Assembly (NCBI GenBank): GCA_903871235.1
Contig: CAIQGA010000081.1
Span: forward strand, 17,553 to 81,552
Direction: 5' to 3'
DNA: 64,000 nt
Source: an uncultured Chlorobiaceae bacterium
GTDB lineage: Bacteria > Bacteroidota > Chlorobiia > Chlorobiales > Chlorobiaceae
The translations under genes and the position numbers were made by a program. The notes under the pieces were generated by a model. That model was not told the DNA's origin. It did not search any database and saw only the letters and a list, made by a program, of their open reading frames with translations. Below are positions 1 through 64,000 of the stretch, in pieces (the first letter of the stretch is position 1; each line of letters begins with the position of its first letter).

Positions 1-3000
1 CCGCATTCACGTGCTTCGCTTTTTGATATCGCCCTGACGGCCATTCCGCCCCGGACGTGCATTGATCATCAGGCAGGTCTTACCCTTGAACCATCAGCAC
101 TGCCCGGAGAACTCCAGCATCCGGCTGCAGGTCTCGACCTTTCCTTCAGCCACGAACCCTCCGCTGAAAACGGTGGCGGAATAAATCTTCTTTTGACCTG
201 GAACCCTGATGTATGCTCCAGCGAGAGTGCCGAGGCATGGCTTTCCGGCTTCGCTGGGTGGGCACGCTGGCTTGCAGAAGAACCTGAACGGATTGAGCAA
301 CCAATTCCCGAATTGCTGCCCGCCGAAAAAGCACTGCTGGCACAATGGGAGCGCGGGCCTGAGCTGACGCGCCCTCAGAAACGCGCTCACGAGCTCTTTG
401 AGGCTTGTGCCCTCCGGCATCCTCACCGACTGGCCATCGTCAGCCGAGAGAAGAACGAAACCTTTAAAGAGATCGATGCCCGTGCCAATGGTATTGCCCA
501 CCGACTGAAAAATCAGGGAGTCACTGACGGGACAACGGTTGCTGTGCTCACCTCCGGCCCGACTGACCTCCTTGTTGCTGTGCTCGCAATATGGAAAGCA
601 GGTGCAGCCTATCTGCCGCTGCCAAACGAACAGCCTCCAGCCCGACTGACCATGATGGCCAGAGATGCTGAAGTCTCATTTCTTCTCGTGCTTGACCGGC
701 TTGACGTACCTCAACTTCTCCGCGATTCGGTCAGCACCATTATAAGGCCCGATGAGTCTCCTCCATCCAACCAGCCTCCAAAAACGGAGGGGTCACCAAA
801 TGACATTGCCTACATCATCTACACTTCGGGCACAACAGGAGTACCGAAAGGCGTTGCCGTGACGCACGCAGCCTATATCAACACCATCCTTGGAGTTGCA
901 GAGAGAGTTGGTCTGCTGCCTGATGACCGCATGTCGCTGGTATCGAGCACAGGCTTCGATGCCTCACTCTGGGAACTTGGGCACGGTCTGCTGAATGGCA
1001 TCACGTTGGTGCCCGTTTCGCCCGGACTGAGGGAGGACCCCTGGATGCTGAAGCGTTACTACAGGGAATTCGGCGTTACAGTCGCCTTCCATGCACCATC
1101 CTACCTTCGTGTCAGCGAACAGGTGCCCTTTGAGGGATTGCGCATGCTGTTCACTGGCGGTGAAGCGCCAAACCACCATGACCTCAAACATCATGCCGGC
1201 CAGAGCGAATTCTGGAACTTTTACGGACCGACTGAAGCAACTATTGTAGTTTCAGGCAAACGTATCATGAGCGATCACAATCCGGACATTCCCATGACCA
1301 CAGGAGCCCCTCTGGCAAATGTACGGATTTCGGTAAGGCATACTGACGGCTTCCGTGTACCTCCTGGCGTCCAGGGAGAGTTGTGGCTTGGTGGAATCGG
1401 TATTGCCAGCGGTTACTTGAATCGGCCCGATCTGAGTTCCGGGCACTTTGTATTGACACCCGATGGCCTCTTCTATCGTTCAGGAGACTACGGACGCTGG
1501 AATGCTGAGGGAGAAATAGAGATCAATGGCCGTAGTGATCATCAGATCAAGTTGAACGGACAACGCGTTGAGCTTGGTGAAATTGAACAAACCCTGTGTA
1601 ATCATCCAGAACTCCTCAATGCAGTCGTTCTGGCGGAGGAGCTTGAAAAAGGGGTAAAGGTGCTCAAAGCCTTTATTCAGCCAAAAGCAGACGCATCACC
1701 AACAGAAGCTTCGCTGACAGCATTTCTTGCCGAATACCTTTCAGCCCACATGATTCCTGCACGCATCATATCACTCCCGGCAATCCCTCTTACTCCGGCA
1801 GGAAAAGTCGATCGGGATGCACTTCTGAAAATTGCCAGTGAGCAGGAGAACAGTGTTCTTCTTGAGATGCCTCAAGAGCCGCTTGAAAAGCGTATCGCGG
1901 CAATCTGGTCGGAAGTGCTGGGCCACCCTGTCGGGCGAAATGACAACTTCTTTGCACTTGGAGGCAACAGCCTTCTGGCCGTAACGCTGGCACACCGCGT
2001 TACAGAAAGTCTGGGGCTGCAAGTTTCAGCCCGTGCACTTTTTGCAGCTCCTGCATTATCTGCTTTTGCAAAAAAAATCAGCTCACTGCCTGCCACTGAG
2101 GAGCAGAAAGAGATCACTCTTGCAACTGATCTTGCGTCAGAAGGCGAAAAAGAGTTCTGGATCGCTGAATCAGCCGGAATGGATACCCGCACCTTCACCA
2201 TTCCGGTTCACTGCCTCATCGTCGGAGAGTTCTCGGCTGACCTCTGGCAAAATGTATGGACAGTGCTGGTGGCACGCCATGAGGGACTTCGTACCTTTTT
2301 CGAAGAAGATGAAACCGGGCAGTTGAGGCGCCGGATTGCAAAAGAGATTAATGCTGTACTTGAATTTTCTGTTGAACCAACCACTGCCGCTGCACAGGCC
2401 CGAATCCGGCAACGTCAGTTCACCTTCCTGCCTATGGGTGTTGCTCCGCTCTGGCGTGCTGGTCTTGTAGAGGTCGAGGATGAAAACAAACATCTCTTCT
2501 GGCTTTCCCTTCACCACGCCATTGGTGACGGGCAATCCGTTGGCACACTCTTCGATGAGCTGACAACACTTCTTGATGGCGGCCTCCTCCCCCCTGCCGG
2601 TAACAGTGGAATGCTCTTTGCCGCCCGAGAACAGTCATACCTTGCTTCGACAGATGCAACCAACGATCTGAAATACTGGGTCAATCTGTTAAGGGGAATG
2701 CCTGCATCCGCATTTGAGGAGTGGCCTCTTGATCGTACCCGTTCAATGAAAACCCCTTCAGGAACCCATCGCTTTGAGCTACTCCTCGATTCCCAAACCA
2801 CTGAAAAGATAAAGGCCCTCGCACGCAGTCATGCATCGAGCCTGCACGCTCTGATGATTGCACTCCTCGCACTGGAGGTCAGGCGTCGCAGCGGTCGTGC
2901 TGATATTGTCATAGGAACGACCGCATCCGTCCGGGAAGCGGCGACTGACTCAAAAATAATTGGTTACGGCGTCAATATGCTGCCCCTGCACCTGAAGCCG

Positions 3001-6000
3001 GAAGCAGGGCAATGTTTTGCTCAGCTTTTGCATCAAACACAAAAAAGTCTCGCTGAAGCGCTGCAACATGCCCGTTTGCCATTTGCGCATATCTGCCATG
3101 CGCACTGGAACGAGCATCCGGAGATGAGGAATCCACAGCGCTATCCACTCTTTGATATCGCCATCACTGAAAACCCCGGAAAACGTCAAAATGGCGCATC
3201 CCGTCATTTCACAAGGGCAACACCCGCAACAAAATCTCTCCGCTACGAGCGCACTGATTCCTCTCCTGGGCAGGACATGGTCCTCATCCATGAAAATCTT
3301 GAAGGGGAAGGAGTGCTTTTGCAATGGCATGTCAACGCTGCAATCTACTCGGAGGAGAGTGCCCGAATCTGGTTAGAGTCTTTGAGCGGATGGGCTGGCT
3401 GGCTGGCCGAAGATCCGGGTCGCGCTACACAACCCCTGCCAAAACTCCTTCCGAAAGAAGAAAAACTGATTGCCGGCCTGGAGCAGGGAGAGCTGATTGA
3501 GCGACCGCCATTACGGTTCCACGAACTGTTTGAAATGATCGTTGACCGCCCCGGCCAGGCTGGCTGCCCCGCTGTCATCACCCCGGAATGCACCCTCTCC
3601 TATCAAAATCTTGAAGAGGAGGCCAACGTCATCGCCAACGCCCTTCTGCTTCAGGGAGTCAAACGCGGAAACGTTGTTGCTGTTTTGACCGGACGTTCCA
3701 GTCACCTCCCGGCAGCCCTCCTTGGTCTCTGGAAAGCGGGCGGAACCTATCTGCCGATTGCGTCTGACCTTCCACCGGAACGCATGGCCTTTATGGCCCG
3801 CGATGCCGGGAGTTCACATCTGATCGCCCTTGATGGCGTTAAGGTACCGGCGCAACTTGCCGCGATACTGCCCGATGCGCTGCGCCCGGATGAGTTGCCG
3901 GAATCGTTTCGAGGGCAACAAACAAAAAGAACAATCACTATCGGGACACCCAATGATACAGCCTACATCATTTATACATCAGGATCCACCGGAAAACCAA
4001 AAGGGACACTGATTGCTCACAAAAGCTATGTAAACATGGTGCTCGGTGCTGCCGAAATATTGGGGCTGAGAGCGGTTGACCGCTCTTTGATGTTCGCCTC
4101 TCCATCGTTCGACGTCTCTCTCTCCGACATTGGAGTTCCACTGGCCTGCGGAGCTGCAATCTGCCCGGTACCCATGAACATTATTGAGTCTCCAAACCGT
4201 TTTCTTGAGTTTTTGAGAGAATTTTCAATCACCGTTGCCGACATTACACCAACCTACCTTGGACTTTTTGAGGGAACAGAACTTCCGCCATCCCTGCGTA
4301 TTCTGGTTACCGGTGGGGAAGCGCCTCTCCATGCCGATGTACGGAAATATGCCTCAAAACTCAATTATTTCAATGCGTATGGTCCCGCTGAGAATACCAT
4401 TACCAGCACCATGGGAGCCCTCAGCGCCGAAGAGCGGAGTTTTCTCTCGGCAGGCAAACCCTTACCCAATACAAGCCTCCACATCTGTGAAGATCATGGA
4501 GAACGCATACCGCCGGGTATTGCGGGTGAAATATGGCTTGGCGGCCTCGGCATCAGTCAGGGCTATCTGAACCGACCGGAGCTGACAGCAACAAGTTTTA
4601 TCGACACGCCGCTGGGACGTCGCTACAAAACCGGCGATCTTGGCCGCTGGCATCGTGATGGTTCAATTGAAATCATCGGTCGTATTGACAATCAGATCAA
4701 AGTAAACGGTATCCGCATTGAACCTGGCGAAATAGAGTACGCGCTCTCCAGCCATCCAGCAATATCACAAGCTGTAGTTCTGCTCATTGATCAACCCGGA
4801 GGCTCAAAAAGTTTATGGGCCTTCGTTCGTCCGGCGAACGGAGAACAAATTCCTGACACCGCCGACTGGCAAAAGCAACTGAGGGAGCAACTGCCATCCC
4901 ACATGATTCCATCTGGCATAATTCCGGTATCCTCGATCCCGTTAACCGTTTCGGGTAAAGTTGACCGATCAGCACTTCTTGCCCTGCTGGAAAATCGACC
5001 CGTCCAATCGGGAATAACTCCTCCCAAAAATGAGCTTGAGCGCACCATTGCCGAAATATGGTGCGGCGTACTGGGAAAAACTTCTCTACACCAAGAAGAC
5101 AATTTTTTTGCACTTGGAGGCCACAGCCTGCTTGCAATCGCCGTTGCCCACCAGCTTGAAAAAATACTCGGTTGCGAAATTCCGGCCAGGGAGCTTTTTG
5201 CAGAACCGACGCTTGCCGGTTTTGCTGAAAGAGTTCGCGTTGCCCGCCCCCCGGAGCCTGTTTTCGATCTCTCAAGCGATCTTGCAACCGTTGGTCAGCG
5301 AGAGTTCTGGACTGCTGAACAGGCCGGAATAGACACCAGCGGCTTTAATATTGCATTGAAGCTTGTCGTTCAGGATCATTCAGCAACTGCGGAACAGTGG
5401 CAAACGCTATGGAACGAAGTGATCGCACGACACGATAGCCTGCGTACAAGTTTCCATGAAGATGAATCCGGTATTCTGAAACGTGTTATCTCAAGCCAAG
5501 TGGACAAGAATCTGGAACTGGACAGTTTCTCTTCAAGTGATGAAGCATACAGGCATATAAACCACCGTCAGGCAGAGCCATTTCCAATGAGCATCCCGGG
5601 TCTCTGGCGAGCTGGTCTGACGAAGATCACTGATGGTCAACCTATTTTCTGGTTTGTCATGCATCACGCAGTAGGTGACGGCCTGTCGCTTGGTATTCTT
5701 GTTGATGAACTTTCCGCACTGATCAGAGGCAAGAAACTCAATCTGCCTGCAATTGAATTTGACCACAGTGCAGCCAGTGAAGCCGCATATCTTGAGAGTA
5801 AAAAAGCCCATGATGATGCCAATTACTGGCAGGAGATGATCGGAAGAGTTATAACGGCAGCACCTGAAGCCCTTGATGAATGGCCTCTCGACAAGCCACG
5901 CGCAAATGCTCGTTCAGCCTCCTCATGCGCAGGAAGCCACTGCTTCCGCACCCGTCTTGACCCTGCAACCGCACATGCACTGCGCACAATCGCACAGCGA

Positions 6001-9000
6001 AACAATGCAACACTTCACGCACTCATGCTCACCATTCTTGGAGTAGAAGTGCGGCGCCGGACAGGGCGCCCCGGCTTTCTGCTTGGCACTGCGGCCTCAA
6101 CCCGCCAATCAGTTGCCGAAGCGCAAACCATCGGCTACTTTATCAACATGCTCCCGCTTGCTTGTCTGGCTGACCCGTCAGAGTCGATTGATACCCTGAT
6201 ACAAGCCATGCAACAGAATCTGGCGGAAGCTCTTCAACACTCACGCTATCCATTTGCATGCATCTACGGTGATTTCAGAAAGGGTGTGTCGCGTAGAGCA
6301 CATCCGGGCCGTTATCCGCTCTTTGACATTGCTGCTACCGAAAACCCAGCCATCAGTGTCGCTCCTGAAAGCGATTTTGCTTTTGCCGCACTCGCACTTC
6401 CTGAGCCCGGTGAAATGCACTACGAACTGCGACACAATGCTCCGCCTCAGGATCTCGTTCTGGTGCACGAAGGGGTGCCCGACGGTGGCATTGTGCTCAC
6501 ATGGTATGCCAATGCTTCAATTTATATGGAGGATAGTGCCCATACATGGTTTGATTCGCTTATTGGCTGGATGCGGTTTCTCGAAGTGAACTGTTACCAA
6601 AAAGAGCTGAGGCTACCATCTCTTCTTCCTGGCGAAGTGCAACTGCTCGACAAGTGGCAAAAGGGGCCTCTCCGCTCCTGGCCAGCAAGCTCTTTTCCTG
6701 AGCTCTTCCAACGGATTACCAAAAAGCATCCTGATCGTCCGGCAATAATAACTGATTCGGGCACCCTGAGCTATGAAACAGTCAACCGTCGCTCTGATAC
6801 TTTGGCCAGCGCTTTGCTCAAACTTGGCGTCGGTCGCGGAGAAAGTGTCGGCGTTTTTACTGAACGCTCTGCGTCCCTTCCGGAAGCAGTTCTTGCGATC
6901 TGGAAAGCCGGGGCCTGCTATTTACCATTGACGGCCGATCTGCCCGGCGAGCGCCTCGCCTTTATGGCCAGAGACAGCAACCTGCGCATGATCATTGTGC
7001 TGGACGGGCTCTCCCTGCCACCTCAACTCAATGGAGAGAACGTCATAGCATTACGGCCTGAAGATATCGCGTACGATACAATTGAGAGAGCAGAGCGTTG
7101 CAAAACAATTACACCTGACGATATTGCCTATATTATCTACACATCAGGCTCCACCGGCACTCCAAAAGGAGTGGTTCTCTGCCACAGAGGGCTCATCAAT
7201 CTCGCTCTTGGAGAGGCTGAAATGCTCGGCATCAGAAGTGATGACCGATTACTTCATAGCTCTTCACCATCATTTGATTTGTGGATCAGCGATCTGGTAA
7301 GGACATGGTCGAGTGGTGCTGCATTGATTCCAGTGAAACGCGAAGAGATGAATGATCTTTCCGGTATGCGCTCCCTGATGTTGCGCCTTGGCGCTACTGT
7401 TGCTACAATGTCGCCCTCCTATCTGCACCTGTTCGAACGAAAAGAGTTTCCGGGACTGCGCCTTATCATGACAGTCGGTGAGCCACCTGTTGCAGAAGAT
7501 GCACTGTTCTACGCAACAAAGCTTGCATACTTTAATGGCTACGGCCCAACGGAAAACACAGCATCATCAGCAGTTGGCCGCATCCATGCCGGTGTCCAAC
7601 CGTTCACTACGGGACGTCCCATGCCAAACATGACAATCGACATCGTTGATGAATACGACAACAGTGTCCCTCCCGGCGTAACAGGCGAAATCCTGCTTGC
7701 AGGAGTCGGGCTGGCCGTTGGTTACCTCAATCAAGCGGAGCTCACTGCGGCAGCTTTTGTACAGCTCTCCGGTGAACGCCGTTACCGATCAGGCGATCTC
7801 GGACGGTGGCTCAGATCAGGGGAGTTGCAAATTCTTGGCCGGAAAGATACCCAGGTCAAATTGCGTGGTCAGCGTGTTGAGCTTGGCGAAATTGAGCATC
7901 AACTGGCCTCTTTTCCGGGGGTGCTGCAAGCCGTCGCTGTCATGGAAACACTGGCAGACCAGACGCAAATACTCCACTCATTTGTGACCCTTGACTCAAA
8001 AACAGCAACTCCAACCCGGGCAGAATGGATGGCCCGTTTATCAGCAACGCTCCCATCCTTCATGATTCCTGCGTCCATACACCGGATACCATTCATACCT
8101 CTCACGACTGCCGGAAAAGTTGATCGGCAGGCACTGCTCAACACGTTGGATATAAGTGCCACTTCCGCCATTACCGTTTTGACAGAAACCAATGGCCATT
8201 CGCAGCAAACTCCACCACAGAATGCAACAGAAAAGAGAATCTCTGAAGTCTGGGCAAAGCTGCTCCATCACCCATTCGTCGCACGTGAGGATAATTTCTT
8301 TGACCTCGGTGGTGACAGTCTGCGAGCCATCGCCGTGATAAGTCAACTTTGTCGGGAGTTTGAATGTACAGTAAACAACCTCTATGAACATCCGGTGCTT
8401 GCTGACTTTGCCCTCTTCTGCCGGCCTCGTCCCGATCACCTGCGTTCGATTATCATGACTCTCTATAAAGAATACACCGCTGATCCGGCAGTTCATGCGC
8501 AATATGAACGTGAGCGCGAAAGTGTGTTGCGTCCTCAACACGACGCATATAAAAAACGTCTTGATTCTGACCTTGAGCGTGATCTCATTTCCCGCCACTC
8601 ATACCACCACATCCTGCTGACTGGAGCTACAGGATATCTCGGAAGTTACCTCTTGCGTGAGCTCCTTGCCGACCCGACAATGAGTATAACGGTGCTGGTA
8701 CGCGGCACCGACAATCAAACGGCACGCAGAAGGCTTGAACAGATACTGAACGGCTACTTCGGAAGTGAGTATGGCATTTTTGCACACAATAATTCGCGCT
8801 TGAGGGTGGTGGCAGGTGACCTGCGACACCCTGAACTTCTTCTCTCTCACTACGATTACAGCCAACTGTCAGGCAATGTGGATGCCGTGTACCACTGCGC
8901 CGCCAATGTAAACCATATCGGTCTCTACCGCGACTTTCTTGCTGACAACGTGGATGCAACGCAACACCTTCTAAAATTGGCTGCATCCAGGAAACCGGCG

Positions 9001-9726
9001 CCCCTTGACTTCCACTTTGTCTCGACCCTTTCTGTTGCCGGCAGGGCATTGCCGGACGAATTCAGACTGTTTACCGAATATGACTTCGCACCGGCAACAG
9101 CCGACGAAAACTACTATATCCGCACCAAACAGGAGGCTGAACGACTGGTGATTGCGTCACGTGGAGAATTGGCAAACGCCTGCATCCACCGCGTGGGAAA
9201 TATCGCTTTTGCGGCAGACAGTACGAGATTACAGCTCAACATTTCAGAAAACGCCTTTTTCCGGCAACTTGTTGCCTTCCTGCAGCTTGGAGTCATTCCT
9301 GTTGAGCTTGAGGCATCACTTGGCCACGTTGATCTGGTCGCACGCTCACTCAAAGCACTTGCTGCGGTAAAATCTTATGTCAATGAGATTCACCATATAG
9401 AAAGCCAACGCCATGACCGACTGGCCGACATTATCCGTTCAGTCAGTGGAATGGAAGAGAGTATCCGGGCATCTGACTTTGGCATATTCCTTGAAAGGCT
9501 GCATGATGCAATCGATGAACCGGAGATGGAATCAGCGCTTGCCGAAACTGTAGAAAATTATGGACTTCAATCCGATCGTTTCCTTCCGGGCCGACTGCAT
9601 GAAGTGGTCGTTACCTCAGAGCGGACGCAACTCATGCTTGAAAAGCTTGGCATCATCTGGCCCGTACTCCCGCAAGCAGGAGTCAACGCGCTCTTGAGCG
9701 CGGCTGTAAAAGCCCTTGGCAGATAA
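1..9726 (+). CDS. Non-ribosomal peptide synthetase, 5'-truncated by window: (C)-A-T-C-A-T-C-A-T-R
   Basis: Frame 1 is open from base 1 (…RASLFDIALT…, a C-domain end like the later RYPLFDIAIT). Three A3 motifs (IIYTSGTTGVPKG, IIYTSGSTGKPKG, IIYTSGSTGTPKG), three T motifs (DNFFALGGNSL, DNFFALGGHSL, DNFFDLGGDSL), two C motifs (HHAIGDG, HHAVGDG), C-terminal reductase GATGYLG…YYIRTK. Confidence 0.95.
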   Translation, partial: PHSRASLFDIALTAIPPRTCIDHQAGLTLEPSALPGELQHPAAGLDLSFSHEPSAENGGGINLLLTWNPDVCSSESAEAWLSGFAGWARWLAEEPERIEQPIPELLPAEKALLAQWERGPELTRPQKRAHELFEACALRHPHRLAIVSREKNETFKEIDARANGIAHRLKNQGVTDGTTVAVLTSGPTDLLVAVLAIWKAGAAYLPLPNEQPPARLTMMARDAEVSFLLVLDRLDVPQLLRDSVSTIIRPDESPPSNQPPKTEGSPNDIAYIIYTSGTTGVPKGVAVTHAAYINTILGVAERVGLLPDDRMSLVSSTGFDASLWELGHGLLNGITLVPVSPGLREDPWMLKRYYREFGVTVAFHAPSYLRVSEQVPFEGLRMLFTGGEAPNHHDLKHHAGQSEFWNFYGPTEATIVVSGKRIMSDHNPDIPMTTGAPLANVRISVRHTDGFRVPPGVQGELWLGGIGIASGYLNRPDLSSGHFVLTPDGLFYRSGDYGRWNAEGEIEINGRSDHQIKLNGQRVELGEIEQTLCNHPELLNAVVLAEELEKGVKVLKAFIQPKADASPTEASLTAFLAEYLSAHMIPARIISLPAIPLTPAGKVDRDALLKIASEQENSVLLEMPQEPLEKRIAAIWSEVLGHPVGRNDNFFALGGNSLLAVTLAHRVTESLGLQVSARALFAAPALSAFAKKISSLPATEEQKEITLATDLASEGEKEFWIAESAGMDTRTFTIPVHCLIVGEFSADLWQNVWTVLVARHEGLRTFFEEDETGQLRRRIAKEINAVLEFSVEPTTAAAQARIRQRQFTFLPMGVAPLWRAGLVEVEDENKHLFWLSLHHAIGDGQSVGTLFDELTTLLDGGLLPPAGNSGMLFAAREQSYLASTDATNDLKYWVNLLRGMPASAFEEWPLDRTRSMKTPSGTHRFELLLDSQTTEKIKALARSHASSLHALMIALLALEVRRRSGRADIVIGTTASVREAATDSKIIGYGVNMLPLHLKPEAGQCFAQLLHQTQKSLAEALQHARLPFAHICHAHWNEHPEMRNPQRYPLFDIAITENPGKRQNGASRHFTRATPATKSLRYERTDSSPGQDMVLIHENLEGEGVLLQWHVNAAIYSEESARIWLESLSGWAGWLAEDPGRATQPLPKLLPKEEKLIAGLEQGELIERPPLRFHELFEMIVDRPGQAGCPAVITPECTLSYQNLEEEANVIANALLLQGVKRGNVVAVLTGRSSHLPAALLGLWKAGGTYLPIASDLPPERMAFMARDAGSSHLIALDGVKVPAQLAAILPDALRPDELPESFRGQQTKRTITIGTPNDTAYIIYTSGSTGKPKGTLIAHKSYVNMVLGAAEILGLRAVDRSLMFASPSFDVSLSDIGVPLACGAAICPVPMNIIESPNRFLEFLREFSITVADITPTYLGLFEGTELPPSLRILVTGGEAPLHADVRKYASKLNYFNAYGPAENTITSTMGALSAEERSFLSAGKPLPNTSLHICEDHGERIPPGIAGEIWLGGLGISQGYLNRPELTATSFIDTPLGRRYKTGDLGRWHRDGSIEIIGRIDNQIKVNGIRIEPGEIEYALSSHPAISQAVVLLIDQPGGSKSLWAFVRPANGEQIPDTADWQKQLREQLPSHMIPSGIIPVSSIPLTVSGKVDRSALLALLENRPVQSGITPPKNELERTIAEIWCGVLGKTSLHQEDNFFALGGHSLLAIAVAHQLEKILGCEIPARELFAEPTLAGFAERVRVARPPEPVFDLSSDLATVGQREFWTAEQAGIDTSGFNIALKLVVQDHSATAEQWQTLWNEVIARHDSLRTSFHEDESGILKRVISSQVDKNLELDSFSSSDEAYRHINHRQAEPFPMSIPGLWRAGLTKITDGQPIFWFVMHHAVGDGLSLGILVDELSALIRGKKLNLPAIEFDHSAASEAAYLESKKAHDDANYWQEMIGRVITAAPEALDEWPLDKPRANARSASSCAGSHCFRTRLDPATAHALRTIAQRNNATLHALMLTILGVEVRRRTGRPGFLLGTAASTRQSVAEAQTIGYFINMLPLACLADPSESIDTLIQAMQQNLAEALQHSRYPFACIYGDFRKGVSRRAHPGRYPLFDIAATENPAISVAPESDFAFAALALPEPGEMHYELRHNAPPQDLVLVHEGVPDGGIVLTWYANASIYMEDSAHTWFDSLIGWMRFLEVNCYQKELRLPSLLPGEVQLLDKWQKGPLRSWPASSFPELFQRITKKHPDRPAIITDSGTLSYETVNRRSDTLASALLKLGVGRGESVGVFTERSASLPEAVLAIWKAGACYLPLTADLPGERLAFMARDSNLRMIIVLDGLSLPPQLNGENVIALRPEDIAYDTIERAERCKTITPDDIAYIIYTSGSTGTPKGVVLCHRGLINLALGEAEMLGIRSDDRLLHSSSPSFDLWISDLVRTWSSGAALIPVKREEMNDLSGMRSLMLRLGATVATMSPSYLHLFERKEFPGLRLIMTVGEPPVAEDALFYATKLAYFNGYGPTENTASSAVGRIHAGVQPFTTGRPMPNMTIDIVDEYDNSVPPGVTGEILLAGVGLAVGYLNQAELTAAAFVQLSGERRYRSGDLGRWLRSGELQILGRKDTQVKLRGQRVELGEIEHQLASFPGVLQAVAVMETLADQTQILHSFVTLDSKTATPTRAEWMARLSATLPSFMIPASIHRIPFIPLTTAGKVDRQALLNTLDISATSAITVLTETNGHSQQTPPQNATEKRISEVWAKLLHHPFVAREDNFFDLGGDSLRAIAVISQLCREFECTVNNLYEHPVLADFALFCRPRPDHLRSIIMTLYKEYTADPAVHAQYERERESVLRPQHDAYKKRLDSDLERDLISRHSYHHILLTGATGYLGSYLLRELLADPTMSITVLVRGTDNQTARRRLEQILNGYFGSEYGIFAHNNSRLRVVAGDLRHPELLLSHYDYSQLSGNVDAVYHCAANVNHIGLYRDFLADNVDATQHLLKLAASRKPAPLDFHFVSTLSVAGRALPDEFRLFTEYDFAPATADENYYIRTKQEAERLVIASRGELANACIHRVGNIAFAADSTRLQLNISENAFFRQLVAFLQLGVIPVELEASLGHVDLVARSLKALAAVKSYVNEIHHIESQRHDRLADIIRSVSGMEESIRASDFGIFLERLHDAIDEPEMESALAETVENYGLQSDRFLPGRLHEVVVTSERTQLMLEKLGIIWPVLPQAGVNALLSAAVKALGR
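8590..9726 (+). other. Terminal thioester reductase (R) domain of the first NRPS
   Basis: HHILLTGATGYLGSYLLRELL (Rossmann GxxGxxG) and YYIRTKQEAERL (YxxxK), typical of NAD-binding_4 / R domains. Confidence 0.9.
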
Positions 9727-9933
9727 ATATTGACGGAAAGAAAATTGGTTCATCATAAAAAAAGAGCACGATTACGTTGAAGTAAGAGAAAGTTTTTTTG
9801 CGAAACAATGTATTTTAATCCAACAAAAAAAGTATCTCCAACAAAAAGACTATCTTGGGAGGGTCTGATGCTAGCAGCAAAGGAATATCTCCGGCGAGCT
9901 GGTCGATAATGGTATAATGACAAGGAGAGTGCA

Positions 9934-11583
9934 TTGAATCTGATCCGTCTCCTGAAATTGATCGATGGCAACCCATTACGGAAGCTTCTGGTATTTGCTT
10001 CAGCATCGGCACTGAGCACGACCCTTATGCTTTCAGTGGTTACCTTCGCAGCCCAGCAAATCGATAAAACCAGGGAAGAGTTCGTTAATGTGCCGCTTGC
10101 GGTGCTCTTTCTGCTCTGCCTGGTGACCTATATTGTCTTTGAAAGCCGCCTCGTTGAGCGCTTTGCTTCTGATATTGAAGAAGCCATAGACCTGCTGCGC
10201 ATGAAGCTGATCCATCGGCTGCGTCATGCGGATCTCTGGCAACTGGAGCATTTCGGCCAGAGCCGCTTGTTCGCCAACATTACCCAGAGCTGCAAGGTCG
10301 TTTCATCAAACTCTCAATACCTTGCCCTGGCAACCCGTTCGATCATCCAGATCGCGATGATACTCATCTATATCGCGACGGTTTCCATGATCTCGTGCGT
10401 GATGTTAACAGCGTTGCTTGCGGTTGCAGCAACGGCCTACTACCGCCTTGGGCTCTCTCTGGAGAGATGCCAGGAAAGCCTGGCTGAAGATGAGGGGAAA
10501 CTCTTTGAATGCGTTTCTGACTTGCTCGACGGATTCAAGGAACAGCGGCTCTGCAGCCGCAGAAGTCAGGCTCTGGGTGAAGAATTCAACAAGCTCTCCC
10601 TGCACACAGTGACATCGCGCAGTGAACTGCATCGGCAAAGCTGGCAGCAGTTTGTGTTTGGCGAAACCATGTTCAACCTGATGCTCGGGCTTGTAGTTTT
10701 TATCATACCGGTTTACTCCCCCTCTGTACGAACCGAACTGGTAAAGATATCTGCCGCAGTACTTTTCATGGTTCCCCCTGTATTCGGACTGATGCAATCC
10801 CTGACGGTACTTCGTGCAGCCAAAGCTGCCGCAGGCCGTATGATGGAGCTGGACAGCGAACTCGTCAATATTGTGGAGCTCTGCAGTGAAGACGGTGAGC
10901 AAAAAGTACCCGCCGGGTTCAACGAGATAAGGATGGCTGATATGGTATTTGCCTATCCGGCTCCCGGAGGCGAAATACCCTTCACGATCGGCCCTCTCAA
11001 CCTCAGCATCAAACGGGGTGAAGTGCTGTTCATAACTGGCGGCAACGGTTCAGGAAAATCGAGCTTGATCAAACTGCTGACCGGGCTCTATCATCCGCAG
11101 CACGGAAGGCTCCTTCATGACGATATAGTTATAAACTCACCCCGGCTTGCCGGGTATCGTGCGCTTATGGCACCAGTCTTCTCCGACTTCCATCTTTTTA
11201 TGCACCTTTACGGCCTTGGAGAGGTTGACCGCACTGAAGCAGAAGAACTGCTGCGCTGGATGGAGATGGAGGGTGTCGTCGGTATGGCGGGGAACCAGTT
11301 TACCCGCACAAAGCTTTCAACCGGGCAACGCAAACGTCTGGCTCTTGTTGCAGCACTGCTTGAAAAAAAACCGATTCTGATTCTTGATGAATGGGCCGCT
11401 GACCAGGACGCATATTTCCGGCATAAATTCTACCGCGAAATTCTGCCGGAACTCAAGCGGCGCGGAATGACCATTATTGCCGTGACGCACGATGACCGCT
11501 ATTTTGACGCTGCTGACCGCCGTATCCATCTTGAGTACGGCCAGTTGACAGAACTGCACACCAACAGGGAGGAGACAATATGA
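9934..11583 (+). CDS. Cyclic-peptide-type ABC exporter (TMD-NBD fusion), first of pair
   Basis: N-terminal TM segments, Walker A GGNGSGKSS, signature LSTGQRKRLALV, Walker B ILILDEWAADQD; TTG start preceded by AAGGAG. Resembles SyrD/PvdE-type exporters. Confidence 0.88.
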   Translation: MNLIRLLKLIDGNPLRKLLVFASASALSTTLMLSVVTFAAQQIDKTREEFVNVPLAVLFLLCLVTYIVFESRLVERFASDIEEAIDLLRMKLIHRLRHADLWQLEHFGQSRLFANITQSCKVVSSNSQYLALATRSIIQIAMILIYIATVSMISCVMLTALLAVAATAYYRLGLSLERCQESLAEDEGKLFECVSDLLDGFKEQRLCSRRSQALGEEFNKLSLHTVTSRSELHRQSWQQFVFGETMFNLMLGLVVFIIPVYSPSVRTELVKISAAVLFMVPPVFGLMQSLTVLRAAKAAAGRMMELDSELVNIVELCSEDGEQKVPAGFNEIRMADMVFAYPAPGGEIPFTIGPLNLSIKRGEVLFITGGNGSGKSSLIKLLTGLYHPQHGRLLHDDIVINSPRLAGYRALMAPVFSDFHLFMHLYGLGEVDRTEAEELLRWMEMEGVVGMAGNQFTRTKLSTGQRKRLALVAALLEKKPILILDEWAADQDAYFRHKFYREILPELKRRGMTIIAVTHDDRYFDAADRRIHLEYGQLTELHTNREETI

Positions 11584-13220
11584 GACTACTCAAGGCTGTT
11601 TTGCGGGAAATACCGGAAAATCTCAAGCCACTCCTCTTTATGAACATTTTGTCTGCAATTGCAACGATGTCGCTTGTTGCTCTGGTTTCAACTGCGGCAA
11701 AAGAAGGCGGAACCGGCCAGATCAGCGGGCGTCTCATGCTGATGTTTGCCATAACGGTTACCCTCTATCATGTAACACATATCTATACCCTTGTAACGGC
11801 ATCAGCCGATACCGAGCGCTTGATACACAAACTTCGCACGGGTCTGTTCGACCTTATCCGGCGTACCGATCTGTTAACCATTGAAAAGATCGGTCACGCA
11901 ACTCTTCAGGGTGTACTGACACAGGATACGCAGATTCTGGCCGAGGTACTGCCCATGCTGGTAATCGGATTCCAGCAGGCTGTCATGCTGCTTTTCCTGG
12001 CAGCCTACCTTGCCTGGCTCTCCCCGTTTGCCTGTTTCCTCGCATTCGGTCTTGCCGGTTTAACCGTAGCCATACGTTTTTCGCGTGTCAAGGCGCTGCG
12101 TACCATGATGCAGGCGGCTGACGAAGCTGAAAAAAGGGTTTTCGATGGTCTTACCGAACTTCTGCACGGGTTCAAAGAGATCAGGATGAATGGATTGCGT
12201 GCTGACGATGTGACCCTCACTCTTGCAGAAGCCTCTAATGAGTCCAGAAAAACTAACTCGCTTCTGAAAGCTCAATGGGGTCGGAATTATGCTGTTATCG
12301 AAGCCATGCTTTTTTCACTGGTCGGATTGATGGTTTTTGTGGTACCATTATGGGTTGCCGGCTTCCATACCGTGATACTTCCGACAACCATTGCGGTACT
12401 CTTTATCTCCGGCCCGGTGAGTACCGTCTCTTTTGTCACCCCCCTTATTACCAAAGCGGAACTGGCACTTGAAAATATTGACCTTGTCAAGCAAAGACTC
12501 TCTTCAGCAGCAAAGAACATCTCCTGCGAAGAGAGCGGTTCGCTTGAAAATTCACCACTGATGATTGGCCTGAAAGATGCGGAACTCTCTTTCCTTGATG
12601 CGAAAGGAGTCTCACTGTTCAAAATCGGACCGATTAATGCGGAGTTTCATGCTGGCGAGATCACCATGATTACCGGAGGTAATGGATCAGGCAAATCAAG
12701 TCTGCTTCGCATGCTTACAGGCCTCATTCCACTTGACACAGGTACTCTTGTTGCCGATGGCGTCGAACTCATGACCGAGCAGATGCAGGACTACAGAAAC
12801 CAGTTCTCTGCGATCTTCTCCGACTTTCACCTCTCCCGGCGCCTGACCTTTATTGATGAGCTGAATCCTGAAAGAGTACGCAGTATGCTGGAGCAGTTCG
12901 GCATGCAGGATAAAGTGAAGGTGAACAATCGGTACTTCAGTACCATTGATCTCTCCTCCGGACAACGTAAACGCCTGGCTCTTATTGTTGCTGAACTTGA
13001 AGACAATCCAATCATAGTACTGGACGAATGGGCGGCCGACCAGGATCCCCACTTCAGGCGTATTTTCTACGAAGAAATCCTGCCAGACCTCAAGGCACGG
13101 AACAAGATCATTATCTGTGTGACACACGATGATCGATGGTTCCACCTTGCCGACAGAATGTACCGGATGAATGAAGGGACAATAGAAGAGAGTGAGAAAA
13201 CAATAAATGGGAATACGTAA
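11580..13220 (+). CDS. Cyclic-peptide-type ABC exporter, second of pair
   Basis: Walker A GGNGSGKSS, LSSGQRKRLALI, IIVLDEWAADQD; ATG overlaps the previous stop (ATGA). Confidence 0.88.
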   Translation: MRLLKAVLREIPENLKPLLFMNILSAIATMSLVALVSTAAKEGGTGQISGRLMLMFAITVTLYHVTHIYTLVTASADTERLIHKLRTGLFDLIRRTDLLTIEKIGHATLQGVLTQDTQILAEVLPMLVIGFQQAVMLLFLAAYLAWLSPFACFLAFGLAGLTVAIRFSRVKALRTMMQAADEAEKRVFDGLTELLHGFKEIRMNGLRADDVTLTLAEASNESRKTNSLLKAQWGRNYAVIEAMLFSLVGLMVFVVPLWVAGFHTVILPTTIAVLFISGPVSTVSFVTPLITKAELALENIDLVKQRLSSAAKNISCEESGSLENSPLMIGLKDAELSFLDAKGVSLFKIGPINAEFHAGEITMITGGNGSGKSSLLRMLTGLIPLDTGTLVADGVELMTEQMQDYRNQFSAIFSDFHLSRRLTFIDELNPERVRSMLEQFGMQDKVKVNNRYFSTIDLSSGQRKRLALIVAELEDNPIIVLDEWAADQDPHFRRIFYEEILPDLKARNKIIICVTHDDRWFHLADRMYRMNEGTIEESEKTINGNT

Positions 13221-13254
13221 ACCGGCAATCTGCTCATAAAAGTAGGGATCGACC

Positions 13255-16200
13255 ATGATATCGATTACAGATCTGCTCGCCGAACTGGCTGCATTGGACA
13301 TTCAACTCCGGGTTGAAGATGGCTCGTTGCATTTCAATGCTCCTGAAGGTGTTTTTCATGATGAAATCCGTAAAAAAGTTCTGGCAGTAAAACCCGATTT
13401 GATTGCCTTTCTGCAACGGGAAAGCAGTGCCCCTGTCATCGATGAAGCACCGTTAACGGATACCGAATGCCACCTTGCTGCACTGTGGCGTGAATTTCTT
13501 AAATGCGACAAAATTAGAGCTAAAGACGATTTTTTCATCCTCGGAGGCCACAGCCTGCTCTTGATGCGCCTGGTTCTCAGAATTGAATCAGCAGGATTGG
13601 GGAAAATTGATCTTTCGCAGGCAATAAGCGCCAGAACTCTTGAAAAAATGGCAGGAGTGCTTGATAAGGCCGCCAATACACCACCTGCTCTGGATGTTTG
13701 TGCATCATCCCTGTCAGAATTGCCTGTATCGTCCACTCAGCCCCTCAACTCTCCACTCAACAGGATCAGCGATCCTTATCTCCGCGACAGTTCTCTTGCA
13801 CGGTTATGGCAAAGTGCTGCCGAGCGTTACAGTAAACTTCCTGCCATAGTCTATCGCAATGAAATCTTCACCTATCAGGAGCTTGATGGCTGGTCGTCAA
13901 CTCTCGCAGCCGCACTATTCGCTTCAGGAGTGAAAGAAGGCTCCACGGTCGCACTGGCTGCGACACGAAGCGCAGCATCAATTGCAGCCATCATTGCCAT
14001 ACTTAAATGTGGCGCAGTCTATCTCCCTCTGGATGACAAGATGCCCCACCTGCTGACAGAGGAGCTGTTGAAACTCTGTGATGCACACTGGATAATTGTC
14101 GATCAGGAAAGCCTCGAAAGGTATGCAAAGCTCAAGGAGATTCAACTCCTCGAACTCAACAAACTGAACACTCTTTCATCCGGTTCGATACTGCCGGAAA
14201 TTCCTGAACAATGTGGTCAGAAAGCAGCATACATCATGTTTACCTCGGGTTCAACAGGTGAACCAAAGGGAGTAATTATTCCCCACCGAGCAGTTGCCCG
14301 TCTTGCGCTCAACAAAAAAGTTATTGCACTTCAACCGGGTGACGGTATGGCGCAGACTGCTCCGCTTGCTTTTGATGCATCAACCCTTGAGATCTGGGCT
14401 ACACTATTGTCAGGAGCACGTCTGGTATTCATTGAAGAGAGCGTTCTCTTGCAACCGGAGAGACTGGGGAACTTCCTTGCCAAAAAAGGGGTCACCGCCA
14501 TGTGGCTGACCGCCTCACTTTTCAACCGGATTGCCGACCTCTCTGCGCAAGCCTTCGCTCCACTCCGGGTTCTCTTGACGGGGGGTGAAGTTTTAAGTCC
14601 CCATCATCTTAAAACCGTAATGACGGCCTGCCCTGATATCCAGATATTCAACGGCTACGGCCCTACCGAAAATACGACATTCACCACCCTCCATGCCATT
14701 ACAGCCGCTGATCTTGAAACTGGCTCTGTCCCTATTGGCCGTCCCATTGACAACACACAGGTCTATGTGCTTGACGAAGCCTTGCAACCCGCCAATATTG
14801 GTGTTATTGGTGAATTATACGCAGGCGGTGACGGCCTCGCGATCGGCTATGCCGGACGAAAGGATCTTACCGATCAGGCATTCCTCACGCTGCCCGACAG
14901 GCCAGAAAAACGAATCTACCGCACCGGTGATCTTGCCCGGTGGCGAATTGACGGCATCCTCGAATTTTGCGGTCGGAAAGACGGTCAAATCAAACTGCGC
15001 GGACATCGTATTGAAACCAGCGCAATAGAAAAAGTGCTTTCTGACTGCCCCGGGGTTAATGAGGCTGTGGTGATGGCTGATGGTGAAGGGGAATCAAGAG
15101 AGCTTGTCGCATTTGTCACCGCACAGCACCATGATGAAATGCTCTTGCGACACCACCTTGCCGAACGGCTCCCCATCTACATGATGCCAGCACGCTTTAT
15201 CTGGCTTGATGAGTTCAAAGTCAACAGCAACGGCAAAAAAGATCGTACGCTCCTCAGCAAGATGCTGACCGGAAACCAGGAAGAGATTCCTCTTTCATTC
15301 GGTCAGGAACGGCTCTGGATAGTACAGCAGATCATCCCCGACATACCACTCTATAATGTACCTCTTGCTTTTGCCATAGAAGGAGAGCTGGATTGTGCAG
15401 CACTCAACCGAGCCATTTTCGCTCTCGAAAAGCGCCACAAGGCACTCCGTTCTCTTATTCGTGCGGCAGACGATGCCAATCCGAACGTTCGTCATCAACT
15501 GCTGCCTCCCGGAGGTCTCGTACCCCATATCGTTGATCTCAGTTCATCCCAGTATCCGGAAGAGGCCGCGATGAGAACGATAGCTGTTGAAACAGTTCGT
15601 CCGTTCCGACTGGAATCTGAAATTCCTGCAAGAATCTTTCTCTTCAGACTTGGTCAACAGCAGTGGCGGTTTTTCATGGTCATCCACCATATTGCCTGTG
15701 ATGGATGGAGTTTAGACATTCTTCTGCATGATTTGGCAGCACTCTATGCCATTGAGAGGGGGACAACAGAGCGCCAGCTTTCACCCGTCAGGTACCGGTT
15801 TGCTGATTATGTTGCTATCCAAAAGAATTTTCTGAGAAGCAAGAATGGTCAACAAGTTCTGGATCGAAGATGCAAACGGTTGACTCCACCTCCGGAACCG
15901 CTCGATTTTCCGACCGACCATACTCGACCTCTGAATCGCAGTTATGCCGGCCAGACCCTTCACTTCCCTTTCAAGGCATCACTCAGCCAGGGTATTGACC
16001 AACTGGCACAAGATGCCGCCGTCACACCGTTTGTTCTCCTGCTGGCAATCGTCGAACTGCTCCTGTACCGCATTTCCGGTCACGGCAAAAACGGAAATTT
16101 TGCCGTAGGCGCTTTGTCGTCCGGTAGAGAGAGCACTGAGATGAGTGACCTCGTCGGTTTTTTTGTCAATACCGTGGTCATTCCCTGCCATATCAAGCCA

Positions 16201-18429
16201 GAGCAGACCTTTATTGAGCACCTGGCCTCAGTCAGCGAGGAGTGGCAGGCCGCACTCTCCGATCAGCAGTGCCCTTTCGCTCACCTTGTTGAGCGCATGA
16301 ATATGCCGAGAAATCTCTCCAGAAATCCACTCTTTGATGTTCTTGTGGTCTGGCAGGATATGCTTCCGGAAACCCCCGACCTGCCGGGGCTGAAAACCCG
16401 GTCGGTTAAAACCAGCCTGCCCTATGCAAAGTTTGACCTCTCATTCAACTTTGTGAAAAATGAAAAAACCATTGAACTTTTTCTTGAATTTTCAACAGAA
16501 CTTTTTGAAGAAGAGAGAATTGGCAGAATGGTTCAGCGATTCCAATCACTCCTCTCGGCTCTTGTTCACAATCCTCTTGAAATGGTTGCAGAGTTGGATA
16601 TCTGGATTCCAGGAGAGAAACATCAGGTCATTGAGGAGTTTAATAACACAACTCTTGCTCTGCCAACTCGCCGTGCCATAACAGAACCGTTTCTGGACGC
16701 ATCAATTCGTCACGCCGCTCTTTCAGCAGTGCTCTCTGAGGATGGTACCGTACAGAATTATCGCTCTTTTGCACGCCGGGCAGGAGCCATTGCCGCATTG
16801 CTTATAAAAAACGGCGTTCAGCGTGAAGACCATGTTGCCGTACTGCTGCCACGATCACCAGAAATGCTGGCCGCAATTTTTGGAATAATCATGGCGGGGG
16901 CAGTCTATGTCCCTCTTGATCCAACTCACCCTCCACTGCGTCTTTGCGAAACTCTGAAAGATCTTCAGCAACCCTTCGTGTTATGTGATCGACCACTGCC
17001 AGCAGAACTTGCTCTTTGCTGCCGTCCTGTCACTCTTCCGGATTCCAAGCAGGAAGCAGAACCGGTTTCACTTGCCTCTCCTGATGATCTGGCCTATATC
17101 ATCTTTACCTCCGGCTCAACCGGAAAACCCAAAGGGGTAATGATTGAGCATCACGCCGTACTTAACCGCATCCTCTGGATGCAAGAGACCTTTCCGATCG
17201 GGCCAGGAGATGTCGTTTTGCAGAAAACGCCGGTAACCTTCGACGTTTCGATCTGGGAACTTTTCTGGTGGTCATGGACTGGAGCAGCCATCGCCATGCT
17301 CAAACCGGGTGATGAAAAAAATCCGCAAGCATTGGCCGATGCTATTGAGCAACATCAAGTCACCATCATCCATTTTGTGCCATCAATGCTTGCCGTTTTC
17401 CTTGACACGATTGAGAGTGGTCGAGTTGACTGCGGTCGCATAGCAAGCCTGCGGCTTGTTTTTGTCAGTGGAGAAGCGCTTGACGCAACGGTTGTTGAAC
17501 GCTTCAACAGGCTCATTTTTAATCGTCACGGCACTGAGCTCCATAATCTCTATGGCCCTACGGAAGCGACTGTCGATGTAAGCTGGCAACCGGTTTCCCC
17601 ATGGCCAACAAAAACAGCTCCCTCCATCGGCCGTCCCATAGCCAACACCTTGATGTACATTCTTGATGAACAGCACCGGCCACTGCCAACTGGAATCTCC
17701 GGAGAAATAGCAATTGGTGGCGTGCAGGTGGCACGTGGTTATCTCAACCAGCCGGAACTCACCGCCGAACGTTTTATTGCCGACCCCTTCAACCCGAAAC
17801 TCCGGATGTATCTTACCGGTGACCTTGGTCGATGGACAAATGACGGAAAAATTGAATACCTCGGACGCTCGGACTGGCAGGTAAAAATTCGCGGCCAGCG
17901 TGTTGAGCCCGGTGAAATCGAACAGACGCTTGAGCATCACGGCCAAATCACTCGGGCCATCGTTGTTGCAGCAGAAAACCAGGGGCTGACCGAACTTCAT
18001 GCCTGGATACAAAGTGAAGTAACCCTTGACAGAGCAGCTCTTCGGAATTTCCTCAGGGAGCGCCTTCCTGAAAGTATGATCCCTGCACGGTTTTTTCCGA
18101 TTAAAGAGCTTCCTCAAACTGCAAGCGGAAAACTTGACCGTCAACTGCTTGCAAAGCAATCACAAGCAATTCTTGCAGCACCCTCAGACCGCAGACCAGG
18201 GAAAGGTGATCATAAAGAGGTCGCCCTGACCTCCGGCTTTACGCTTGACGAAGCAACTGAAAGCCTGAAACTCACTCTTTGCTTCAATACAGCAATGATC
18301 TCCGCGTATGATTCGGAGACTCTCGCAAGAAGGTATGTCGACACACTTCAGGAGATAGTCAATCAAGCTTCTGATTCAGAGGCTCCTGGAAAGATTAATT
18401 GTACCGCTCAACAGAACCGTCGCACATGA
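13255..18429 (+). CDS. NRPS: TubC-like docking - T - A - C - A(Ser) - short C-like tail
   Basis: N-term MISITDLLAELAALDIQLRVEDGSLHFNAPEGV (TubC_N-like); DDFFILGGHSLLLMR (T); IMFTSGSTGEPKG (A); HHIACDG (C); IIFTSGSTGKPKG (A). No LGG[HD]S after either A domain. Confidence 0.93.
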   Translation: MISITDLLAELAALDIQLRVEDGSLHFNAPEGVFHDEIRKKVLAVKPDLIAFLQRESSAPVIDEAPLTDTECHLAALWREFLKCDKIRAKDDFFILGGHSLLLMRLVLRIESAGLGKIDLSQAISARTLEKMAGVLDKAANTPPALDVCASSLSELPVSSTQPLNSPLNRISDPYLRDSSLARLWQSAAERYSKLPAIVYRNEIFTYQELDGWSSTLAAALFASGVKEGSTVALAATRSAASIAAIIAILKCGAVYLPLDDKMPHLLTEELLKLCDAHWIIVDQESLERYAKLKEIQLLELNKLNTLSSGSILPEIPEQCGQKAAYIMFTSGSTGEPKGVIIPHRAVARLALNKKVIALQPGDGMAQTAPLAFDASTLEIWATLLSGARLVFIEESVLLQPERLGNFLAKKGVTAMWLTASLFNRIADLSAQAFAPLRVLLTGGEVLSPHHLKTVMTACPDIQIFNGYGPTENTTFTTLHAITAADLETGSVPIGRPIDNTQVYVLDEALQPANIGVIGELYAGGDGLAIGYAGRKDLTDQAFLTLPDRPEKRIYRTGDLARWRIDGILEFCGRKDGQIKLRGHRIETSAIEKVLSDCPGVNEAVVMADGEGESRELVAFVTAQHHDEMLLRHHLAERLPIYMMPARFIWLDEFKVNSNGKKDRTLLSKMLTGNQEEIPLSFGQERLWIVQQIIPDIPLYNVPLAFAIEGELDCAALNRAIFALEKRHKALRSLIRAADDANPNVRHQLLPPGGLVPHIVDLSSSQYPEEAAMRTIAVETVRPFRLESEIPARIFLFRLGQQQWRFFMVIHHIACDGWSLDILLHDLAALYAIERGTTERQLSPVRYRFADYVAIQKNFLRSKNGQQVLDRRCKRLTPPPEPLDFPTDHTRPLNRSYAGQTLHFPFKASLSQGIDQLAQDAAVTPFVLLLAIVELLLYRISGHGKNGNFAVGALSSGRESTEMSDLVGFFVNTVVIPCHIKPEQTFIEHLASVSEEWQAALSDQQCPFAHLVERMNMPRNLSRNPLFDVLVVWQDMLPETPDLPGLKTRSVKTSLPYAKFDLSFNFVKNEKTIELFLEFSTELFEEERIGRMVQRFQSLLSALVHNPLEMVAELDIWIPGEKHQVIEEFNNTTLALPTRRAITEPFLDASIRHAALSAVLSEDGTVQNYRSFARRAGAIAALLIKNGVQREDHVAVLLPRSPEMLAAIFGIIMAGAVYVPLDPTHPPLRLCETLKDLQQPFVLCDRPLPAELALCCRPVTLPDSKQEAEPVSLASPDDLAYIIFTSGSTGKPKGVMIEHHAVLNRILWMQETFPIGPGDVVLQKTPVTFDVSIWELFWWSWTGAAIAMLKPGDEKNPQALADAIEQHQVTIIHFVPSMLAVFLDTIESGRVDCGRIASLRLVFVSGEALDATVVERFNRLIFNRHGTELHNLYGPTEATVDVSWQPVSPWPTKTAPSIGRPIANTLMYILDEQHRPLPTGISGEIAIGGVQVARGYLNQPELTAERFIADPFNPKLRMYLTGDLGRWTNDGKIEYLGRSDWQVKIRGQRVEPGEIEQTLEHHGQITRAIVVAAENQGLTELHAWIQSEVTLDRAALRNFLRERLPESMIPARFFPIKELPQTASGKLDRQLLAKQSQAILAAPSDRRPGKGDHKEVALTSGFTLDEATESLKLTLCFNTAMISAYDSETLARRYVDTLQEIVNQASDSEAPGKINCTAQQNRRT
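16650..18170 (+). other. Adenylation domain predicted to activate serine
   Basis: Residues read from FDVSIWELF, VTIIHFVPSML, LRLVFVSGEAL, HNLYGPTEATVDVS give DVWHFSLVDK, the standard Ser signature. Confidence 0.85.
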
Positions 18430-21400
18430 AAATCGCAGACTTTATTTTTGAGGATCCATCATCAGCCGTTGCATCCGGAGCTCTTAAAGCTGAATCGACG
18501 AGGGGTTCAGGCAACATTGCTTCACGTTTTTCAACCATCGCCGCACGTCATCCCTTGCGCACTGCGGTTGTTGATGAAGAGGACTCAATGACCTACAGAG
18601 AACTGGACGACCTTTCAGACCGAATAGCTCACCTCTTGCTTCATCAACAGCTTCAGCCGGAGAGCCGGGTTGGCATCATGATGGGACGAAGTCGCTTCTC
18701 TATTGCGGCTCTTTTCGGAATCATAAAAGCCGGTTGTGTCTATATCCCGATTGATCCAACACTTCCCCTCGAACGCCGTAACAGGCTTCTTTCAATTGCC
18801 AATGCAAAAGCACTCATTACCTCTGCCGACACTGCTGGCGACATGCAACGGCTGGAGTGGCTCAATTCCGGTCTGCAATTCAGCCTCACACTTGACTGTG
18901 ACAATGTTGACTCTCTGGTTGAAACGCCAGGAGAGCTGATGTCCACAGAACTTTGGGATCATATTGCCGGTGAGGCCGTCAATGACATTGACGCCGGGGG
19001 ATGGAAAAGCGCATTTACAGGACTTCCGATAACTCCATCGGCAATGGAAGCATTCGGCACAAATGCATACAATAAAATTGCACCCTGCCTCAAGCCGGGA
19101 GCCCGTGTACTGGAAATCGGCTGTGCATCCGGCTTTACCATGCGCCACACGGCTCCGCTTGCCGCATCGTATCTTGCCACTGACCTCTCAAGGCACAATG
19201 CCGAGCGGGTCGAAGTTATTGCAAGAAATCTTGGCCTTCAACAGGTTACCAGTCGTCAACTGGCTGCTCATGACATTGATATTCTGCCCGAAAAAAGTTT
19301 CGATCTCATTGTCATGAACAGCGTCATCGAAAGTTTTCCGGGCTATGGCTATCTTCGCAATGTGCTCGACAAGTCGGTAAACCTGCTGGCTCCGGGGGGA
19401 GCTTTGTTTCTCGGTAATCTGTGGGATCTTGAACGTCAGGAGATCTATCTGGCCGATCTCGCCAAATTTGCCAGAGAACACGCTGGCGAGGGTTATTCTA
19501 CCCGAAGTAATCTGAACGGCAGTTTTTTTGTCCCATTCGACTTTTTCCGTGACTGGGCTGCCCGGCGTCTTGAACGCCCATCTCTTAAGCGCTCACCAAT
19601 TGATGCTCCAGGCTTTGACCCGGCGCCCTACTCTTTTGACGTTCTTATCAGCTTTGACCAGCACGGCGAGGGAATCGCTTCAGATGAGAGAAAAACTCAC
19701 CTGCATCTTGACCGCAGAGCACTGCTTCCTGAGAACCCCGTTCAACCCCCGGCAGAGATCAGTGCATCTCACGCCGCATATATCATATTTACAAGCGGTT
19801 CAAGCGGACAACCAAAAGGAGTGCTTGTTGAACATGGATCAGTCATCAATCTGATCCATGCGATTGAAGAAGAAATCTATACACCGCTCAAAGCCAGGAT
19901 TAAAGCTGAGTTCCTGAACATCAGTTGCTGTTTCTCTTTCTCCTTTGATGGCTCCATTCATCAAATCTTTACCCCCCTGCTCAATGGTCACACCCTTCAT
20001 CTGCCAAATGAGGAGACCCGGCAGGATCCTGAACGTTTACATAGCTTTTTTGAGTCGCACCAACTGCATGTCGTCGATGCCACACCAAGCCTTTTTACAC
20101 TCCTGCTCGATTATTGGCAGGAGAGAGGAATCGGCAGTTCAGCGATCTGTTTCATTCTCGGCGGTGAGACGTTCAGCACAAAGCTTCCAGAACGGTTGTA
20201 CGCTCTCCCGGGCACTCTCAACAGTGAGATATGGAATGCCTACGGACCGACAGAGAGTTGTGTGGCCGCCTGCCACTACAGGATGACTTCTGCCAACTGG
20301 CACGACATCTTACCACCACCGATCGGCATGCCTCTGTCGGGTATTGACATCAAACTCTGTGATGAGTCGGGCAGATTACTGCCAGTAGGGATACCCGGTC
20401 AAATCTTAATCGGGGGAGCGGGAGTTGCCCGTGAATACATCAACGAACCTGAACTGACAGCCCGTCACTTTCTCGTCGATGATGAGGGCAAACGATGGTA
20501 CTGTACCGGCGATATCGGTCGCTGGATTGAGCCCGGCCTCCTGCAATTCATGGGTCGGGAGGACCGGCAGGTCAAAGTACGCGGCTACCGTATTGAACTC
20601 TCTGAAATTGAGTCTGCGATGCTTGCCTCTCCTCTTGTTCGTCAAGTCGCCGTAGTTGTCGCAGATCCCCGTCAGGATGGAGACCGCATCCTGGTTGCCT
20701 GGGTTGTTGCAAACCCCGGTTTTGATGCCGTACGTTGCCGTGCTGATCTTGATCTGCTTCTCCCTGCATGGATGATGCCAACATTAATCGTTGAGATTGA
20801 TGAACTGCCCATCAACAGCAATGGCAAACTTGATGAGCACCGTCTGCCATCACTGCACAAAAAAGAGCTTTCGAATTCGAATGCCCGGATGCAAATCCCC
20901 TTTAGCCGGGATACAGAACGCAAGCTTGCTGAATTATGGCAGAAGCTTCTTGATGTGCCGATCAACTCTGTGGAGGATGATTTTTTTATGCTTGGAGGTC
21001 ACAGTGTTCTTGGAATACGGCTTGTTTCGCTCATTGAAACCGGGTTCGATGTAAAACTGCCTCTTGCCGAGCTTTTCAGCTCAACAACAATAGCCCGGAT
21101 GGCCGATCGGATAGAAGCAAAACAGGCCGCATGCAAATGGCATTCCCTGGTTGCTGTAAATCCCTGCGGTGAAAGAACACCTCTGGTCTGCTTTCATCCG
21201 GCGGGAGGCAATGTGCTTTGCTATAAAGCGCTTGCTGATGCTCTTGGCCGTGACTGGCCGATCTACATGGTTCAGGCCTCAGGACTTGAAGCCGGGCAGT
21301 CGCTGCAGCCATCCGTAGAATTGATGATTACAGAATATCTGCCTGAATTACAGGAGATAATCCGGGATCGGCCGATCATACTGCTTGGATGGAGCTTTGG

Positions 21401-21950
21401 TGGTTTGCTGGCTTGGGAGGCAGCAGAGCGGTTGCGAAAGTTCGGAACAACAATTGAAAGCGTCATTCTTCTTGACAGTGTAGCCTCGCACGATCCGATA
21501 CGAAGCATTCTGCAAAAAGATGAGGCTGACTTTATTGCCACGATGTTCGATGAAATGGGACTGGGAAGCGCTGAATATTTACGCACGCTCTCTCCTGACG
21601 AACGCCTCGACAGAATTATTCAGCATGAAAGCAGCAATGACTATCTGCCTGAAGGTCTTGATCGTCAGCATATGCGTCGTCTTCTTGCTCTTTTCCAGAA
21701 TAACGGTCTGGCTGCACTGCGTTACCAACCACGAAAAAGTGAGGAGCGGATACTCCTCATCCGACCTAAGCTTGCATCCGGCCAGGCACCGGGTATTGCT
21801 GGTGACGACTATAACGGCTGGGCCCGACTTTGCAGCAGTGGAATGGAATTATACTGGATCGATGGAACACACGGCCAGATGCTGATACCTCCTTTTGTTC
21901 AGCAGTTGGCAGACCATATTCGCAAATATACAGAGCAGATAAAGGGATGA
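18426..21950 (+). CDS. NRPS: A interrupted by methyltransferase - T - TE
   Basis: A2-like IIKAGCVYIPIDP, then SAM-methyltransferase motif VLEIGCASGFTMRHTAP, then A3 YIIFTSGSSGQPKG; T DDFFMLGGHSVLG; TE GWSFGGLLAWEAAERL. Supplied ORF starts at 18399; ATG at 18426 (ATGA overlap with upstream stop) is the likelier start. Confidence 0.92.
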   Translation: MKIADFIFEDPSSAVASGALKAESTRGSGNIASRFSTIAARHPLRTAVVDEEDSMTYRELDDLSDRIAHLLLHQQLQPESRVGIMMGRSRFSIAALFGIIKAGCVYIPIDPTLPLERRNRLLSIANAKALITSADTAGDMQRLEWLNSGLQFSLTLDCDNVDSLVETPGELMSTELWDHIAGEAVNDIDAGGWKSAFTGLPITPSAMEAFGTNAYNKIAPCLKPGARVLEIGCASGFTMRHTAPLAASYLATDLSRHNAERVEVIARNLGLQQVTSRQLAAHDIDILPEKSFDLIVMNSVIESFPGYGYLRNVLDKSVNLLAPGGALFLGNLWDLERQEIYLADLAKFAREHAGEGYSTRSNLNGSFFVPFDFFRDWAARRLERPSLKRSPIDAPGFDPAPYSFDVLISFDQHGEGIASDERKTHLHLDRRALLPENPVQPPAEISASHAAYIIFTSGSSGQPKGVLVEHGSVINLIHAIEEEIYTPLKARIKAEFLNISCCFSFSFDGSIHQIFTPLLNGHTLHLPNEETRQDPERLHSFFESHQLHVVDATPSLFTLLLDYWQERGIGSSAICFILGGETFSTKLPERLYALPGTLNSEIWNAYGPTESCVAACHYRMTSANWHDILPPPIGMPLSGIDIKLCDESGRLLPVGIPGQILIGGAGVAREYINEPELTARHFLVDDEGKRWYCTGDIGRWIEPGLLQFMGREDRQVKVRGYRIELSEIESAMLASPLVRQVAVVVADPRQDGDRILVAWVVANPGFDAVRCRADLDLLLPAWMMPTLIVEIDELPINSNGKLDEHRLPSLHKKELSNSNARMQIPFSRDTERKLAELWQKLLDVPINSVEDDFFMLGGHSVLGIRLVSLIETGFDVKLPLAELFSSTTIARMADRIEAKQAACKWHSLVAVNPCGERTPLVCFHPAGGNVLCYKALADALGRDWPIYMVQASGLEAGQSLQPSVELMITEYLPELQEIIRDRPIILLGWSFGGLLAWEAAERLRKFGTTIESVILLDSVASHDPIRSILQKDEADFIATMFDEMGLGSAEYLRTLSPDERLDRIIQHESSNDYLPEGLDRQHMRRLLALFQNNGLAALRYQPRKSEERILLIRPKLASGQAPGIAGDDYNGWARLCSSGMELYWIDGTHGQMLIPPFVQQLADHIRKYTEQIKG
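18930..19700 (+). other. Methyltransferase domain inserted between A2 and A3 motifs of the A domain
   Basis: ELWDHIAGEAVNDIDAGGWKSAF…LKPGARVLEIGCASGFTMRHTAPLAASYLATDLS…FDLIVMNSVIESFPGYGYL…LLAPGGALFLGNL, placed before TSGSSGQPKG. Confidence 0.85.
21140..21947 (+). other. Type I thioesterase (TE) domain
   Basis: TPLVCFHPAGGNVLCYKALADAL and GWSFGG nucleophile elbow. Confidence 0.9.
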
Positions 21951-22651
21951 ATATGCTTGATCGCCATACCATACGGCTATGGACACATGAGTTTCAGGAA
22001 GTAACAAGTTCTCCGCCACTGTGGCTTGCACTTCTTGATGAAAAAGAGCTGATGCATTGCAGGCAGTTCCGACAGGAAAAAGACCGTATTGCCTATGCGG
22101 CGGCACATGCCCTGCTCCGCACTGCACTCAGCCAAACGTTGGAGCTGCTGCCAGCATCCCTGATTATCGATCATGACAGGATGGGAAAACCTTTCCTCAA
22201 TATGCCTGGCTGCATGAGTATGGCTATCACACTCTCGCATACCTCGGGCATGGTTGCGGTAGCTCTCAGTCAGGCAGGAACTATCGGAGTCGATGTCGAG
22301 GCGATTGATCGCAAAAATATTCCTCATAATAATTTTTCAGCCTATGGTCTGAGTCATGAAGAGCAAGCAATGCTTGCATCGCTCTCTCTTCATGAACGCT
22401 GTGAAGCATTTATCGATTTATGGACAGCACGCGAAGCCGTAGCGAAGGCTGACGGACGGGGGCTTTCCCTCCCATTCTCTGACATAAAGATTGATCTCTC
22501 TATGAACAAAGCCACTATTCATGAAAAGGGGGCATCGCCCTCCTCTCAATGGACGCTGTGGCGAGAACAGCCCTCCCCTCTTTACCGACTGGCAATGGCC
22601 TGGCCGCAAGGAAAAGGAACATGCACAAGAATGAACGAACAACTTATTTGA
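21947..22651 (+). CDS. 4'-phosphopantetheinyl transferase, Sfp type
   Basis: LSHTSGMVAVALSQAGTIGVDVEAIDRK and FIDLWTAREAVAKADGRGL; ATGA overlap with upstream stop at 21947-21950. Confidence 0.92.
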   Translation: MNMLDRHTIRLWTHEFQEVTSSPPLWLALLDEKELMHCRQFRQEKDRIAYAAAHALLRTALSQTLELLPASLIIDHDRMGKPFLNMPGCMSMAITLSHTSGMVAVALSQAGTIGVDVEAIDRKNIPHNNFSAYGLSHEEQAMLASLSLHERCEAFIDLWTAREAVAKADGRGLSLPFSDIKIDLSMNKATIHEKGASPSSQWTLWREQPSPLYRLAMAWPQGKGTCTRMNEQLI

Positions 22652-22673
22652 ACGTGCTCTACGCTATCATACC

Positions 22674-25600
22674 ATGACGAATGAATCACACGAATTCTGG
22701 CGCACACTCCTTGCTGAGCTTCCTCCGCTACGGTTCTCTCAAGAGAGTTCAGGCATCTCATCAAGCGTTTCCACGAACGAACATATTGTCATTGAGCATC
22801 TGCTTGACAGCGTTCAAACCCGTCGTCTCAAGGCATTTGCTGAAACACATGGCATCACGTTCAGTTCGCTGCTTCTGGCGGTACATTTGAAAGTTTTATC
22901 AATGCAGATTCAGGACGGGCGATTCGTGACCGGTATAAAGATAAATGCTGCAGGGGAGGACAACCCGCTGCCTCTGGTTTTTGATGCTGTGGGCCATGAT
23001 GAAAGCTGGAGTAATCTTGCACGCCACATCTCTCTTCTCGAAGAGTCGAGTCGTCGACACAGCGAGGATATGACGCTTGATGAACTGGAAACTCTTTGTA
23101 CTCGCTCCCCACTCTTTGACACCCTTTTTTCTTTTGATCAGTGCATCCCGGAAAAGCCTGCAGAAAACCCTCAGAGTGCTCTTGAAAAGAGAATTCATGC
23201 ATTATGGCAAGCACTGCTGCCCGGCGCAGAGTTCAGTGTTCATGACGGATTTTTTGATGCAGGGGGCAATTCACTGCTGCTTGTTCGTCTGCATGAAAAG
23301 CTTGAAGCCCTTTGGCCCGGAGTCTTCAGTGTTGCCCGCCTCTTCTCAGTGACGACCATTGCCGCTCAGGCCCGCAGTATTCAGGAAAAAAACGAGACAA
23401 AAGAGCGCAATCACCCGCACACGACGCCGAATCGAGTAACAAAAACACACGGCCATATTGCAATCGTTGGCATTGGCATTTGTCTTCCCGGAGCATCGAC
23501 GCTGGAGGCATGCTGGCGAGATATCGCAAATGGTGTTGACAGAGTCTGCCCGATACCTGAGGAACGATGCAAAGAGAGCGTAGCCATGCTCAATGCCCTC
23601 GGGAGTCCGATCCCGGAACAGTTTCAGGAAGCCGCCTGGCTTGAGCAAATTTTCAATTTCGATCCCGAACGGTTTCGCCTTTCACCTGCGGATGCGGCCC
23701 TTGTTCACCCCGAGCAGAGGCATTTTCTTGAAACAGCGCTGATGGCCCTTGAAGATGCCGGTTATGGAGGCAAGTCGCTGGACAATGAAAAGATCGGAAC
23801 CTTTGCCGCAACAAGTCAAGGAGCGGTCTGGACCGATTATGCCCTGAGGGTACTGCCCGAGCGGGCCGAACAGCTCTTTATCAACAATGTACCCTCCAAT
23901 GTCGCTACCCGTCTCTCTTTTCTGCATAACTGGCGGGGACCGGCAACCCTTGTCGATACGGCATGTTCCTCTGCACTGACCGCCGTACATCTGGCCTGTC
24001 AGGCACTTGTCAACGGCGAATGCAGTGCCGCACTGGCCGGAGGCGCCCGATTAATGATGATACCTCATTCATCAACAGCACGCTTCACCATCGAATCATC
24101 AACTGCCAGAACCCATGCGTTTGACGAAAGTGCCGACGGTACCGGTTCAGGAGAGGGTGCAGTTGTCTTTTTACTGAAAACTCTTGAGCGGGCTAAAGCC
24201 GATGGAGATCCAGTGCACGCCGTGATTCGGGGAACAGCGATCAATCAGGACGGAGCTTCAACCGGCATGGCAGCTCCCAATCCGACAGCACAGTCAGAGG
24301 TAATTTCCGCCGCAGCAGCCAAAGCCGGCGTGCCGCTTTCCACCATCTCCTATATCGAGGCACATGGTACCGGCACCCATTTAGGCGATCCCGTAGAAAT
24401 CGAGGGTATTCGTCTTGCATTCAGCCGTGAAACCAGTGAAACCGGTTTTGCCTTGATCGGATCAGGAAAAGGTAATTATGGTCATCTTGACGCCTGTGCT
24501 GGTGCTCTTGGACTGCTTCGTGCGGTTCTCTGCGTAAAAAACGACCAGGCTCCGCCTCAGCCGTTCTTCAGTCAACCGAACCCCCGTATCGACTTTGCGC
24601 ATTCACCGGTAAACGTTTGCCGTCAACTGCTCTCTCTTCCTGACCGTGGCACGCCCCGACGCGCTGGCGTCAGTTCTTTCGGACTGAGCGGAATAAATGT
24701 TCACGCAATCATAGAAGCTCCGCCGCCGGTTATCAGTAAAGCGCTACCCCTCTATTCAGGATGGACGGTGATAGGGCTCTCTGCGGCAACTCCTGTATTA
24801 CTCCACACCTATTCTGCCGCTCTGGCTGAACAGATTCGAGAGAACCCCTCAGGCCCGCTTGCTGACATTGCCTATACCCTGAACAGCGGTCGCGACTCCC
24901 TTTCCGAACGGCTTGTATTCTGGGTTCGTGATCGAAAGGAACTGCTCGGCGCACTGGAAACTTTTCTTTGTGGCACAAAGGCTGAAAACAGCCTGACCGG
25001 CAGACTCGGGCGCCAGCAAAGATCGCTATCAACTGGGCAGATCAATGCTCTCGCGCCGGATGAACCTTCAGCCCGGATGGCGGCACACTCCTTTCTTGAG
25101 GGTGGGCAGCTCATCATGCCACCGGAACAGCACGCCAAACGCGTTCACCTTGCAACAACTCCCCTGCAGAGAATCAGGTGCCATCCTGATCCGAACAGAG
25201 AGAATGCCGTACACCCCATAAAACCAATACCTCTCCAGGTACCGATTGATACTCCTGAAGGAGTGCGTTATCCTCTCGATGTTCACGATCCTGCATTCTG
25301 GCCTGTCAGCGAACACAGACTCGGAGGGGTTCCGACCCTCGTCGGGATGGGGCTGTTACCTCTTCTTGCCGATACACTTGACACAAGCAGTGGAAAATTC
25401 CTGCCATTTGCCGTCAAGAAGATCTCCTGGCTGCGCCCTCTTCAGACCCCGTCGATCAAGGCGGGAAGTGTCAGCCTGCTCATCACGGACCCTGAAGCAA
25501 ATGAACAGCATGCAATACTTGGAGGAAAAACAGTCGACGGAGCCTGGAAAAATTTTGCAGAGGCAACCTTGTGCAAACTTCCTTGCGTACCGCCTCCGGC

Positions 25601-28600
25601 GCTCAATGCTGAAGAGTTACAAGAAAGAAGAGGTAAACTCTTTCCAACCAGTGTTCGCCTGAGTGAAGCGAATGGAGAGGTCAACGTCAGTAACAGATGG
25701 AACTGCCTTATTGCCAAAGGAGATAACGGCAATGAACTCACCGCTCAGCTTGAACGGCCCGATAACAATTTTGAGGGCAGAAATTTGCAGAACCTTCATC
25801 CCGGAGTTCTCGACACCGCTGTAAGCATTGTTCTGGATCGTGCCGGGCTGATACCGGCAAGTTGCGCCGAAGTGCTTCTCTGGCTGCCACTGCCCAAAAA
25901 AGTGTTTGTCTCTGCCATCCCGAACCCAATGGCAGATGGAGGAGTTACCGCCGATGTGAACATGTATGACATGGAGAGCGGTGCGCTCTGTATCTCACTT
26001 AAAAAGCTGCGTTTTATTGCTTCGGCAAAGAGCACGGAGATACAAAAAGAGAGGAAAAAAGTGACCGTGATACCCTCAATTCCTGTATGGGTCGCTGATC
26101 AGAAAGCAAGCACGAGTTTCTCTCCTCTTCCTGCGCTTGTTGTCATCGGTGAGGGCTATTTTTTCCAGAGGGTAACCGAGCACCCGATAGTCAAAAAAAG
26201 TCTTGTGGCATCGTGCAACTCAACAGCACTCACGGATGCGGTAACAAGAGCTATCGCTGACGGCATTGTACACCTCGTACTCTTTCTCCCTGCGCCGGGC
26301 GAAGATGCCGGGCTCCGCACCCTCGTCACCCTACGCACTCTTATAAAGAACATGCATCAACCCCTGCAGCTTCTGGCCGCAGGGTCGGGCGCCTATGCAA
26401 TGACAACCAACACAGGCTCTTTCATGACAACCCCCGACGCAGCACTTGTAGCAGGGCTTGTTAACGTCGCAGCATGTGAAGAGGCGATGCTTTCGACCAG
26501 GTATCTGGAACTGGAAAAAGATGCTCCGATTGAGGCTCTTCTTCAGGAAATCGAATCATGCAACGACCATACCCAATCACCGGTATTGATTGATCAATTC
26601 GGCAGACGCTTTAAGCGCAGCTTCGCTCCCCTTTCCGATTTTCCTGCACCGGCAGCAACACTCTGGCCGGGCTCTGGCTGTTGTGTCATCAGCGGCGGTA
26701 CCGGCGGACTCGCTCTGCTGCTCGCCGAGGAGCTTGCTTCCGGCGGCAGAGTATCGCTTGCACTGCTCTCCCGCCACCCTCTTGAACAGTGTAACGACAG
26801 TGACTCACAAAAACGTCTTGAACGACTGGAGTCGCTCAGCACGAAAGGCATTACGTTCCGCCACTGGTGCGTCGATATCAGTGACCTTGAACAACTCTCC
26901 GGTGTACTCAACGAAGTACGCAAGGTACTTGGCCCAATCACGGCAGTGGTTCACCATGCCGGTCTCGGTGAGAGTAGTCTTCTCATTAACGAAACCCCGG
27001 AATCGTTTGCAGCCTCAACTGCAGCCAAGGTGAATGGTGCACGCAATCTTGATCTGCTCACTCGCAACGACCCAATCGCAGCGTTCATTCTTGCAGGCTC
27101 GTTGAGCGCAGTTGAGTATCGTGCCGGAACAGGTGCCTATGCAGCAGCAAATCTCTTTCTTGATGCCTTTGCTCTCTGGCGGCTACGTGAGGAGCGGCCG
27201 GCACAGTGCATCGACTGGTGCCAGATCGGAGAAATCGGAATGGCGGCCAGAATTCTTTGTGGTAAATTGGACGAGTACAGTTTGACCCCCGAAGAGGTTG
27301 TCCTCCATTGGCGAACAGCACTTGCTTCAGGAGCACCTCAGGTTGCCCTGCTCTATGACGAAAAAACTGATAAGAAAACAGCGTCTGTACCAGCACCTTC
27401 AGAACAATCCAAAACACTCGAAAAGGCTCTGGCAGAGATTTGGGCAGAGATTCTCGGCTATGAAAGCATTGAATTCGATGACGACTTCTATGCTCTCGGA
27501 GGAGACTCGATGTCAGGAATCGATATTATTGATCGCATTATCGGGGGTCTCGGTCATCCGGTCACCTTCACCGATCTCGTTGAGTCCGGCACAGTCACGA
27601 TGCTGGCTGAAAGGCTGCGCCGCCAGGCTCAGACAGCCAACCCGCGCAACATCCAGCTCCCCACACCTGCCCCGAAAAACAGTCGCTATCCCCTGAGCTG
27701 GGAACAAATGGCCCTCATTCGAGCCCAGATGGCGGCAGAAAAGAGCATTGCCTATAACTTGCCGAACATGCTCTCCCTGCCACCCGACTGCAACCTGGAT
27801 CGACTTGCATTGGCTCTTGAGGCCCTCGTCAGGCGTCATGAAATCCTCCGCACCCGCTTTCATCTAAAAGAGAGCGAGGCGGAAATGGAAATACTCTCCG
27901 ACGTGCGGATGCAACTGAAACGCATCTGCCCTACAAATGGAATAACAGCCGATTTTTGTCGCAACTGGCCTCTTCCCTTTGACCTTGAAGCGGCTCCCCC
28001 GGTACGCTTCGAACTGGTCGAGAAAGCTGACGGCACACCGGAAGCCCTCCTTTTCGATATCCATCACAGCCTTGCCGATGGTCTCAGCCTTGAATTGCTC
28101 GCAAGCGATCTTGGTAACCTCTATGCAGGAAAAAACCTGCCTCCACTCGCCTTGCAGCTCAAGGATTACGCATGGTGGAGTCGCAAAGGGGCGGGAATCG
28201 CAGTTGTTGAGAGCGCAAAACGCTATTGGCTGGACCGTTTTTCGTTACCGCTGCCGGTGCTTGATCTGCCTTCTGATCGTCCTCGGCCGGCATTTCATAC
28301 GTGGCAGTGCGGCAGCGTTGCCTTCAGTCTGCCAAAGAAGAGTGTAGAGGCCTTGCGCCGATATGCTGCAACACACAGCACCACCCCCTTTACCGTCGTA
28401 CTCTCTGCATGGGCAGCACTGCTTGCCCGATATTGCCGTAATGAGGATCTGGTTATTTCCGTTCCGGTAGACACCAGGGAGAGTCTCGGCGCAACAGGAG
28501 TACCGGGCATGATGGTATCACTTCTACCGTTGCGATTTTCCTTCAACGATAACGAGTCGATAGAGGGTTTCATCAGAGGCGTCCATGCTGACCTTGCCGA

Positions 28601-31600
28601 TGCGATGCGCCACCGTGCGTGCCCACTCGGAATGCTGCTTGAAGCGCTTGCCCCACCGGCAGCGCCTGAGCGAACGCTGCTCTCTGAGGTGACCCTCTCA
28701 TACATGAACTATGCCGAAAGTAAAGGAGGCTCGCTTGACGATAAAGAGGCATTCCGTCTTACGGGTATCGAACGCAGCGATGGAAAGAACGATATCGCCA
28801 TCTTTATGCGAGATCTGCCCGATCAGATAAGCGTCGTCTGTGAATACTATTCCGCCATGTATGATCAAGAGCGCATTGAACGCATGGGAGAACACTTCAC
28901 CGTTCTGCTTGGTGCTCTGCTGGAATCGCAGCCCGACACGAAACTCTCCCTGCTTCCGTTGCTCACAGCGGAAGAAGAGAACTGGCTTGAAGGGGCTGGA
29001 AACGCCATGGATTATCAATTACAGCGCAGGGGAAATCTCTTTGCCCATTTCACAGCAACAGTAAAACAACAGAACAACTCCATTGCCGTCAGTGATAAAG
29101 AGGAGCGACTCAGCTTCAGCGATTTATGGTACCGTGCCGGCGGCATTGCAGAGTACCTCATTGAGACCGGTATTGGCGAAGGTGATATTGTCGCCCTGCA
29201 CATCGAACGAAGTTGTACTGCCGTCGCCACAATTCTTGGAATCAATTCGCTCGGAGCCTGTTATCTGCCTCTTGATCCATCGTATCCGCCGCGCCGTATT
29301 GCATGGATTCTTGCTGATGCACAGTGCCGGGTAGTGATTGCTGACGCAGCCGGTCGCAAGGCATTGGCAGAAGCCGCCTTGATAGATGATGCAGGATACG
29401 GCGCTGAGGGAGAGAGGCAGATAAAATATGTTACCATTGATGCAGAAAAAATGGCTCTACTCTGCAGCCCCCCTCCTGAAACAAACCGTCGGGATGACCT
29501 GCTTGCCTATCTTATGTACACCTCAGGCTCCACAGGTATACCGAAAGGGGTAAGGATATTCGAACACTCGATCATCCGCCTCGTCATGTATGACAACTCT
29601 ATAACATTCAAGCCAATCGACCGCATCCTTCAGGTTTCATCTTTTGCGTTTGATCTTTCAACCTATGACCTCTGGGGCGCGCTTCTCAGCGGGAGCCAGC
29701 TCTTCATTGCTGATCGTAACGACATTCTTGATCCGGCTACTCTCGCAGAAAAGCTGAAGCGACTGAACATCAGCATCCTGGCAATGCCTACCGGCCTCTT
29801 TCACCGGCAGGCAGAAGTAATGCCTGAAAGTTTTTCCACCCTCAGGGCGGTCATTGCCGGCGGAGAGGCCATGAGTGCGGAACTTATGCGCCGGGTCATG
29901 CAAGCCTCTCCTGAAACCGCATTTTTCAATGGTTACGGCCCAACTGAAAACACAACATTTACAACTATCCATAAAGTCTGTCATCAGGATCTGAAAAAAG
30001 AGAGTTTGCCTATCGGCCGTCCAATCCATCAAACCATAGTACGAGTGCTTGACAAGAATGATCAGATAGTTCCTGTCGGTATATGGGGTGAAATCGTAAC
30101 CGGCGGTGACGGGGTTGCAGATGGCTATCTGAACCGTCCGGAGAGGACGGTTGAGAATTTTTTTTATGGAGAGGACGGTATCTATTATTATCGGACAGGT
30201 GACCTGGGACGATGGAGACGGGATGGCATTCTTGAATTCGGAGGACGCAAGGATGGTCAAATCAAACTCAGAGGCTTCCGTATCGAACCGGGTGAAATTG
30301 AGGAGGCACTTTTACAACACCCGTCAGTTGCCGGAGCTGCAGTTCTCTTTCGGCGGGAAGCAGGAGAACTCATTGCCTGTTTACTTCCGAGGGATGAAAC
30401 ACTTGAAGCTACCGAACTTCGTTCCTGGCTTATGCATCGCATTCCATCCTATATGGTGCCTGCCCGCTTCATCAGGCTCACTCACCTGCCAGTTAATTCC
30501 AATGGCAAACTTGACCGCATCCAGCTCAATCTGGACGCGGATAACGGAGAGATCATAGCCGACAGTAATGCCTCGTCTGGAGGATTACCTTCAGGCAAAG
30601 CCGAACATATGGTCGCTGAGGTTTTTTCCGAAATCTTCCAACGTCCCGTAGAAGATCGCAACGTAAGTTTTCTTGACCTTGGCGGTCACAGCCTCATCAT
30701 CATCAAGGCAATCAACCGTATCGCCCAGCGTTCCGGCATCCGGCTCACCATAAACGACTTTTTTGCCACTCCCACCGTCGCCGGGCTTGCCTCATGCATT
30801 GAGACCGGCAAAAAAAATGATGCAGGAGAGTTCAGGATTCCCCGCGCTGCGGAAACCGCATTTCCTTTCGCGAGCCATGCTGAAGAGCGGCTCTATCTGG
30901 TAAACAGTCTTGATGCGACTTCCGCCGCCTACAATATGACCCTCTTTTTCCGGGCGGGCAGAGAGTTTATACCGGAAGCACTGCGGCAGGCCGTTCTTTC
31001 TCTTGTTGATCGTCACGAATCCCTGCGTACCGGGTTTGAGGAGTGCAACGGCGAAATAATCCGTCGAATTGAAAATACCAAATCCATTACCCTTTCATGG
31101 CAGGAAAATGACCTCAGCATGCTTTCCGACCCCTCTACCGAAGCGTTGAGGCTGACCAGAACAGAGGTTTCCCGGCCTTTCAACCTTTCGAGACCGCCGC
31201 TTCTCAGGGTAAGACTTATCCGTACAGGAGCAGAGCAGACACTCATACTCATCCTGACCCACCACATTGTTCATGACGGGTGGTCATCGAGAATATTTTT
31301 ACGGGAACTGGAACTTGCCTACAAGGCAGCATTGCAGGAAAAGAGAGCAACTTTACCACCGCTGCCGATAACTGTTCGCGACTATGCGGTCTGGCAACGT
31401 ACCCGTGACTGGTCGGATACCGCAATCTGGTGGAAAAATACCCTGAAGGGTGCTCCTGAACGAATCGAGCTCCCCTGCGATCGTCCCCTGCCTGAAATCC
31501 CCTCAAACAAGGGCGCCACTCTGAAAAAAGAGTTGCCGCAGGAGACCGCCAAAGCGCTTCAGCAGATTGCTTTACGGAACGGCGTGAGTATGGCTGCGCT

Positions 31601-32195
31601 GGGGCTGGCCATTTTTTCCGCCCTTCTCTTTCGTTTAACCCGCCAGAGCGAACTGATCATCGGCATGGGTGTTGCAGGACGCGACCACGCTGAACTGGAA
31701 GGTCTTATCGGTTTTTTTGTCAATGTTCTGCCCATCCGCGTCAAACTCGATCAGGAGAGTGAGTTTGACACCCTTCTAAACCTTGTTCACAAGACGCTTA
31801 TGGAAGCCCTCGAGCATCGTGATTATCCCTTCGACTGCCTGATTCAAGATCTGGCACCAAAACGTGCTGGAAACCGGCAGCCCCTTATCAATGTGGTCTT
31901 TGAGTACCAACGGTTTGAGCCGATCAACACGGCACTCATTTTTCCTTCGGCTCCGGATATCAGAGCCTCTTTTGCCCGTTCACTCGAAGAAGTAATTTAT
32001 ACAAAAACCGCCAAGCACGACTTAATCCTCTTTTATGTTGACCAGGAAGAAAAAACCGAGTTGATGATCGAATACGATACCGATATTCTCGATCCGCCAA
32101 CCATCGAACGATGGCTCTCCTATTTTATTCAATTAGCCCGCCATCTCTGCATCGAACATTCAGCAGCGGCTAGTTCCGGGAGTGAAGAGCAATGA
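22674..32195 (+). CDS. Hybrid NRPS/PKS: partial C - T - KS - (no AT) - DH - KR - T - C - A - T - C
   Basis: DGFFDAGGNSLL (T); KS VDTACSSALTAVH, EAHGTGTHLGDP, GNYGHLDACAG; DH FWPVSEHRLGGVP…LHPGVLDTA; KR ISGGTGGLALLLAEEL…GAYAAANLFLDA; T DDFYALGGDSM; C HHSLADG; A LMYTSGSTGIPKG; T FLDLGGHSLIII; C HHIVHDG. Confidence 0.93.
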   Translation: MTNESHEFWRTLLAELPPLRFSQESSGISSSVSTNEHIVIEHLLDSVQTRRLKAFAETHGITFSSLLLAVHLKVLSMQIQDGRFVTGIKINAAGEDNPLPLVFDAVGHDESWSNLARHISLLEESSRRHSEDMTLDELETLCTRSPLFDTLFSFDQCIPEKPAENPQSALEKRIHALWQALLPGAEFSVHDGFFDAGGNSLLLVRLHEKLEALWPGVFSVARLFSVTTIAAQARSIQEKNETKERNHPHTTPNRVTKTHGHIAIVGIGICLPGASTLEACWRDIANGVDRVCPIPEERCKESVAMLNALGSPIPEQFQEAAWLEQIFNFDPERFRLSPADAALVHPEQRHFLETALMALEDAGYGGKSLDNEKIGTFAATSQGAVWTDYALRVLPERAEQLFINNVPSNVATRLSFLHNWRGPATLVDTACSSALTAVHLACQALVNGECSAALAGGARLMMIPHSSTARFTIESSTARTHAFDESADGTGSGEGAVVFLLKTLERAKADGDPVHAVIRGTAINQDGASTGMAAPNPTAQSEVISAAAAKAGVPLSTISYIEAHGTGTHLGDPVEIEGIRLAFSRETSETGFALIGSGKGNYGHLDACAGALGLLRAVLCVKNDQAPPQPFFSQPNPRIDFAHSPVNVCRQLLSLPDRGTPRRAGVSSFGLSGINVHAIIEAPPPVISKALPLYSGWTVIGLSAATPVLLHTYSAALAEQIRENPSGPLADIAYTLNSGRDSLSERLVFWVRDRKELLGALETFLCGTKAENSLTGRLGRQQRSLSTGQINALAPDEPSARMAAHSFLEGGQLIMPPEQHAKRVHLATTPLQRIRCHPDPNRENAVHPIKPIPLQVPIDTPEGVRYPLDVHDPAFWPVSEHRLGGVPTLVGMGLLPLLADTLDTSSGKFLPFAVKKISWLRPLQTPSIKAGSVSLLITDPEANEQHAILGGKTVDGAWKNFAEATLCKLPCVPPPALNAEELQERRGKLFPTSVRLSEANGEVNVSNRWNCLIAKGDNGNELTAQLERPDNNFEGRNLQNLHPGVLDTAVSIVLDRAGLIPASCAEVLLWLPLPKKVFVSAIPNPMADGGVTADVNMYDMESGALCISLKKLRFIASAKSTEIQKERKKVTVIPSIPVWVADQKASTSFSPLPALVVIGEGYFFQRVTEHPIVKKSLVASCNSTALTDAVTRAIADGIVHLVLFLPAPGEDAGLRTLVTLRTLIKNMHQPLQLLAAGSGAYAMTTNTGSFMTTPDAALVAGLVNVAACEEAMLSTRYLELEKDAPIEALLQEIESCNDHTQSPVLIDQFGRRFKRSFAPLSDFPAPAATLWPGSGCCVISGGTGGLALLLAEELASGGRVSLALLSRHPLEQCNDSDSQKRLERLESLSTKGITFRHWCVDISDLEQLSGVLNEVRKVLGPITAVVHHAGLGESSLLINETPESFAASTAAKVNGARNLDLLTRNDPIAAFILAGSLSAVEYRAGTGAYAAANLFLDAFALWRLREERPAQCIDWCQIGEIGMAARILCGKLDEYSLTPEEVVLHWRTALASGAPQVALLYDEKTDKKTASVPAPSEQSKTLEKALAEIWAEILGYESIEFDDDFYALGGDSMSGIDIIDRIIGGLGHPVTFTDLVESGTVTMLAERLRRQAQTANPRNIQLPTPAPKNSRYPLSWEQMALIRAQMAAEKSIAYNLPNMLSLPPDCNLDRLALALEALVRRHEILRTRFHLKESEAEMEILSDVRMQLKRICPTNGITADFCRNWPLPFDLEAAPPVRFELVEKADGTPEALLFDIHHSLADGLSLELLASDLGNLYAGKNLPPLALQLKDYAWWSRKGAGIAVVESAKRYWLDRFSLPLPVLDLPSDRPRPAFHTWQCGSVAFSLPKKSVEALRRYAATHSTTPFTVVLSAWAALLARYCRNEDLVISVPVDTRESLGATGVPGMMVSLLPLRFSFNDNESIEGFIRGVHADLADAMRHRACPLGMLLEALAPPAAPERTLLSEVTLSYMNYAESKGGSLDDKEAFRLTGIERSDGKNDIAIFMRDLPDQISVVCEYYSAMYDQERIERMGEHFTVLLGALLESQPDTKLSLLPLLTAEEENWLEGAGNAMDYQLQRRGNLFAHFTATVKQQNNSIAVSDKEERLSFSDLWYRAGGIAEYLIETGIGEGDIVALHIERSCTAVATILGINSLGACYLPLDPSYPPRRIAWILADAQCRVVIADAAGRKALAEAALIDDAGYGAEGERQIKYVTIDAEKMALLCSPPPETNRRDDLLAYLMYTSGSTGIPKGVRIFEHSIIRLVMYDNSITFKPIDRILQVSSFAFDLSTYDLWGALLSGSQLFIADRNDILDPATLAEKLKRLNISILAMPTGLFHRQAEVMPESFSTLRAVIAGGEAMSAELMRRVMQASPETAFFNGYGPTENTTFTTIHKVCHQDLKKESLPIGRPIHQTIVRVLDKNDQIVPVGIWGEIVTGGDGVADGYLNRPERTVENFFYGEDGIYYYRTGDLGRWRRDGILEFGGRKDGQIKLRGFRIEPGEIEEALLQHPSVAGAAVLFRREAGELIACLLPRDETLEATELRSWLMHRIPSYMVPARFIRLTHLPVNSNGKLDRIQLNLDADNGEIIADSNASSGGLPSGKAEHMVAEVFSEIFQRPVEDRNVSFLDLGGHSLIIIKAINRIAQRSGIRLTINDFFATPTVAGLASCIETGKKNDAGEFRIPRAAETAFPFASHAEERLYLVNSLDATSAAYNMTLFFRAGREFIPEALRQAVLSLVDRHESLRTGFEECNGEIIRRIENTKSITLSWQENDLSMLSDPSTEALRLTRTEVSRPFNLSRPPLLRVRLIRTGAEQTLILILTHHIVHDGWSSRIFLRELELAYKAALQEKRATLPPLPITVRDYAVWQRTRDWSDTAIWWKNTLKGAPERIELPCDRPLPEIPSNKGATLKKELPQETAKALQQIALRNGVSMAALGLAIFSALLFRLTRQSELIIGMGVAGRDHAELEGLIGFFVNVLPIRVKLDQESEFDTLLNLVHKTLMEALEHRDYPFDCLIQDLAPKRAGNRQPLINVVFEYQRFEPINTALIFPSAPDIRASFARSLEEVIYTKTAKHDLILFYVDQEEKTELMIEYDTDILDPPTIERWLSYFIQLARHLCIEHSAAASSGSEEQ
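23440..24720 (+). other. Ketosynthase (KS) domain with intact catalytic motifs
   Basis: Cys in DTACSS, His in EAHGTGT, His in GNYGHLD. Confidence 0.93.
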
Positions 32196-35100
32196 AAAAT
32201 CCACTTGAGCGGACACCTCAGCTTTATCTGCTCTCATCGGTTCAGCGTGAAATCTGGTTCGACCACTGCCTGTTTCCGGATACGCCGCTTTACAACGTTG
32301 GATGCTACTGCCAGATCAATGGAGCGCTTGACCTGCATATATTCAGAAAGGCAATCACGCTGCTCATAAAGGAAAACGATGCGCTGCGCATGGTGTTGAC
32401 CGAGCGGAACAGCATCCCTTTCCAGTCATTTCCCGAGATGGAGGATATCAACATCACTTTTGTAGACTGTTCCATTGAGCGCGACCCGCAACAAAGCGCT
32501 TTGCGGCTCATCCTGAACAGCCACAATCAACCATTCCGGATTTTAGAAGAGCCCCTTTTCCGCTTCAGCCTTTATAAACTTTCGGAACATCGCTATTTCT
32601 GGTCGCACCTCTATCACCATATCGCTATCGATGGCCGGGCAATGAATCTTGTTGCCCATCGCGTTGCAGCACAGTACAACGCACTCTTAAACGGCCGTCC
32701 ACTCCCCTTCAGACCGGAGATTTCATACGGTAACTTCCTCCGTCACGATGCATCGGCACCGGACCCGGACAAGGTTGAAGATCACCGGCAATACTGGCAG
32801 AAAAAATTTACCCCGCTGCCCACCCCCCTCTTTTCGACTCGAAGCAGATACCGCGCGAGCACGGAGGCAGTTCCCGGAGGGGTTCTCATCGGACATCTTC
32901 CCCGCAAACAATATGAACGACTGGGGAGACTGGCCGAATTGCACTGCATATCCCTCGTCCACGTGATGATCGGGATTCTCTATGTCTACTTCACCAGTAC
33001 CCAGGAACAGGGTGAGTGTGTCATCGGATTACCGGTACTGAACAGGAACTCGCCAGCGTTTAAAAAAACCATAGGCATGTTTGTCAGTATTATTCCTGAA
33101 CGATTCAGCTATGGCAATGAAATCAGCTTTACCGAGCTGATCAAGGCTGTCTCAAGAACCTTGCGGCAGAGTTATCGCCATCAACGTCTCCCGGTAAGTG
33201 AGATAAATCGTCTGTCAGGAGTGTTACAGAAAGGCAGAAAAAGAGTGTTCGACCTCGGCTTCTCGCTGGAAAAAGAGGATTATTCATTCAGCTTCGGATC
33301 TATTCCCGTCGGTGAAACCATCTGGAATATTCACAATTTTGAACAGATTCCTCTTGTCATATATATGCTTGATTTCTCCGAAAACGAGGAGATCCAGTTT
33401 GATTTAGGCTACAACAAAGCCTATTTTGATGCGCCTGAAATAGAGTGCATACAGGCTCGACTATTGCAGTTGATTGAAGCGGTACTTGCCAACCCTGAAC
33501 AGCGGATCAGCACTCTTGATATGCTGCCGCCTGCTGAAAAAGAACAGTTACTCATCAACTGGAACGCGACAGAAGGGCCTCTGCCTGAAAAACAGCTCCA
33601 TCAACTCTTCGAATCTCACGCAGCCGGAAGAGCGGAGGCTACGGCTCTGGTTTTTCAGAATGTGAGGCTCTGTTACGCTGATCTCAACACAAGGGCCAAT
33701 CAGTTGGCTCACGCCATCATTGCACTCCGCACAAAGCATGAAGCCCCGATCGCCATTGCGCTGGATCGCTCTGCGGAGATGATTATCGCTATGATAGCCG
33801 TACTCAAGACCGGTGGCTGCTATCTGCCCCTTGATCCCTCCTATCCTGCCGAACGTCTCGCCTTCATGCTTGAAGATTCCAGAGCTGAGCTGCTCATCAC
33901 ACACCAATCACTGCTCAAACAATTGCCGTTTACCGGAGCCCGTACCCTTTGCATTGATTCCTGTCAGACATCTATCGCATCACAAGCGAAACATAATCCC
34001 GATCTTGCCCTCAGCCAGCAACAGCTCGCCTACATCATCTACACTTCAGGCTCAACCGGTGTTCCAAAAGGGGTCGCAATTACACATCGCGGGCTGAGCA
34101 ATATGGTACTGGCCCAGATCTCCGCCTTCGGCCTGACCTCAAGAAGCAAGGTGCTCCAGTTTGCCTCCTTCAGCTTCGACGCATCAGTTTCAGAGATCGC
34201 AATGGCACTTTGTTCCGGGGCCGAACTGCATCTCCCGGATGAAGAACAACGCTTTCCAGGGCCATCGTTGCTTAACTATCTTGATGAAGCGGCCATCACC
34301 CATCTGACCCTGCCGCCGACAGCTCTTGCCCTCCTGCCCCGCAAACCTTTGCCAGCCCTGGAGGTGCTTGTCGTAGCCGGCGAACCATGCCCCCCGGCTC
34401 TGGCCTCCTTCTGGTCGAAAGGACAACGATTCTTCAACGCCTATGGTCCGACCGAAACAACGGTCTGCGCCACCATTGCTGAGTGCAGCCACGCCGACAT
34501 CCTGACTGACGAGCCTCTTCCCGTCGGCAGACCCATAGCAAACACAAGGCTCTACGTGCTTGACCGAAATCTGCACCCGACCCCGACAGGCAAAACTGGA
34601 GAACTCCATATCGGCGGCATCGGTCTGGCAAGAGGATATCTGAACCGTCCCGAACTTACGGCTGAAAAGTTCATTCCCGATCCGTTTTCCATTGAGCCCG
34701 GTGCCCGGCTCTATAAAAGCGGCGACCTCGTCCGATATCGGGCGGACGGCAACCTTGAGTTTCTCGGTCGTCTCGACCATCAGGTCAAAATCCGCGGATT
34801 TCGCATTGAACCCGGTGAAATAGAATCGGCACTCACTGCCCATCCATCCATTCACTCAGCCGTGGTCATTGCCCGAAGAGATGCGTCCAGTCAGCAACAA
34901 CTTACAGCCTACCTTGTGACATCTCACTTGCAGCGGCCCACGATCGCTGAGATCCGGAGCTTCCTCAAAGGCACGCTTCCTGATTACATGCTACCCTCAG
35001 CTTTTGTTTTTCTGGAATCAATGCCGCTGACCGCCAACGGCAAAGTCGACAGGAAATCACTTCCCGAACCGGACGACATGCCAGCCAATAATTCCGCCGC

Positions 35101-36859
35101 GTCCCCGCACGATGATATGGAAGAACTTCTGGTCGACCTCTGGGCCAAGGCGCTGCATCAGAAAAACTGCGGCATCCATGACAACTTTTTCGAGCTGGGC
35201 GGAGAGTCACTCTCTGCCGCCAGATTCACGGCCATTCTCCTCGATGCGGCAGGCATCAGCATTCCAGTCCGCTGGCTCTTTGAAGCTCCCACACCCGTTG
35301 AACTTGCAGAACGAATCCGTTCATCCGGCCATTGCAACGAATCGCTTCTTCCAATTCCTGTCAACAGTATTCTTCCAGGCACGAACAGAATAACTCCTGA
35401 TCTTCTTCCCCTGATTCACCTTTCACAGGCAAAGATCGATCACATTCTGACAACTGTTGAAGGCGGAGCCAGCAACATACAGGATATCTATCCCCTGACA
35501 CCGCTCCAGGAAGGCATGTACTTTCATTCCAGGCTGCAAAAAAATGGTGACTCCTACATGAGTCGTCATCTTTTTGCAGTAGACAGTCTTGCTCGTGCCG
35601 ATATATTTACTGCTGCCCTGCGGTCTGTTATTGAGCGCCATGACATGCTCAGGACATCAATTGTATGGGGCCCCTTGCCGGAACCGGTTCAGGTTGTCTG
35701 GCGTCATGGCGCGCTGATGGTTGAACAACTGGATTTCCATGAAAATAATGGATTGATTGCCGATCAGTTGATGAACGCTTTTTCGCGCCAGAACCGTCTT
35801 GATCTGGCACGTCCGCCCTTGCTTCGGATAGCACTTGCACAGGATGGTGAGCGCTGGCTGATGCTTCTTGTCTCTCACCATCTGATAATGGATTACACGA
35901 CGCTGATGGTGATGCTTGATGAAATAACTGCACATATTGATGGCACATTCGAGCGCCTTCCAGCACCAGTACCCTTCCGCAATTTCATTGCCCAATTACA
36001 CGAAAGAAATAAATCGGGGAGTTCAGAACCGTTTTTTCGCGAGATGCTGGGTGATATTAAAAACCCTACAGCTCCATTCGGACTGCTTGATGTAAACGGT
36101 GACGGTTCAACAATTGTGCAGTCGCACAGGGAACTGTCAAATGATCTAACACTCCGGCTTCGCGCAGTAGCTCGTCACTTCAGTGCGACGCCAGCCGCCA
36201 TCTGCCATCTTGCCTGGGCACTCCTCCTTTCCCGCTGCTGCAATCAGAAGGATATTGTTTTCGGCACCGTATTGACAGGACGCATGCATGGAGGTGCCGG
36301 AGTTGAGCGGGCAGTCGGCATCTTCATCAACACGCTCCCCCTTCGCCTGACATGCGATGCGCAAACGGTTGCCGAAACTCTTCGACTGACCCAGCATCGC
36401 CTTCTTACGCTCATACGTCACGAATATGCCTCACTCAGCATGGCTCAGCGCTGCAGTGCTGTTCCTGCTTCGATACCGCTCTTCACGTCACTGCTGAACT
36501 ATCGGCATACAGCCAAAAAAAATGATGCGACATTCCACTTTGAAGGAGTTGAACTGCTCAGGCATACAGAAGGTGAGAGCAATTATCCAGTCTGCCTCTC
36601 CATAGATGATTTTGGTGAGGGACTTGACCTGACGGTACAGATTGACGTATCAATTGATCCTGAATGGATTTGCAGCATCATGCACTCTACCCTTGAGCTT
36701 CTGGTCAAGGCGCTCGAAGAGGCTCCTGACACGCCGCTTTCAGAACTGGAACTCTTCACCCCGGAAAAAAAGCAAACAGTACCCTGGAGGCCCATCGGTA
36801 CGTCACAGCCTCAAATGACCAATGCCACAAAACACTCGCGTGAAAGCGGCATTCTTTAA
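32192..36859 (+). CDS. NRPS: C - A - T - C
   Basis: LLSSVQREIWFDHCLFPDTPLYNVGCY…HHIAIDG (C); IIYTSGSTGVPKG (A); DNFFELGGESLSAAR (T); DIYPLTPLQEGMYFHSRL…HHLIMDY (second C). ATGA overlap with upstream stop. Confidence 0.93.
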   Translation: MKNPLERTPQLYLLSSVQREIWFDHCLFPDTPLYNVGCYCQINGALDLHIFRKAITLLIKENDALRMVLTERNSIPFQSFPEMEDINITFVDCSIERDPQQSALRLILNSHNQPFRILEEPLFRFSLYKLSEHRYFWSHLYHHIAIDGRAMNLVAHRVAAQYNALLNGRPLPFRPEISYGNFLRHDASAPDPDKVEDHRQYWQKKFTPLPTPLFSTRSRYRASTEAVPGGVLIGHLPRKQYERLGRLAELHCISLVHVMIGILYVYFTSTQEQGECVIGLPVLNRNSPAFKKTIGMFVSIIPERFSYGNEISFTELIKAVSRTLRQSYRHQRLPVSEINRLSGVLQKGRKRVFDLGFSLEKEDYSFSFGSIPVGETIWNIHNFEQIPLVIYMLDFSENEEIQFDLGYNKAYFDAPEIECIQARLLQLIEAVLANPEQRISTLDMLPPAEKEQLLINWNATEGPLPEKQLHQLFESHAAGRAEATALVFQNVRLCYADLNTRANQLAHAIIALRTKHEAPIAIALDRSAEMIIAMIAVLKTGGCYLPLDPSYPAERLAFMLEDSRAELLITHQSLLKQLPFTGARTLCIDSCQTSIASQAKHNPDLALSQQQLAYIIYTSGSTGVPKGVAITHRGLSNMVLAQISAFGLTSRSKVLQFASFSFDASVSEIAMALCSGAELHLPDEEQRFPGPSLLNYLDEAAITHLTLPPTALALLPRKPLPALEVLVVAGEPCPPALASFWSKGQRFFNAYGPTETTVCATIAECSHADILTDEPLPVGRPIANTRLYVLDRNLHPTPTGKTGELHIGGIGLARGYLNRPELTAEKFIPDPFSIEPGARLYKSGDLVRYRADGNLEFLGRLDHQVKIRGFRIEPGEIESALTAHPSIHSAVVIARRDASSQQQLTAYLVTSHLQRPTIAEIRSFLKGTLPDYMLPSAFVFLESMPLTANGKVDRKSLPEPDDMPANNSAASPHDDMEELLVDLWAKALHQKNCGIHDNFFELGGESLSAARFTAILLDAAGISIPVRWLFEAPTPVELAERIRSSGHCNESLLPIPVNSILPGTNRITPDLLPLIHLSQAKIDHILTTVEGGASNIQDIYPLTPLQEGMYFHSRLQKNGDSYMSRHLFAVDSLARADIFTAALRSVIERHDMLRTSIVWGPLPEPVQVVWRHGALMVEQLDFHENNGLIADQLMNAFSRQNRLDLARPPLLRIALAQDGERWLMLLVSHHLIMDYTTLMVMLDEITAHIDGTFERLPAPVPFRNFIAQLHERNKSGSSEPFFREMLGDIKNPTAPFGLLDVNGDGSTIVQSHRELSNDLTLRLRAVARHFSATPAAICHLAWALLLSRCCNQKDIVFGTVLTGRMHGGAGVERAVGIFINTLPLRLTCDAQTVAETLRLTQHRLLTLIRHEYASLSMAQRCSAVPASIPLFTSLLNYRHTAKKNDATFHFEGVELLRHTEGESNYPVCLSIDDFGEGLDLTVQIDVSIDPEWICSIMHSTLELLVKALEEAPDTPLSELELFTPEKKQTVPWRPIGTSQPQMTNATKHSRESGIL
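33580..35080 (+). other. Adenylation domain with aromatic (Tyr-like) signature
   Basis: FDASVSEIA, ITHLTLPPTAL, LEVLVVAGEP, FNAYGPTETTVCAT give DASTVAAVCK, recalled as a Tyr-type code. Confidence 0.6.
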
Positions 36860-37188
36860 CACACCGAATCCAGCAATACTCGTCCGGTTCGCTTTACAGA
36901 GGATGACCTGCGCAGCATGACCACCGGAATGCTGAGATGTCAGGCGAATGAAGGAACAATTGCTTTGAATCAATCATCATCAACCACCGCACAAGAAATA
37001 AATGAGGAAAAATATGTAAATTACAGCGACAGATTTATCAGAGAAAGAATGCTCCATTTTTCTGCGGGACGAAGGTAACTCTCTCTTATAAAAAGAGTCA
37101 CCCAGGCAAGTGTTCCCGTTTGGATCATCTTGCGCAACGTATTGAGATATCTCTTTATTTTTAAAGAATAAACGTTGGAGATTCGATT

Positions 37189-37578
37189 ATGAAAAAGCTT
37201 TATTTTTTGATTGCACTTTTCGCCATGTTTCAGCCGACCCCTGCGTTTGCTGACAATCTGGTTGACTCTTATGCTGCACGTCTCGGGCGTTCGGATCACT
37301 TTAACAGCTACGGTGAGCGTCTAAGATCTCCCGCCGCAATTATTCGGCAAGACCGGGCAAACTTTCATGTTTTTAGTCGCATTGATCCCGAAGATGAGAG
37401 CGATAGCTTCTTTGTTTCAAAGCAAAATCGCGCAACTCTGGAATCGTTAGTAAGAAACAGCCCACTGAGTGGCGATATACTGGACGAAATCGTTCACGGT
37501 GAGCCGTTAGTCGAGATTACAATATGGAGGCGTGACTCTGGCCGGGATTATATTGAGATCAAAATTCTCAAGTATTGA
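37189..37578 (+). CDS. Small exported protein of unknown function
   Basis: N-terminal signal peptide MKKLYFLIALFAMFQPTPAFA; no recognised domain. Confidence 0.65.
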   Translation: MKKLYFLIALFAMFQPTPAFADNLVDSYAARLGRSDHFNSYGERLRSPAAIIRQDRANFHVFSRIDPEDESDSFFVSKQNRATLESLVRNSPLSGDILDEIVHGEPLVEITIWRRDSGRDYIEIKILKY

Positions 37579-37618
37579 TCGGCAGCAGAAAGTCACCTTG
37601 TTTTACCGGAGATAAGCA

Positions 37619-38440
37619 ATGATTTTTCATGGCCTTGCAAAGCTTTTTCTTATAGCAATATGCCCGCTTTTTGTTGTGACTGCAGCCCGTGCAACAGAAA
37701 ACGATGCATTAATGGAGAGAGTGGTGAACTCTTATCCTGCATTTCTTGCGGGACACGAAGGCAATACGCTGATCTGGAAAGACGGAACGAGAATGCCCTT
37801 TGATGACGGCAAGAGAGGGAAAACGTTTGAAACGCTGCTCAATGCACCATCAATCAGGGATATGTTCTACGCCCCCTATCTTTCAGGCAAGGTGACCGCC
37901 GCGCCAGACGTTAACAGTGATCCGGGACGGGTGCGGTACGAACCATTTTTCCTGAAAATGTATGGAGACTGCCGAAAGGGTGAAACAGCGCGCACTCTGG
38001 TGGATGTTGTCTGGCTTCCAAAGAAGTGGGGCAAGAAAATCAAAATGACCCGCATTAACGGCGTGGCTGAGCAGTTATCCAAAGTATCACGGGAACTGGA
38101 TCTGTTACCAGCAAAATTCGACAATTACCTTATCCCTCCCGCTGGTACCGTGAATTGCAGAGTCATCGAAGGAACAAAACGCCTCAGTGCGCACGGAAGT
38201 GCAACCGCTATTGATATTGCGCAACAACATGCCAATTACTGGAGATGGGCCAAGCCCGATTCCAAAGGGCGTTACCCCTATCAAAACCAGATTCCGGCAG
38301 AGATTGTTGCGATATTTGAAAAGCATGGATTTATATGGGGTGGCAGGTGGTATCACTACGATACGATGCACTTCGAATATCGGCCTGAGCTTTTGAATAT
38401 TGGGGCAATCCCCTCAAACGTTAAAAAACAGAAACCATAA
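37619..38440 (+). CDS. Exported M15-family-like metallopeptidase (D,D-carboxypeptidase/VanY-like)
   Basis: Signal-like N-terminus; SAHGSATAIDIAQ and HGFIWGGRWYHYDTMHFEYRPELL are M15-type Zn-site motifs. Confidence 0.75.
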   Translation: MIFHGLAKLFLIAICPLFVVTAARATENDALMERVVNSYPAFLAGHEGNTLIWKDGTRMPFDDGKRGKTFETLLNAPSIRDMFYAPYLSGKVTAAPDVNSDPGRVRYEPFFLKMYGDCRKGETARTLVDVVWLPKKWGKKIKMTRINGVAEQLSKVSRELDLLPAKFDNYLIPPAGTVNCRVIEGTKRLSAHGSATAIDIAQQHANYWRWAKPDSKGRYPYQNQIPAEIVAIFEKHGFIWGGRWYHYDTMHFEYRPELLNIGAIPSNVKKQKP

Positions 38441-39757
38441 AAGCGCAAAAAGTGGAAGCAAAATCGGCAGCGAGTATTTACAGATATACTCCAGAAATCC
38501 AGGCACCTCAACATCAGACTGGGCGGCGATGTTTTTGACCATGAAGTTCGGCGCGTTACCGATGTAGCTCATTGCTCCAAAAAAGACCGACGCAACCGAG
38601 ATTGCGATGAGATAGAACTCTGAAGAAACATCACCCTGCACCGGAGAATTCACCCCGCTGGCAAACGCCCTTACATCGGCAGGAGAGGCGATATCAAGAC
38701 CGAACTTCCCCAACGCACCGGCAAAAAAATTGAGGTAGGTCGGGGCGTTATCGAGCACACCGGAAAGGGCCCCGGTCATCCAGTAGAAGCGCGAGAGAGA
38801 GAGTTCAGAGGCATGAGTTGCTGCATAATTTCCGATGAGTTCAAGAGCAGGAATCATGGTTGCAAAGATGCCGACAAAAAGAAATCCAACCTCCTGAAGG
38901 GGCTCAAAGTTGAATTCATTGCCCTTCAGTGCCTCATGATTTGAAACTTTATAGGCAGTAATGGCAACCATAAACATAATGAGTTCCCGAATACCGAACG
39001 GCAGATGAAAAAGCTCCTGCAGACTTGGAAAACCCTCTATTACTGCGGGATCAAGAAAAACCGCCATAATAATCACCGCGAGAAAAAAGAAATTTCTTTT
39101 TCCTGTAATGCTCACCCCCCCTTTTGCTTCGGTTCTTTTCATATCACCCTTCCCTGCTCTTGCATCAAGAATGATGAAAATGAGCAGAAGAGCGGCAACA
39201 GTAATAACCCACGGCAACCATATTTTGGGCAACACCCAGAAAAAGGGCACCCCTTTCAAAAAGCCAAGAAAGAGCGGAGGATCACCAACAGGAGTGAGCG
39301 CACCGCCAATATTGCTGACAATAAAAATAAAGAAAACAAGATGAAATGCCTTCAGCCGCCCCTCGTTGATGCGCATATAGGGACGTATGAGTAGCATGGA
39401 TGCGCCGGTTGTTCCGACAAAATTGGAGAGAAGCGCCCCGACAAAAAGCAGAAGAGCGTTGGTCAATGGCCCTCCTCTTCGTTCGATCCTGATCAGTATT
39501 CCCCCTGAGACAACAAAGAGTGATGCGATCAGGGCAAGAAAGGAGAGATACTCTTCGAGGGTGCGCTCCAGAAGAGACACTCCATGCTCCATCACAAAGC
39601 CGTAGTAAGCGGCAACGATGACTCCGAGACCTACGGAAACCTTTGCGTAGTGCCGCTCCCAGAAGCGGTAAAAAAAAAGGGGGCCGGTTGCTATCATCAA
39701 AAGAAGCATCACAAAAGGAGCAACAAGCCAGAGCGGAGGGATGTTGTATCGTATCAT
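38414..39757 (-). CDS. Sodium:proton antiporter, NhaD-like / CitMHS-type membrane protein
   Basis: Many TM segments, LLSNFVGTTGASMLLIRPYM, NIGGALTPVGDPPLFLGFLKGVPFFW, GVLDNAPTYLNFF. Supplied ORF runs to 40081, but ATG at 39757 is the likelier start. Confidence 0.8.
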   Translation of the reverse strand: MIRYNIPPLWLVAPFVMLLLMIATGPLFFYRFWERHYAKVSVGLGVIVAAYYGFVMEHGVSLLERTLEEYLSFLALIASLFVVSGGILIRIERRGGPLTNALLLFVGALLSNFVGTTGASMLLIRPYMRINEGRLKAFHLVFFIFIVSNIGGALTPVGDPPLFLGFLKGVPFFWVLPKIWLPWVITVAALLLIFIILDARAGKGDMKRTEAKGGVSITGKRNFFFLAVIIMAVFLDPAVIEGFPSLQELFHLPFGIRELIMFMVAITAYKVSNHEALKGNEFNFEPLQEVGFLFVGIFATMIPALELIGNYAATHASELSLSRFYWMTGALSGVLDNAPTYLNFFAGALGKFGLDIASPADVRAFASGVNSPVQGDVSSEFYLIAISVASVFFGAMSYIGNAPNFMVKNIAAQSDVEVPGFLEYICKYSLPILLPLFALLWFLFFNV

Positions 39758-39758
39758 T

Positions 39759-40454
39759 CTATACCACAGTGCCAAAAAGCTTGCCGACTCCTGCCGTGAG
39801 CCCCATTGCAAGTGCTCCCCAGAAGGCGACACGAAGTGCCCCTTTGACAAGAGATGCTCCGCCAGCATAAGCTGCAGTTCCCCCAAGAAGTACCAAGGTC
39901 GCGAGTGCTGTCGCAGATGAGAACTCCACAATCCAGCCTGAAGGCGCCAGCAGCACCGCCAAAATCGGAATAACTGCACCAGCAACAAACGAGATTGCCG
40001 AAGCAAATGCCGCTTGGATTGGCCGCGCCCGCAAGGTCTCCGTAATGCCCAGTTCATCACGAACATGTGCTCCAAGAGCATCTTTCGCCATCAGGCTTTC
40101 GGCTACCAACCGTGCAAGCGGAGGCTCAAGCCCCCTGCCAGCATAAATAGAGGTCAGCTCCTCCAGTTCGTGCTCCGGATCCGTTTCCAGCTCGCCTTTT
40201 TCCCTCTCAATGTCTGCATGTTCAGTATCTGCCTGCGATTGAACCGAGACATACTCCCCCGCCGCCATCGACATGGCACCGGCAACCAGACCAGCCACGC
40301 CTGTCAGCAGCACGGTGCTTTGGGGCGCTCCGGCAGCGGCTACGCCAAGAACAAGACTTGCTATTGAGATGGTTCCGTCATTGGCACCAAGCACGGCCGC
40401 TCGAAGCCAGCCGATACGCTCTGCCCTGTGTAACTCCCTGTGCATATATGGCAT
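39759..40454 (-). CDS. VIT1/CCC1-family (DUF125-like) transporter
   Basis: GANDGTISIASLVLGVAAAG, GAMSMAAGEYVSVQSQADTE; start at ATG 40454. Confidence 0.88.
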   Translation of the reverse strand: MPYMHRELHRAERIGWLRAAVLGANDGTISIASLVLGVAAAGAPQSTVLLTGVAGLVAGAMSMAAGEYVSVQSQADTEHADIEREKGELETDPEHELEELTSIYAGRGLEPPLARLVAESLMAKDALGAHVRDELGITETLRARPIQAAFASAISFVAGAVIPILAVLLAPSGWIVEFSSATALATLVLLGGTAAYAGGASLVKGALRVAFWGALAMGLTAGVGKLFGTVV

Positions 40455-40564
40455 CCTCAAAATCTCCTGTTGGTACCCGATTCGTGTTGCAATTGATCCG
40501 CCACAATCTGCGGATTTTTCAAGTATAGCAAAAAAAGCGCTTGTTCTTTTGCTGATATTTTGGC

Positions 40565-40593
40565 ATATATACCTGTAGGGGGTATAGGTATAT
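40565..40593. promoter_or_regulatory. Inverted repeat, candidate CsoR/CstR-type operator upstream of rhodanese
   Basis: ATATACCT-GTAGGGGGTAT-AGGTATAT, perfect 8-bp arms, with nested TATACC…GGTATA and a G-tract. Confidence 0.4.
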
Positions 40594-40734
40594 TTAAAAA
40601 GTGGCATTCTTGCACACTGAAAAGCCATTCATAAAAAAAACATTAGCGTCCTGAGAGCGAAGCCAGAAGAACAGGAGAGGTGTACCCCAATGAGAGAAAC
40701 TGAACCATTTCATAAACCGATAAAGAAAGCTACC

Positions 40735-41109
40735 ATGAACACTACTCTTGACATCAGCCCTGCAGCCGCCCTTGCACTGATTGAAAAAGGCGCTTTGCTT
40801 GTCGATGTCCGTGAACCGCATGAAATTGCAAAAAAATCATTCGATGTGGCAAATATCATGCTGATTCCTCTGCGTGACTTTGAAAACCGCTATAAGGAAA
40901 TACCGACAGACCGTCAGGTCATTGTCGCCTGCAACCTTGGTAATCGGAGCATGATGGCAACCCGTTTTCTGACCAACCACGGATACAGCAAAGCGCTCAA
41001 TATGCAGCGCGGGATTGTATGTTGGGAAAATGCAGGGCTTCCACTCAAAAAAGCGATACAACCCTCAACCGGATCATGGCTGTTGCAGAAATTCCAGGGG
41101 AGGTCATAA
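40735..41109 (+). CDS. Rhodanese-like sulfurtransferase domain protein
   Basis: LLVDVREPHEIAKK … VACNLGNRSMMATRFLTNHGY (active-site loop Cys); start ATG 40735. Confidence 0.85.
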   Translation: MNTTLDISPAAALALIEKGALLVDVREPHEIAKKSFDVANIMLIPLRDFENRYKEIPTDRQVIVACNLGNRSMMATRFLTNHGYSKALNMQRGIVCWENAGLPLKKAIQPSTGSWLLQKFQGRS

Positions 41110-41342
41110 CAAGAGCAGTGGACGGCGGTTGTTCATCAGCCGCCCCACACTTGAATGCGAACGGAAGAAAAGAATGTAAGAGCAAAAAAGTGTATCTTTG
41201 CGTGAAATGGTTGTTTTCGCCGATTGCCTTGAATCCACAAAAAAACTTATCAGCGAGTCGATAATCCTGAAGTATGAATTAAGCGTGTGACCATTGCCAT
41301 CGGAATAATCAGAAGTCATCAACAACAGCATCACGCAGCGCC

Positions 41343-41999
41343 ATGAAAAAAATAGGAGTTCTTCTCTCAGGATGCGGCTTTCTCGACGGTTCAGAGATCC
41401 ACGAAACCGTACTCACCCTGCTTGCAATCGACAGGGCGGGTGCCAAGGCTCACTGCATTGCGCCAAACATGACACAGCAGGAAGTGGTAAACCATTACAG
41501 CGGCGAAGTTATGGCGGGCGAGTCGCGCAATGTCCTTGTGGAATCGGCGCGCATTGCCCGGGGCGTTATCACTGACCTCGAACAGATTGATACCCTCAAC
41601 CTCGACGCACTCATTCTGCCCGGTGGTTACGGCGCGGCAAAAAATCTCAGCAATTTTAATACACACCAAGCTGACTGCGAAGTCGATAAAAAGGTTGCCG
41701 CTGTACTACAATCATTTTTTAAAGCGGGCAAACCACTCGGCTTTATCTGCATCGCACCGGTAATAGCCGCAAAGGTACTGGGTAAAGAGAATGTTGAGCT
41801 GACAATCGGCAACGACCAAGAGTGCGCAAAGGCAATTGAAGCAATGGGAGCAAGCCATGTCGAATGTCCAGTGTGGAGCGCCGTTGTGAGTCAAAAGGGC
41901 AAGGTGGTGAGCACACCCGCCTACATGCTCGGACCGACAATTTCAGAGGTGGCCAAAGGGATCGACAAGCTTGTCGACGAGCTGTTGAAGCTCCTCTGA
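41343..41999 (+). CDS. elbB: ElbB-like glyoxalase / DJ-1-PfpI superfamily protein
   Basis: MKKIGVLLSGCGFLDGSEIHETVLTLLAIDRAGA, ALILPGGYGAAKNLSNF, PLGFICIAPV. Confidence 0.88.
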   Translation: MKKIGVLLSGCGFLDGSEIHETVLTLLAIDRAGAKAHCIAPNMTQQEVVNHYSGEVMAGESRNVLVESARIARGVITDLEQIDTLNLDALILPGGYGAAKNLSNFNTHQADCEVDKKVAAVLQSFFKAGKPLGFICIAPVIAAKVLGKENVELTIGNDQECAKAIEAMGASHVECPVWSAVVSQKGKVVSTPAYMLGPTISEVAKGIDKLVDELLKLL

Positions 42000-42066
42000 A
42001 CAGCTCATTTTTTCCTTTGCCTTCAATCATCTATGTTGCTGCCGTAATTTTAATTCCTTAAAAAAA

Positions 42067-42867
42067 ATGAAAGAGTCAATCGGCCTTGAGGGCTCCATCT
42101 GGTTTCAGAAGGCGGAGAACAGGTTTCTTGGCGGTGACCAGATCGACCTGCTCAAAAATATCGACGAGCTTGGCTCCATCAGCAGTGCTGCGAAAGCCGC
42201 CGGAATCAGCTATAAAACGGCATGGCACCTGGTCAACATGATGAACAACCTCTCTGAAAAAGCTCTGGTTGAGCGCATGACCGGAGGAAAAGGGGGTGGA
42301 GGCACCGTTCTGACAAGAGAGGGAAAAAAAATTATCGAGCAGTTCCGGGTTGTCCAAGAGGAGCACCGGAAGTTTCTCCAGAATCTTGAGGGGCGTCTCG
42401 GAGATGCCCATCATCTTTATCAATTTCTTAAACGAATATCCATGAAAATCAGTGCACGCAACGTTTTTTCGGGCACAGTCGAAAAAATCACACTGGGAGC
42501 AGTTAACGCGGAGGTTATTCTTTTACTCAAAGGAGAAACCCGCATCACCTCCATTATCACCATTGGAGCTGTCGACAACCTTGGCCTCAAAGAGGGGGTG
42601 AATGCTTATGCCATCATCAAGGCAAGCTCAATCATTATCGCCCAGGAGCTGCACGATGCAAAACTGAGTGCACGCAACATCATGCCCGGTAAAATCACTA
42701 AACTTATCGAAGGATCGGTCAGCACGGAAGTTGATCTGGAAATTGCAGAGGGCAACGTTATTTCAGCCATCATCACTCACGGAAGTTCTGAAAAACTGGC
42801 ACTGAAAGAGGGTGACACGGCCTGCGCCCTCTTCAAGGCATCAAGTGTAATTATCGGGGTGAACTGA
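42067..42867 (+). CDS. modE: ModE-family molybdate-responsive regulator (HTH + two Mop domains)
   Basis: GSISSAAKAAGISYKTAWHLVNMMN HTH, then two repeats KISARNVFSGTVEKI…/KLSARNIMPGKITKL…. Confidence 0.87.
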   Translation: MKESIGLEGSIWFQKAENRFLGGDQIDLLKNIDELGSISSAAKAAGISYKTAWHLVNMMNNLSEKALVERMTGGKGGGGTVLTREGKKIIEQFRVVQEEHRKFLQNLEGRLGDAHHLYQFLKRISMKISARNVFSGTVEKITLGAVNAEVILLLKGETRITSIITIGAVDNLGLKEGVNAYAIIKASSIIIAQELHDAKLSARNIMPGKITKLIEGSVSTEVDLEIAEGNVISAIITHGSSEKLALKEGDTACALFKASSVIIGVN

Positions 42868-42912
42868 ATAGAAAAAAATCACCCATTTTTTTGGAAAAGT
42901 CTGAAAAAATGG

Positions 42913-42926
42913 TTAACAATCGTTAA
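42913..42926. repeat. Short perfect inverted repeat TTAAC-AATC-GTTAA
   Basis: TTAACAATCGTTAA read directly, downstream of modE. Confidence 0.55.
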
Positions 42927-43078
42927 ATGAAACTCAAAAAAGAGCGACTGATGAAATCAATGACGTTTACAATCTTTATGATGTACTGCTGTTGCCGTTG
43001 GCAACACTGTTCTGACAGCAGGATATCGGAAAAGGGATTGTGACTCGCGGATAATTTCGTAAAGTACATCAACTTTTG

Positions 43079-43117
43079 AAAGCCGGTTCTGAATGTCAGG
43101 GCTGGCTTTTTTATTTT
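43079..43117 (+). terminator. Intrinsic terminator
   Basis: AAAGCCGGTTCTGA-ATG-TCAGGGCTGGCTTT stem (WC plus G-U) followed by TTTTATTTT. Confidence 0.75.
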
Positions 43118-43163
43118 CACCCGGTTCAATCAAACAACGATAACCAAACGAGAACACTGCATC

Positions 43164-43628
43164 ATGACAACAACAACGACATCATCACCAGCGACCACCT
43201 GCACCGGCATACCGTTGCCGATTGTTTCACTCAACCGAATTGTTTTGCTCGCGGGTATCATTGCCGCAATCCTGTTCCAGCAACCACTGGTGACCACTGC
43301 ACTTTTTTTTATCATTCTTTCAGCCGTCCTGTTTGGAAAAAAAGGGAGCCTTATATTTTTTGTCGGGTCACGCCTGTTGGCCCGGCAAAACCTGAATGCT
43401 AAAACCGAAGACCAGAAACTGATGCGCTTCAATAACTCCATTGCTGCATTGCTGCTCGGTGGCGCACAGATCGCCTTCCTGATCGGAGCACCTCTTGCAG
43501 GATGGATCCTTTCGGGCACCGTTGCCGTTGCAGCAGCCGTAGCCCTTGCAGGGTTCTGTTTCGGCTGCTTCCTCTTTTACCAGTTTAATTTGCAGCGTTT
43601 CAGGTTCTTCGGTCAACAGAAAAAATAA
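43164..43628 (+). CDS. DUF4395-like membrane protein
   Basis: Hydrophobic; PIVSLNRIVLLAGIIAAILFQQPLVTT and GFCFGCFLFYQ. Confidence 0.65.
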   Translation: MTTTTTSSPATTCTGIPLPIVSLNRIVLLAGIIAAILFQQPLVTTALFFIILSAVLFGKKGSLIFFVGSRLLARQNLNAKTEDQKLMRFNNSIAALLLGGAQIAFLIGAPLAGWILSGTVAVAAAVALAGFCFGCFLFYQFNLQRFRFFGQQKK

Positions 43629-43710
43629 CAAATTCCCGGCAGCACGGCATTCAGAAAGAGTATTTTAGAGAACATTATAATAATCGTAAAAACGCAAGGA
43701 GAATATTCCG

Positions 43711-45012
43711 ATGAGTTCAGAACACTACCGCTTCGAAACACTTGCCCTTCATGCAGGTCAGTCGGTCGATGCAACACAGTCGCGGGGAGTACCGGTCTAC
43801 CGTACCAGCTCTTACCTTTTCAAAAGCACGGAACATGCCGCAAACCTTTTTGCCCTCAAAGAGCTTGGCAATATCTACACAAGGCTGATGAACCCGACGA
43901 CCGACGTTCTCGAACAGCGGGTCACTCAACTGGAGGGCGGAGCGGCATCCGTGGCCGTTGCATCAGGCACTGCGGCGATTTTCAATACCATTATCACGCT
44001 GGCCGAAGCGGGAGACCATATTGTTGCCGCCAACAATCTCTATGGAGGCACCTATACCCAGTTCGATGCCATCCTTCCGAAACTTGGCATTACCGTTGCC
44101 TTCGTCGACCCAAAAGATCCGGCCAATTTTGAGCGTGCGATCACCCCGAAAACAAGGGCACTCTTTATTGAGACCATTGGCAACCCGGTACTCGACTATA
44201 CCGATGTCAAAGCCATTGCCGAGGTAGCTCACCGCAACGGACTTCCGCTTATTGTGGACGCAACATTCACCACTCCATACCTGCTCAAAACCATCGATCT
44301 TGGAGCAGACATCGTCATCAACTCCCTCACAAAATGGCTTGGTGGTCATGGCTCCGGTCTCGGCGGCATCATTACCGACGCAGGGCGTTTTGACTGGAAG
44401 GCTGGACGTCATCCCCTCTTTACCGAACCCGACAACAACTACCACGGACTGCGCTGGGCCATCGACCTGCCGGAACCCCTTGCACCGATCGCCTTCGCCC
44501 TCCGCGTACGTACCGTGCCACTCCGGAACCTTGGAGCGTGCATTTCGCCCGACAACTCGTGGATATTCATTCAAGGCATCGAAACCCTGCCTGTCCGAAT
44601 GGCCCGTCATTCAGAAAATGCGCTCATCATTGCCGAGCATCTTCAGCAACACCCCGAAGTGGCATGGGTTCGTTATCCCGGTCTGAAAAATGACCCCTCT
44701 TATCCCGCAGCTTCAAAAGATTTGAAAAACGGATTTGGCGGTATGGTCGTTTTCGGCGTTAAAGGCGGCTATGATGCAGCGGTAAAAATCATCGACACCA
44801 TCAAGCTCTTTTCACACCTTGCCAATGTCGGCGATGCAAAAAGCCTCATACTCCATCCGGCAAGCACCTCGCACAGCCAGTTGACGGAAGAGCAGAAACT
44901 CCAAAGCGGCCTTTCTCCAGATCTGATCCGTCTCTCCATCGGCCTTGAGCATCCCGACGACCTGATTGAGGCTCTCGACCAGGTACTCCAGAGCAAAGAG
45001 ACAAAATCGTGA
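43711..45012 (+). CDS. metY: O-acetylhomoserine aminocarboxypropyltransferase (homocysteine synthase)
   Basis: PLP Cys/Met-metabolism family: TLALHAGQSVDATQSRGVPVYRTSSY, INSLTKWLGGHGSGLGGIITD. Confidence 0.9.
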   Translation: MSSEHYRFETLALHAGQSVDATQSRGVPVYRTSSYLFKSTEHAANLFALKELGNIYTRLMNPTTDVLEQRVTQLEGGAASVAVASGTAAIFNTIITLAEAGDHIVAANNLYGGTYTQFDAILPKLGITVAFVDPKDPANFERAITPKTRALFIETIGNPVLDYTDVKAIAEVAHRNGLPLIVDATFTTPYLLKTIDLGADIVINSLTKWLGGHGSGLGGIITDAGRFDWKAGRHPLFTEPDNNYHGLRWAIDLPEPLAPIAFALRVRTVPLRNLGACISPDNSWIFIQGIETLPVRMARHSENALIIAEHLQQHPEVAWVRYPGLKNDPSYPAASKDLKNGFGGMVVFGVKGGYDAAVKIIDTIKLFSHLANVGDAKSLILHPASTSHSQLTEEQKLQSGLSPDLIRLSIGLEHPDDLIEALDQVLQSKETKS

Positions 45013-45668
45013 CCATGACCGGCACCAAACGAAATATCGCTGTTGTACTCGCTGATACACAGTTTTTGACCAACGAAGCGCTACGTGCACTCTTGACACC
45101 GCTTTTTCAGTCGTTCTCTACGGTCTCGACCAAGGCTGGCTTGCAGCAACATCTGCAAAAAGAGGGTGTTTCACTCGTTATCACCGATGACATCCTCTTT
45201 GATTTCGGTTCAATCAGTGAACTTGGGGATTTGAAAAAAAATCATCTGGAGACAGGTTTCGTCATTCTGACAAGCTCAATAACGCACTTAAAAATAAAGG
45301 AGCTTAATGATATCGGCATCAGAAATATTGTTCTGAAAACCGACGACCGCGAAGAGATTTTTCAGGCGATTGAGGCTGCGTTGAAAGGGAAAAAATATTA
45401 TTCAGGCGATGTACTCGATATTCTCCTGAAAAAGGATGGGCCTCTGGAAGATGCGACAATTTTGACCCCCTCGGAAATCGAAATCGTCCGACTGATTTCC
45501 AGCGGTCTTTCAACAAAAGAGATTGCGGCAAAAAAGTATATCAGTTTTCACACCGTCATGACACACCGGAAAAATATTTTCCGTAAACTTGGCGTTTCGA
45601 GCAGCCCTGAACTCCTGATGTATGCCATAAAAGCCGGATTGATCGACAATATCGAATACCATATTTGA
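45009..45668 (+). CDS. LuxR/NarL-type response-regulator-like transcription factor
   Basis: C-terminal [46 protein letters not shown]-terminal receiver-like; overlaps metY stop. Confidence 0.85.
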
Positions 45669-45775
45669 CTCTACCGTATTTATGGTATGCAAGATGGCCG
45701 TTTAAGGGGATTCCCGTTGAAGGGTTTATTGATGATATTAATGTTATTTTCAACCACAAAAACCACGAAACAGCT

Positions 45776-46729
45776 ATGGGACGCATCGCAAAAAAACTGA
45801 CGGATCTTATCGGTAACACCCCTCTTCTTGAGCTTGGAAATTATGGCCGTGAGCATGAGGCGCTGGCGACAATTCTTGCCAAACTTGAATACTTCAATCC
45901 GGGTGGCAGTGTGAAAGACCGCATTGGTTTTTCAATGATTGAGGATGCTGAAAAACAGGGATTGCTCAACAAGGAGAGCATCATTATTGAACCGACAAGC
46001 GGCAACACCGGTATTGCACTGGCCTTTATTGCCGCAGCCAAAGGGTACCGGCTGATACTGACCATGCCTGAAACCATGAGTATTGAGCGCAGAAACCTGC
46101 TCAAGGCGCTTGGTGCGGAGCTGGTACTGACCCCGGGCCCCGAAGGAATGAGCGGCGCAATCAGAAAAGCTGAGGCACTTAACGCGGAGTATCCCAATTC
46201 ATTTGTGCCGCAGCAGTTCAAAAACCCGGCAAATCCGGAAATCCACCGTAAAACAACGGCCGAAGAGATCTGGAATGATACTGATGGAAATGTTGATATT
46301 TTTGTCAGCGGCGTCGGCACAGGCGGAACGATTACCGGTGTCGGAGAGGTACTGAAACAGCGGAACCCGGGAGTTAAAATTGTTGCAGTTGAGCCGTTTG
46401 ATTCGCAGGTGCTTGCCGGAAGCAAACCGGGCCCGCACAAAATACAGGGCATCGGTGCAGGCTTTATTCCCGATATTCTCAATACCGGCGTTATTGATGA
46501 AATTATTCCGGTAACGAACGAAGATGCCCTCCGCACGGGTCGCAAACTTGCCAAAACTGAAGGGCTTATTGTCGGAATCTCTTCAGGCGCCGCCGTGTAC
46601 GCCGCTCTGCAGCTTGCACTGCGTGAGGAGAACAGAGGCAAACGCATCGTCGTTATCCTGCCCGATACCGGCGAGCGCTACCTTTCAACACTGCTCTACC
46701 AGTTTGAAGAAGAGGCGGTCAAAATCTGA
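45776..46729 (+). CDS. cysK: Cysteine synthase A
   Basis: [66 protein letters not shown]; start ATG 45776. Confidence 0.93.
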
Positions 46730-46792
46730 ACCGACAGAACTATTTTTATCAATACGAAGACTTATTTGCAAGAGGGAGATTATAAAACACAC

Positions 46793-47704
46793 ATGGAAAC
46801 GAAAAGTGACACGATCATTGAAGAGGCTATCAGGCTGTTATCCGGCCACGGTGATGCGGAATGTGACGCGTTGGGCCATCACGAGCAGTTGCTCCCCTCG
46901 ATTGAAAAACTCGAAGAGGTGGTTGAACTTCTCCGTTCAATCATCTTTCCGGGCTATTTCGGCGGGCCCGTGCTGCGCCAGCAGTCGCGCCACCACTTTC
47001 TTGGGGTACGCATAGAGAAACTCTATGGATTACTTGCAGGGCAGATTCTCAGTGTTCAGCATTTCGATACCGGGAACTGCGATTCGGCCAACGCCGCAGA
47101 AAAAGCGGCCGAAACCGCAAGCCAGTTCATAGGGCTCCTCCCTGACATCAGGCGGAAATTATGCACTGATGTCAAGGCCATATACGATGGAGACCCGGCA
47201 GCAAAAAACTATGGGGAGATCATCTTCTGCTACCCCTCCATCAGGGCCATGATCAATTACCGGGCAGCACATGCCCTGCTTTCGCTCGGCGTGCCCCTGA
47301 TTCCAAGAATCATTGCTGAAATGGCCCATTCGGAAACGGGCATCGACATTCATCCCGGAGCCCATATTGGCGACCATTTCTGCATTGATCATGGCACCGG
47401 TGTCGTCATTGGCGAAACCTGCATTATCGGCAGCCACGTACGCCTCTATCAGGGCGTAACGCTGGGCGCGAAAAAGTTTGCCCTCGATGACGATGGCAAC
47501 CCGGTCAAAAACCTGCCGCGCCATCCCATTATTGAGGATAACGTCGTCATTTACTCGAACGCCAACATTCTCGGAAGAATAACCATCGGTAAAAACTCAG
47601 TGATCGGAGGCAACGTCTGGCAGACCATGAGCGTGCCACCAAACTCGAGGGTACTGCAGCAGAAAGCTGTTGAAAGCACCTTTACCGATGGACTCGGGAT
47701 TTGA
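46793..47704 (+). CDS. cysE: Serine O-acetyltransferase
   Basis: Hexapeptide fold: GIDIHPGAHIGDHFCIDHGTGVVIGETCIIGSHVRLYQGVTLGA; start ATG 46793. Confidence 0.92.
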   Translation: METKSDTIIEEAIRLLSGHGDAECDALGHHEQLLPSIEKLEEVVELLRSIIFPGYFGGPVLRQQSRHHFLGVRIEKLYGLLAGQILSVQHFDTGNCDSANAAEKAAETASQFIGLLPDIRRKLCTDVKAIYDGDPAAKNYGEIIFCYPSIRAMINYRAAHALLSLGVPLIPRIIAEMAHSETGIDIHPGAHIGDHFCIDHGTGVVIGETCIIGSHVRLYQGVTLGAKKFALDDDGNPVKNLPRHPIIEDNVVIYSNANILGRITIGKNSVIGGNVWQTMSVPPNSRVLQQKAVESTFTDGLGI

Positions 47705-49791
47705 GCAGTGAAATTAACATTGCCATTTTGGCAGCAAAGCAGAAGAACGACGATAAACAGCTTGGCCGAAGTCATCAACTCTATGCAGCGACGATGAAAC
47801 AAAAACAGCATTTCCCTTTCAAGTCAGATGTTCTTGCACGTACCCCGGACAAGAGCGTCAGGGAGATGATCCGACACATGGAGGAGATCGGTATTGAGAA
47901 CGTATTTGACCGTTTCGATGCCCAGAAACCTCTGTGCGGTTTTGGTCTTGATGGAACCTGCTGCAAAAACTGCCATATAGGCCCTTGCCGAATAACAGTT
48001 AAAAGCCCCCGTGGAGTTTGCGGAGCAGACGAGCATCTCATTGTTGCAAGAAATATCCTGCGATGGACAGCCGCAGGTGTTGCCGCTCATGGAGCAAGAG
48101 GACGGGAGGTGATGCTTGCCCTCAAAAAAGCTGCAGAAGGATCAATTGGCCTTCCCATTCTTGGCCCGGACAAGGTTCTGGCAACAGCACGCGCTTTCGG
48201 CATTTTCACTCCAGAAAAGTCTATCGAGGAGCTTGCCGCTGAAATCGCCATGATACTGCTCGAAGATCTCTGCAGGACAATCCCCGGCCCCTATACCACA
48301 CTTGAAGCGCTTGCGCCTCCCGAAAGGCTGGCTGTCTGGAAAGAGCTTGACATAATGCCTATCGGCGCCTATCATGAGGTCTTTGAGGCACTCCACCGTA
48401 CATCAACAGGAACGGATGGCGACTGGCAGAATGTTCTCCGTCAGATGCTTCGCTGCGGGCTTGCTTTTGCCTGGAGCAGCGTTGTCGGCTCCTCGATTGC
48501 AATGGACTGTCTTTTCGGACTCCCACGGCGAAGCCGGATAACAACAAATCTCGGTTCGATCAAACTTGAAACAGTCAATATTGCCGTTCACGGCCACTCT
48601 CCTGTTCTGGTAGCCTCCATTGTCAAGGCTGCCCGGAGTGAAAAGCTGATTTCCGAAGCCCAGCAGTCGGGTGCAACCACAATCCGTCTCTATGGGATCT
48701 GCTGCTCAGGCCATTCAGCGCTGGCCAAGTTCGGCGATATCCATCCACTCACCAATGCCGCTGGAGCGGAACTTGCACTGGCAACCGGAGCACTTGATCT
48801 ATGGGTAGCCGATGTACAGGATGTCTTTCCCGGCATCATGGATGTGGCTGCATGTTTCCACACACGGGTTGTCACCACAAGTGACTCGGCACGTCTGCCA
48901 GGAGCGGAACACATTGCCTTTGACCATCACCACTCAAACCTTGACCAAGCGGAGACAATGGCTGAGCTTATCGTCCGCCGTGCAATCGCAGCGTTCAGCC
49001 TGCGACAACAAGGGAAGGTTTTCATTCCACAAGCCCGTATGGATGCTGAAGTAGGCTTTTCAGTGGAAAACATAACCGAAACCTTTGGAGGTATTGACAA
49101 ACTGCTTGACCACCTGAAGTCAGGCCAAATCCGTGGGATCGTCAACCTGGTTGGCTGCAACAATCCAAAAGTTGTCTACGAAGAGGCAATCGTGAAGGTT
49201 GCCGATGAGCTGATTGCCCATGACGTTCTGGCCTTGACCAACGGTTGCGCAGCCTACGCCCTCCTTAAACTCGGCTTTTGCCTCCCTGAAGGGCTCAGTG
49301 CGGCTGGAGCGGGATTGAACCAGGCTCTTGGCCCGCTTCAGCTTCCACCTGTCTGGCACATGGGAGAGTGTCTCGACAACGCCCGTGCATCAGCTCTTTT
49401 CAGGGCAATTTCAACAGCATCCGGCTTACCGCTTCCGTCGCTGCCCCTTGCCTTCTCAAGCCCGGAATGGTCGAACGAAAAGGGTATCGGAGCTGCAATG
49501 GGCTTCCGGCTGCTTGGCATGAACTCCTATCACTGCATTTCACCTCCCATTGAAGGATCGGAAAAGGTAGCGCACTTTTTTTATGAAGAGACCAGAGAGT
49601 TACTTGGTTCCGTCATGGTTGTTGAAGCCGACCCGGTCAAACTTGCGCAAAAAATCATTGCCGATTTCGATACCCGGCGTGCCGAAATCGGATGGAGCAA
49701 AGCGGGGCGTCCTTCCAGCAAACGACTTTCAGCAGAGCAAGAGATCGCCCCACACACCCATCATCATCAAAAAAATCACCTCCATGAATAG
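47701..49791 (+). CDS. cooS: CooS-type anaerobic carbon monoxide dehydrogenase homologue with altered C-cluster motif
   Basis: CGFGLDGTCCKNCHIGPCRI (B/D cluster), VNIAVHGHSPVL, GICCSGHS, VGCNNPKVV, TNGCAAYA, MGECLDNAR; ADVQDVFP replaces canonical DVQCxxP. Candidate TTG start overlaps cysE stop. Confidence 0.9.
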   Translation: MSSEINIAILAAKQKNDDKQLGRSHQLYAATMKQKQHFPFKSDVLARTPDKSVREMIRHMEEIGIENVFDRFDAQKPLCGFGLDGTCCKNCHIGPCRITVKSPRGVCGADEHLIVARNILRWTAAGVAAHGARGREVMLALKKAAEGSIGLPILGPDKVLATARAFGIFTPEKSIEELAAEIAMILLEDLCRTIPGPYTTLEALAPPERLAVWKELDIMPIGAYHEVFEALHRTSTGTDGDWQNVLRQMLRCGLAFAWSSVVGSSIAMDCLFGLPRRSRITTNLGSIKLETVNIAVHGHSPVLVASIVKAARSEKLISEAQQSGATTIRLYGICCSGHSALAKFGDIHPLTNAAGAELALATGALDLWVADVQDVFPGIMDVAACFHTRVVTTSDSARLPGAEHIAFDHHHSNLDQAETMAELIVRRAIAAFSLRQQGKVFIPQARMDAEVGFSVENITETFGGIDKLLDHLKSGQIRGIVNLVGCNNPKVVYEEAIVKVADELIAHDVLALTNGCAAYALLKLGFCLPEGLSAAGAGLNQALGPLQLPPVWHMGECLDNARASALFRAISTASGLPLPSLPLAFSSPEWSNEKGIGAAMGFRLLGMNSYHCISPPIEGSEKVAHFFYEETRELLGSVMVVEADPVKLAQKIIADFDTRRAEIGWSKAGRPSSKRLSAEQEIAPHTHHHQKNHLHE

Positions 49792-50773
49792 AAGAAGCTT
49801 TCTGCTCAAAACAGGCGCAGCCCTGCTTGGCTCACAAATTCCAGGAATACTCTCCGGCAATTTTACGACCGCCATTGCCGGCGCAGCAAAAGTTACGCTT
49901 AAAATCGGATACCTTCCCATCACCGATCATCTGCTGCTGATTGCCGCATTACGGGAACAATTTAAAAATCTGGTCATCCAGCCGGTCAAATTTTCTTCAT
50001 GGCCCGAAAATGCCGAAGCACTGAAGGCCGGAGCAATTGATGGTTCATTTTTACTGACGCCGATGAGCCTCACGCTTCGTGAGAAAGGTGCTCCAATCAA
50101 GGTAGTGCTTCTCGGCCACAGGAACGGAAGCTCCATCACGGTGAAAAACAGCGGTGAAATCAACACTATTCATGACCTTAAAGGAAAAATCATTGCCGTT
50201 CCAAGCCAGTTTTCAACCCATAACATCCTTCTGCGCAAAGTGCTGGCCGAGAAAGGGCTCGACGCTGCCCGCGATGTAAAAATTATCGATATGGCACCAC
50301 CAGAAATGGTAGTCGCCCTTGCAACCGGAAGAATCCACGGCTACATCGTTGCAGAACCATTCGGTGTCCAGGCAGAGAACCTGAAAATCGGCAAGGTACT
50401 CATGCTCTCCAAAGATATCTGGCCAAACCATATCTGCTGCGTCCTCAACCTCCGCGAAAGTGTCATTACCAAATACCCGGAAGCGGTGCAGGAACTGGTG
50501 ACAGGCTTTACAAAAACCGCCACCTTCATAGAGGCCAACCCGCTTCAGGCCGCCAAAGAGTCGGTCGCGCTGCTTGGCCAGAAACAGGCAATTATCGAAA
50601 AAGTACTCACATCTCCACCAGACCGCCTGACCTTCAACAATCTTGTTCCAGACATTGCTGATTTCAGCGCAACCCAGCGCTACATGAAAAGCTTCAGCCT
50701 GCCCGGAAACAGTGTTGACCTGAAAACCTATATCGACAACCGCTTTGCAAAAAGGGCCCTGCTGCATGCCTGA
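49784..50773 (+). CDS. ABC importer substrate-binding protein (SsuA/NMT1-like), Tat-type signal
   Basis: MNRRSFLLKTGAALLGSQ (RRxFL), KVTLKIGYLPITDHLLLIAAL; ATG 49784 overlaps the cooS end. Confidence 0.85.
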   Translation: MNRRSFLLKTGAALLGSQIPGILSGNFTTAIAGAAKVTLKIGYLPITDHLLLIAALREQFKNLVIQPVKFSSWPENAEALKAGAIDGSFLLTPMSLTLREKGAPIKVVLLGHRNGSSITVKNSGEINTIHDLKGKIIAVPSQFSTHNILLRKVLAEKGLDAARDVKIIDMAPPEMVVALATGRIHGYIVAEPFGVQAENLKIGKVLMLSKDIWPNHICCVLNLRESVITKYPEAVQELVTGFTKTATFIEANPLQAAKESVALLGQKQAIIEKVLTSPPDRLTFNNLVPDIADFSATQRYMKSFSLPGNSVDLKTYIDNRFAKRALLHA

Positions 50774-51530
50774 CAAGATCCAAAAGTTCCTCTTTCCGGC
50801 GGTTGCGATCAGCCTTTTCGTTCTTCTCTGGCAATATGCAGCTTCCCGCTATTCGTCGGACCTCTTCCCTGCTCCCCGGAATGTAATTGAAGCCATCAGG
50901 GAACTTGTTGAGCAGGGAAGATTGTGGAAGGATATCGGCATCAGTCTGCTGCGCCTCACGATTGCATATAGTGCAGCCGTCAGTTGTGCCATACCGGTCG
51001 GTCTGCTTCTCGGTCGATGCCAGCCCTGCCTGCGGTCAATAGATCCTCTTGTGCAGTTACTGCGCCCGATTTCGCCCATCGCATGGTTTCCTCTTGCCGT
51101 TCTCTGGTTCGGCATCGGCAACGCTCCAGCGATTTTCATCATCTTTATAGCGGCTTTTTTCCCTGTTCTGCTGGCAACGATCACTGCCGTACGGAACATC
51201 CCGGCCATTTACTACAAGGTATCGAGTAACTTCGGAGCCAAACCTGCCCAAATTTTTCTTGGCATCATCATTCCTGCGGCATTTCCCGGCATCATGACCG
51301 GTCTGCACATCGCACTTGGCACAGCATGGATTCATCTCGTAGCAGGCGAGATGCTTGGCGCTGATTCGGGGCTCGGCTATCTCATCATCGATGCACGAAA
51401 TTTTCTTCGCACCGACATGATTATGGCTGGCATGTTGCTGGTCGGAGTGCTTGGACTGCTGCTCAACCGCCTTATCACGGCAGGCGAACAGTTAATCAAC
51501 CGCCAGTGGGGCATAACCCGGCAGCAATAA
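50766..51530 (+). CDS. ABC importer permease (SsuC/TauC-like)
   Basis: LVQLLRPISPIAWFPLAVLWFGIGNAPAIFIIFIAAFFPVL; start ATG 50766. Confidence 0.9.
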   Translation: MPDKIQKFLFPAVAISLFVLLWQYAASRYSSDLFPAPRNVIEAIRELVEQGRLWKDIGISLLRLTIAYSAAVSCAIPVGLLLGRCQPCLRSIDPLVQLLRPISPIAWFPLAVLWFGIGNAPAIFIIFIAAFFPVLLATITAVRNIPAIYYKVSSNFGAKPAQIFLGIIIPAAFPGIMTGLHIALGTAWIHLVAGEMLGADSGLGYLIIDARNFLRTDMIMAGMLLVGVLGLLLNRLITAGEQLINRQWGITRQQ

Positions 51531-51541
51531 AGCCCGAAACC

Positions 51542-52369
51542 ATGCAGAAAAGCCAAACACTGAAAATCAGCCTGCAACATGCCGGTAAAACTTTTGTCTC
51601 TTCCTCCGGAGAGCGGCATATTGCCCTCAAGGCGGGAAACCTTGACATTTACGAAGGCGAATTTGTCTGCCTTGTAGGACCGAGTGGATGCGGAAAATCA
51701 ACGGTCATCAACCTGATGGCAGGCTTTGACCAGCCAACCGAGGGCTCGGTGCAGATTGACGGAAAAGCTGTCCTGGCACCACACCCCGACAGGATCATGA
51801 TCTTCCAGGATTATGGACTATTCCCCTGGAAAACAGCGCTCGACAATGTGCTGTTTGGCCTGAAATGCAGAGGCTTCGAGGCTGTTGAAGCCAAGCAAAA
51901 AGCTATGGCGGCTCTTGCAGGAGTTGGCCTCACCGCTTATGCACAACGCCATCCCCATGAACTTTCAGGAGGGATGAAACAGCGGGTCGCATTGGCACGC
52001 GCCCTGGCAGTTGAGCCAAGTGTGCTCTTTATGGATGAACCCTTTGCCGCGCTCGATGCATTCACGAGGCTTCACCTGCAGGATGAACTGCTTGAACTGC
52101 GCAAAAAACAGAAAATAACGGTTATTTTTGTCACCCATGATCTCGACGAAGCGGTCTATCTGGGTGACCGGATCGTCCTGATGGCTCCAAATCCCGGCAG
52201 ATTTGAAAACAACATGCCGATCGAGCTGCCTTATCCGAGAAACCGGACCGACAAACAATTCGATCACTACCGCAAGGAGCTTTTTGAAGCGTTCGATCTG
52301 GTGCACAAGGAGGCTGGCCGCAAGAGCATAGAGGCAGAAGAGCTGCAACAGGGCGGAAGCGGAATCTGA
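51542..52369 (+). CDS. ABC importer ATPase (SsuB/TauB-like)
   Basis: GPSGCGKSTVINLMAGFDQPTEG, ELSGGMKQRVALARAL, LFMDEPFAALDAFTR. Confidence 0.92.
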   Translation: MQKSQTLKISLQHAGKTFVSSSGERHIALKAGNLDIYEGEFVCLVGPSGCGKSTVINLMAGFDQPTEGSVQIDGKAVLAPHPDRIMIFQDYGLFPWKTALDNVLFGLKCRGFEAVEAKQKAMAALAGVGLTAYAQRHPHELSGGMKQRVALARALAVEPSVLFMDEPFAALDAFTRLHLQDELLELRKKQKITVIFVTHDLDEAVYLGDRIVLMAPNPGRFENNMPIELPYPRNRTDKQFDHYRKELFEAFDLVHKEAGRKSIEAEELQQGGSGI

Positions 52370-52402
52370 GCCGGGAAACAAAAAAAAGAAAATCTAAAAA
52401 CA

Positions 52403-53542
52403 ATGCAGTTCGAAACCCTTGCGATTCATGACGGACAGGCTCCAGACCCCCATACGGGATCGGTAACCTTTCCCATTTACCAAACATCCACTTTCGAGCG
52501 TGAAGACTTGCAGCATCACGGCGAATTCTTCTATTCAAGAATCGGCAATCCTACCCGAAAAGCGCTCGAGTCAACCCTTGCCCTGCTCGAAAACGGACGC
52601 TACGGCCTCGCCTTCGCCTCCGGAGTTGCCGCCACACTTGCGGCGCTTCAGGTGGTAAAACCCGGGGAGCATATTGTTGCAAGCAGCGACATTTACGGAG
52701 GGAGTTACCGCATTTTTGAGCAACTGCTCCGACCTTTGGGGATCACCACAACCTACGCGGAAAGTGAAGCTACGGCGAGTTATGAGGCGGCTCTCACCCC
52801 AACCACGAGGCTGATCTGGATTGAAACACCAAGCAATCCGCTCCTCCAGCTCTCCGACATCCGGGCTCTTGCCTCGCTGGCCAAAGAACGCGGTATTGTG
52901 CTCGCTGTCGACAACACCTTTTTAAGCCCCTACTTCCAGCGTCCGCTTGAACTTGGTGCTGATATTGTTGTCCACAGCACCACAAAATATCTTGGCGGAC
53001 ACAGTGACGTCATCGGCGGTGCCGTCGTTACCTCAGACGCCGCGCTGCACACCATCATCAAAAACTACCAGGCGGCAGCGGGGGCCATACCAGCTCCCTG
53101 GGACTGCTGGCTCATTCTTCGCGGCTTGAAAACACTCAAAATCCGCATGAAGGAGCATGAAGCGAGCGCCCTGCACCTCGCCAAAATCCTTGAACAGCAT
53201 CCGGCGGTGGAGCGGGTCCTCTATCCGGGCCTCACCTCCCACCCGCAGCATGAACTGGCCAAAGAGCAGATGAGCGGTTTCGGGGGCATGGTCACCTTTG
53301 CCCTGAAAGGAGGACTTCCGGCAGTAGAACAACTGGTGGGGCGAATCAAACTCTTTGTTCTGGCCGACAGCCTTGGCGGTGTGGAGTCGCTCATCGCGTC
53401 GCCAGCCAAAATGACGCTTGGCGCACTCTCCCGGGAAGAGCGTGCACGCAGAAAATGTACCGACAACCTTGTGCGCATCTCCGTCGGGCTCGAAAATGCC
53501 GAAGATCTGGAGGCGGATTTGTTAAACGCCCTTGAAGGATGA
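52403..53542 (+). CDS. Cystathionine gamma-synthase / beta- or gamma-lyase (PLP)
   Basis: FETLAIHDGQAPDPHTGSVTFPIYQTSTF, YSRIGNPTRKALE, HSTTKYLGGHSDVIGG. Confidence 0.9.
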   Translation: MQFETLAIHDGQAPDPHTGSVTFPIYQTSTFEREDLQHHGEFFYSRIGNPTRKALESTLALLENGRYGLAFASGVAATLAALQVVKPGEHIVASSDIYGGSYRIFEQLLRPLGITTTYAESEATASYEAALTPTTRLIWIETPSNPLLQLSDIRALASLAKERGIVLAVDNTFLSPYFQRPLELGADIVVHSTTKYLGGHSDVIGGAVVTSDAALHTIIKNYQAAAGAIPAPWDCWLILRGLKTLKIRMKEHEASALHLAKILEQHPAVERVLYPGLTSHPQHELAKEQMSGFGGMVTFALKGGLPAVEQLVGRIKLFVLADSLGGVESLIASPAKMTLGALSREERARRKCTDNLVRISVGLENAEDLEADLLNALEG

Positions 53543-53575
53543 ATGGATAAAAGAAATCATGAAGAAATGTTACAA

Positions 53576-53779
53576 ATGATTACTATTGAGCTGAACGGAC
53601 AACAACAGCCACTCCCGACCGGTTCGACCGTAAGCGATCTGCTTTCGACTATCGGCTCCGACGGAAAGAGCGTGGCCGTACTGGTCAACCAGCAGATCAT
53701 CCGCCCCGAAAACCGCCCAACCCTCATGCTGCAAGAGGGTGATCAGGTTGAGCTTCTCATTTTCGCTGGCGGTGGCTAA
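53576..53779 (+). CDS. thiS: Sulfur carrier protein ThiS
   Basis: MITIELNGQQQPLPTGSTVSDLL…EGDQVELLIFAGGG (C-terminal GG), directly upstream of thiG. Confidence 0.9.
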   Translation: MITIELNGQQQPLPTGSTVSDLLSTIGSDGKSVAVLVNQQIIRPENRPTLMLQEGDQVELLIFAGGG

Positions 53780-53794
53780 CCGATTATATTTATT

Positions 53795-54574
53795 ATGGAT
53801 TTGTTACAACTTGGCTCTCACAGCTTCTCCTCCCGTCTGATTCTCGGCACAGGAAAATTCAGCAATGCGGCGGTGATGCTCCAGGCCGTCAGGGCCTCCG
53901 GCGCACAACTTGTTACCGTGGCGCTGCGCCGCTTCAACCGCGAACAGGCTGAAGATGACCTTTTTGGCCCTCTTTCGACAATCGAAGGGGTAACCCTCAT
54001 GCCCAACACCTCGGGAGCGTCAACGGCCGCCGAAGCGGTTCGTGCGGCCCATATTTCCCGTGAACTCTCCGGCAGCGCGTTCATCAAGGTGGAAATTCAT
54101 CCGAACCCGCAACATCTGATGCCCGACCCGATTGAAACATTCGAGGCTGCCCGGATTCTGGCAAAAGAGGGCTTTCTGGTCATGCCCTACATCACCGCAG
54201 ACCCGGTACTGGCCAAACGGCTCGAAGAGGTCGGATGCGCCGCAGTGATGCCTCTCGGATCGGCCATCGGCAGCGGCCAGGGGCTCGCCAACGCCGCAAT
54301 GATTGAGCTCATCATCCGTGAAAGCTCCATCCCGGTCATCGTTGATGCCGGGCTGCGCTCCCCTTCCGAAGCCGCCCACGCCATGGAGATGGGGTGCGGA
54401 GCGGTACTGGTTAACAGCGCCGTGGCGGTCGCGGGAAACCCTCCAGAGATGGCTGAAGCCTTTGCCGAAGCAGTTGCGGCAGGAAGAAAGGCATTCCGGG
54501 CCGGACTCATGCAAAAAAGCGGCTCAGCCATAGCAACCAGTCCCCTCACCGCCTTTCTGGGGGCAACCCTATGA
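53795..54574 (+). CDS. thiG: Thiazole synthase
   Basis: [54 protein letters not shown]. Confidence 0.94.
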
Positions 54575-55671
54575 GGGAGTTACCTGATTGGCTCACCGAT
54601 GAACGTGAGACGGCTGCACTTGCCGCCATGCTTTCACCCGCTTCATCAAGCTCCCTCGAAGCACTTGCCGCCGAATCAAGAGCGATCACCCTGCGCCGTT
54701 TCGGTCGCACCATGACACTCTACGCCCCGCTCTACCTCTCCAACTACTGCTCAAGCGGCTGCGTCTACTGTGGCTTTGCCTCCGACCGTAAAACCGTGCG
54801 CCACCGTCTTGAACCCGACGAGACCAGCCGGGAGCTGACGGCCATGAAAAAGCTCGGCATCAGCGACGTCCTGCTGCTGACCGGTGAACGCACCGCTGCC
54901 GCCGACTTCGACTATCTGCGGCGAAGTGTCGAAATTGCCGCAAGAACAATGCAGCGCGTCTCGGTCGAAGCCTTTCCCATGAGTGTCAGAGAGTACCGAG
55001 CCCTTGCCGACTGCGGCTGCACCGGCATCACCATCTATCAGGAGACCTACAACCGCGAACGCTACGAAGCGCTGCACCGCTGGGGACCGAAAAAAGATTT
55101 TATTGACCGGCTTGAAACCCCGGCAAGGGCACTGGAGGGAGGCATTAAAAATGTCGGGCTCGGCGTCCTGCTTGGCCTCTCCGATCCGGTTGAAGATGCA
55201 CTGAGCCTCTACCGCCACCTGCGCCACCTCGGGCGTACCTGGTGGCGGGCAGGCATGTCGCTCTCCTTTCCGCGCATGAGGCCCCAGACCGGCGGCTATG
55301 AGCCCCCCTTCGCCGTTGATGACCACCTGCTCGCCCGCATGATCTTTGCATTCCGCATAGCGCTTCCGGATACTGAACTGGTACTCTCAACAAGGGAGAG
55401 CGCCGCCTACCGCGACGGCATGAGCGGCCTTGGCATCACCCGAATGAGCATCGAAAGCCGCACCACCGTTGGCGGCTACCATGATACAGAGAAAAAGGAG
55501 ACGGGGCAATTTGAAATTTTTGACGACCGCACGGCCAAAGAGTTCTGCGCGGCTCTGCGCAAACAAAACATCGAACCGGTCTTTAAAAACTGGGAGCCCG
55601 CCTATAACGGCCCGTCATCAGAGCAAAACAGTGCAACCACTCACCCTTTAGACGCACAACCATGCCATTGA
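54571..55671 (+). CDS. thiH: 2-iminoacetate synthase (radical SAM)
   Basis: [17 protein letters not shown] (CxxxCxxC), [15 protein letters not shown]. Confidence 0.93.
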
Positions 55672-56414
55672 CCGACAACCAGCGGGAGCGCTACGCCCGC
55701 CATCTCGCACTGCAGGAGATCGGCGAAAAGGGGCAGGAAAAACTGCTCGACGCAAAATTGCTGGTGATTGGTGCCGGAGGGCTCGGCTCCCCTGTCGCCT
55801 TCTACCTCGCGGCGGCGGGCATCGGCACCATCGGCCTCATGGACGGCGACAAGGTCGATCTCAGCAACCTCCAGCGCCAGATTCTCCATACCACCAACTC
55901 CATCGGGCAGGAGAAGGTCGCATCCGCCGGGGAGAGGCTGCACGACCTCGACCCCGACATCAAGCTCACGCTCTACCCCTTCCGGCTCACGCCCGAAAAC
56001 GCACCGGAGATCCTCGCTGCTTACGACTTTGTGATCGACGCCACCGACAATTTCGACTCAAAATTCCTCATTGCACGTGCCTGCCACAACGCAGCAAAAC
56101 CCTACTCCCACGCCGGTATCAGGGAGTTTTACGGCCAAACCATGACCGTTTATCCCGGCAAAACCGCCTGCTACCAGTGTGTATTCCACGAAGAGGGAGT
56201 GCCCGCACCAGCCATGCCAAAAGGACCACTCGGAGCGCTCCCCGGCATCATCGGCTCCATACAGGCCACCGAAGCGATAAAGTATATTCTCTCCATCGGA
56301 ACGCCGCTCGTCAATACACTCCTGACCTGCGACGCCCTCTCCATGACCATCCGCAAAGTGAGCGTCCAGCGTGACCCCTTGTGCCCTATCTGCGGAGCCT
56401 CGCAGGCTGAATAA
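55662..56414 (+). CDS. thiF: ThiF/MoeB-type adenylyltransferase (E1-like)
   Basis: RYARHLALQEIGEKGQEKLLDAKLLVIGAGGLGSPVAFYLAAAGIGTIGLMDGD; CYQCVF and CPIC Cys pairs. Confidence 0.92.
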   Translation: MPLTDNQRERYARHLALQEIGEKGQEKLLDAKLLVIGAGGLGSPVAFYLAAAGIGTIGLMDGDKVDLSNLQRQILHTTNSIGQEKVASAGERLHDLDPDIKLTLYPFRLTPENAPEILAAYDFVIDATDNFDSKFLIARACHNAAKPYSHAGIREFYGQTMTVYPGKTACYQCVFHEEGVPAPAMPKGPLGALPGIIGSIQATEAIKYILSIGTPLVNTLLTCDALSMTIRKVSVQRDPLCPICGASQAE

Positions 56415-56498
56415 AGACCATTCTGAACGTTGCAGGATTGCCATAACGAATGTACATTACTGCAAAGACCGGCACACTATCACAAAACCATTTCATGC

Positions 56499-57206
56499 AT
56501 GGCCATAACCAGTAATCTCCATGCCGTTCTGACAGGTGACCTTGTCGGCTCTTCACGGTTGACAAGCAATCAGAGCCAACTGGCGATGGAGAAGCTCAGG
56601 AGTTCAGCGATCCTCTTTGAGCAACGCTTCCCTGGCACCTTATACGGAACGATGGATACCTTTCGTCACGACAGTTGGCAACTTCTCCTCAACAGGCCTG
56701 AACAGTCCTTAAGGGCCGGACTCTTTCTGCGAACGGCCCTGAAGATGGAATCAGACGCCAGCACAAAGTATGACACCCGTATCTCCATCGGGATTGGCAC
56801 GGTCGATGCCATTGCCGCAGAGCGAATATCCGATTCGCGCGGCCCGGCATTTACCCTTTCAGGCAGGGGAATTGACAGCATGAAAGGCATATTTCTCGCT
56901 CTCAGCATAGCCACAGAGATGGCTGAACCATGGAGCGACATGATCGGCGCCGTCATACCGCTGCTCGACTGCATTGCAACGGACTGGACACCAACGGAAT
57001 CGAGGGCCGTCAACCTGGCATTGATGGGCCTTACACAAGAGGAGAGCGCGGCTTGCTGGGTATCAAAAACAAACAGCACTCCCAGCCGACAAGCCGTCGG
57101 AGACTCACTGATGCGCGCACACTGGAAAAGCGTCAACTCGGTGCTGTTTTATGCTGAAAAAAAGGTACGAAAAGAAGAACAGATTGCTAAAAAGCAAACT
57201 CTTTAA
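56499..57206 (+). CDS. SatD-like protein with apparent cyclase-fold N-terminus
   Basis: AVLTGDLVGSS, FRHDSWQLLL, TRISIGIGTVDA…GPAFTLSGRGIDSM; C-terminal HTH-like region; start ATG 56499. Confidence 0.6.
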   Translation: MAITSNLHAVLTGDLVGSSRLTSNQSQLAMEKLRSSAILFEQRFPGTLYGTMDTFRHDSWQLLLNRPEQSLRAGLFLRTALKMESDASTKYDTRISIGIGTVDAIAAERISDSRGPAFTLSGRGIDSMKGIFLALSIATEMAEPWSDMIGAVIPLLDCIATDWTPTESRAVNLALMGLTQEESAACWVSKTNSTPSRQAVGDSLMRAHWKSVNSVLFYAEKKVRKEEQIAKKQTL

Positions 57207-57287
57207 CTTGCTTTGATTACAATCAAGCTTAGAGGCTTGCAATGTGTCAATACTGAACAATATGCCAATCCATAAACAACGGTAGCA

Positions 57288-57974
57288 ATGGAAAAGATAG
57301 CCGCAATACTCATTGCAGCCCACTTCATGGGTGACTTTTTTCTTCAGCCAAAAAAAATGGTGCGCAACAAGCGTCTGCCGCTCATGCTCATCCTGCATGG
57401 CGTCATACACGCTGCAACCACCTGGCTGCTGCTCCAGCTCTGGAACTGCTGGGAGGCTCCACTCGCTGTTTTCGCACTTCATACCATCATCGACCTCATC
57501 AAGCAACGTTGCGGGGAGGAGAGGGTCGCCACCTTTATTGCCGACCAGTCGGCACATCTCTTCAGCCTGATCCTTCTTGCCACTTTTCTCACCCAGGGTG
57601 CAGAAGGAGTGGTATTCTCCGGTACCGGATACCAGCTCTTTACAGGCTTTGCCGGCTTGATAGCAACCATCAGAGGATCGGGTTTTCTCATCGCACTCTT
57701 CACCAGAGAGCTGACCAGCAAAAACAATCTAAAACTTGACGGACTGCAAAACGGAGGAGCGCTCATTGGTCAACTGGAACGGGGTCTGATCTTCCTCTTT
57801 TTCCTGACCGGACAGCCTGAAAGCATCGGATTCCTCATTGCTGCCAAATCAATTCTGCGCTTCGAAGAGTCAAAAAAACTCAAACAGGCCGAATACATTC
57901 TTGTCGGTACCCTGCTCAGCTTCACGGCAGCCATAGCCATCTCTTCCGCCACCGTGTGGGCAATGCGACTCTGA
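57288..57974 (+). CDS. DUF3307-like integral membrane protein
   Basis: IAAHFMGDFFLQPKKMVRNKRLPLMLILHGVIHA, multiple TM segments. Confidence 0.7.
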   Translation: MEKIAAILIAAHFMGDFFLQPKKMVRNKRLPLMLILHGVIHAATTWLLLQLWNCWEAPLAVFALHTIIDLIKQRCGEERVATFIADQSAHLFSLILLATFLTQGAEGVVFSGTGYQLFTGFAGLIATIRGSGFLIALFTRELTSKNNLKLDGLQNGGALIGQLERGLIFLFFLTGQPESIGFLIAAKSILRFEESKKLKQAEYILVGTLLSFTAAIAISSATVWAMRL

Positions 57975-58090
57975 AGCGTGCTTTTTTTTCACACATTAAA
58001 AATACCTTCACAAATTCCTTCGCAATAAGCCCCAAGATGTCTTATACTTCGTTTTCGTTCACTCTCTGAGTCAACAGTCCTGAAAAAAGG

Positions 58091-58237
58091 ATGAATCAAT
58101 CTGTACTCCCCTTTTCCCCGGCCTCAAACGGGAAAAGCTCTTTACCTCTCCCCTGTTCCGAACACGGAAAATTTCTCCACGGCCATTTCAGCACCAACCC
58201 TTTCGAACCTTTCGAAGAAAAGCCCGTCAAACCATGA
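58091..58237 (+). CDS. Possible 48-aa small ORF overlapping the sucA start
   Basis: ATGAATCAATCTGTACTCC…CCATGA; stop overlaps sucA ATG at 58234 (ATGATG). Confidence 0.3.
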   Translation: MNQSVLPFSPASNGKSSLPLPCSEHGKFLHGHFSTNPFEPFEEKPVKP

Positions 58238-61062
58238 TGCAGCAGTATAGCAGCAGCTCCTACCTTTTTGGAGGCAATGCCCCTTATATCGAAGATCTTT
58301 ACGAAGCCTATCTCGACAATCCCGGTTCTGTTTCTGAAAGCTGGCGAGCCTACTTTGACGCCATGCAGAATGTGCCGGGAGCCAACGGTGACGCTCCGGA
58401 TATTGCGCACTCCCCTGTCCAGGCATCGTTTGCCGAACGAGCCCGTCTCGGGCCCATCTGCCGGGTGCTTGCCAGCCCTGATGCGGAGCTGGGACGCAAG
58501 CGAGTTTCAGTGCAGCAGCTTATTGCCGCCTACCGCAACATCGGTTCCCGCTGGGCCAACCTTGATCCGCTGAAGCGCCAGGAGCGCCCTGCCCTCCCCG
58601 ATCTTGAGCCCTCCTTTTACGGTTTTTCCGATACCGACATGGATATTGTCTTCAACACAAGCAATACCTATTTCGGCAACGAGAGTATGCCGCTGCGCGA
58701 ACTGTTGCAGAACCTGCGCGAAACCTACTGCGGCACCCTCGGCATAGAGTTCATGTACATCACCGACCAGACGGAGAAACGGTGGTGGCAGGCAAAACTG
58801 GAGACCATCCGCTCAAAGCCGGATTTCAGCCCGGAGAAGAAAAAGCATATTCTTGAACGACTGACGGCGGCTGAAGGATTCGAACGCTATCTGCATACCC
58901 GCTTTATCGGCCAGAAACGTTTCTCCCTTGAGGGTGGCGACAGCTTTATTGCCTCAATGGACGAACTGATTCAGCGTGCCGGAAAGGCCGGAGTACAGGA
59001 GATTGTCATCGGCATGGCACACCGGGGAAGGCTCAATGTGCTGGTCAATATCATGGGAAAAAATCCGCTCGACCTCTTTGCGGAGTTTGAGGGCAAACAT
59101 GACGACGATCTCCCTTCAGGCGATGTCAAGTATCACCAGGGCTTTACCAGTGACCTTGCCACCCCGGGCGGCCCGATCAATCTCTCGCTGGCCTTCAACC
59201 CCTCGCACCTTGAAATTGTCAATCCGGTTGTTGAAGGGGCGGTAAAAGCGCGCCAGGTACGCCGTGGCGACCGCGATGGCTCACAGGTGCTGCCGATACT
59301 GGTTCATGGCGATGCGGCATTCTCGGGGCAAGGTGTCATCATGGAGACCCTCAACCTTGCGCTTACCCGGGGCTACGGCACGGGAGGAACCGTCCATATT
59401 GTCATCAACAACCAGATCGGCTTTACCACCTCCGACCCTCGCGACAGCCGTTCAACCACCTACTGCACCGATGTTGTGAAGATGATTGAAGCACCGGTGC
59501 TCCACGTCAATGGTGACGATCCTGAAGCGGTCGTGCTTGCAACACAGATGGCGCTCGATTACCGACAGACCTTCAAGCGTGATGTGGTGATCGACATTAT
59601 CTGCTTCCGCAAGCTTGGCCACAATGAGCAGGACACACCCGCCTTGACGCAGCCGCTGATGTACAAAAAAATAGCGCTCCATCCCGGCACCCGCAAACTC
59701 TATGCGGAGCGGCTTGAATCGCAGGGCGTTATCAACAAGGAGTATGCCACCGCACTCACCAAACAGTTCCGCAAGGATCTTGATGAGGGCAAATACAGCA
59801 CCAATCCGGTACTGGTCAATAAAACCATCTTTACCGCCGATCCGGCTGCCGGACGCAATGAAGCCTCCGAAACCGGTGTCCCCCTGGCGGAACTGAGACG
59901 GCTCTCAGAGATGATTACAAAGATTCCTGAAGGGTTCCAGCTTCACCCCCTCGTTGAAAAAGTGGTTAACGACCGGGCCCGGATGGGTCGCGCAGAGCAG
60001 CCTCTCGACTGGGGCATGGGTGAGCATTTGGCCTTCGCCTCACTGGTTGCCGGTGGCTACCCGATCCGTATTACCGGTCAGGACAGCGGCAGAGCAACAT
60101 TTTCGCACCGTCATGCCGTCTTCCACGACCAGAAACGTGAAAAGTGGGACTCAGGCATCTACATTCCTCTCCAGAATGTGGCCGACAACCAGGCAGCCTT
60201 CACCGTCATTGATTCGGTGCTCTCCGAAGAGGCGGTACTCGGCTTTGAGTACGGCTACTCCATCTCAGCACCCGATACCCTGGTGATCTGGGAGGCGCAG
60301 TTCGGCGACTTTGCCAACGGGGCGCAGGTGCTCATCGACCAGTTCATCACCTCCGGCGAGGTAAAATGGGGACTGGCATCCGGCCTCACCCTCATGCTGC
60401 CTCACGGTTACGAAGGACAGGGGCCGGAACACTCTTCCGCCCGGCCTGAGCGCTTTTTGCAACTCTGCGCCGAAAACAACATCGAGGTGTGCCAGCCGAG
60501 CAACCCATCCCAGATTTTTCATCTGCTCCGCCGCCAGATAACGACGATGAAGCGCAAGCCGCTGATAATTCTCACCCCCAAATCGCTGCTCCGCAACAAG
60601 GAGGCGGTCTCTCCGCTTGCCGATCTCTCGCAGGGGAATTTCCTGAACATTATCAGTGATGACACGGCCTCTCCTGCGCATGTACGCCGTCTCCTTGCCT
60701 GCTCCGGCAAAGTCTACTACGACCTCATCAACCGGCGCAAGGAAAACACGCAGGAAAATGTGGCCATCATCCGTGTCGAGCAGCTCTACCCCTTCCCCGC
60801 CGAAGAGTTCAAGAGAGAGCTTGCACGCTACCCGCAACTGAAAGAGATTGTCTGGTGCCAGGATGAACCCAAAAATCAGGGCTACTGGCGTTTTCTCCAA
60901 CACTATATCATGAATGTAATGAGCCCGGGCCAGCAGTTCGGCTATGCAGGCAGGCTTGCATCGGCCTCTACCGCATGTGGCTACGGCGCAACCCATGCCA
61001 TACAGCAGAAAGCATTGCTCGATCAGGCTTTCGGTGAGTTCAGCCTTTTTTTCAATAAATAA
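58234..61062 (+). CDS. sucA: 2-oxoglutarate dehydrogenase E1
   Basis: YLFGGNAPYIEDLYEAYLDNPGSVSESWRAYF; IGMAHRGRLNVLVNIMGK; GDAAFSGQGVIMET; GQDSGRATFSHRHAV. Confidence 0.95.
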   Translation: MMQQYSSSSYLFGGNAPYIEDLYEAYLDNPGSVSESWRAYFDAMQNVPGANGDAPDIAHSPVQASFAERARLGPICRVLASPDAELGRKRVSVQQLIAAYRNIGSRWANLDPLKRQERPALPDLEPSFYGFSDTDMDIVFNTSNTYFGNESMPLRELLQNLRETYCGTLGIEFMYITDQTEKRWWQAKLETIRSKPDFSPEKKKHILERLTAAEGFERYLHTRFIGQKRFSLEGGDSFIASMDELIQRAGKAGVQEIVIGMAHRGRLNVLVNIMGKNPLDLFAEFEGKHDDDLPSGDVKYHQGFTSDLATPGGPINLSLAFNPSHLEIVNPVVEGAVKARQVRRGDRDGSQVLPILVHGDAAFSGQGVIMETLNLALTRGYGTGGTVHIVINNQIGFTTSDPRDSRSTTYCTDVVKMIEAPVLHVNGDDPEAVVLATQMALDYRQTFKRDVVIDIICFRKLGHNEQDTPALTQPLMYKKIALHPGTRKLYAERLESQGVINKEYATALTKQFRKDLDEGKYSTNPVLVNKTIFTADPAAGRNEASETGVPLAELRRLSEMITKIPEGFQLHPLVEKVVNDRARMGRAEQPLDWGMGEHLAFASLVAGGYPIRITGQDSGRATFSHRHAVFHDQKREKWDSGIYIPLQNVADNQAAFTVIDSVLSEEAVLGFEYGYSISAPDTLVIWEAQFGDFANGAQVLIDQFITSGEVKWGLASGLTLMLPHGYEGQGPEHSSARPERFLQLCAENNIEVCQPSNPSQIFHLLRRQITTMKRKPLIILTPKSLLRNKEAVSPLADLSQGNFLNIISDDTASPAHVRRLLACSGKVYYDLINRRKENTQENVAIIRVEQLYPFPAEEFKRELARYPQLKEIVWCQDEPKNQGYWRFLQHYIMNVMSPGQQFGYAGRLASASTACGYGATHAIQQKALLDQAFGEFSLFFNK

Positions 61063-61071
61063 TATCCAAGA

Positions 61072-62337
61072 ATGGCAATCATTGACGTCACCATATCCCA
61101 GTTGTCGGAATCCGTTGCAGAGGCAACGCTGCTCAACTGGAAAAAAAAGCCCGGAGACGGCGTTGTTGAAGATGAAATCCTGTTTGAAATTGAAACCGAC
61201 AAGGTGGTCTTCGATGTTCCCGCCCCCTCATCCGGCGTGCTCATTGAAATTCTTGTCGGAGACGGAGGAACGGTAGTGCCCAATCAGGTGCTGGCACGAA
61301 TCGACAGCGAAGGCAAGGCCACTGCTACCGCCCAGGAGGAGGCTATTCGCGAGGCAAAGTCGCCTGAACCGGCAGCCGTGGAAGCTGAAGAGGTCGTCAT
61401 CATGCCCTCAGCGGCAAAACTGATGGCCGAAACCGGAATAAAGCTCTCACAGGTTGAGGGTACAGGGCGACAGGGACGAGTGACCAAAGGCGACGTGCTG
61501 CAGGCCATTGTGGCAGACGCTGAACCCTCTTCGCCACAGCCACCTCCTCAACCCGTGCCCAAGCCTGCACCAGCGCCAGCGCCCGTACAGAAGCCAAAAC
61601 AGGTAGAGGCCAACCGCGAAGAGCCACTCATGACCGATCGACCGGAACAGCGTGTACCGATGACCCGGCTCAGGGCACGCATTGCCGAGCGGCTGCTTCA
61701 GTCGCAGGCCAGCAACGCCATTCTGACCACCTTCAATGAGGTCAACATGCAGGGTGTCATCGAATTGCGCAACCGCTACAAAGCCACCTTTGAAAAAGAG
61801 CATGGCGTCAAGCTCGGTTTTGTCTCCTTCTTTGTCAAGGCGACAGTGCACGCTTTGCGCAAGTATCCCGTCCTGAACGCCTCAGTGGACGGCAAGGACA
61901 TTATCTATCACGGCTATTTCGACATTGGTATTGCTGTCAGCTCCCCCAGAGGGCTTGTTGTCCCCATCCTGCGCAATGCCGACCAGATGACCATTGCCGA
62001 TATCGAGCGCAAAATTTCCGACTACTCCACCAAGGCAAAACTGGGGAACCTCTCGCTCGAAGAGCTGACTGGCGGTACCTTCACCATTTCCAACGGCGGC
62101 GTTTTCGGCTCCATGCTCTCAACCCCCATCATCAATCCGCCCCAGTCGGCCATTCTTGGCATTCACGCCACCAAGGAGAGGGCTATTGTGGAAAACGGGC
62201 AAATTGTCATACGACCAATGAACTATCTGGCCATGTCGTACGACCACCGCATCATCGACGGCCGCGAAGCAGTGCTTGGTCTCAATGCAATCAAGGATGC
62301 GCTTGAAGATCCAGCGCGCCTCTTACTTGATCTTTAA
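61072..62337 (+). CDS. sucB: Dihydrolipoamide succinyltransferase E2
   Basis: Lipoyl domain [14 protein letters not shown], peripheral subunit-binding region, catalytic [12 protein letters not shown]. Confidence 0.93.
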
Positions 62338-62355
62338 GGAGAGAACCCAACTATC

Positions 62356-63792
62356 ATGAGCAAACAATTTGACATTCTTGTTATCGGAGCAGGGCCCGGC
62401 GGCTACATTGCCGCAATCCGTGCCGCCCAGCTCGGCTTTTCAGTCGCCTGCTGCGAGTTCAACGGCTACGACGACCCGGCAGGAGAGCCGAGGCTTGGCG
62501 GAACCTGCCTCAATGCCGGATGTATTCCCCTGAAAGCACTTGTCGCCTCTTCGGAACTCTTTGAAAAAGCGTCGCATCATCTGAAAGATCATGGCATCAC
62601 CTTCGGCGGGGTAAACATTGATGTTGCAAAGATGCAGCAGCGCAAAGAGGCTATTGTCACCAAAATGACCGCCGGAGTACAATTCCTCTTCCGCAAAAAC
62701 AAGGTCACCCTTCTCAAGGGGCGCGGCTCTTTTGCCGGAAAAACCGATGCTGGCTACCGAATCATCATCAGCGGAAAAGAGGGTGATGAGGAGCTGCTTG
62801 CACAAAAGGTCATTATCGCCACCGGCTCCAAAGCACGTCAAATCCCCAATATTGAGGTCGATAACGTCACCATCTGCGATAACGAGGGAGCACTGAAATT
62901 CACTGAGGCACCGAAAAAACTTGGCGTCATCGGTGCAGGAGTGATCGGCCTTGAAGTTGGCTCAGTCTGGCGCAGGCTTGGCGCGAAGGTGACCGTTCTT
63001 GAGGTGATGACCTCATTCCTCGGCGCCGCCGATGAGAGCGTTTCGAGAGAGGCCTCAAAGCTCTTTTTAAAGCAGGGACTGCACATCAAGCTCGGCGTCA
63101 AGATCGGCCAGGCCAAACTGACCGAAAGCGGAGTCAGCATTGCCTATACCGATGACCAGGGCTCCGAACACACACTCGAATGCGACAAACTGATTGTCTC
63201 CGTTGGCCGTACCCCCAACACCGAAAAGCTCAACCTTCAGGCCATCGGGCTCCAAACCGATGAACGGGGCTTTATTCCCGTCAACGACCATTGCGCTACT
63301 GCCGCACCGGGAGTCTACGCCATCGGCGACGTGGTACGCGGCCCCATGCTGGCCCACAAGGCAGAAGATGAGGGCGTGATGGTAGCCGAACTGATTGCCG
63401 GTCAAAAACCACACCTCGACTACAACTGCATGCCCTGGGTCATCTACACCACCCCCGAAATTGCCTGGGTTGGCAAAACCGAGCAGCAGCTCCGTTCTGA
63501 AGGGCACGATTACAAAACCGGACAGTTTCCCTTTGCCGCCAACGGTCGCGCACTTGGCCTTGGCGATGCCGAAGGATTTATAAAGATGCTCGCTGACGCG
63601 CAAACCGACGAAATCCTCGGCGTCCACATCATCGGAGCCAACGCCTCCGACCTGATTGCCGAAGCGGCGCTTGCCATGGAATTCCGCGCCTCATCCGAAG
63701 ATGTAGCCCGCACCTGCCACCCGCACCCGAGCCTCTCGGAGGTCATGCGTGAAGCAGCCCTCGCCATCGAAAAACGGTCGTTGAATATGTGA
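62356..63792 (+). CDS. lpdA: Dihydrolipoyl dehydrogenase
   Basis: VIGAGPGGYIAAIRAAQLG, GGTCLNAGCIPLKAL, C-terminal HPHPSLSEVMREA. Confidence 0.95.
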   Translation: MSKQFDILVIGAGPGGYIAAIRAAQLGFSVACCEFNGYDDPAGEPRLGGTCLNAGCIPLKALVASSELFEKASHHLKDHGITFGGVNIDVAKMQQRKEAIVTKMTAGVQFLFRKNKVTLLKGRGSFAGKTDAGYRIIISGKEGDEELLAQKVIIATGSKARQIPNIEVDNVTICDNEGALKFTEAPKKLGVIGAGVIGLEVGSVWRRLGAKVTVLEVMTSFLGAADESVSREASKLFLKQGLHIKLGVKIGQAKLTESGVSIAYTDDQGSEHTLECDKLIVSVGRTPNTEKLNLQAIGLQTDERGFIPVNDHCATAAPGVYAIGDVVRGPMLAHKAEDEGVMVAELIAGQKPHLDYNCMPWVIYTTPEIAWVGKTEQQLRSEGHDYKTGQFPFAANGRALGLGDAEGFIKMLADAQTDEILGVHIIGANASDLIAEAALAMEFRASSEDVARTCHPHPSLSEVMREAALAIEKRSLNM

Positions 63793-63852
63793 ATCTAACG
63801 CATCAGTCATTGTAACCTTGAATAAATATCTTTTAAAAAGTTATCGCTTATG

Positions 63853-63879
63853 CTAACTTCACACCGAATCGTGAGTTAG
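63853..63879. promoter_or_regulatory. Inverted repeat upstream of the last (truncated) ORF, operator candidate
   Basis: CTAACT(T)CAC-ACCGAATC-GTGAGTTAG, 9-bp arms with a single bulge. Confidence 0.4.
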
Positions 63880-63913
63880 TCGTCGCAAAGAAACGAATGA
63901 ACGAGATCAAATA

Positions 63914-64000
63914 ATGGATAATCTCAAATACCAGCCAGTACCCTATAACCATGAGGAGGAACTTCGTGAATCAATGAAAGACGAGGATTTTCGGAGGGAA
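63914..64000 (+). CDS. 3'-truncated ORF, unknown (possibly an antitoxin-like/XRE protein)
   Basis: ATGGATAATCTCAAATACCAGCC… gives MDNLKYQPVPYNHEEELRESMKDEDFRRE, open to window end. Confidence 0.4.
   Translation, partial: MDNLKYQPVPYNHEEELRESMKDEDFRRE

Follow-up and report, generated by a model that had tools for sequence, protein, structure and literature searches.

The g4 gene (13255-18429) of the 64,000-nucleotide stretch of DNA that was analyzed, referred to here as the window, encodes a protein of 1724 residues that Pfam resolves as TubC_N-T-A1(Val-like)-C-A2(Ser)-tail, in which neither A domain has directly after it the T that a canonical C-A-T module would have there. The window is from a Chlorobium genome, the genus of Chlorobium ferrooxidans DSM 13031 (L051), and the odd domain order is real and is kept across nine or more Chlorobium species. 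The genes g4, g5, g7, and g8 represent a thalassospiramide-type NRPS/PKS in rearranged form, and it is likely that they make up one line, acting in the order g8, g4, g7, g5, in which Ser would be loaded in trans and a split C-lobe would probably serve for docking.

Domain Order of g4 and Its Conservation in Chlorobium

The features of g4 are as follows.

13255..13425, + strand: TubC_N, a β-hairpin type N-terminal docking domain, directly before T (Pfam PF18563, 64 bits, above cut-off; kept in all homologues)
13456..13683, + strand: T, the sole carrier, upstream of A1 (Pfam PF00550; carrier tree)
13798..15264, + strand: A1, Val-like code DALWLGGTFK (Pfam, code, and motifs; in the tree, homologous to A1 of thalassospiramide-type lines)
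15274..16644, + strand: C, homologue of C2, HHIACDG intact (Pfam, C tree, and motif)
16678..18174, + strand: A2, Ser code DVWHFSLVDK, without a T after it (Pfam, tree, and code)
18235..18390, + strand: C-terminal tail, the last β-β-α of the C-lobe of a C domain, proposed half of a split docking element (hhalign, AF2, and dN/dS)

In residue numbers, TubC_N is located at 4-54, the one PP-binding domain at 74-135, and the one Condensation domain at 674-1124; there are two AMP-binding domains. The motifs are intact, including GGHSL of T (residue 97), HHIACDG of C (residue 811), and A3, A5, A7, A8, and the A10 lysine of both A domains. Only about 12 residues separate A10 of A1 (GKKDR) from the start of C, which leaves no room for a hidden T, and Pfam detects no PP-binding domain in the tail, which comprises about 95 residues past the A10 motif of A2. 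The preliminary description had read a T-A-C-A order with a sole carrier lying after the docking domain and ahead of the first A, and a first A running straight into C; the Pfam domains and the short A1-C gap bear it out on each of these points. It had also named two ways in which it could fail, a missed T domain and a sequence error, but a PF00550 scan gives one T only and the architecture is conserved across species, including an isolate genome; both are therefore rejected.

The architecture of g4 is present in eight other Chlorobium genomes at 61-93% identity, that of the isolate C. ferrooxidans DSM 13031 among them. Six of these copies are full length (two at 88-90% and four at 62-65% identity), and two are cut by contig ends, one at its start (93%) and the other at its end (61%). 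Recurrence of the layout over this range of identity shows that it reflects neither chance nor sequencing error. Where the other Chlorobium loci extend over g5 to g8, they have these genes in the same order. The catalytic domains of g4 have dN/dS ratios of about 0.13-0.3 (0.13-0.21 for A1, indicating strong purifying selection). The linker between T and A1, which is long and variable, has ratios of about 0.9-1.2 in the two closest pairs. A literature search that covered few subscription journals found no paper naming both C. ferrooxidans and nonribosomal peptides.

The window also contains, at 1-9726, a separate four-module NRPS (A-T-C-A-T-C-A-T-C-A-T with a reductase-like end), whose gene starts upstream, at about 14721 of contig C81; its homologues are frames of 4177-4230 residues in several Chlorobium genomes, including genomes without g4. 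In other Chlorobium (L113-L116), it is followed by a stand-alone protein of 410-440 residues with an HHxxxDA motif. This protein occurs in 9 of 65 genomes and is absent from the present one (site 9727-9933); it groups with the E-like domains that precede C domains resembling the second C of g8 in lines L080-L103. It was considered as a further member of the g4 line but rejected, being found in genomes without g4 and not in this one. A stand-alone condensation-like protein of the same genome (L012; 458-residue frame, minus strand of the short contig C172), beside an NTPase-like gene, has no visible link to the g4 cluster.

Relatives and the Proposed Assembly Line

Downstream of g4, the following features bear on the line.

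18426..21950, + strand: g5, the terminal module, with T and TE after an A domain that MT splits between motifs a2 and a3; its C ends g7 (domain analysis)
21830..22651, + strand: g6, a phosphopantetheinyl transferase between g5 and g7, with its true start probably later than 21830 (Pfam ACPS)
22674..23171, + strand: N-terminal C-lobe of g7, without N-lobe, HHxxxDG, or last segment; the piece proposed to pair with the g4 tail (hhalign; Pfam Condensation 193-278 of 456, below cut-off)
23181..23402, + strand: T1 of g7, proposed cognate carrier of A2 (nested among the T domains between A2 and KS, UFBoot 99)
23457..32162, + strand: KS-(DH-like)-KR-T-C-A-T-C of g7, in the order found in the relatives after A2-T (domain analysis)
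32192..36859, + strand: g8, C-A-T-C, proposed first subunit; its last C would be the C of the module with T and A1 of g4 (domain analysis and C tree)
36839..36856, + strand: C-terminal peptide RESGIL of g8, proposed SLiM partner of the g4 TubC_N (terminal motif in 19 of 559 ORFs)

The interruption of the g5 A domain lies between a2 and a3; the more usual site for a methyltransferase is between a8 and a9. The PKS module of g7 (23457-27638) contains KS, a KS-AT linker-like region, and KR, and its DH-like match is weak (PS-DH, E 0.2). Domain analysis found no acyltransferase in g7, and malonyl loading must therefore come from elsewhere.

The homologues recovered by a genome scan come from Thalassospira, Oceanibaculum, Fodinicurvata, Pleomorphomonas, Nitrospirillum, Desulfovibrio, and others. 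In the closest relatives, a single chain comprises the domains in the order C-A1-T-C-A2-T-KS-KR-T-C-A-T-C, and the gene that follows encodes A(MT)-T-TE; Thalassospira, Oceanibaculum, Pleomorphomonas, and Nitrospirillum keep this arrangement. Production of thalassospiramide is known for Thalassospira and Oceanibaculum; Fodinicurvata has the cluster but its product was undetected (PMC5577590). In the thalassospiramide line, Val and N-methyltyrosine are incorporated by the last two modules, which also form a 12-membered lactone by ring closure (PMC3705361). In the trees, each domain of g4, g7, and g5 groups with its thalassospiramide-type counterpart, and the order from the Ser-type A2 through T-KS-KR-T-C-A-T-C to a separate A(MT)-T-TE is recovered across g4, g7, and g5. 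In contrast, no single polypeptide of the Chlorobium line has a contiguous C-A1-T-C-A2-T: relative to the other lines, C1 and the T after A1 are absent, and A2 and its T are on separate proteins. The C trees identify the g4 C domain as C2 and give C1 no Chlorobium counterpart, and they cluster the last C of g8 with those C domains of L080-L103 that have an E-like domain before them. A product with an unsaturated 12-membered lactone is predicted from domain content only, and if the reading is correct, thalassospiramide-like protease inhibitors may be expected from anaerobic green sulfur bacteria.

The A-domain code positions were set from a GrsA fragment, and the residues assigned to the codes of A1 (Val-like) and A2 (Ser) are presumed from the general specificity code. 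The A1 code is also found in several Thalassospira and in Oceanibaculum and is identical or similar across Chlorobium and the relatives shown; the A2 code is the same in Chlorobium and in all but one of them. The remaining codes are DLYAIGGTFK (g7), DASTVAAVCK (g8), and DGHDIGAVAK (g5).

With respect to subunit order, g8 ends in a conserved motif, R-[EQ]-x-G-x-L, that also ends the upstream protein of the relatives. The terminal pattern [RE][EQR].G.[LI] is present in 19 of the 559 ORFs of at least 200 residues in all loci; seven are g8 homologues and the other twelve, from the relatives, are products of the gene ahead of the TubC_N megasynthase, and there are no others. SLiM/β-hairpin pairs are established docking elements (PMC9113145), and g4 carries TubC_N at the N terminus, as would a receiving protein. 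The RESGIL end of g8 and the TubC_N of g4 therefore suggest that the g8 peptide binds the g4 docking domain and place g8 before g4, which would make the terminal C of g8 the partner of the g4 T; the order of subunits is taken to be g8-g4-g7-g5.

In the line so arranged, module 1 would be C-A-T of g8 and module 2 the last C of g8 together with T-A1 of g4, the carrier lying ahead of its A domain; the chain would be handed from g8 to g4 through the C-terminal SLiM and TubC_N, and A1 would charge the upstream T across the long variable linker. Module 3 would consist of C-A2 of g4 and the T at the start of g7: A2 would load g7 T1 with Ser in trans, and the g4 C domain would join the chain to it, with g4 passing to g7 probably through the split C-lobe, to which the g4 tail would contribute the two strands and helix missing from g7. 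Modules 4 and 5 would be KS-DH-KR-T and C-A-T of g7, and module 6 the terminal C of g7 with A(MT)-T-TE of g5, so that the subunit junctions would fall inside modules. This reading is favored because the relatives keep A2-T-KS in one chain, because g7 T1 and the g5 T fall in the A2-carrier and TE-carrier clades, respectively, because the bookkeeping of A domains and carriers closes, and because the Ser code of A2 is common with the relatives and the code of A1 is identical or similar. It is further favored because the g8 terminal motif is otherwise confined to the protein before a TubC_N megasynthase, and because the g7 C-lobe piece (the body) and the g4 tail do not overlap, evolve alike, and co-occur in eight genomes.

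Junction of g4 with g7 and the Choice of Carriers

The first 166 residues of g7 match columns 223-394 of the 483 columns of a C-domain profile (hhalign probability 97.6, E 4.5e-12), and the g4 tail matches columns 417-459 (probability 42, E 2.6e-4), so that the two pieces cover adjacent columns without overlap. The preliminary description had likened the tail to the end of a C domain and to nothing else, and the comparison of profiles agrees: its hhalign score is 30.9, as compared with 10.8 ± 1.6 (maximum 16.6) for 60 column shuffles. The match is significant as a profile only, single-sequence scores being weak (about 5 bits), and the proposal that tail and body come from one parental class of C domain is unsupported because the tail scores are too weak. 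Solved C domains match the g7 piece, which has lost some C-lobe loops as well as the N-lobe and HHxxxDG and therefore cannot catalyze. An AF2 model of the g4 tail gives strand-strand-helix with a pLDDT of about 70; that of the g7 N terminus is poor (pLDDT 41.6, from an alignment of six sequences).

Identities of body and tail are alike from pair to pair (0.80/0.87, 0.80/0.75, 0.56/0.54, 0.40/0.38, and 0.49/0.45), and their dN/dS ratios of 0.24-0.49 (0.28-0.49 for the tail) indicate purifying selection on both at similar rates, well below the ratios of the T-A1 linker. Of 65 Chlorobium genomes, 8 have the g7 N terminus, and these are also the ones in which the C-terminal part of g4 is present; in the remaining genome with g4, the sequence stops at a contig edge. 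A search of 395 genomes of the phylum gave no other match to it save one to the carrier only; outside the phylum, the relatives listed were covered. Tail and C-lobe are proposed to complete one another and thereby link A2 with its carrier. Since A2 adjoins the start of the missing segment and T adjoins the end of the other piece, the reassembled lobe would join the end of A2 to the start of T, replacing the A-T linker, as far as geometry can be read from sequence.

A less probable, though not negligible, account is that both fragments are leftovers of recombination without a docking role, and that A2 reaches g7 T1 by direct A-T contact. The tail does evolve faster than the catalytic domains, and C-lobe fragments also end subunits in the Desulfovibrio lines L087 and L103. 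However, both Chlorobium fragments are in frame, under purifying selection, and co-occur in all eight genomes, their column coverage is adjacent and non-overlapping, and any stop codon could have removed a useless tail. In the two Desulfovibrio-type lines (L087, frame 6848, residues 5526-5713; L103, frame 20528, residues 580-770), the protein that precedes A(MT)-T-TE ends in a complete C domain and, right behind it, a C-lobe without N-lobe; this is a second subunit junction with a lone C-lobe.

The assignment of carriers comes from a maximum likelihood tree of 160 carriers with UFBoot support, with which FastTree agrees. T1 of g7 (about 23.18-23.40 kb) falls within the clade of carriers located after A2 and before KS (UFBoot 99), suggesting that the Ser carrier of A2 is this domain of g7. 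The g4 T groups at UFBoot 100 with the T of an A-less C-T module in Nitrospirillum amazonense (L060) and CTSoil_107 (L061), whose megasynthases start TubC_N-C-T-C1-A1-T-C2-A2-T-KS. Like g4, they have TubC_N, and one of their carriers is 51-58% identical to the g4 T; of their domains, the first C, C1, and the T that follows A1 have no equivalent in g4, which ends short of the last T. The tree thus indicates that the g4 T is descended from an A-less C-T module, and the grouping expected if it were the old carrier of A1 is absent, so that this origin is rejected. The count closes: the five A domains are matched by five amino-acid carriers, and the sixth carrier is for the polyketide unit. Because no other free carrier is left, A1 would have to use the upstream g4 T, giving a permuted T-A module.

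The g4 T and its relatives are, however, the sister group of the A2-carrier clade (UFBoot 99), and A2 might therefore also charge the g4 T. The stronger form of this idea, in which A2 loads it with Ser (or it takes up either residue), leaving A1 idle or active elsewhere, draws on the same sister relationship and on the proposal that thalassospiramide synthesis uses A domains from elsewhere in the pathway (PMC5577590). It is nevertheless unlikely, because the selection on A1 and its Val-like code, common with the relatives, are at odds with idleness, and because A1 would have no other free carrier.

The preliminary description correctly expected Ser, the residue indicated by the A2 code, to be loaded in trans on a carrier of another protein, but its choice of the g5 T (about 20.9-21.1 kb) is disfavored by the carrier tree, which groups that domain with carriers of TE modules (UFBoot 87). 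That g4 and g5 together form the last module would suit the position of g5, directly downstream of g4 with an ATGA overlap, and the resemblance of the tail to the end of a C domain, which normally precedes an A such as that of g5; yet g5 has its own A domain with an A10 lysine, and g7 T1 would be left without any A domain, which makes this arrangement improbable. That the synthetase is broken and decaying, as the lack of C1 and of a carrier after A1 relative to L060 and L061 might be taken to mean, is scarcely credible in view of the intact motifs of the window copy, the open frames of the other copies, the low catalytic-domain dN/dS, and conservation down to about 60% identity.

Relation to Known Systems

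It is quite possible, but far from assured, that g4 and g7 exemplify a new class of docking, in which a split C-lobe holds an A domain beside the carrier of another protein, together with a natural permuted T-A module. If so, the A-T pair, the tightest of the NRPS module, can be split and yet kept together through domain complementation, and a T-A order is workable; both would bear on the evolution of modules and on the choice of split sites by engineers.

The nearest known systems, the thalassospiramide-type NRPS/PKS of Thalassospira, Tistrella, and Oceanibaculum (PMC5577590, PMC3705361), have homologous domains in the same logical order, and in them, too, the protein before the TubC_N megasynthase ends in the motif seen at the g8 C terminus. 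The Chlorobium line differs in being cut into g8, g4, g7, and g5, with one carrier before A1 and a partial C-lobe before the Ser carrier. The proposed g8-g4 junction resembles described SLiM/TubC_N pairs (PMC9113145) in having TubC_N at the N terminus of one protein and a conserved charged peptide at the C terminus of the other. TubC_N-type domains are listed before C, E, Cy, TE, MT, reductase, and halogenase domains and are mainly at PCP/C junctions (PMC9113145), whereas the TubC_N of g4 precedes a T and the g8 peptide follows a C domain. Trans loading in syringomycin (SyrB1/SyrE) and albicidin synthesis (PMC8949500) likewise involves an A domain on one protein that serves another, but there a stand-alone A-T delivers the residue, whereas in Chlorobium a T-less A domain would charge the carrier that starts the next acting subunit.
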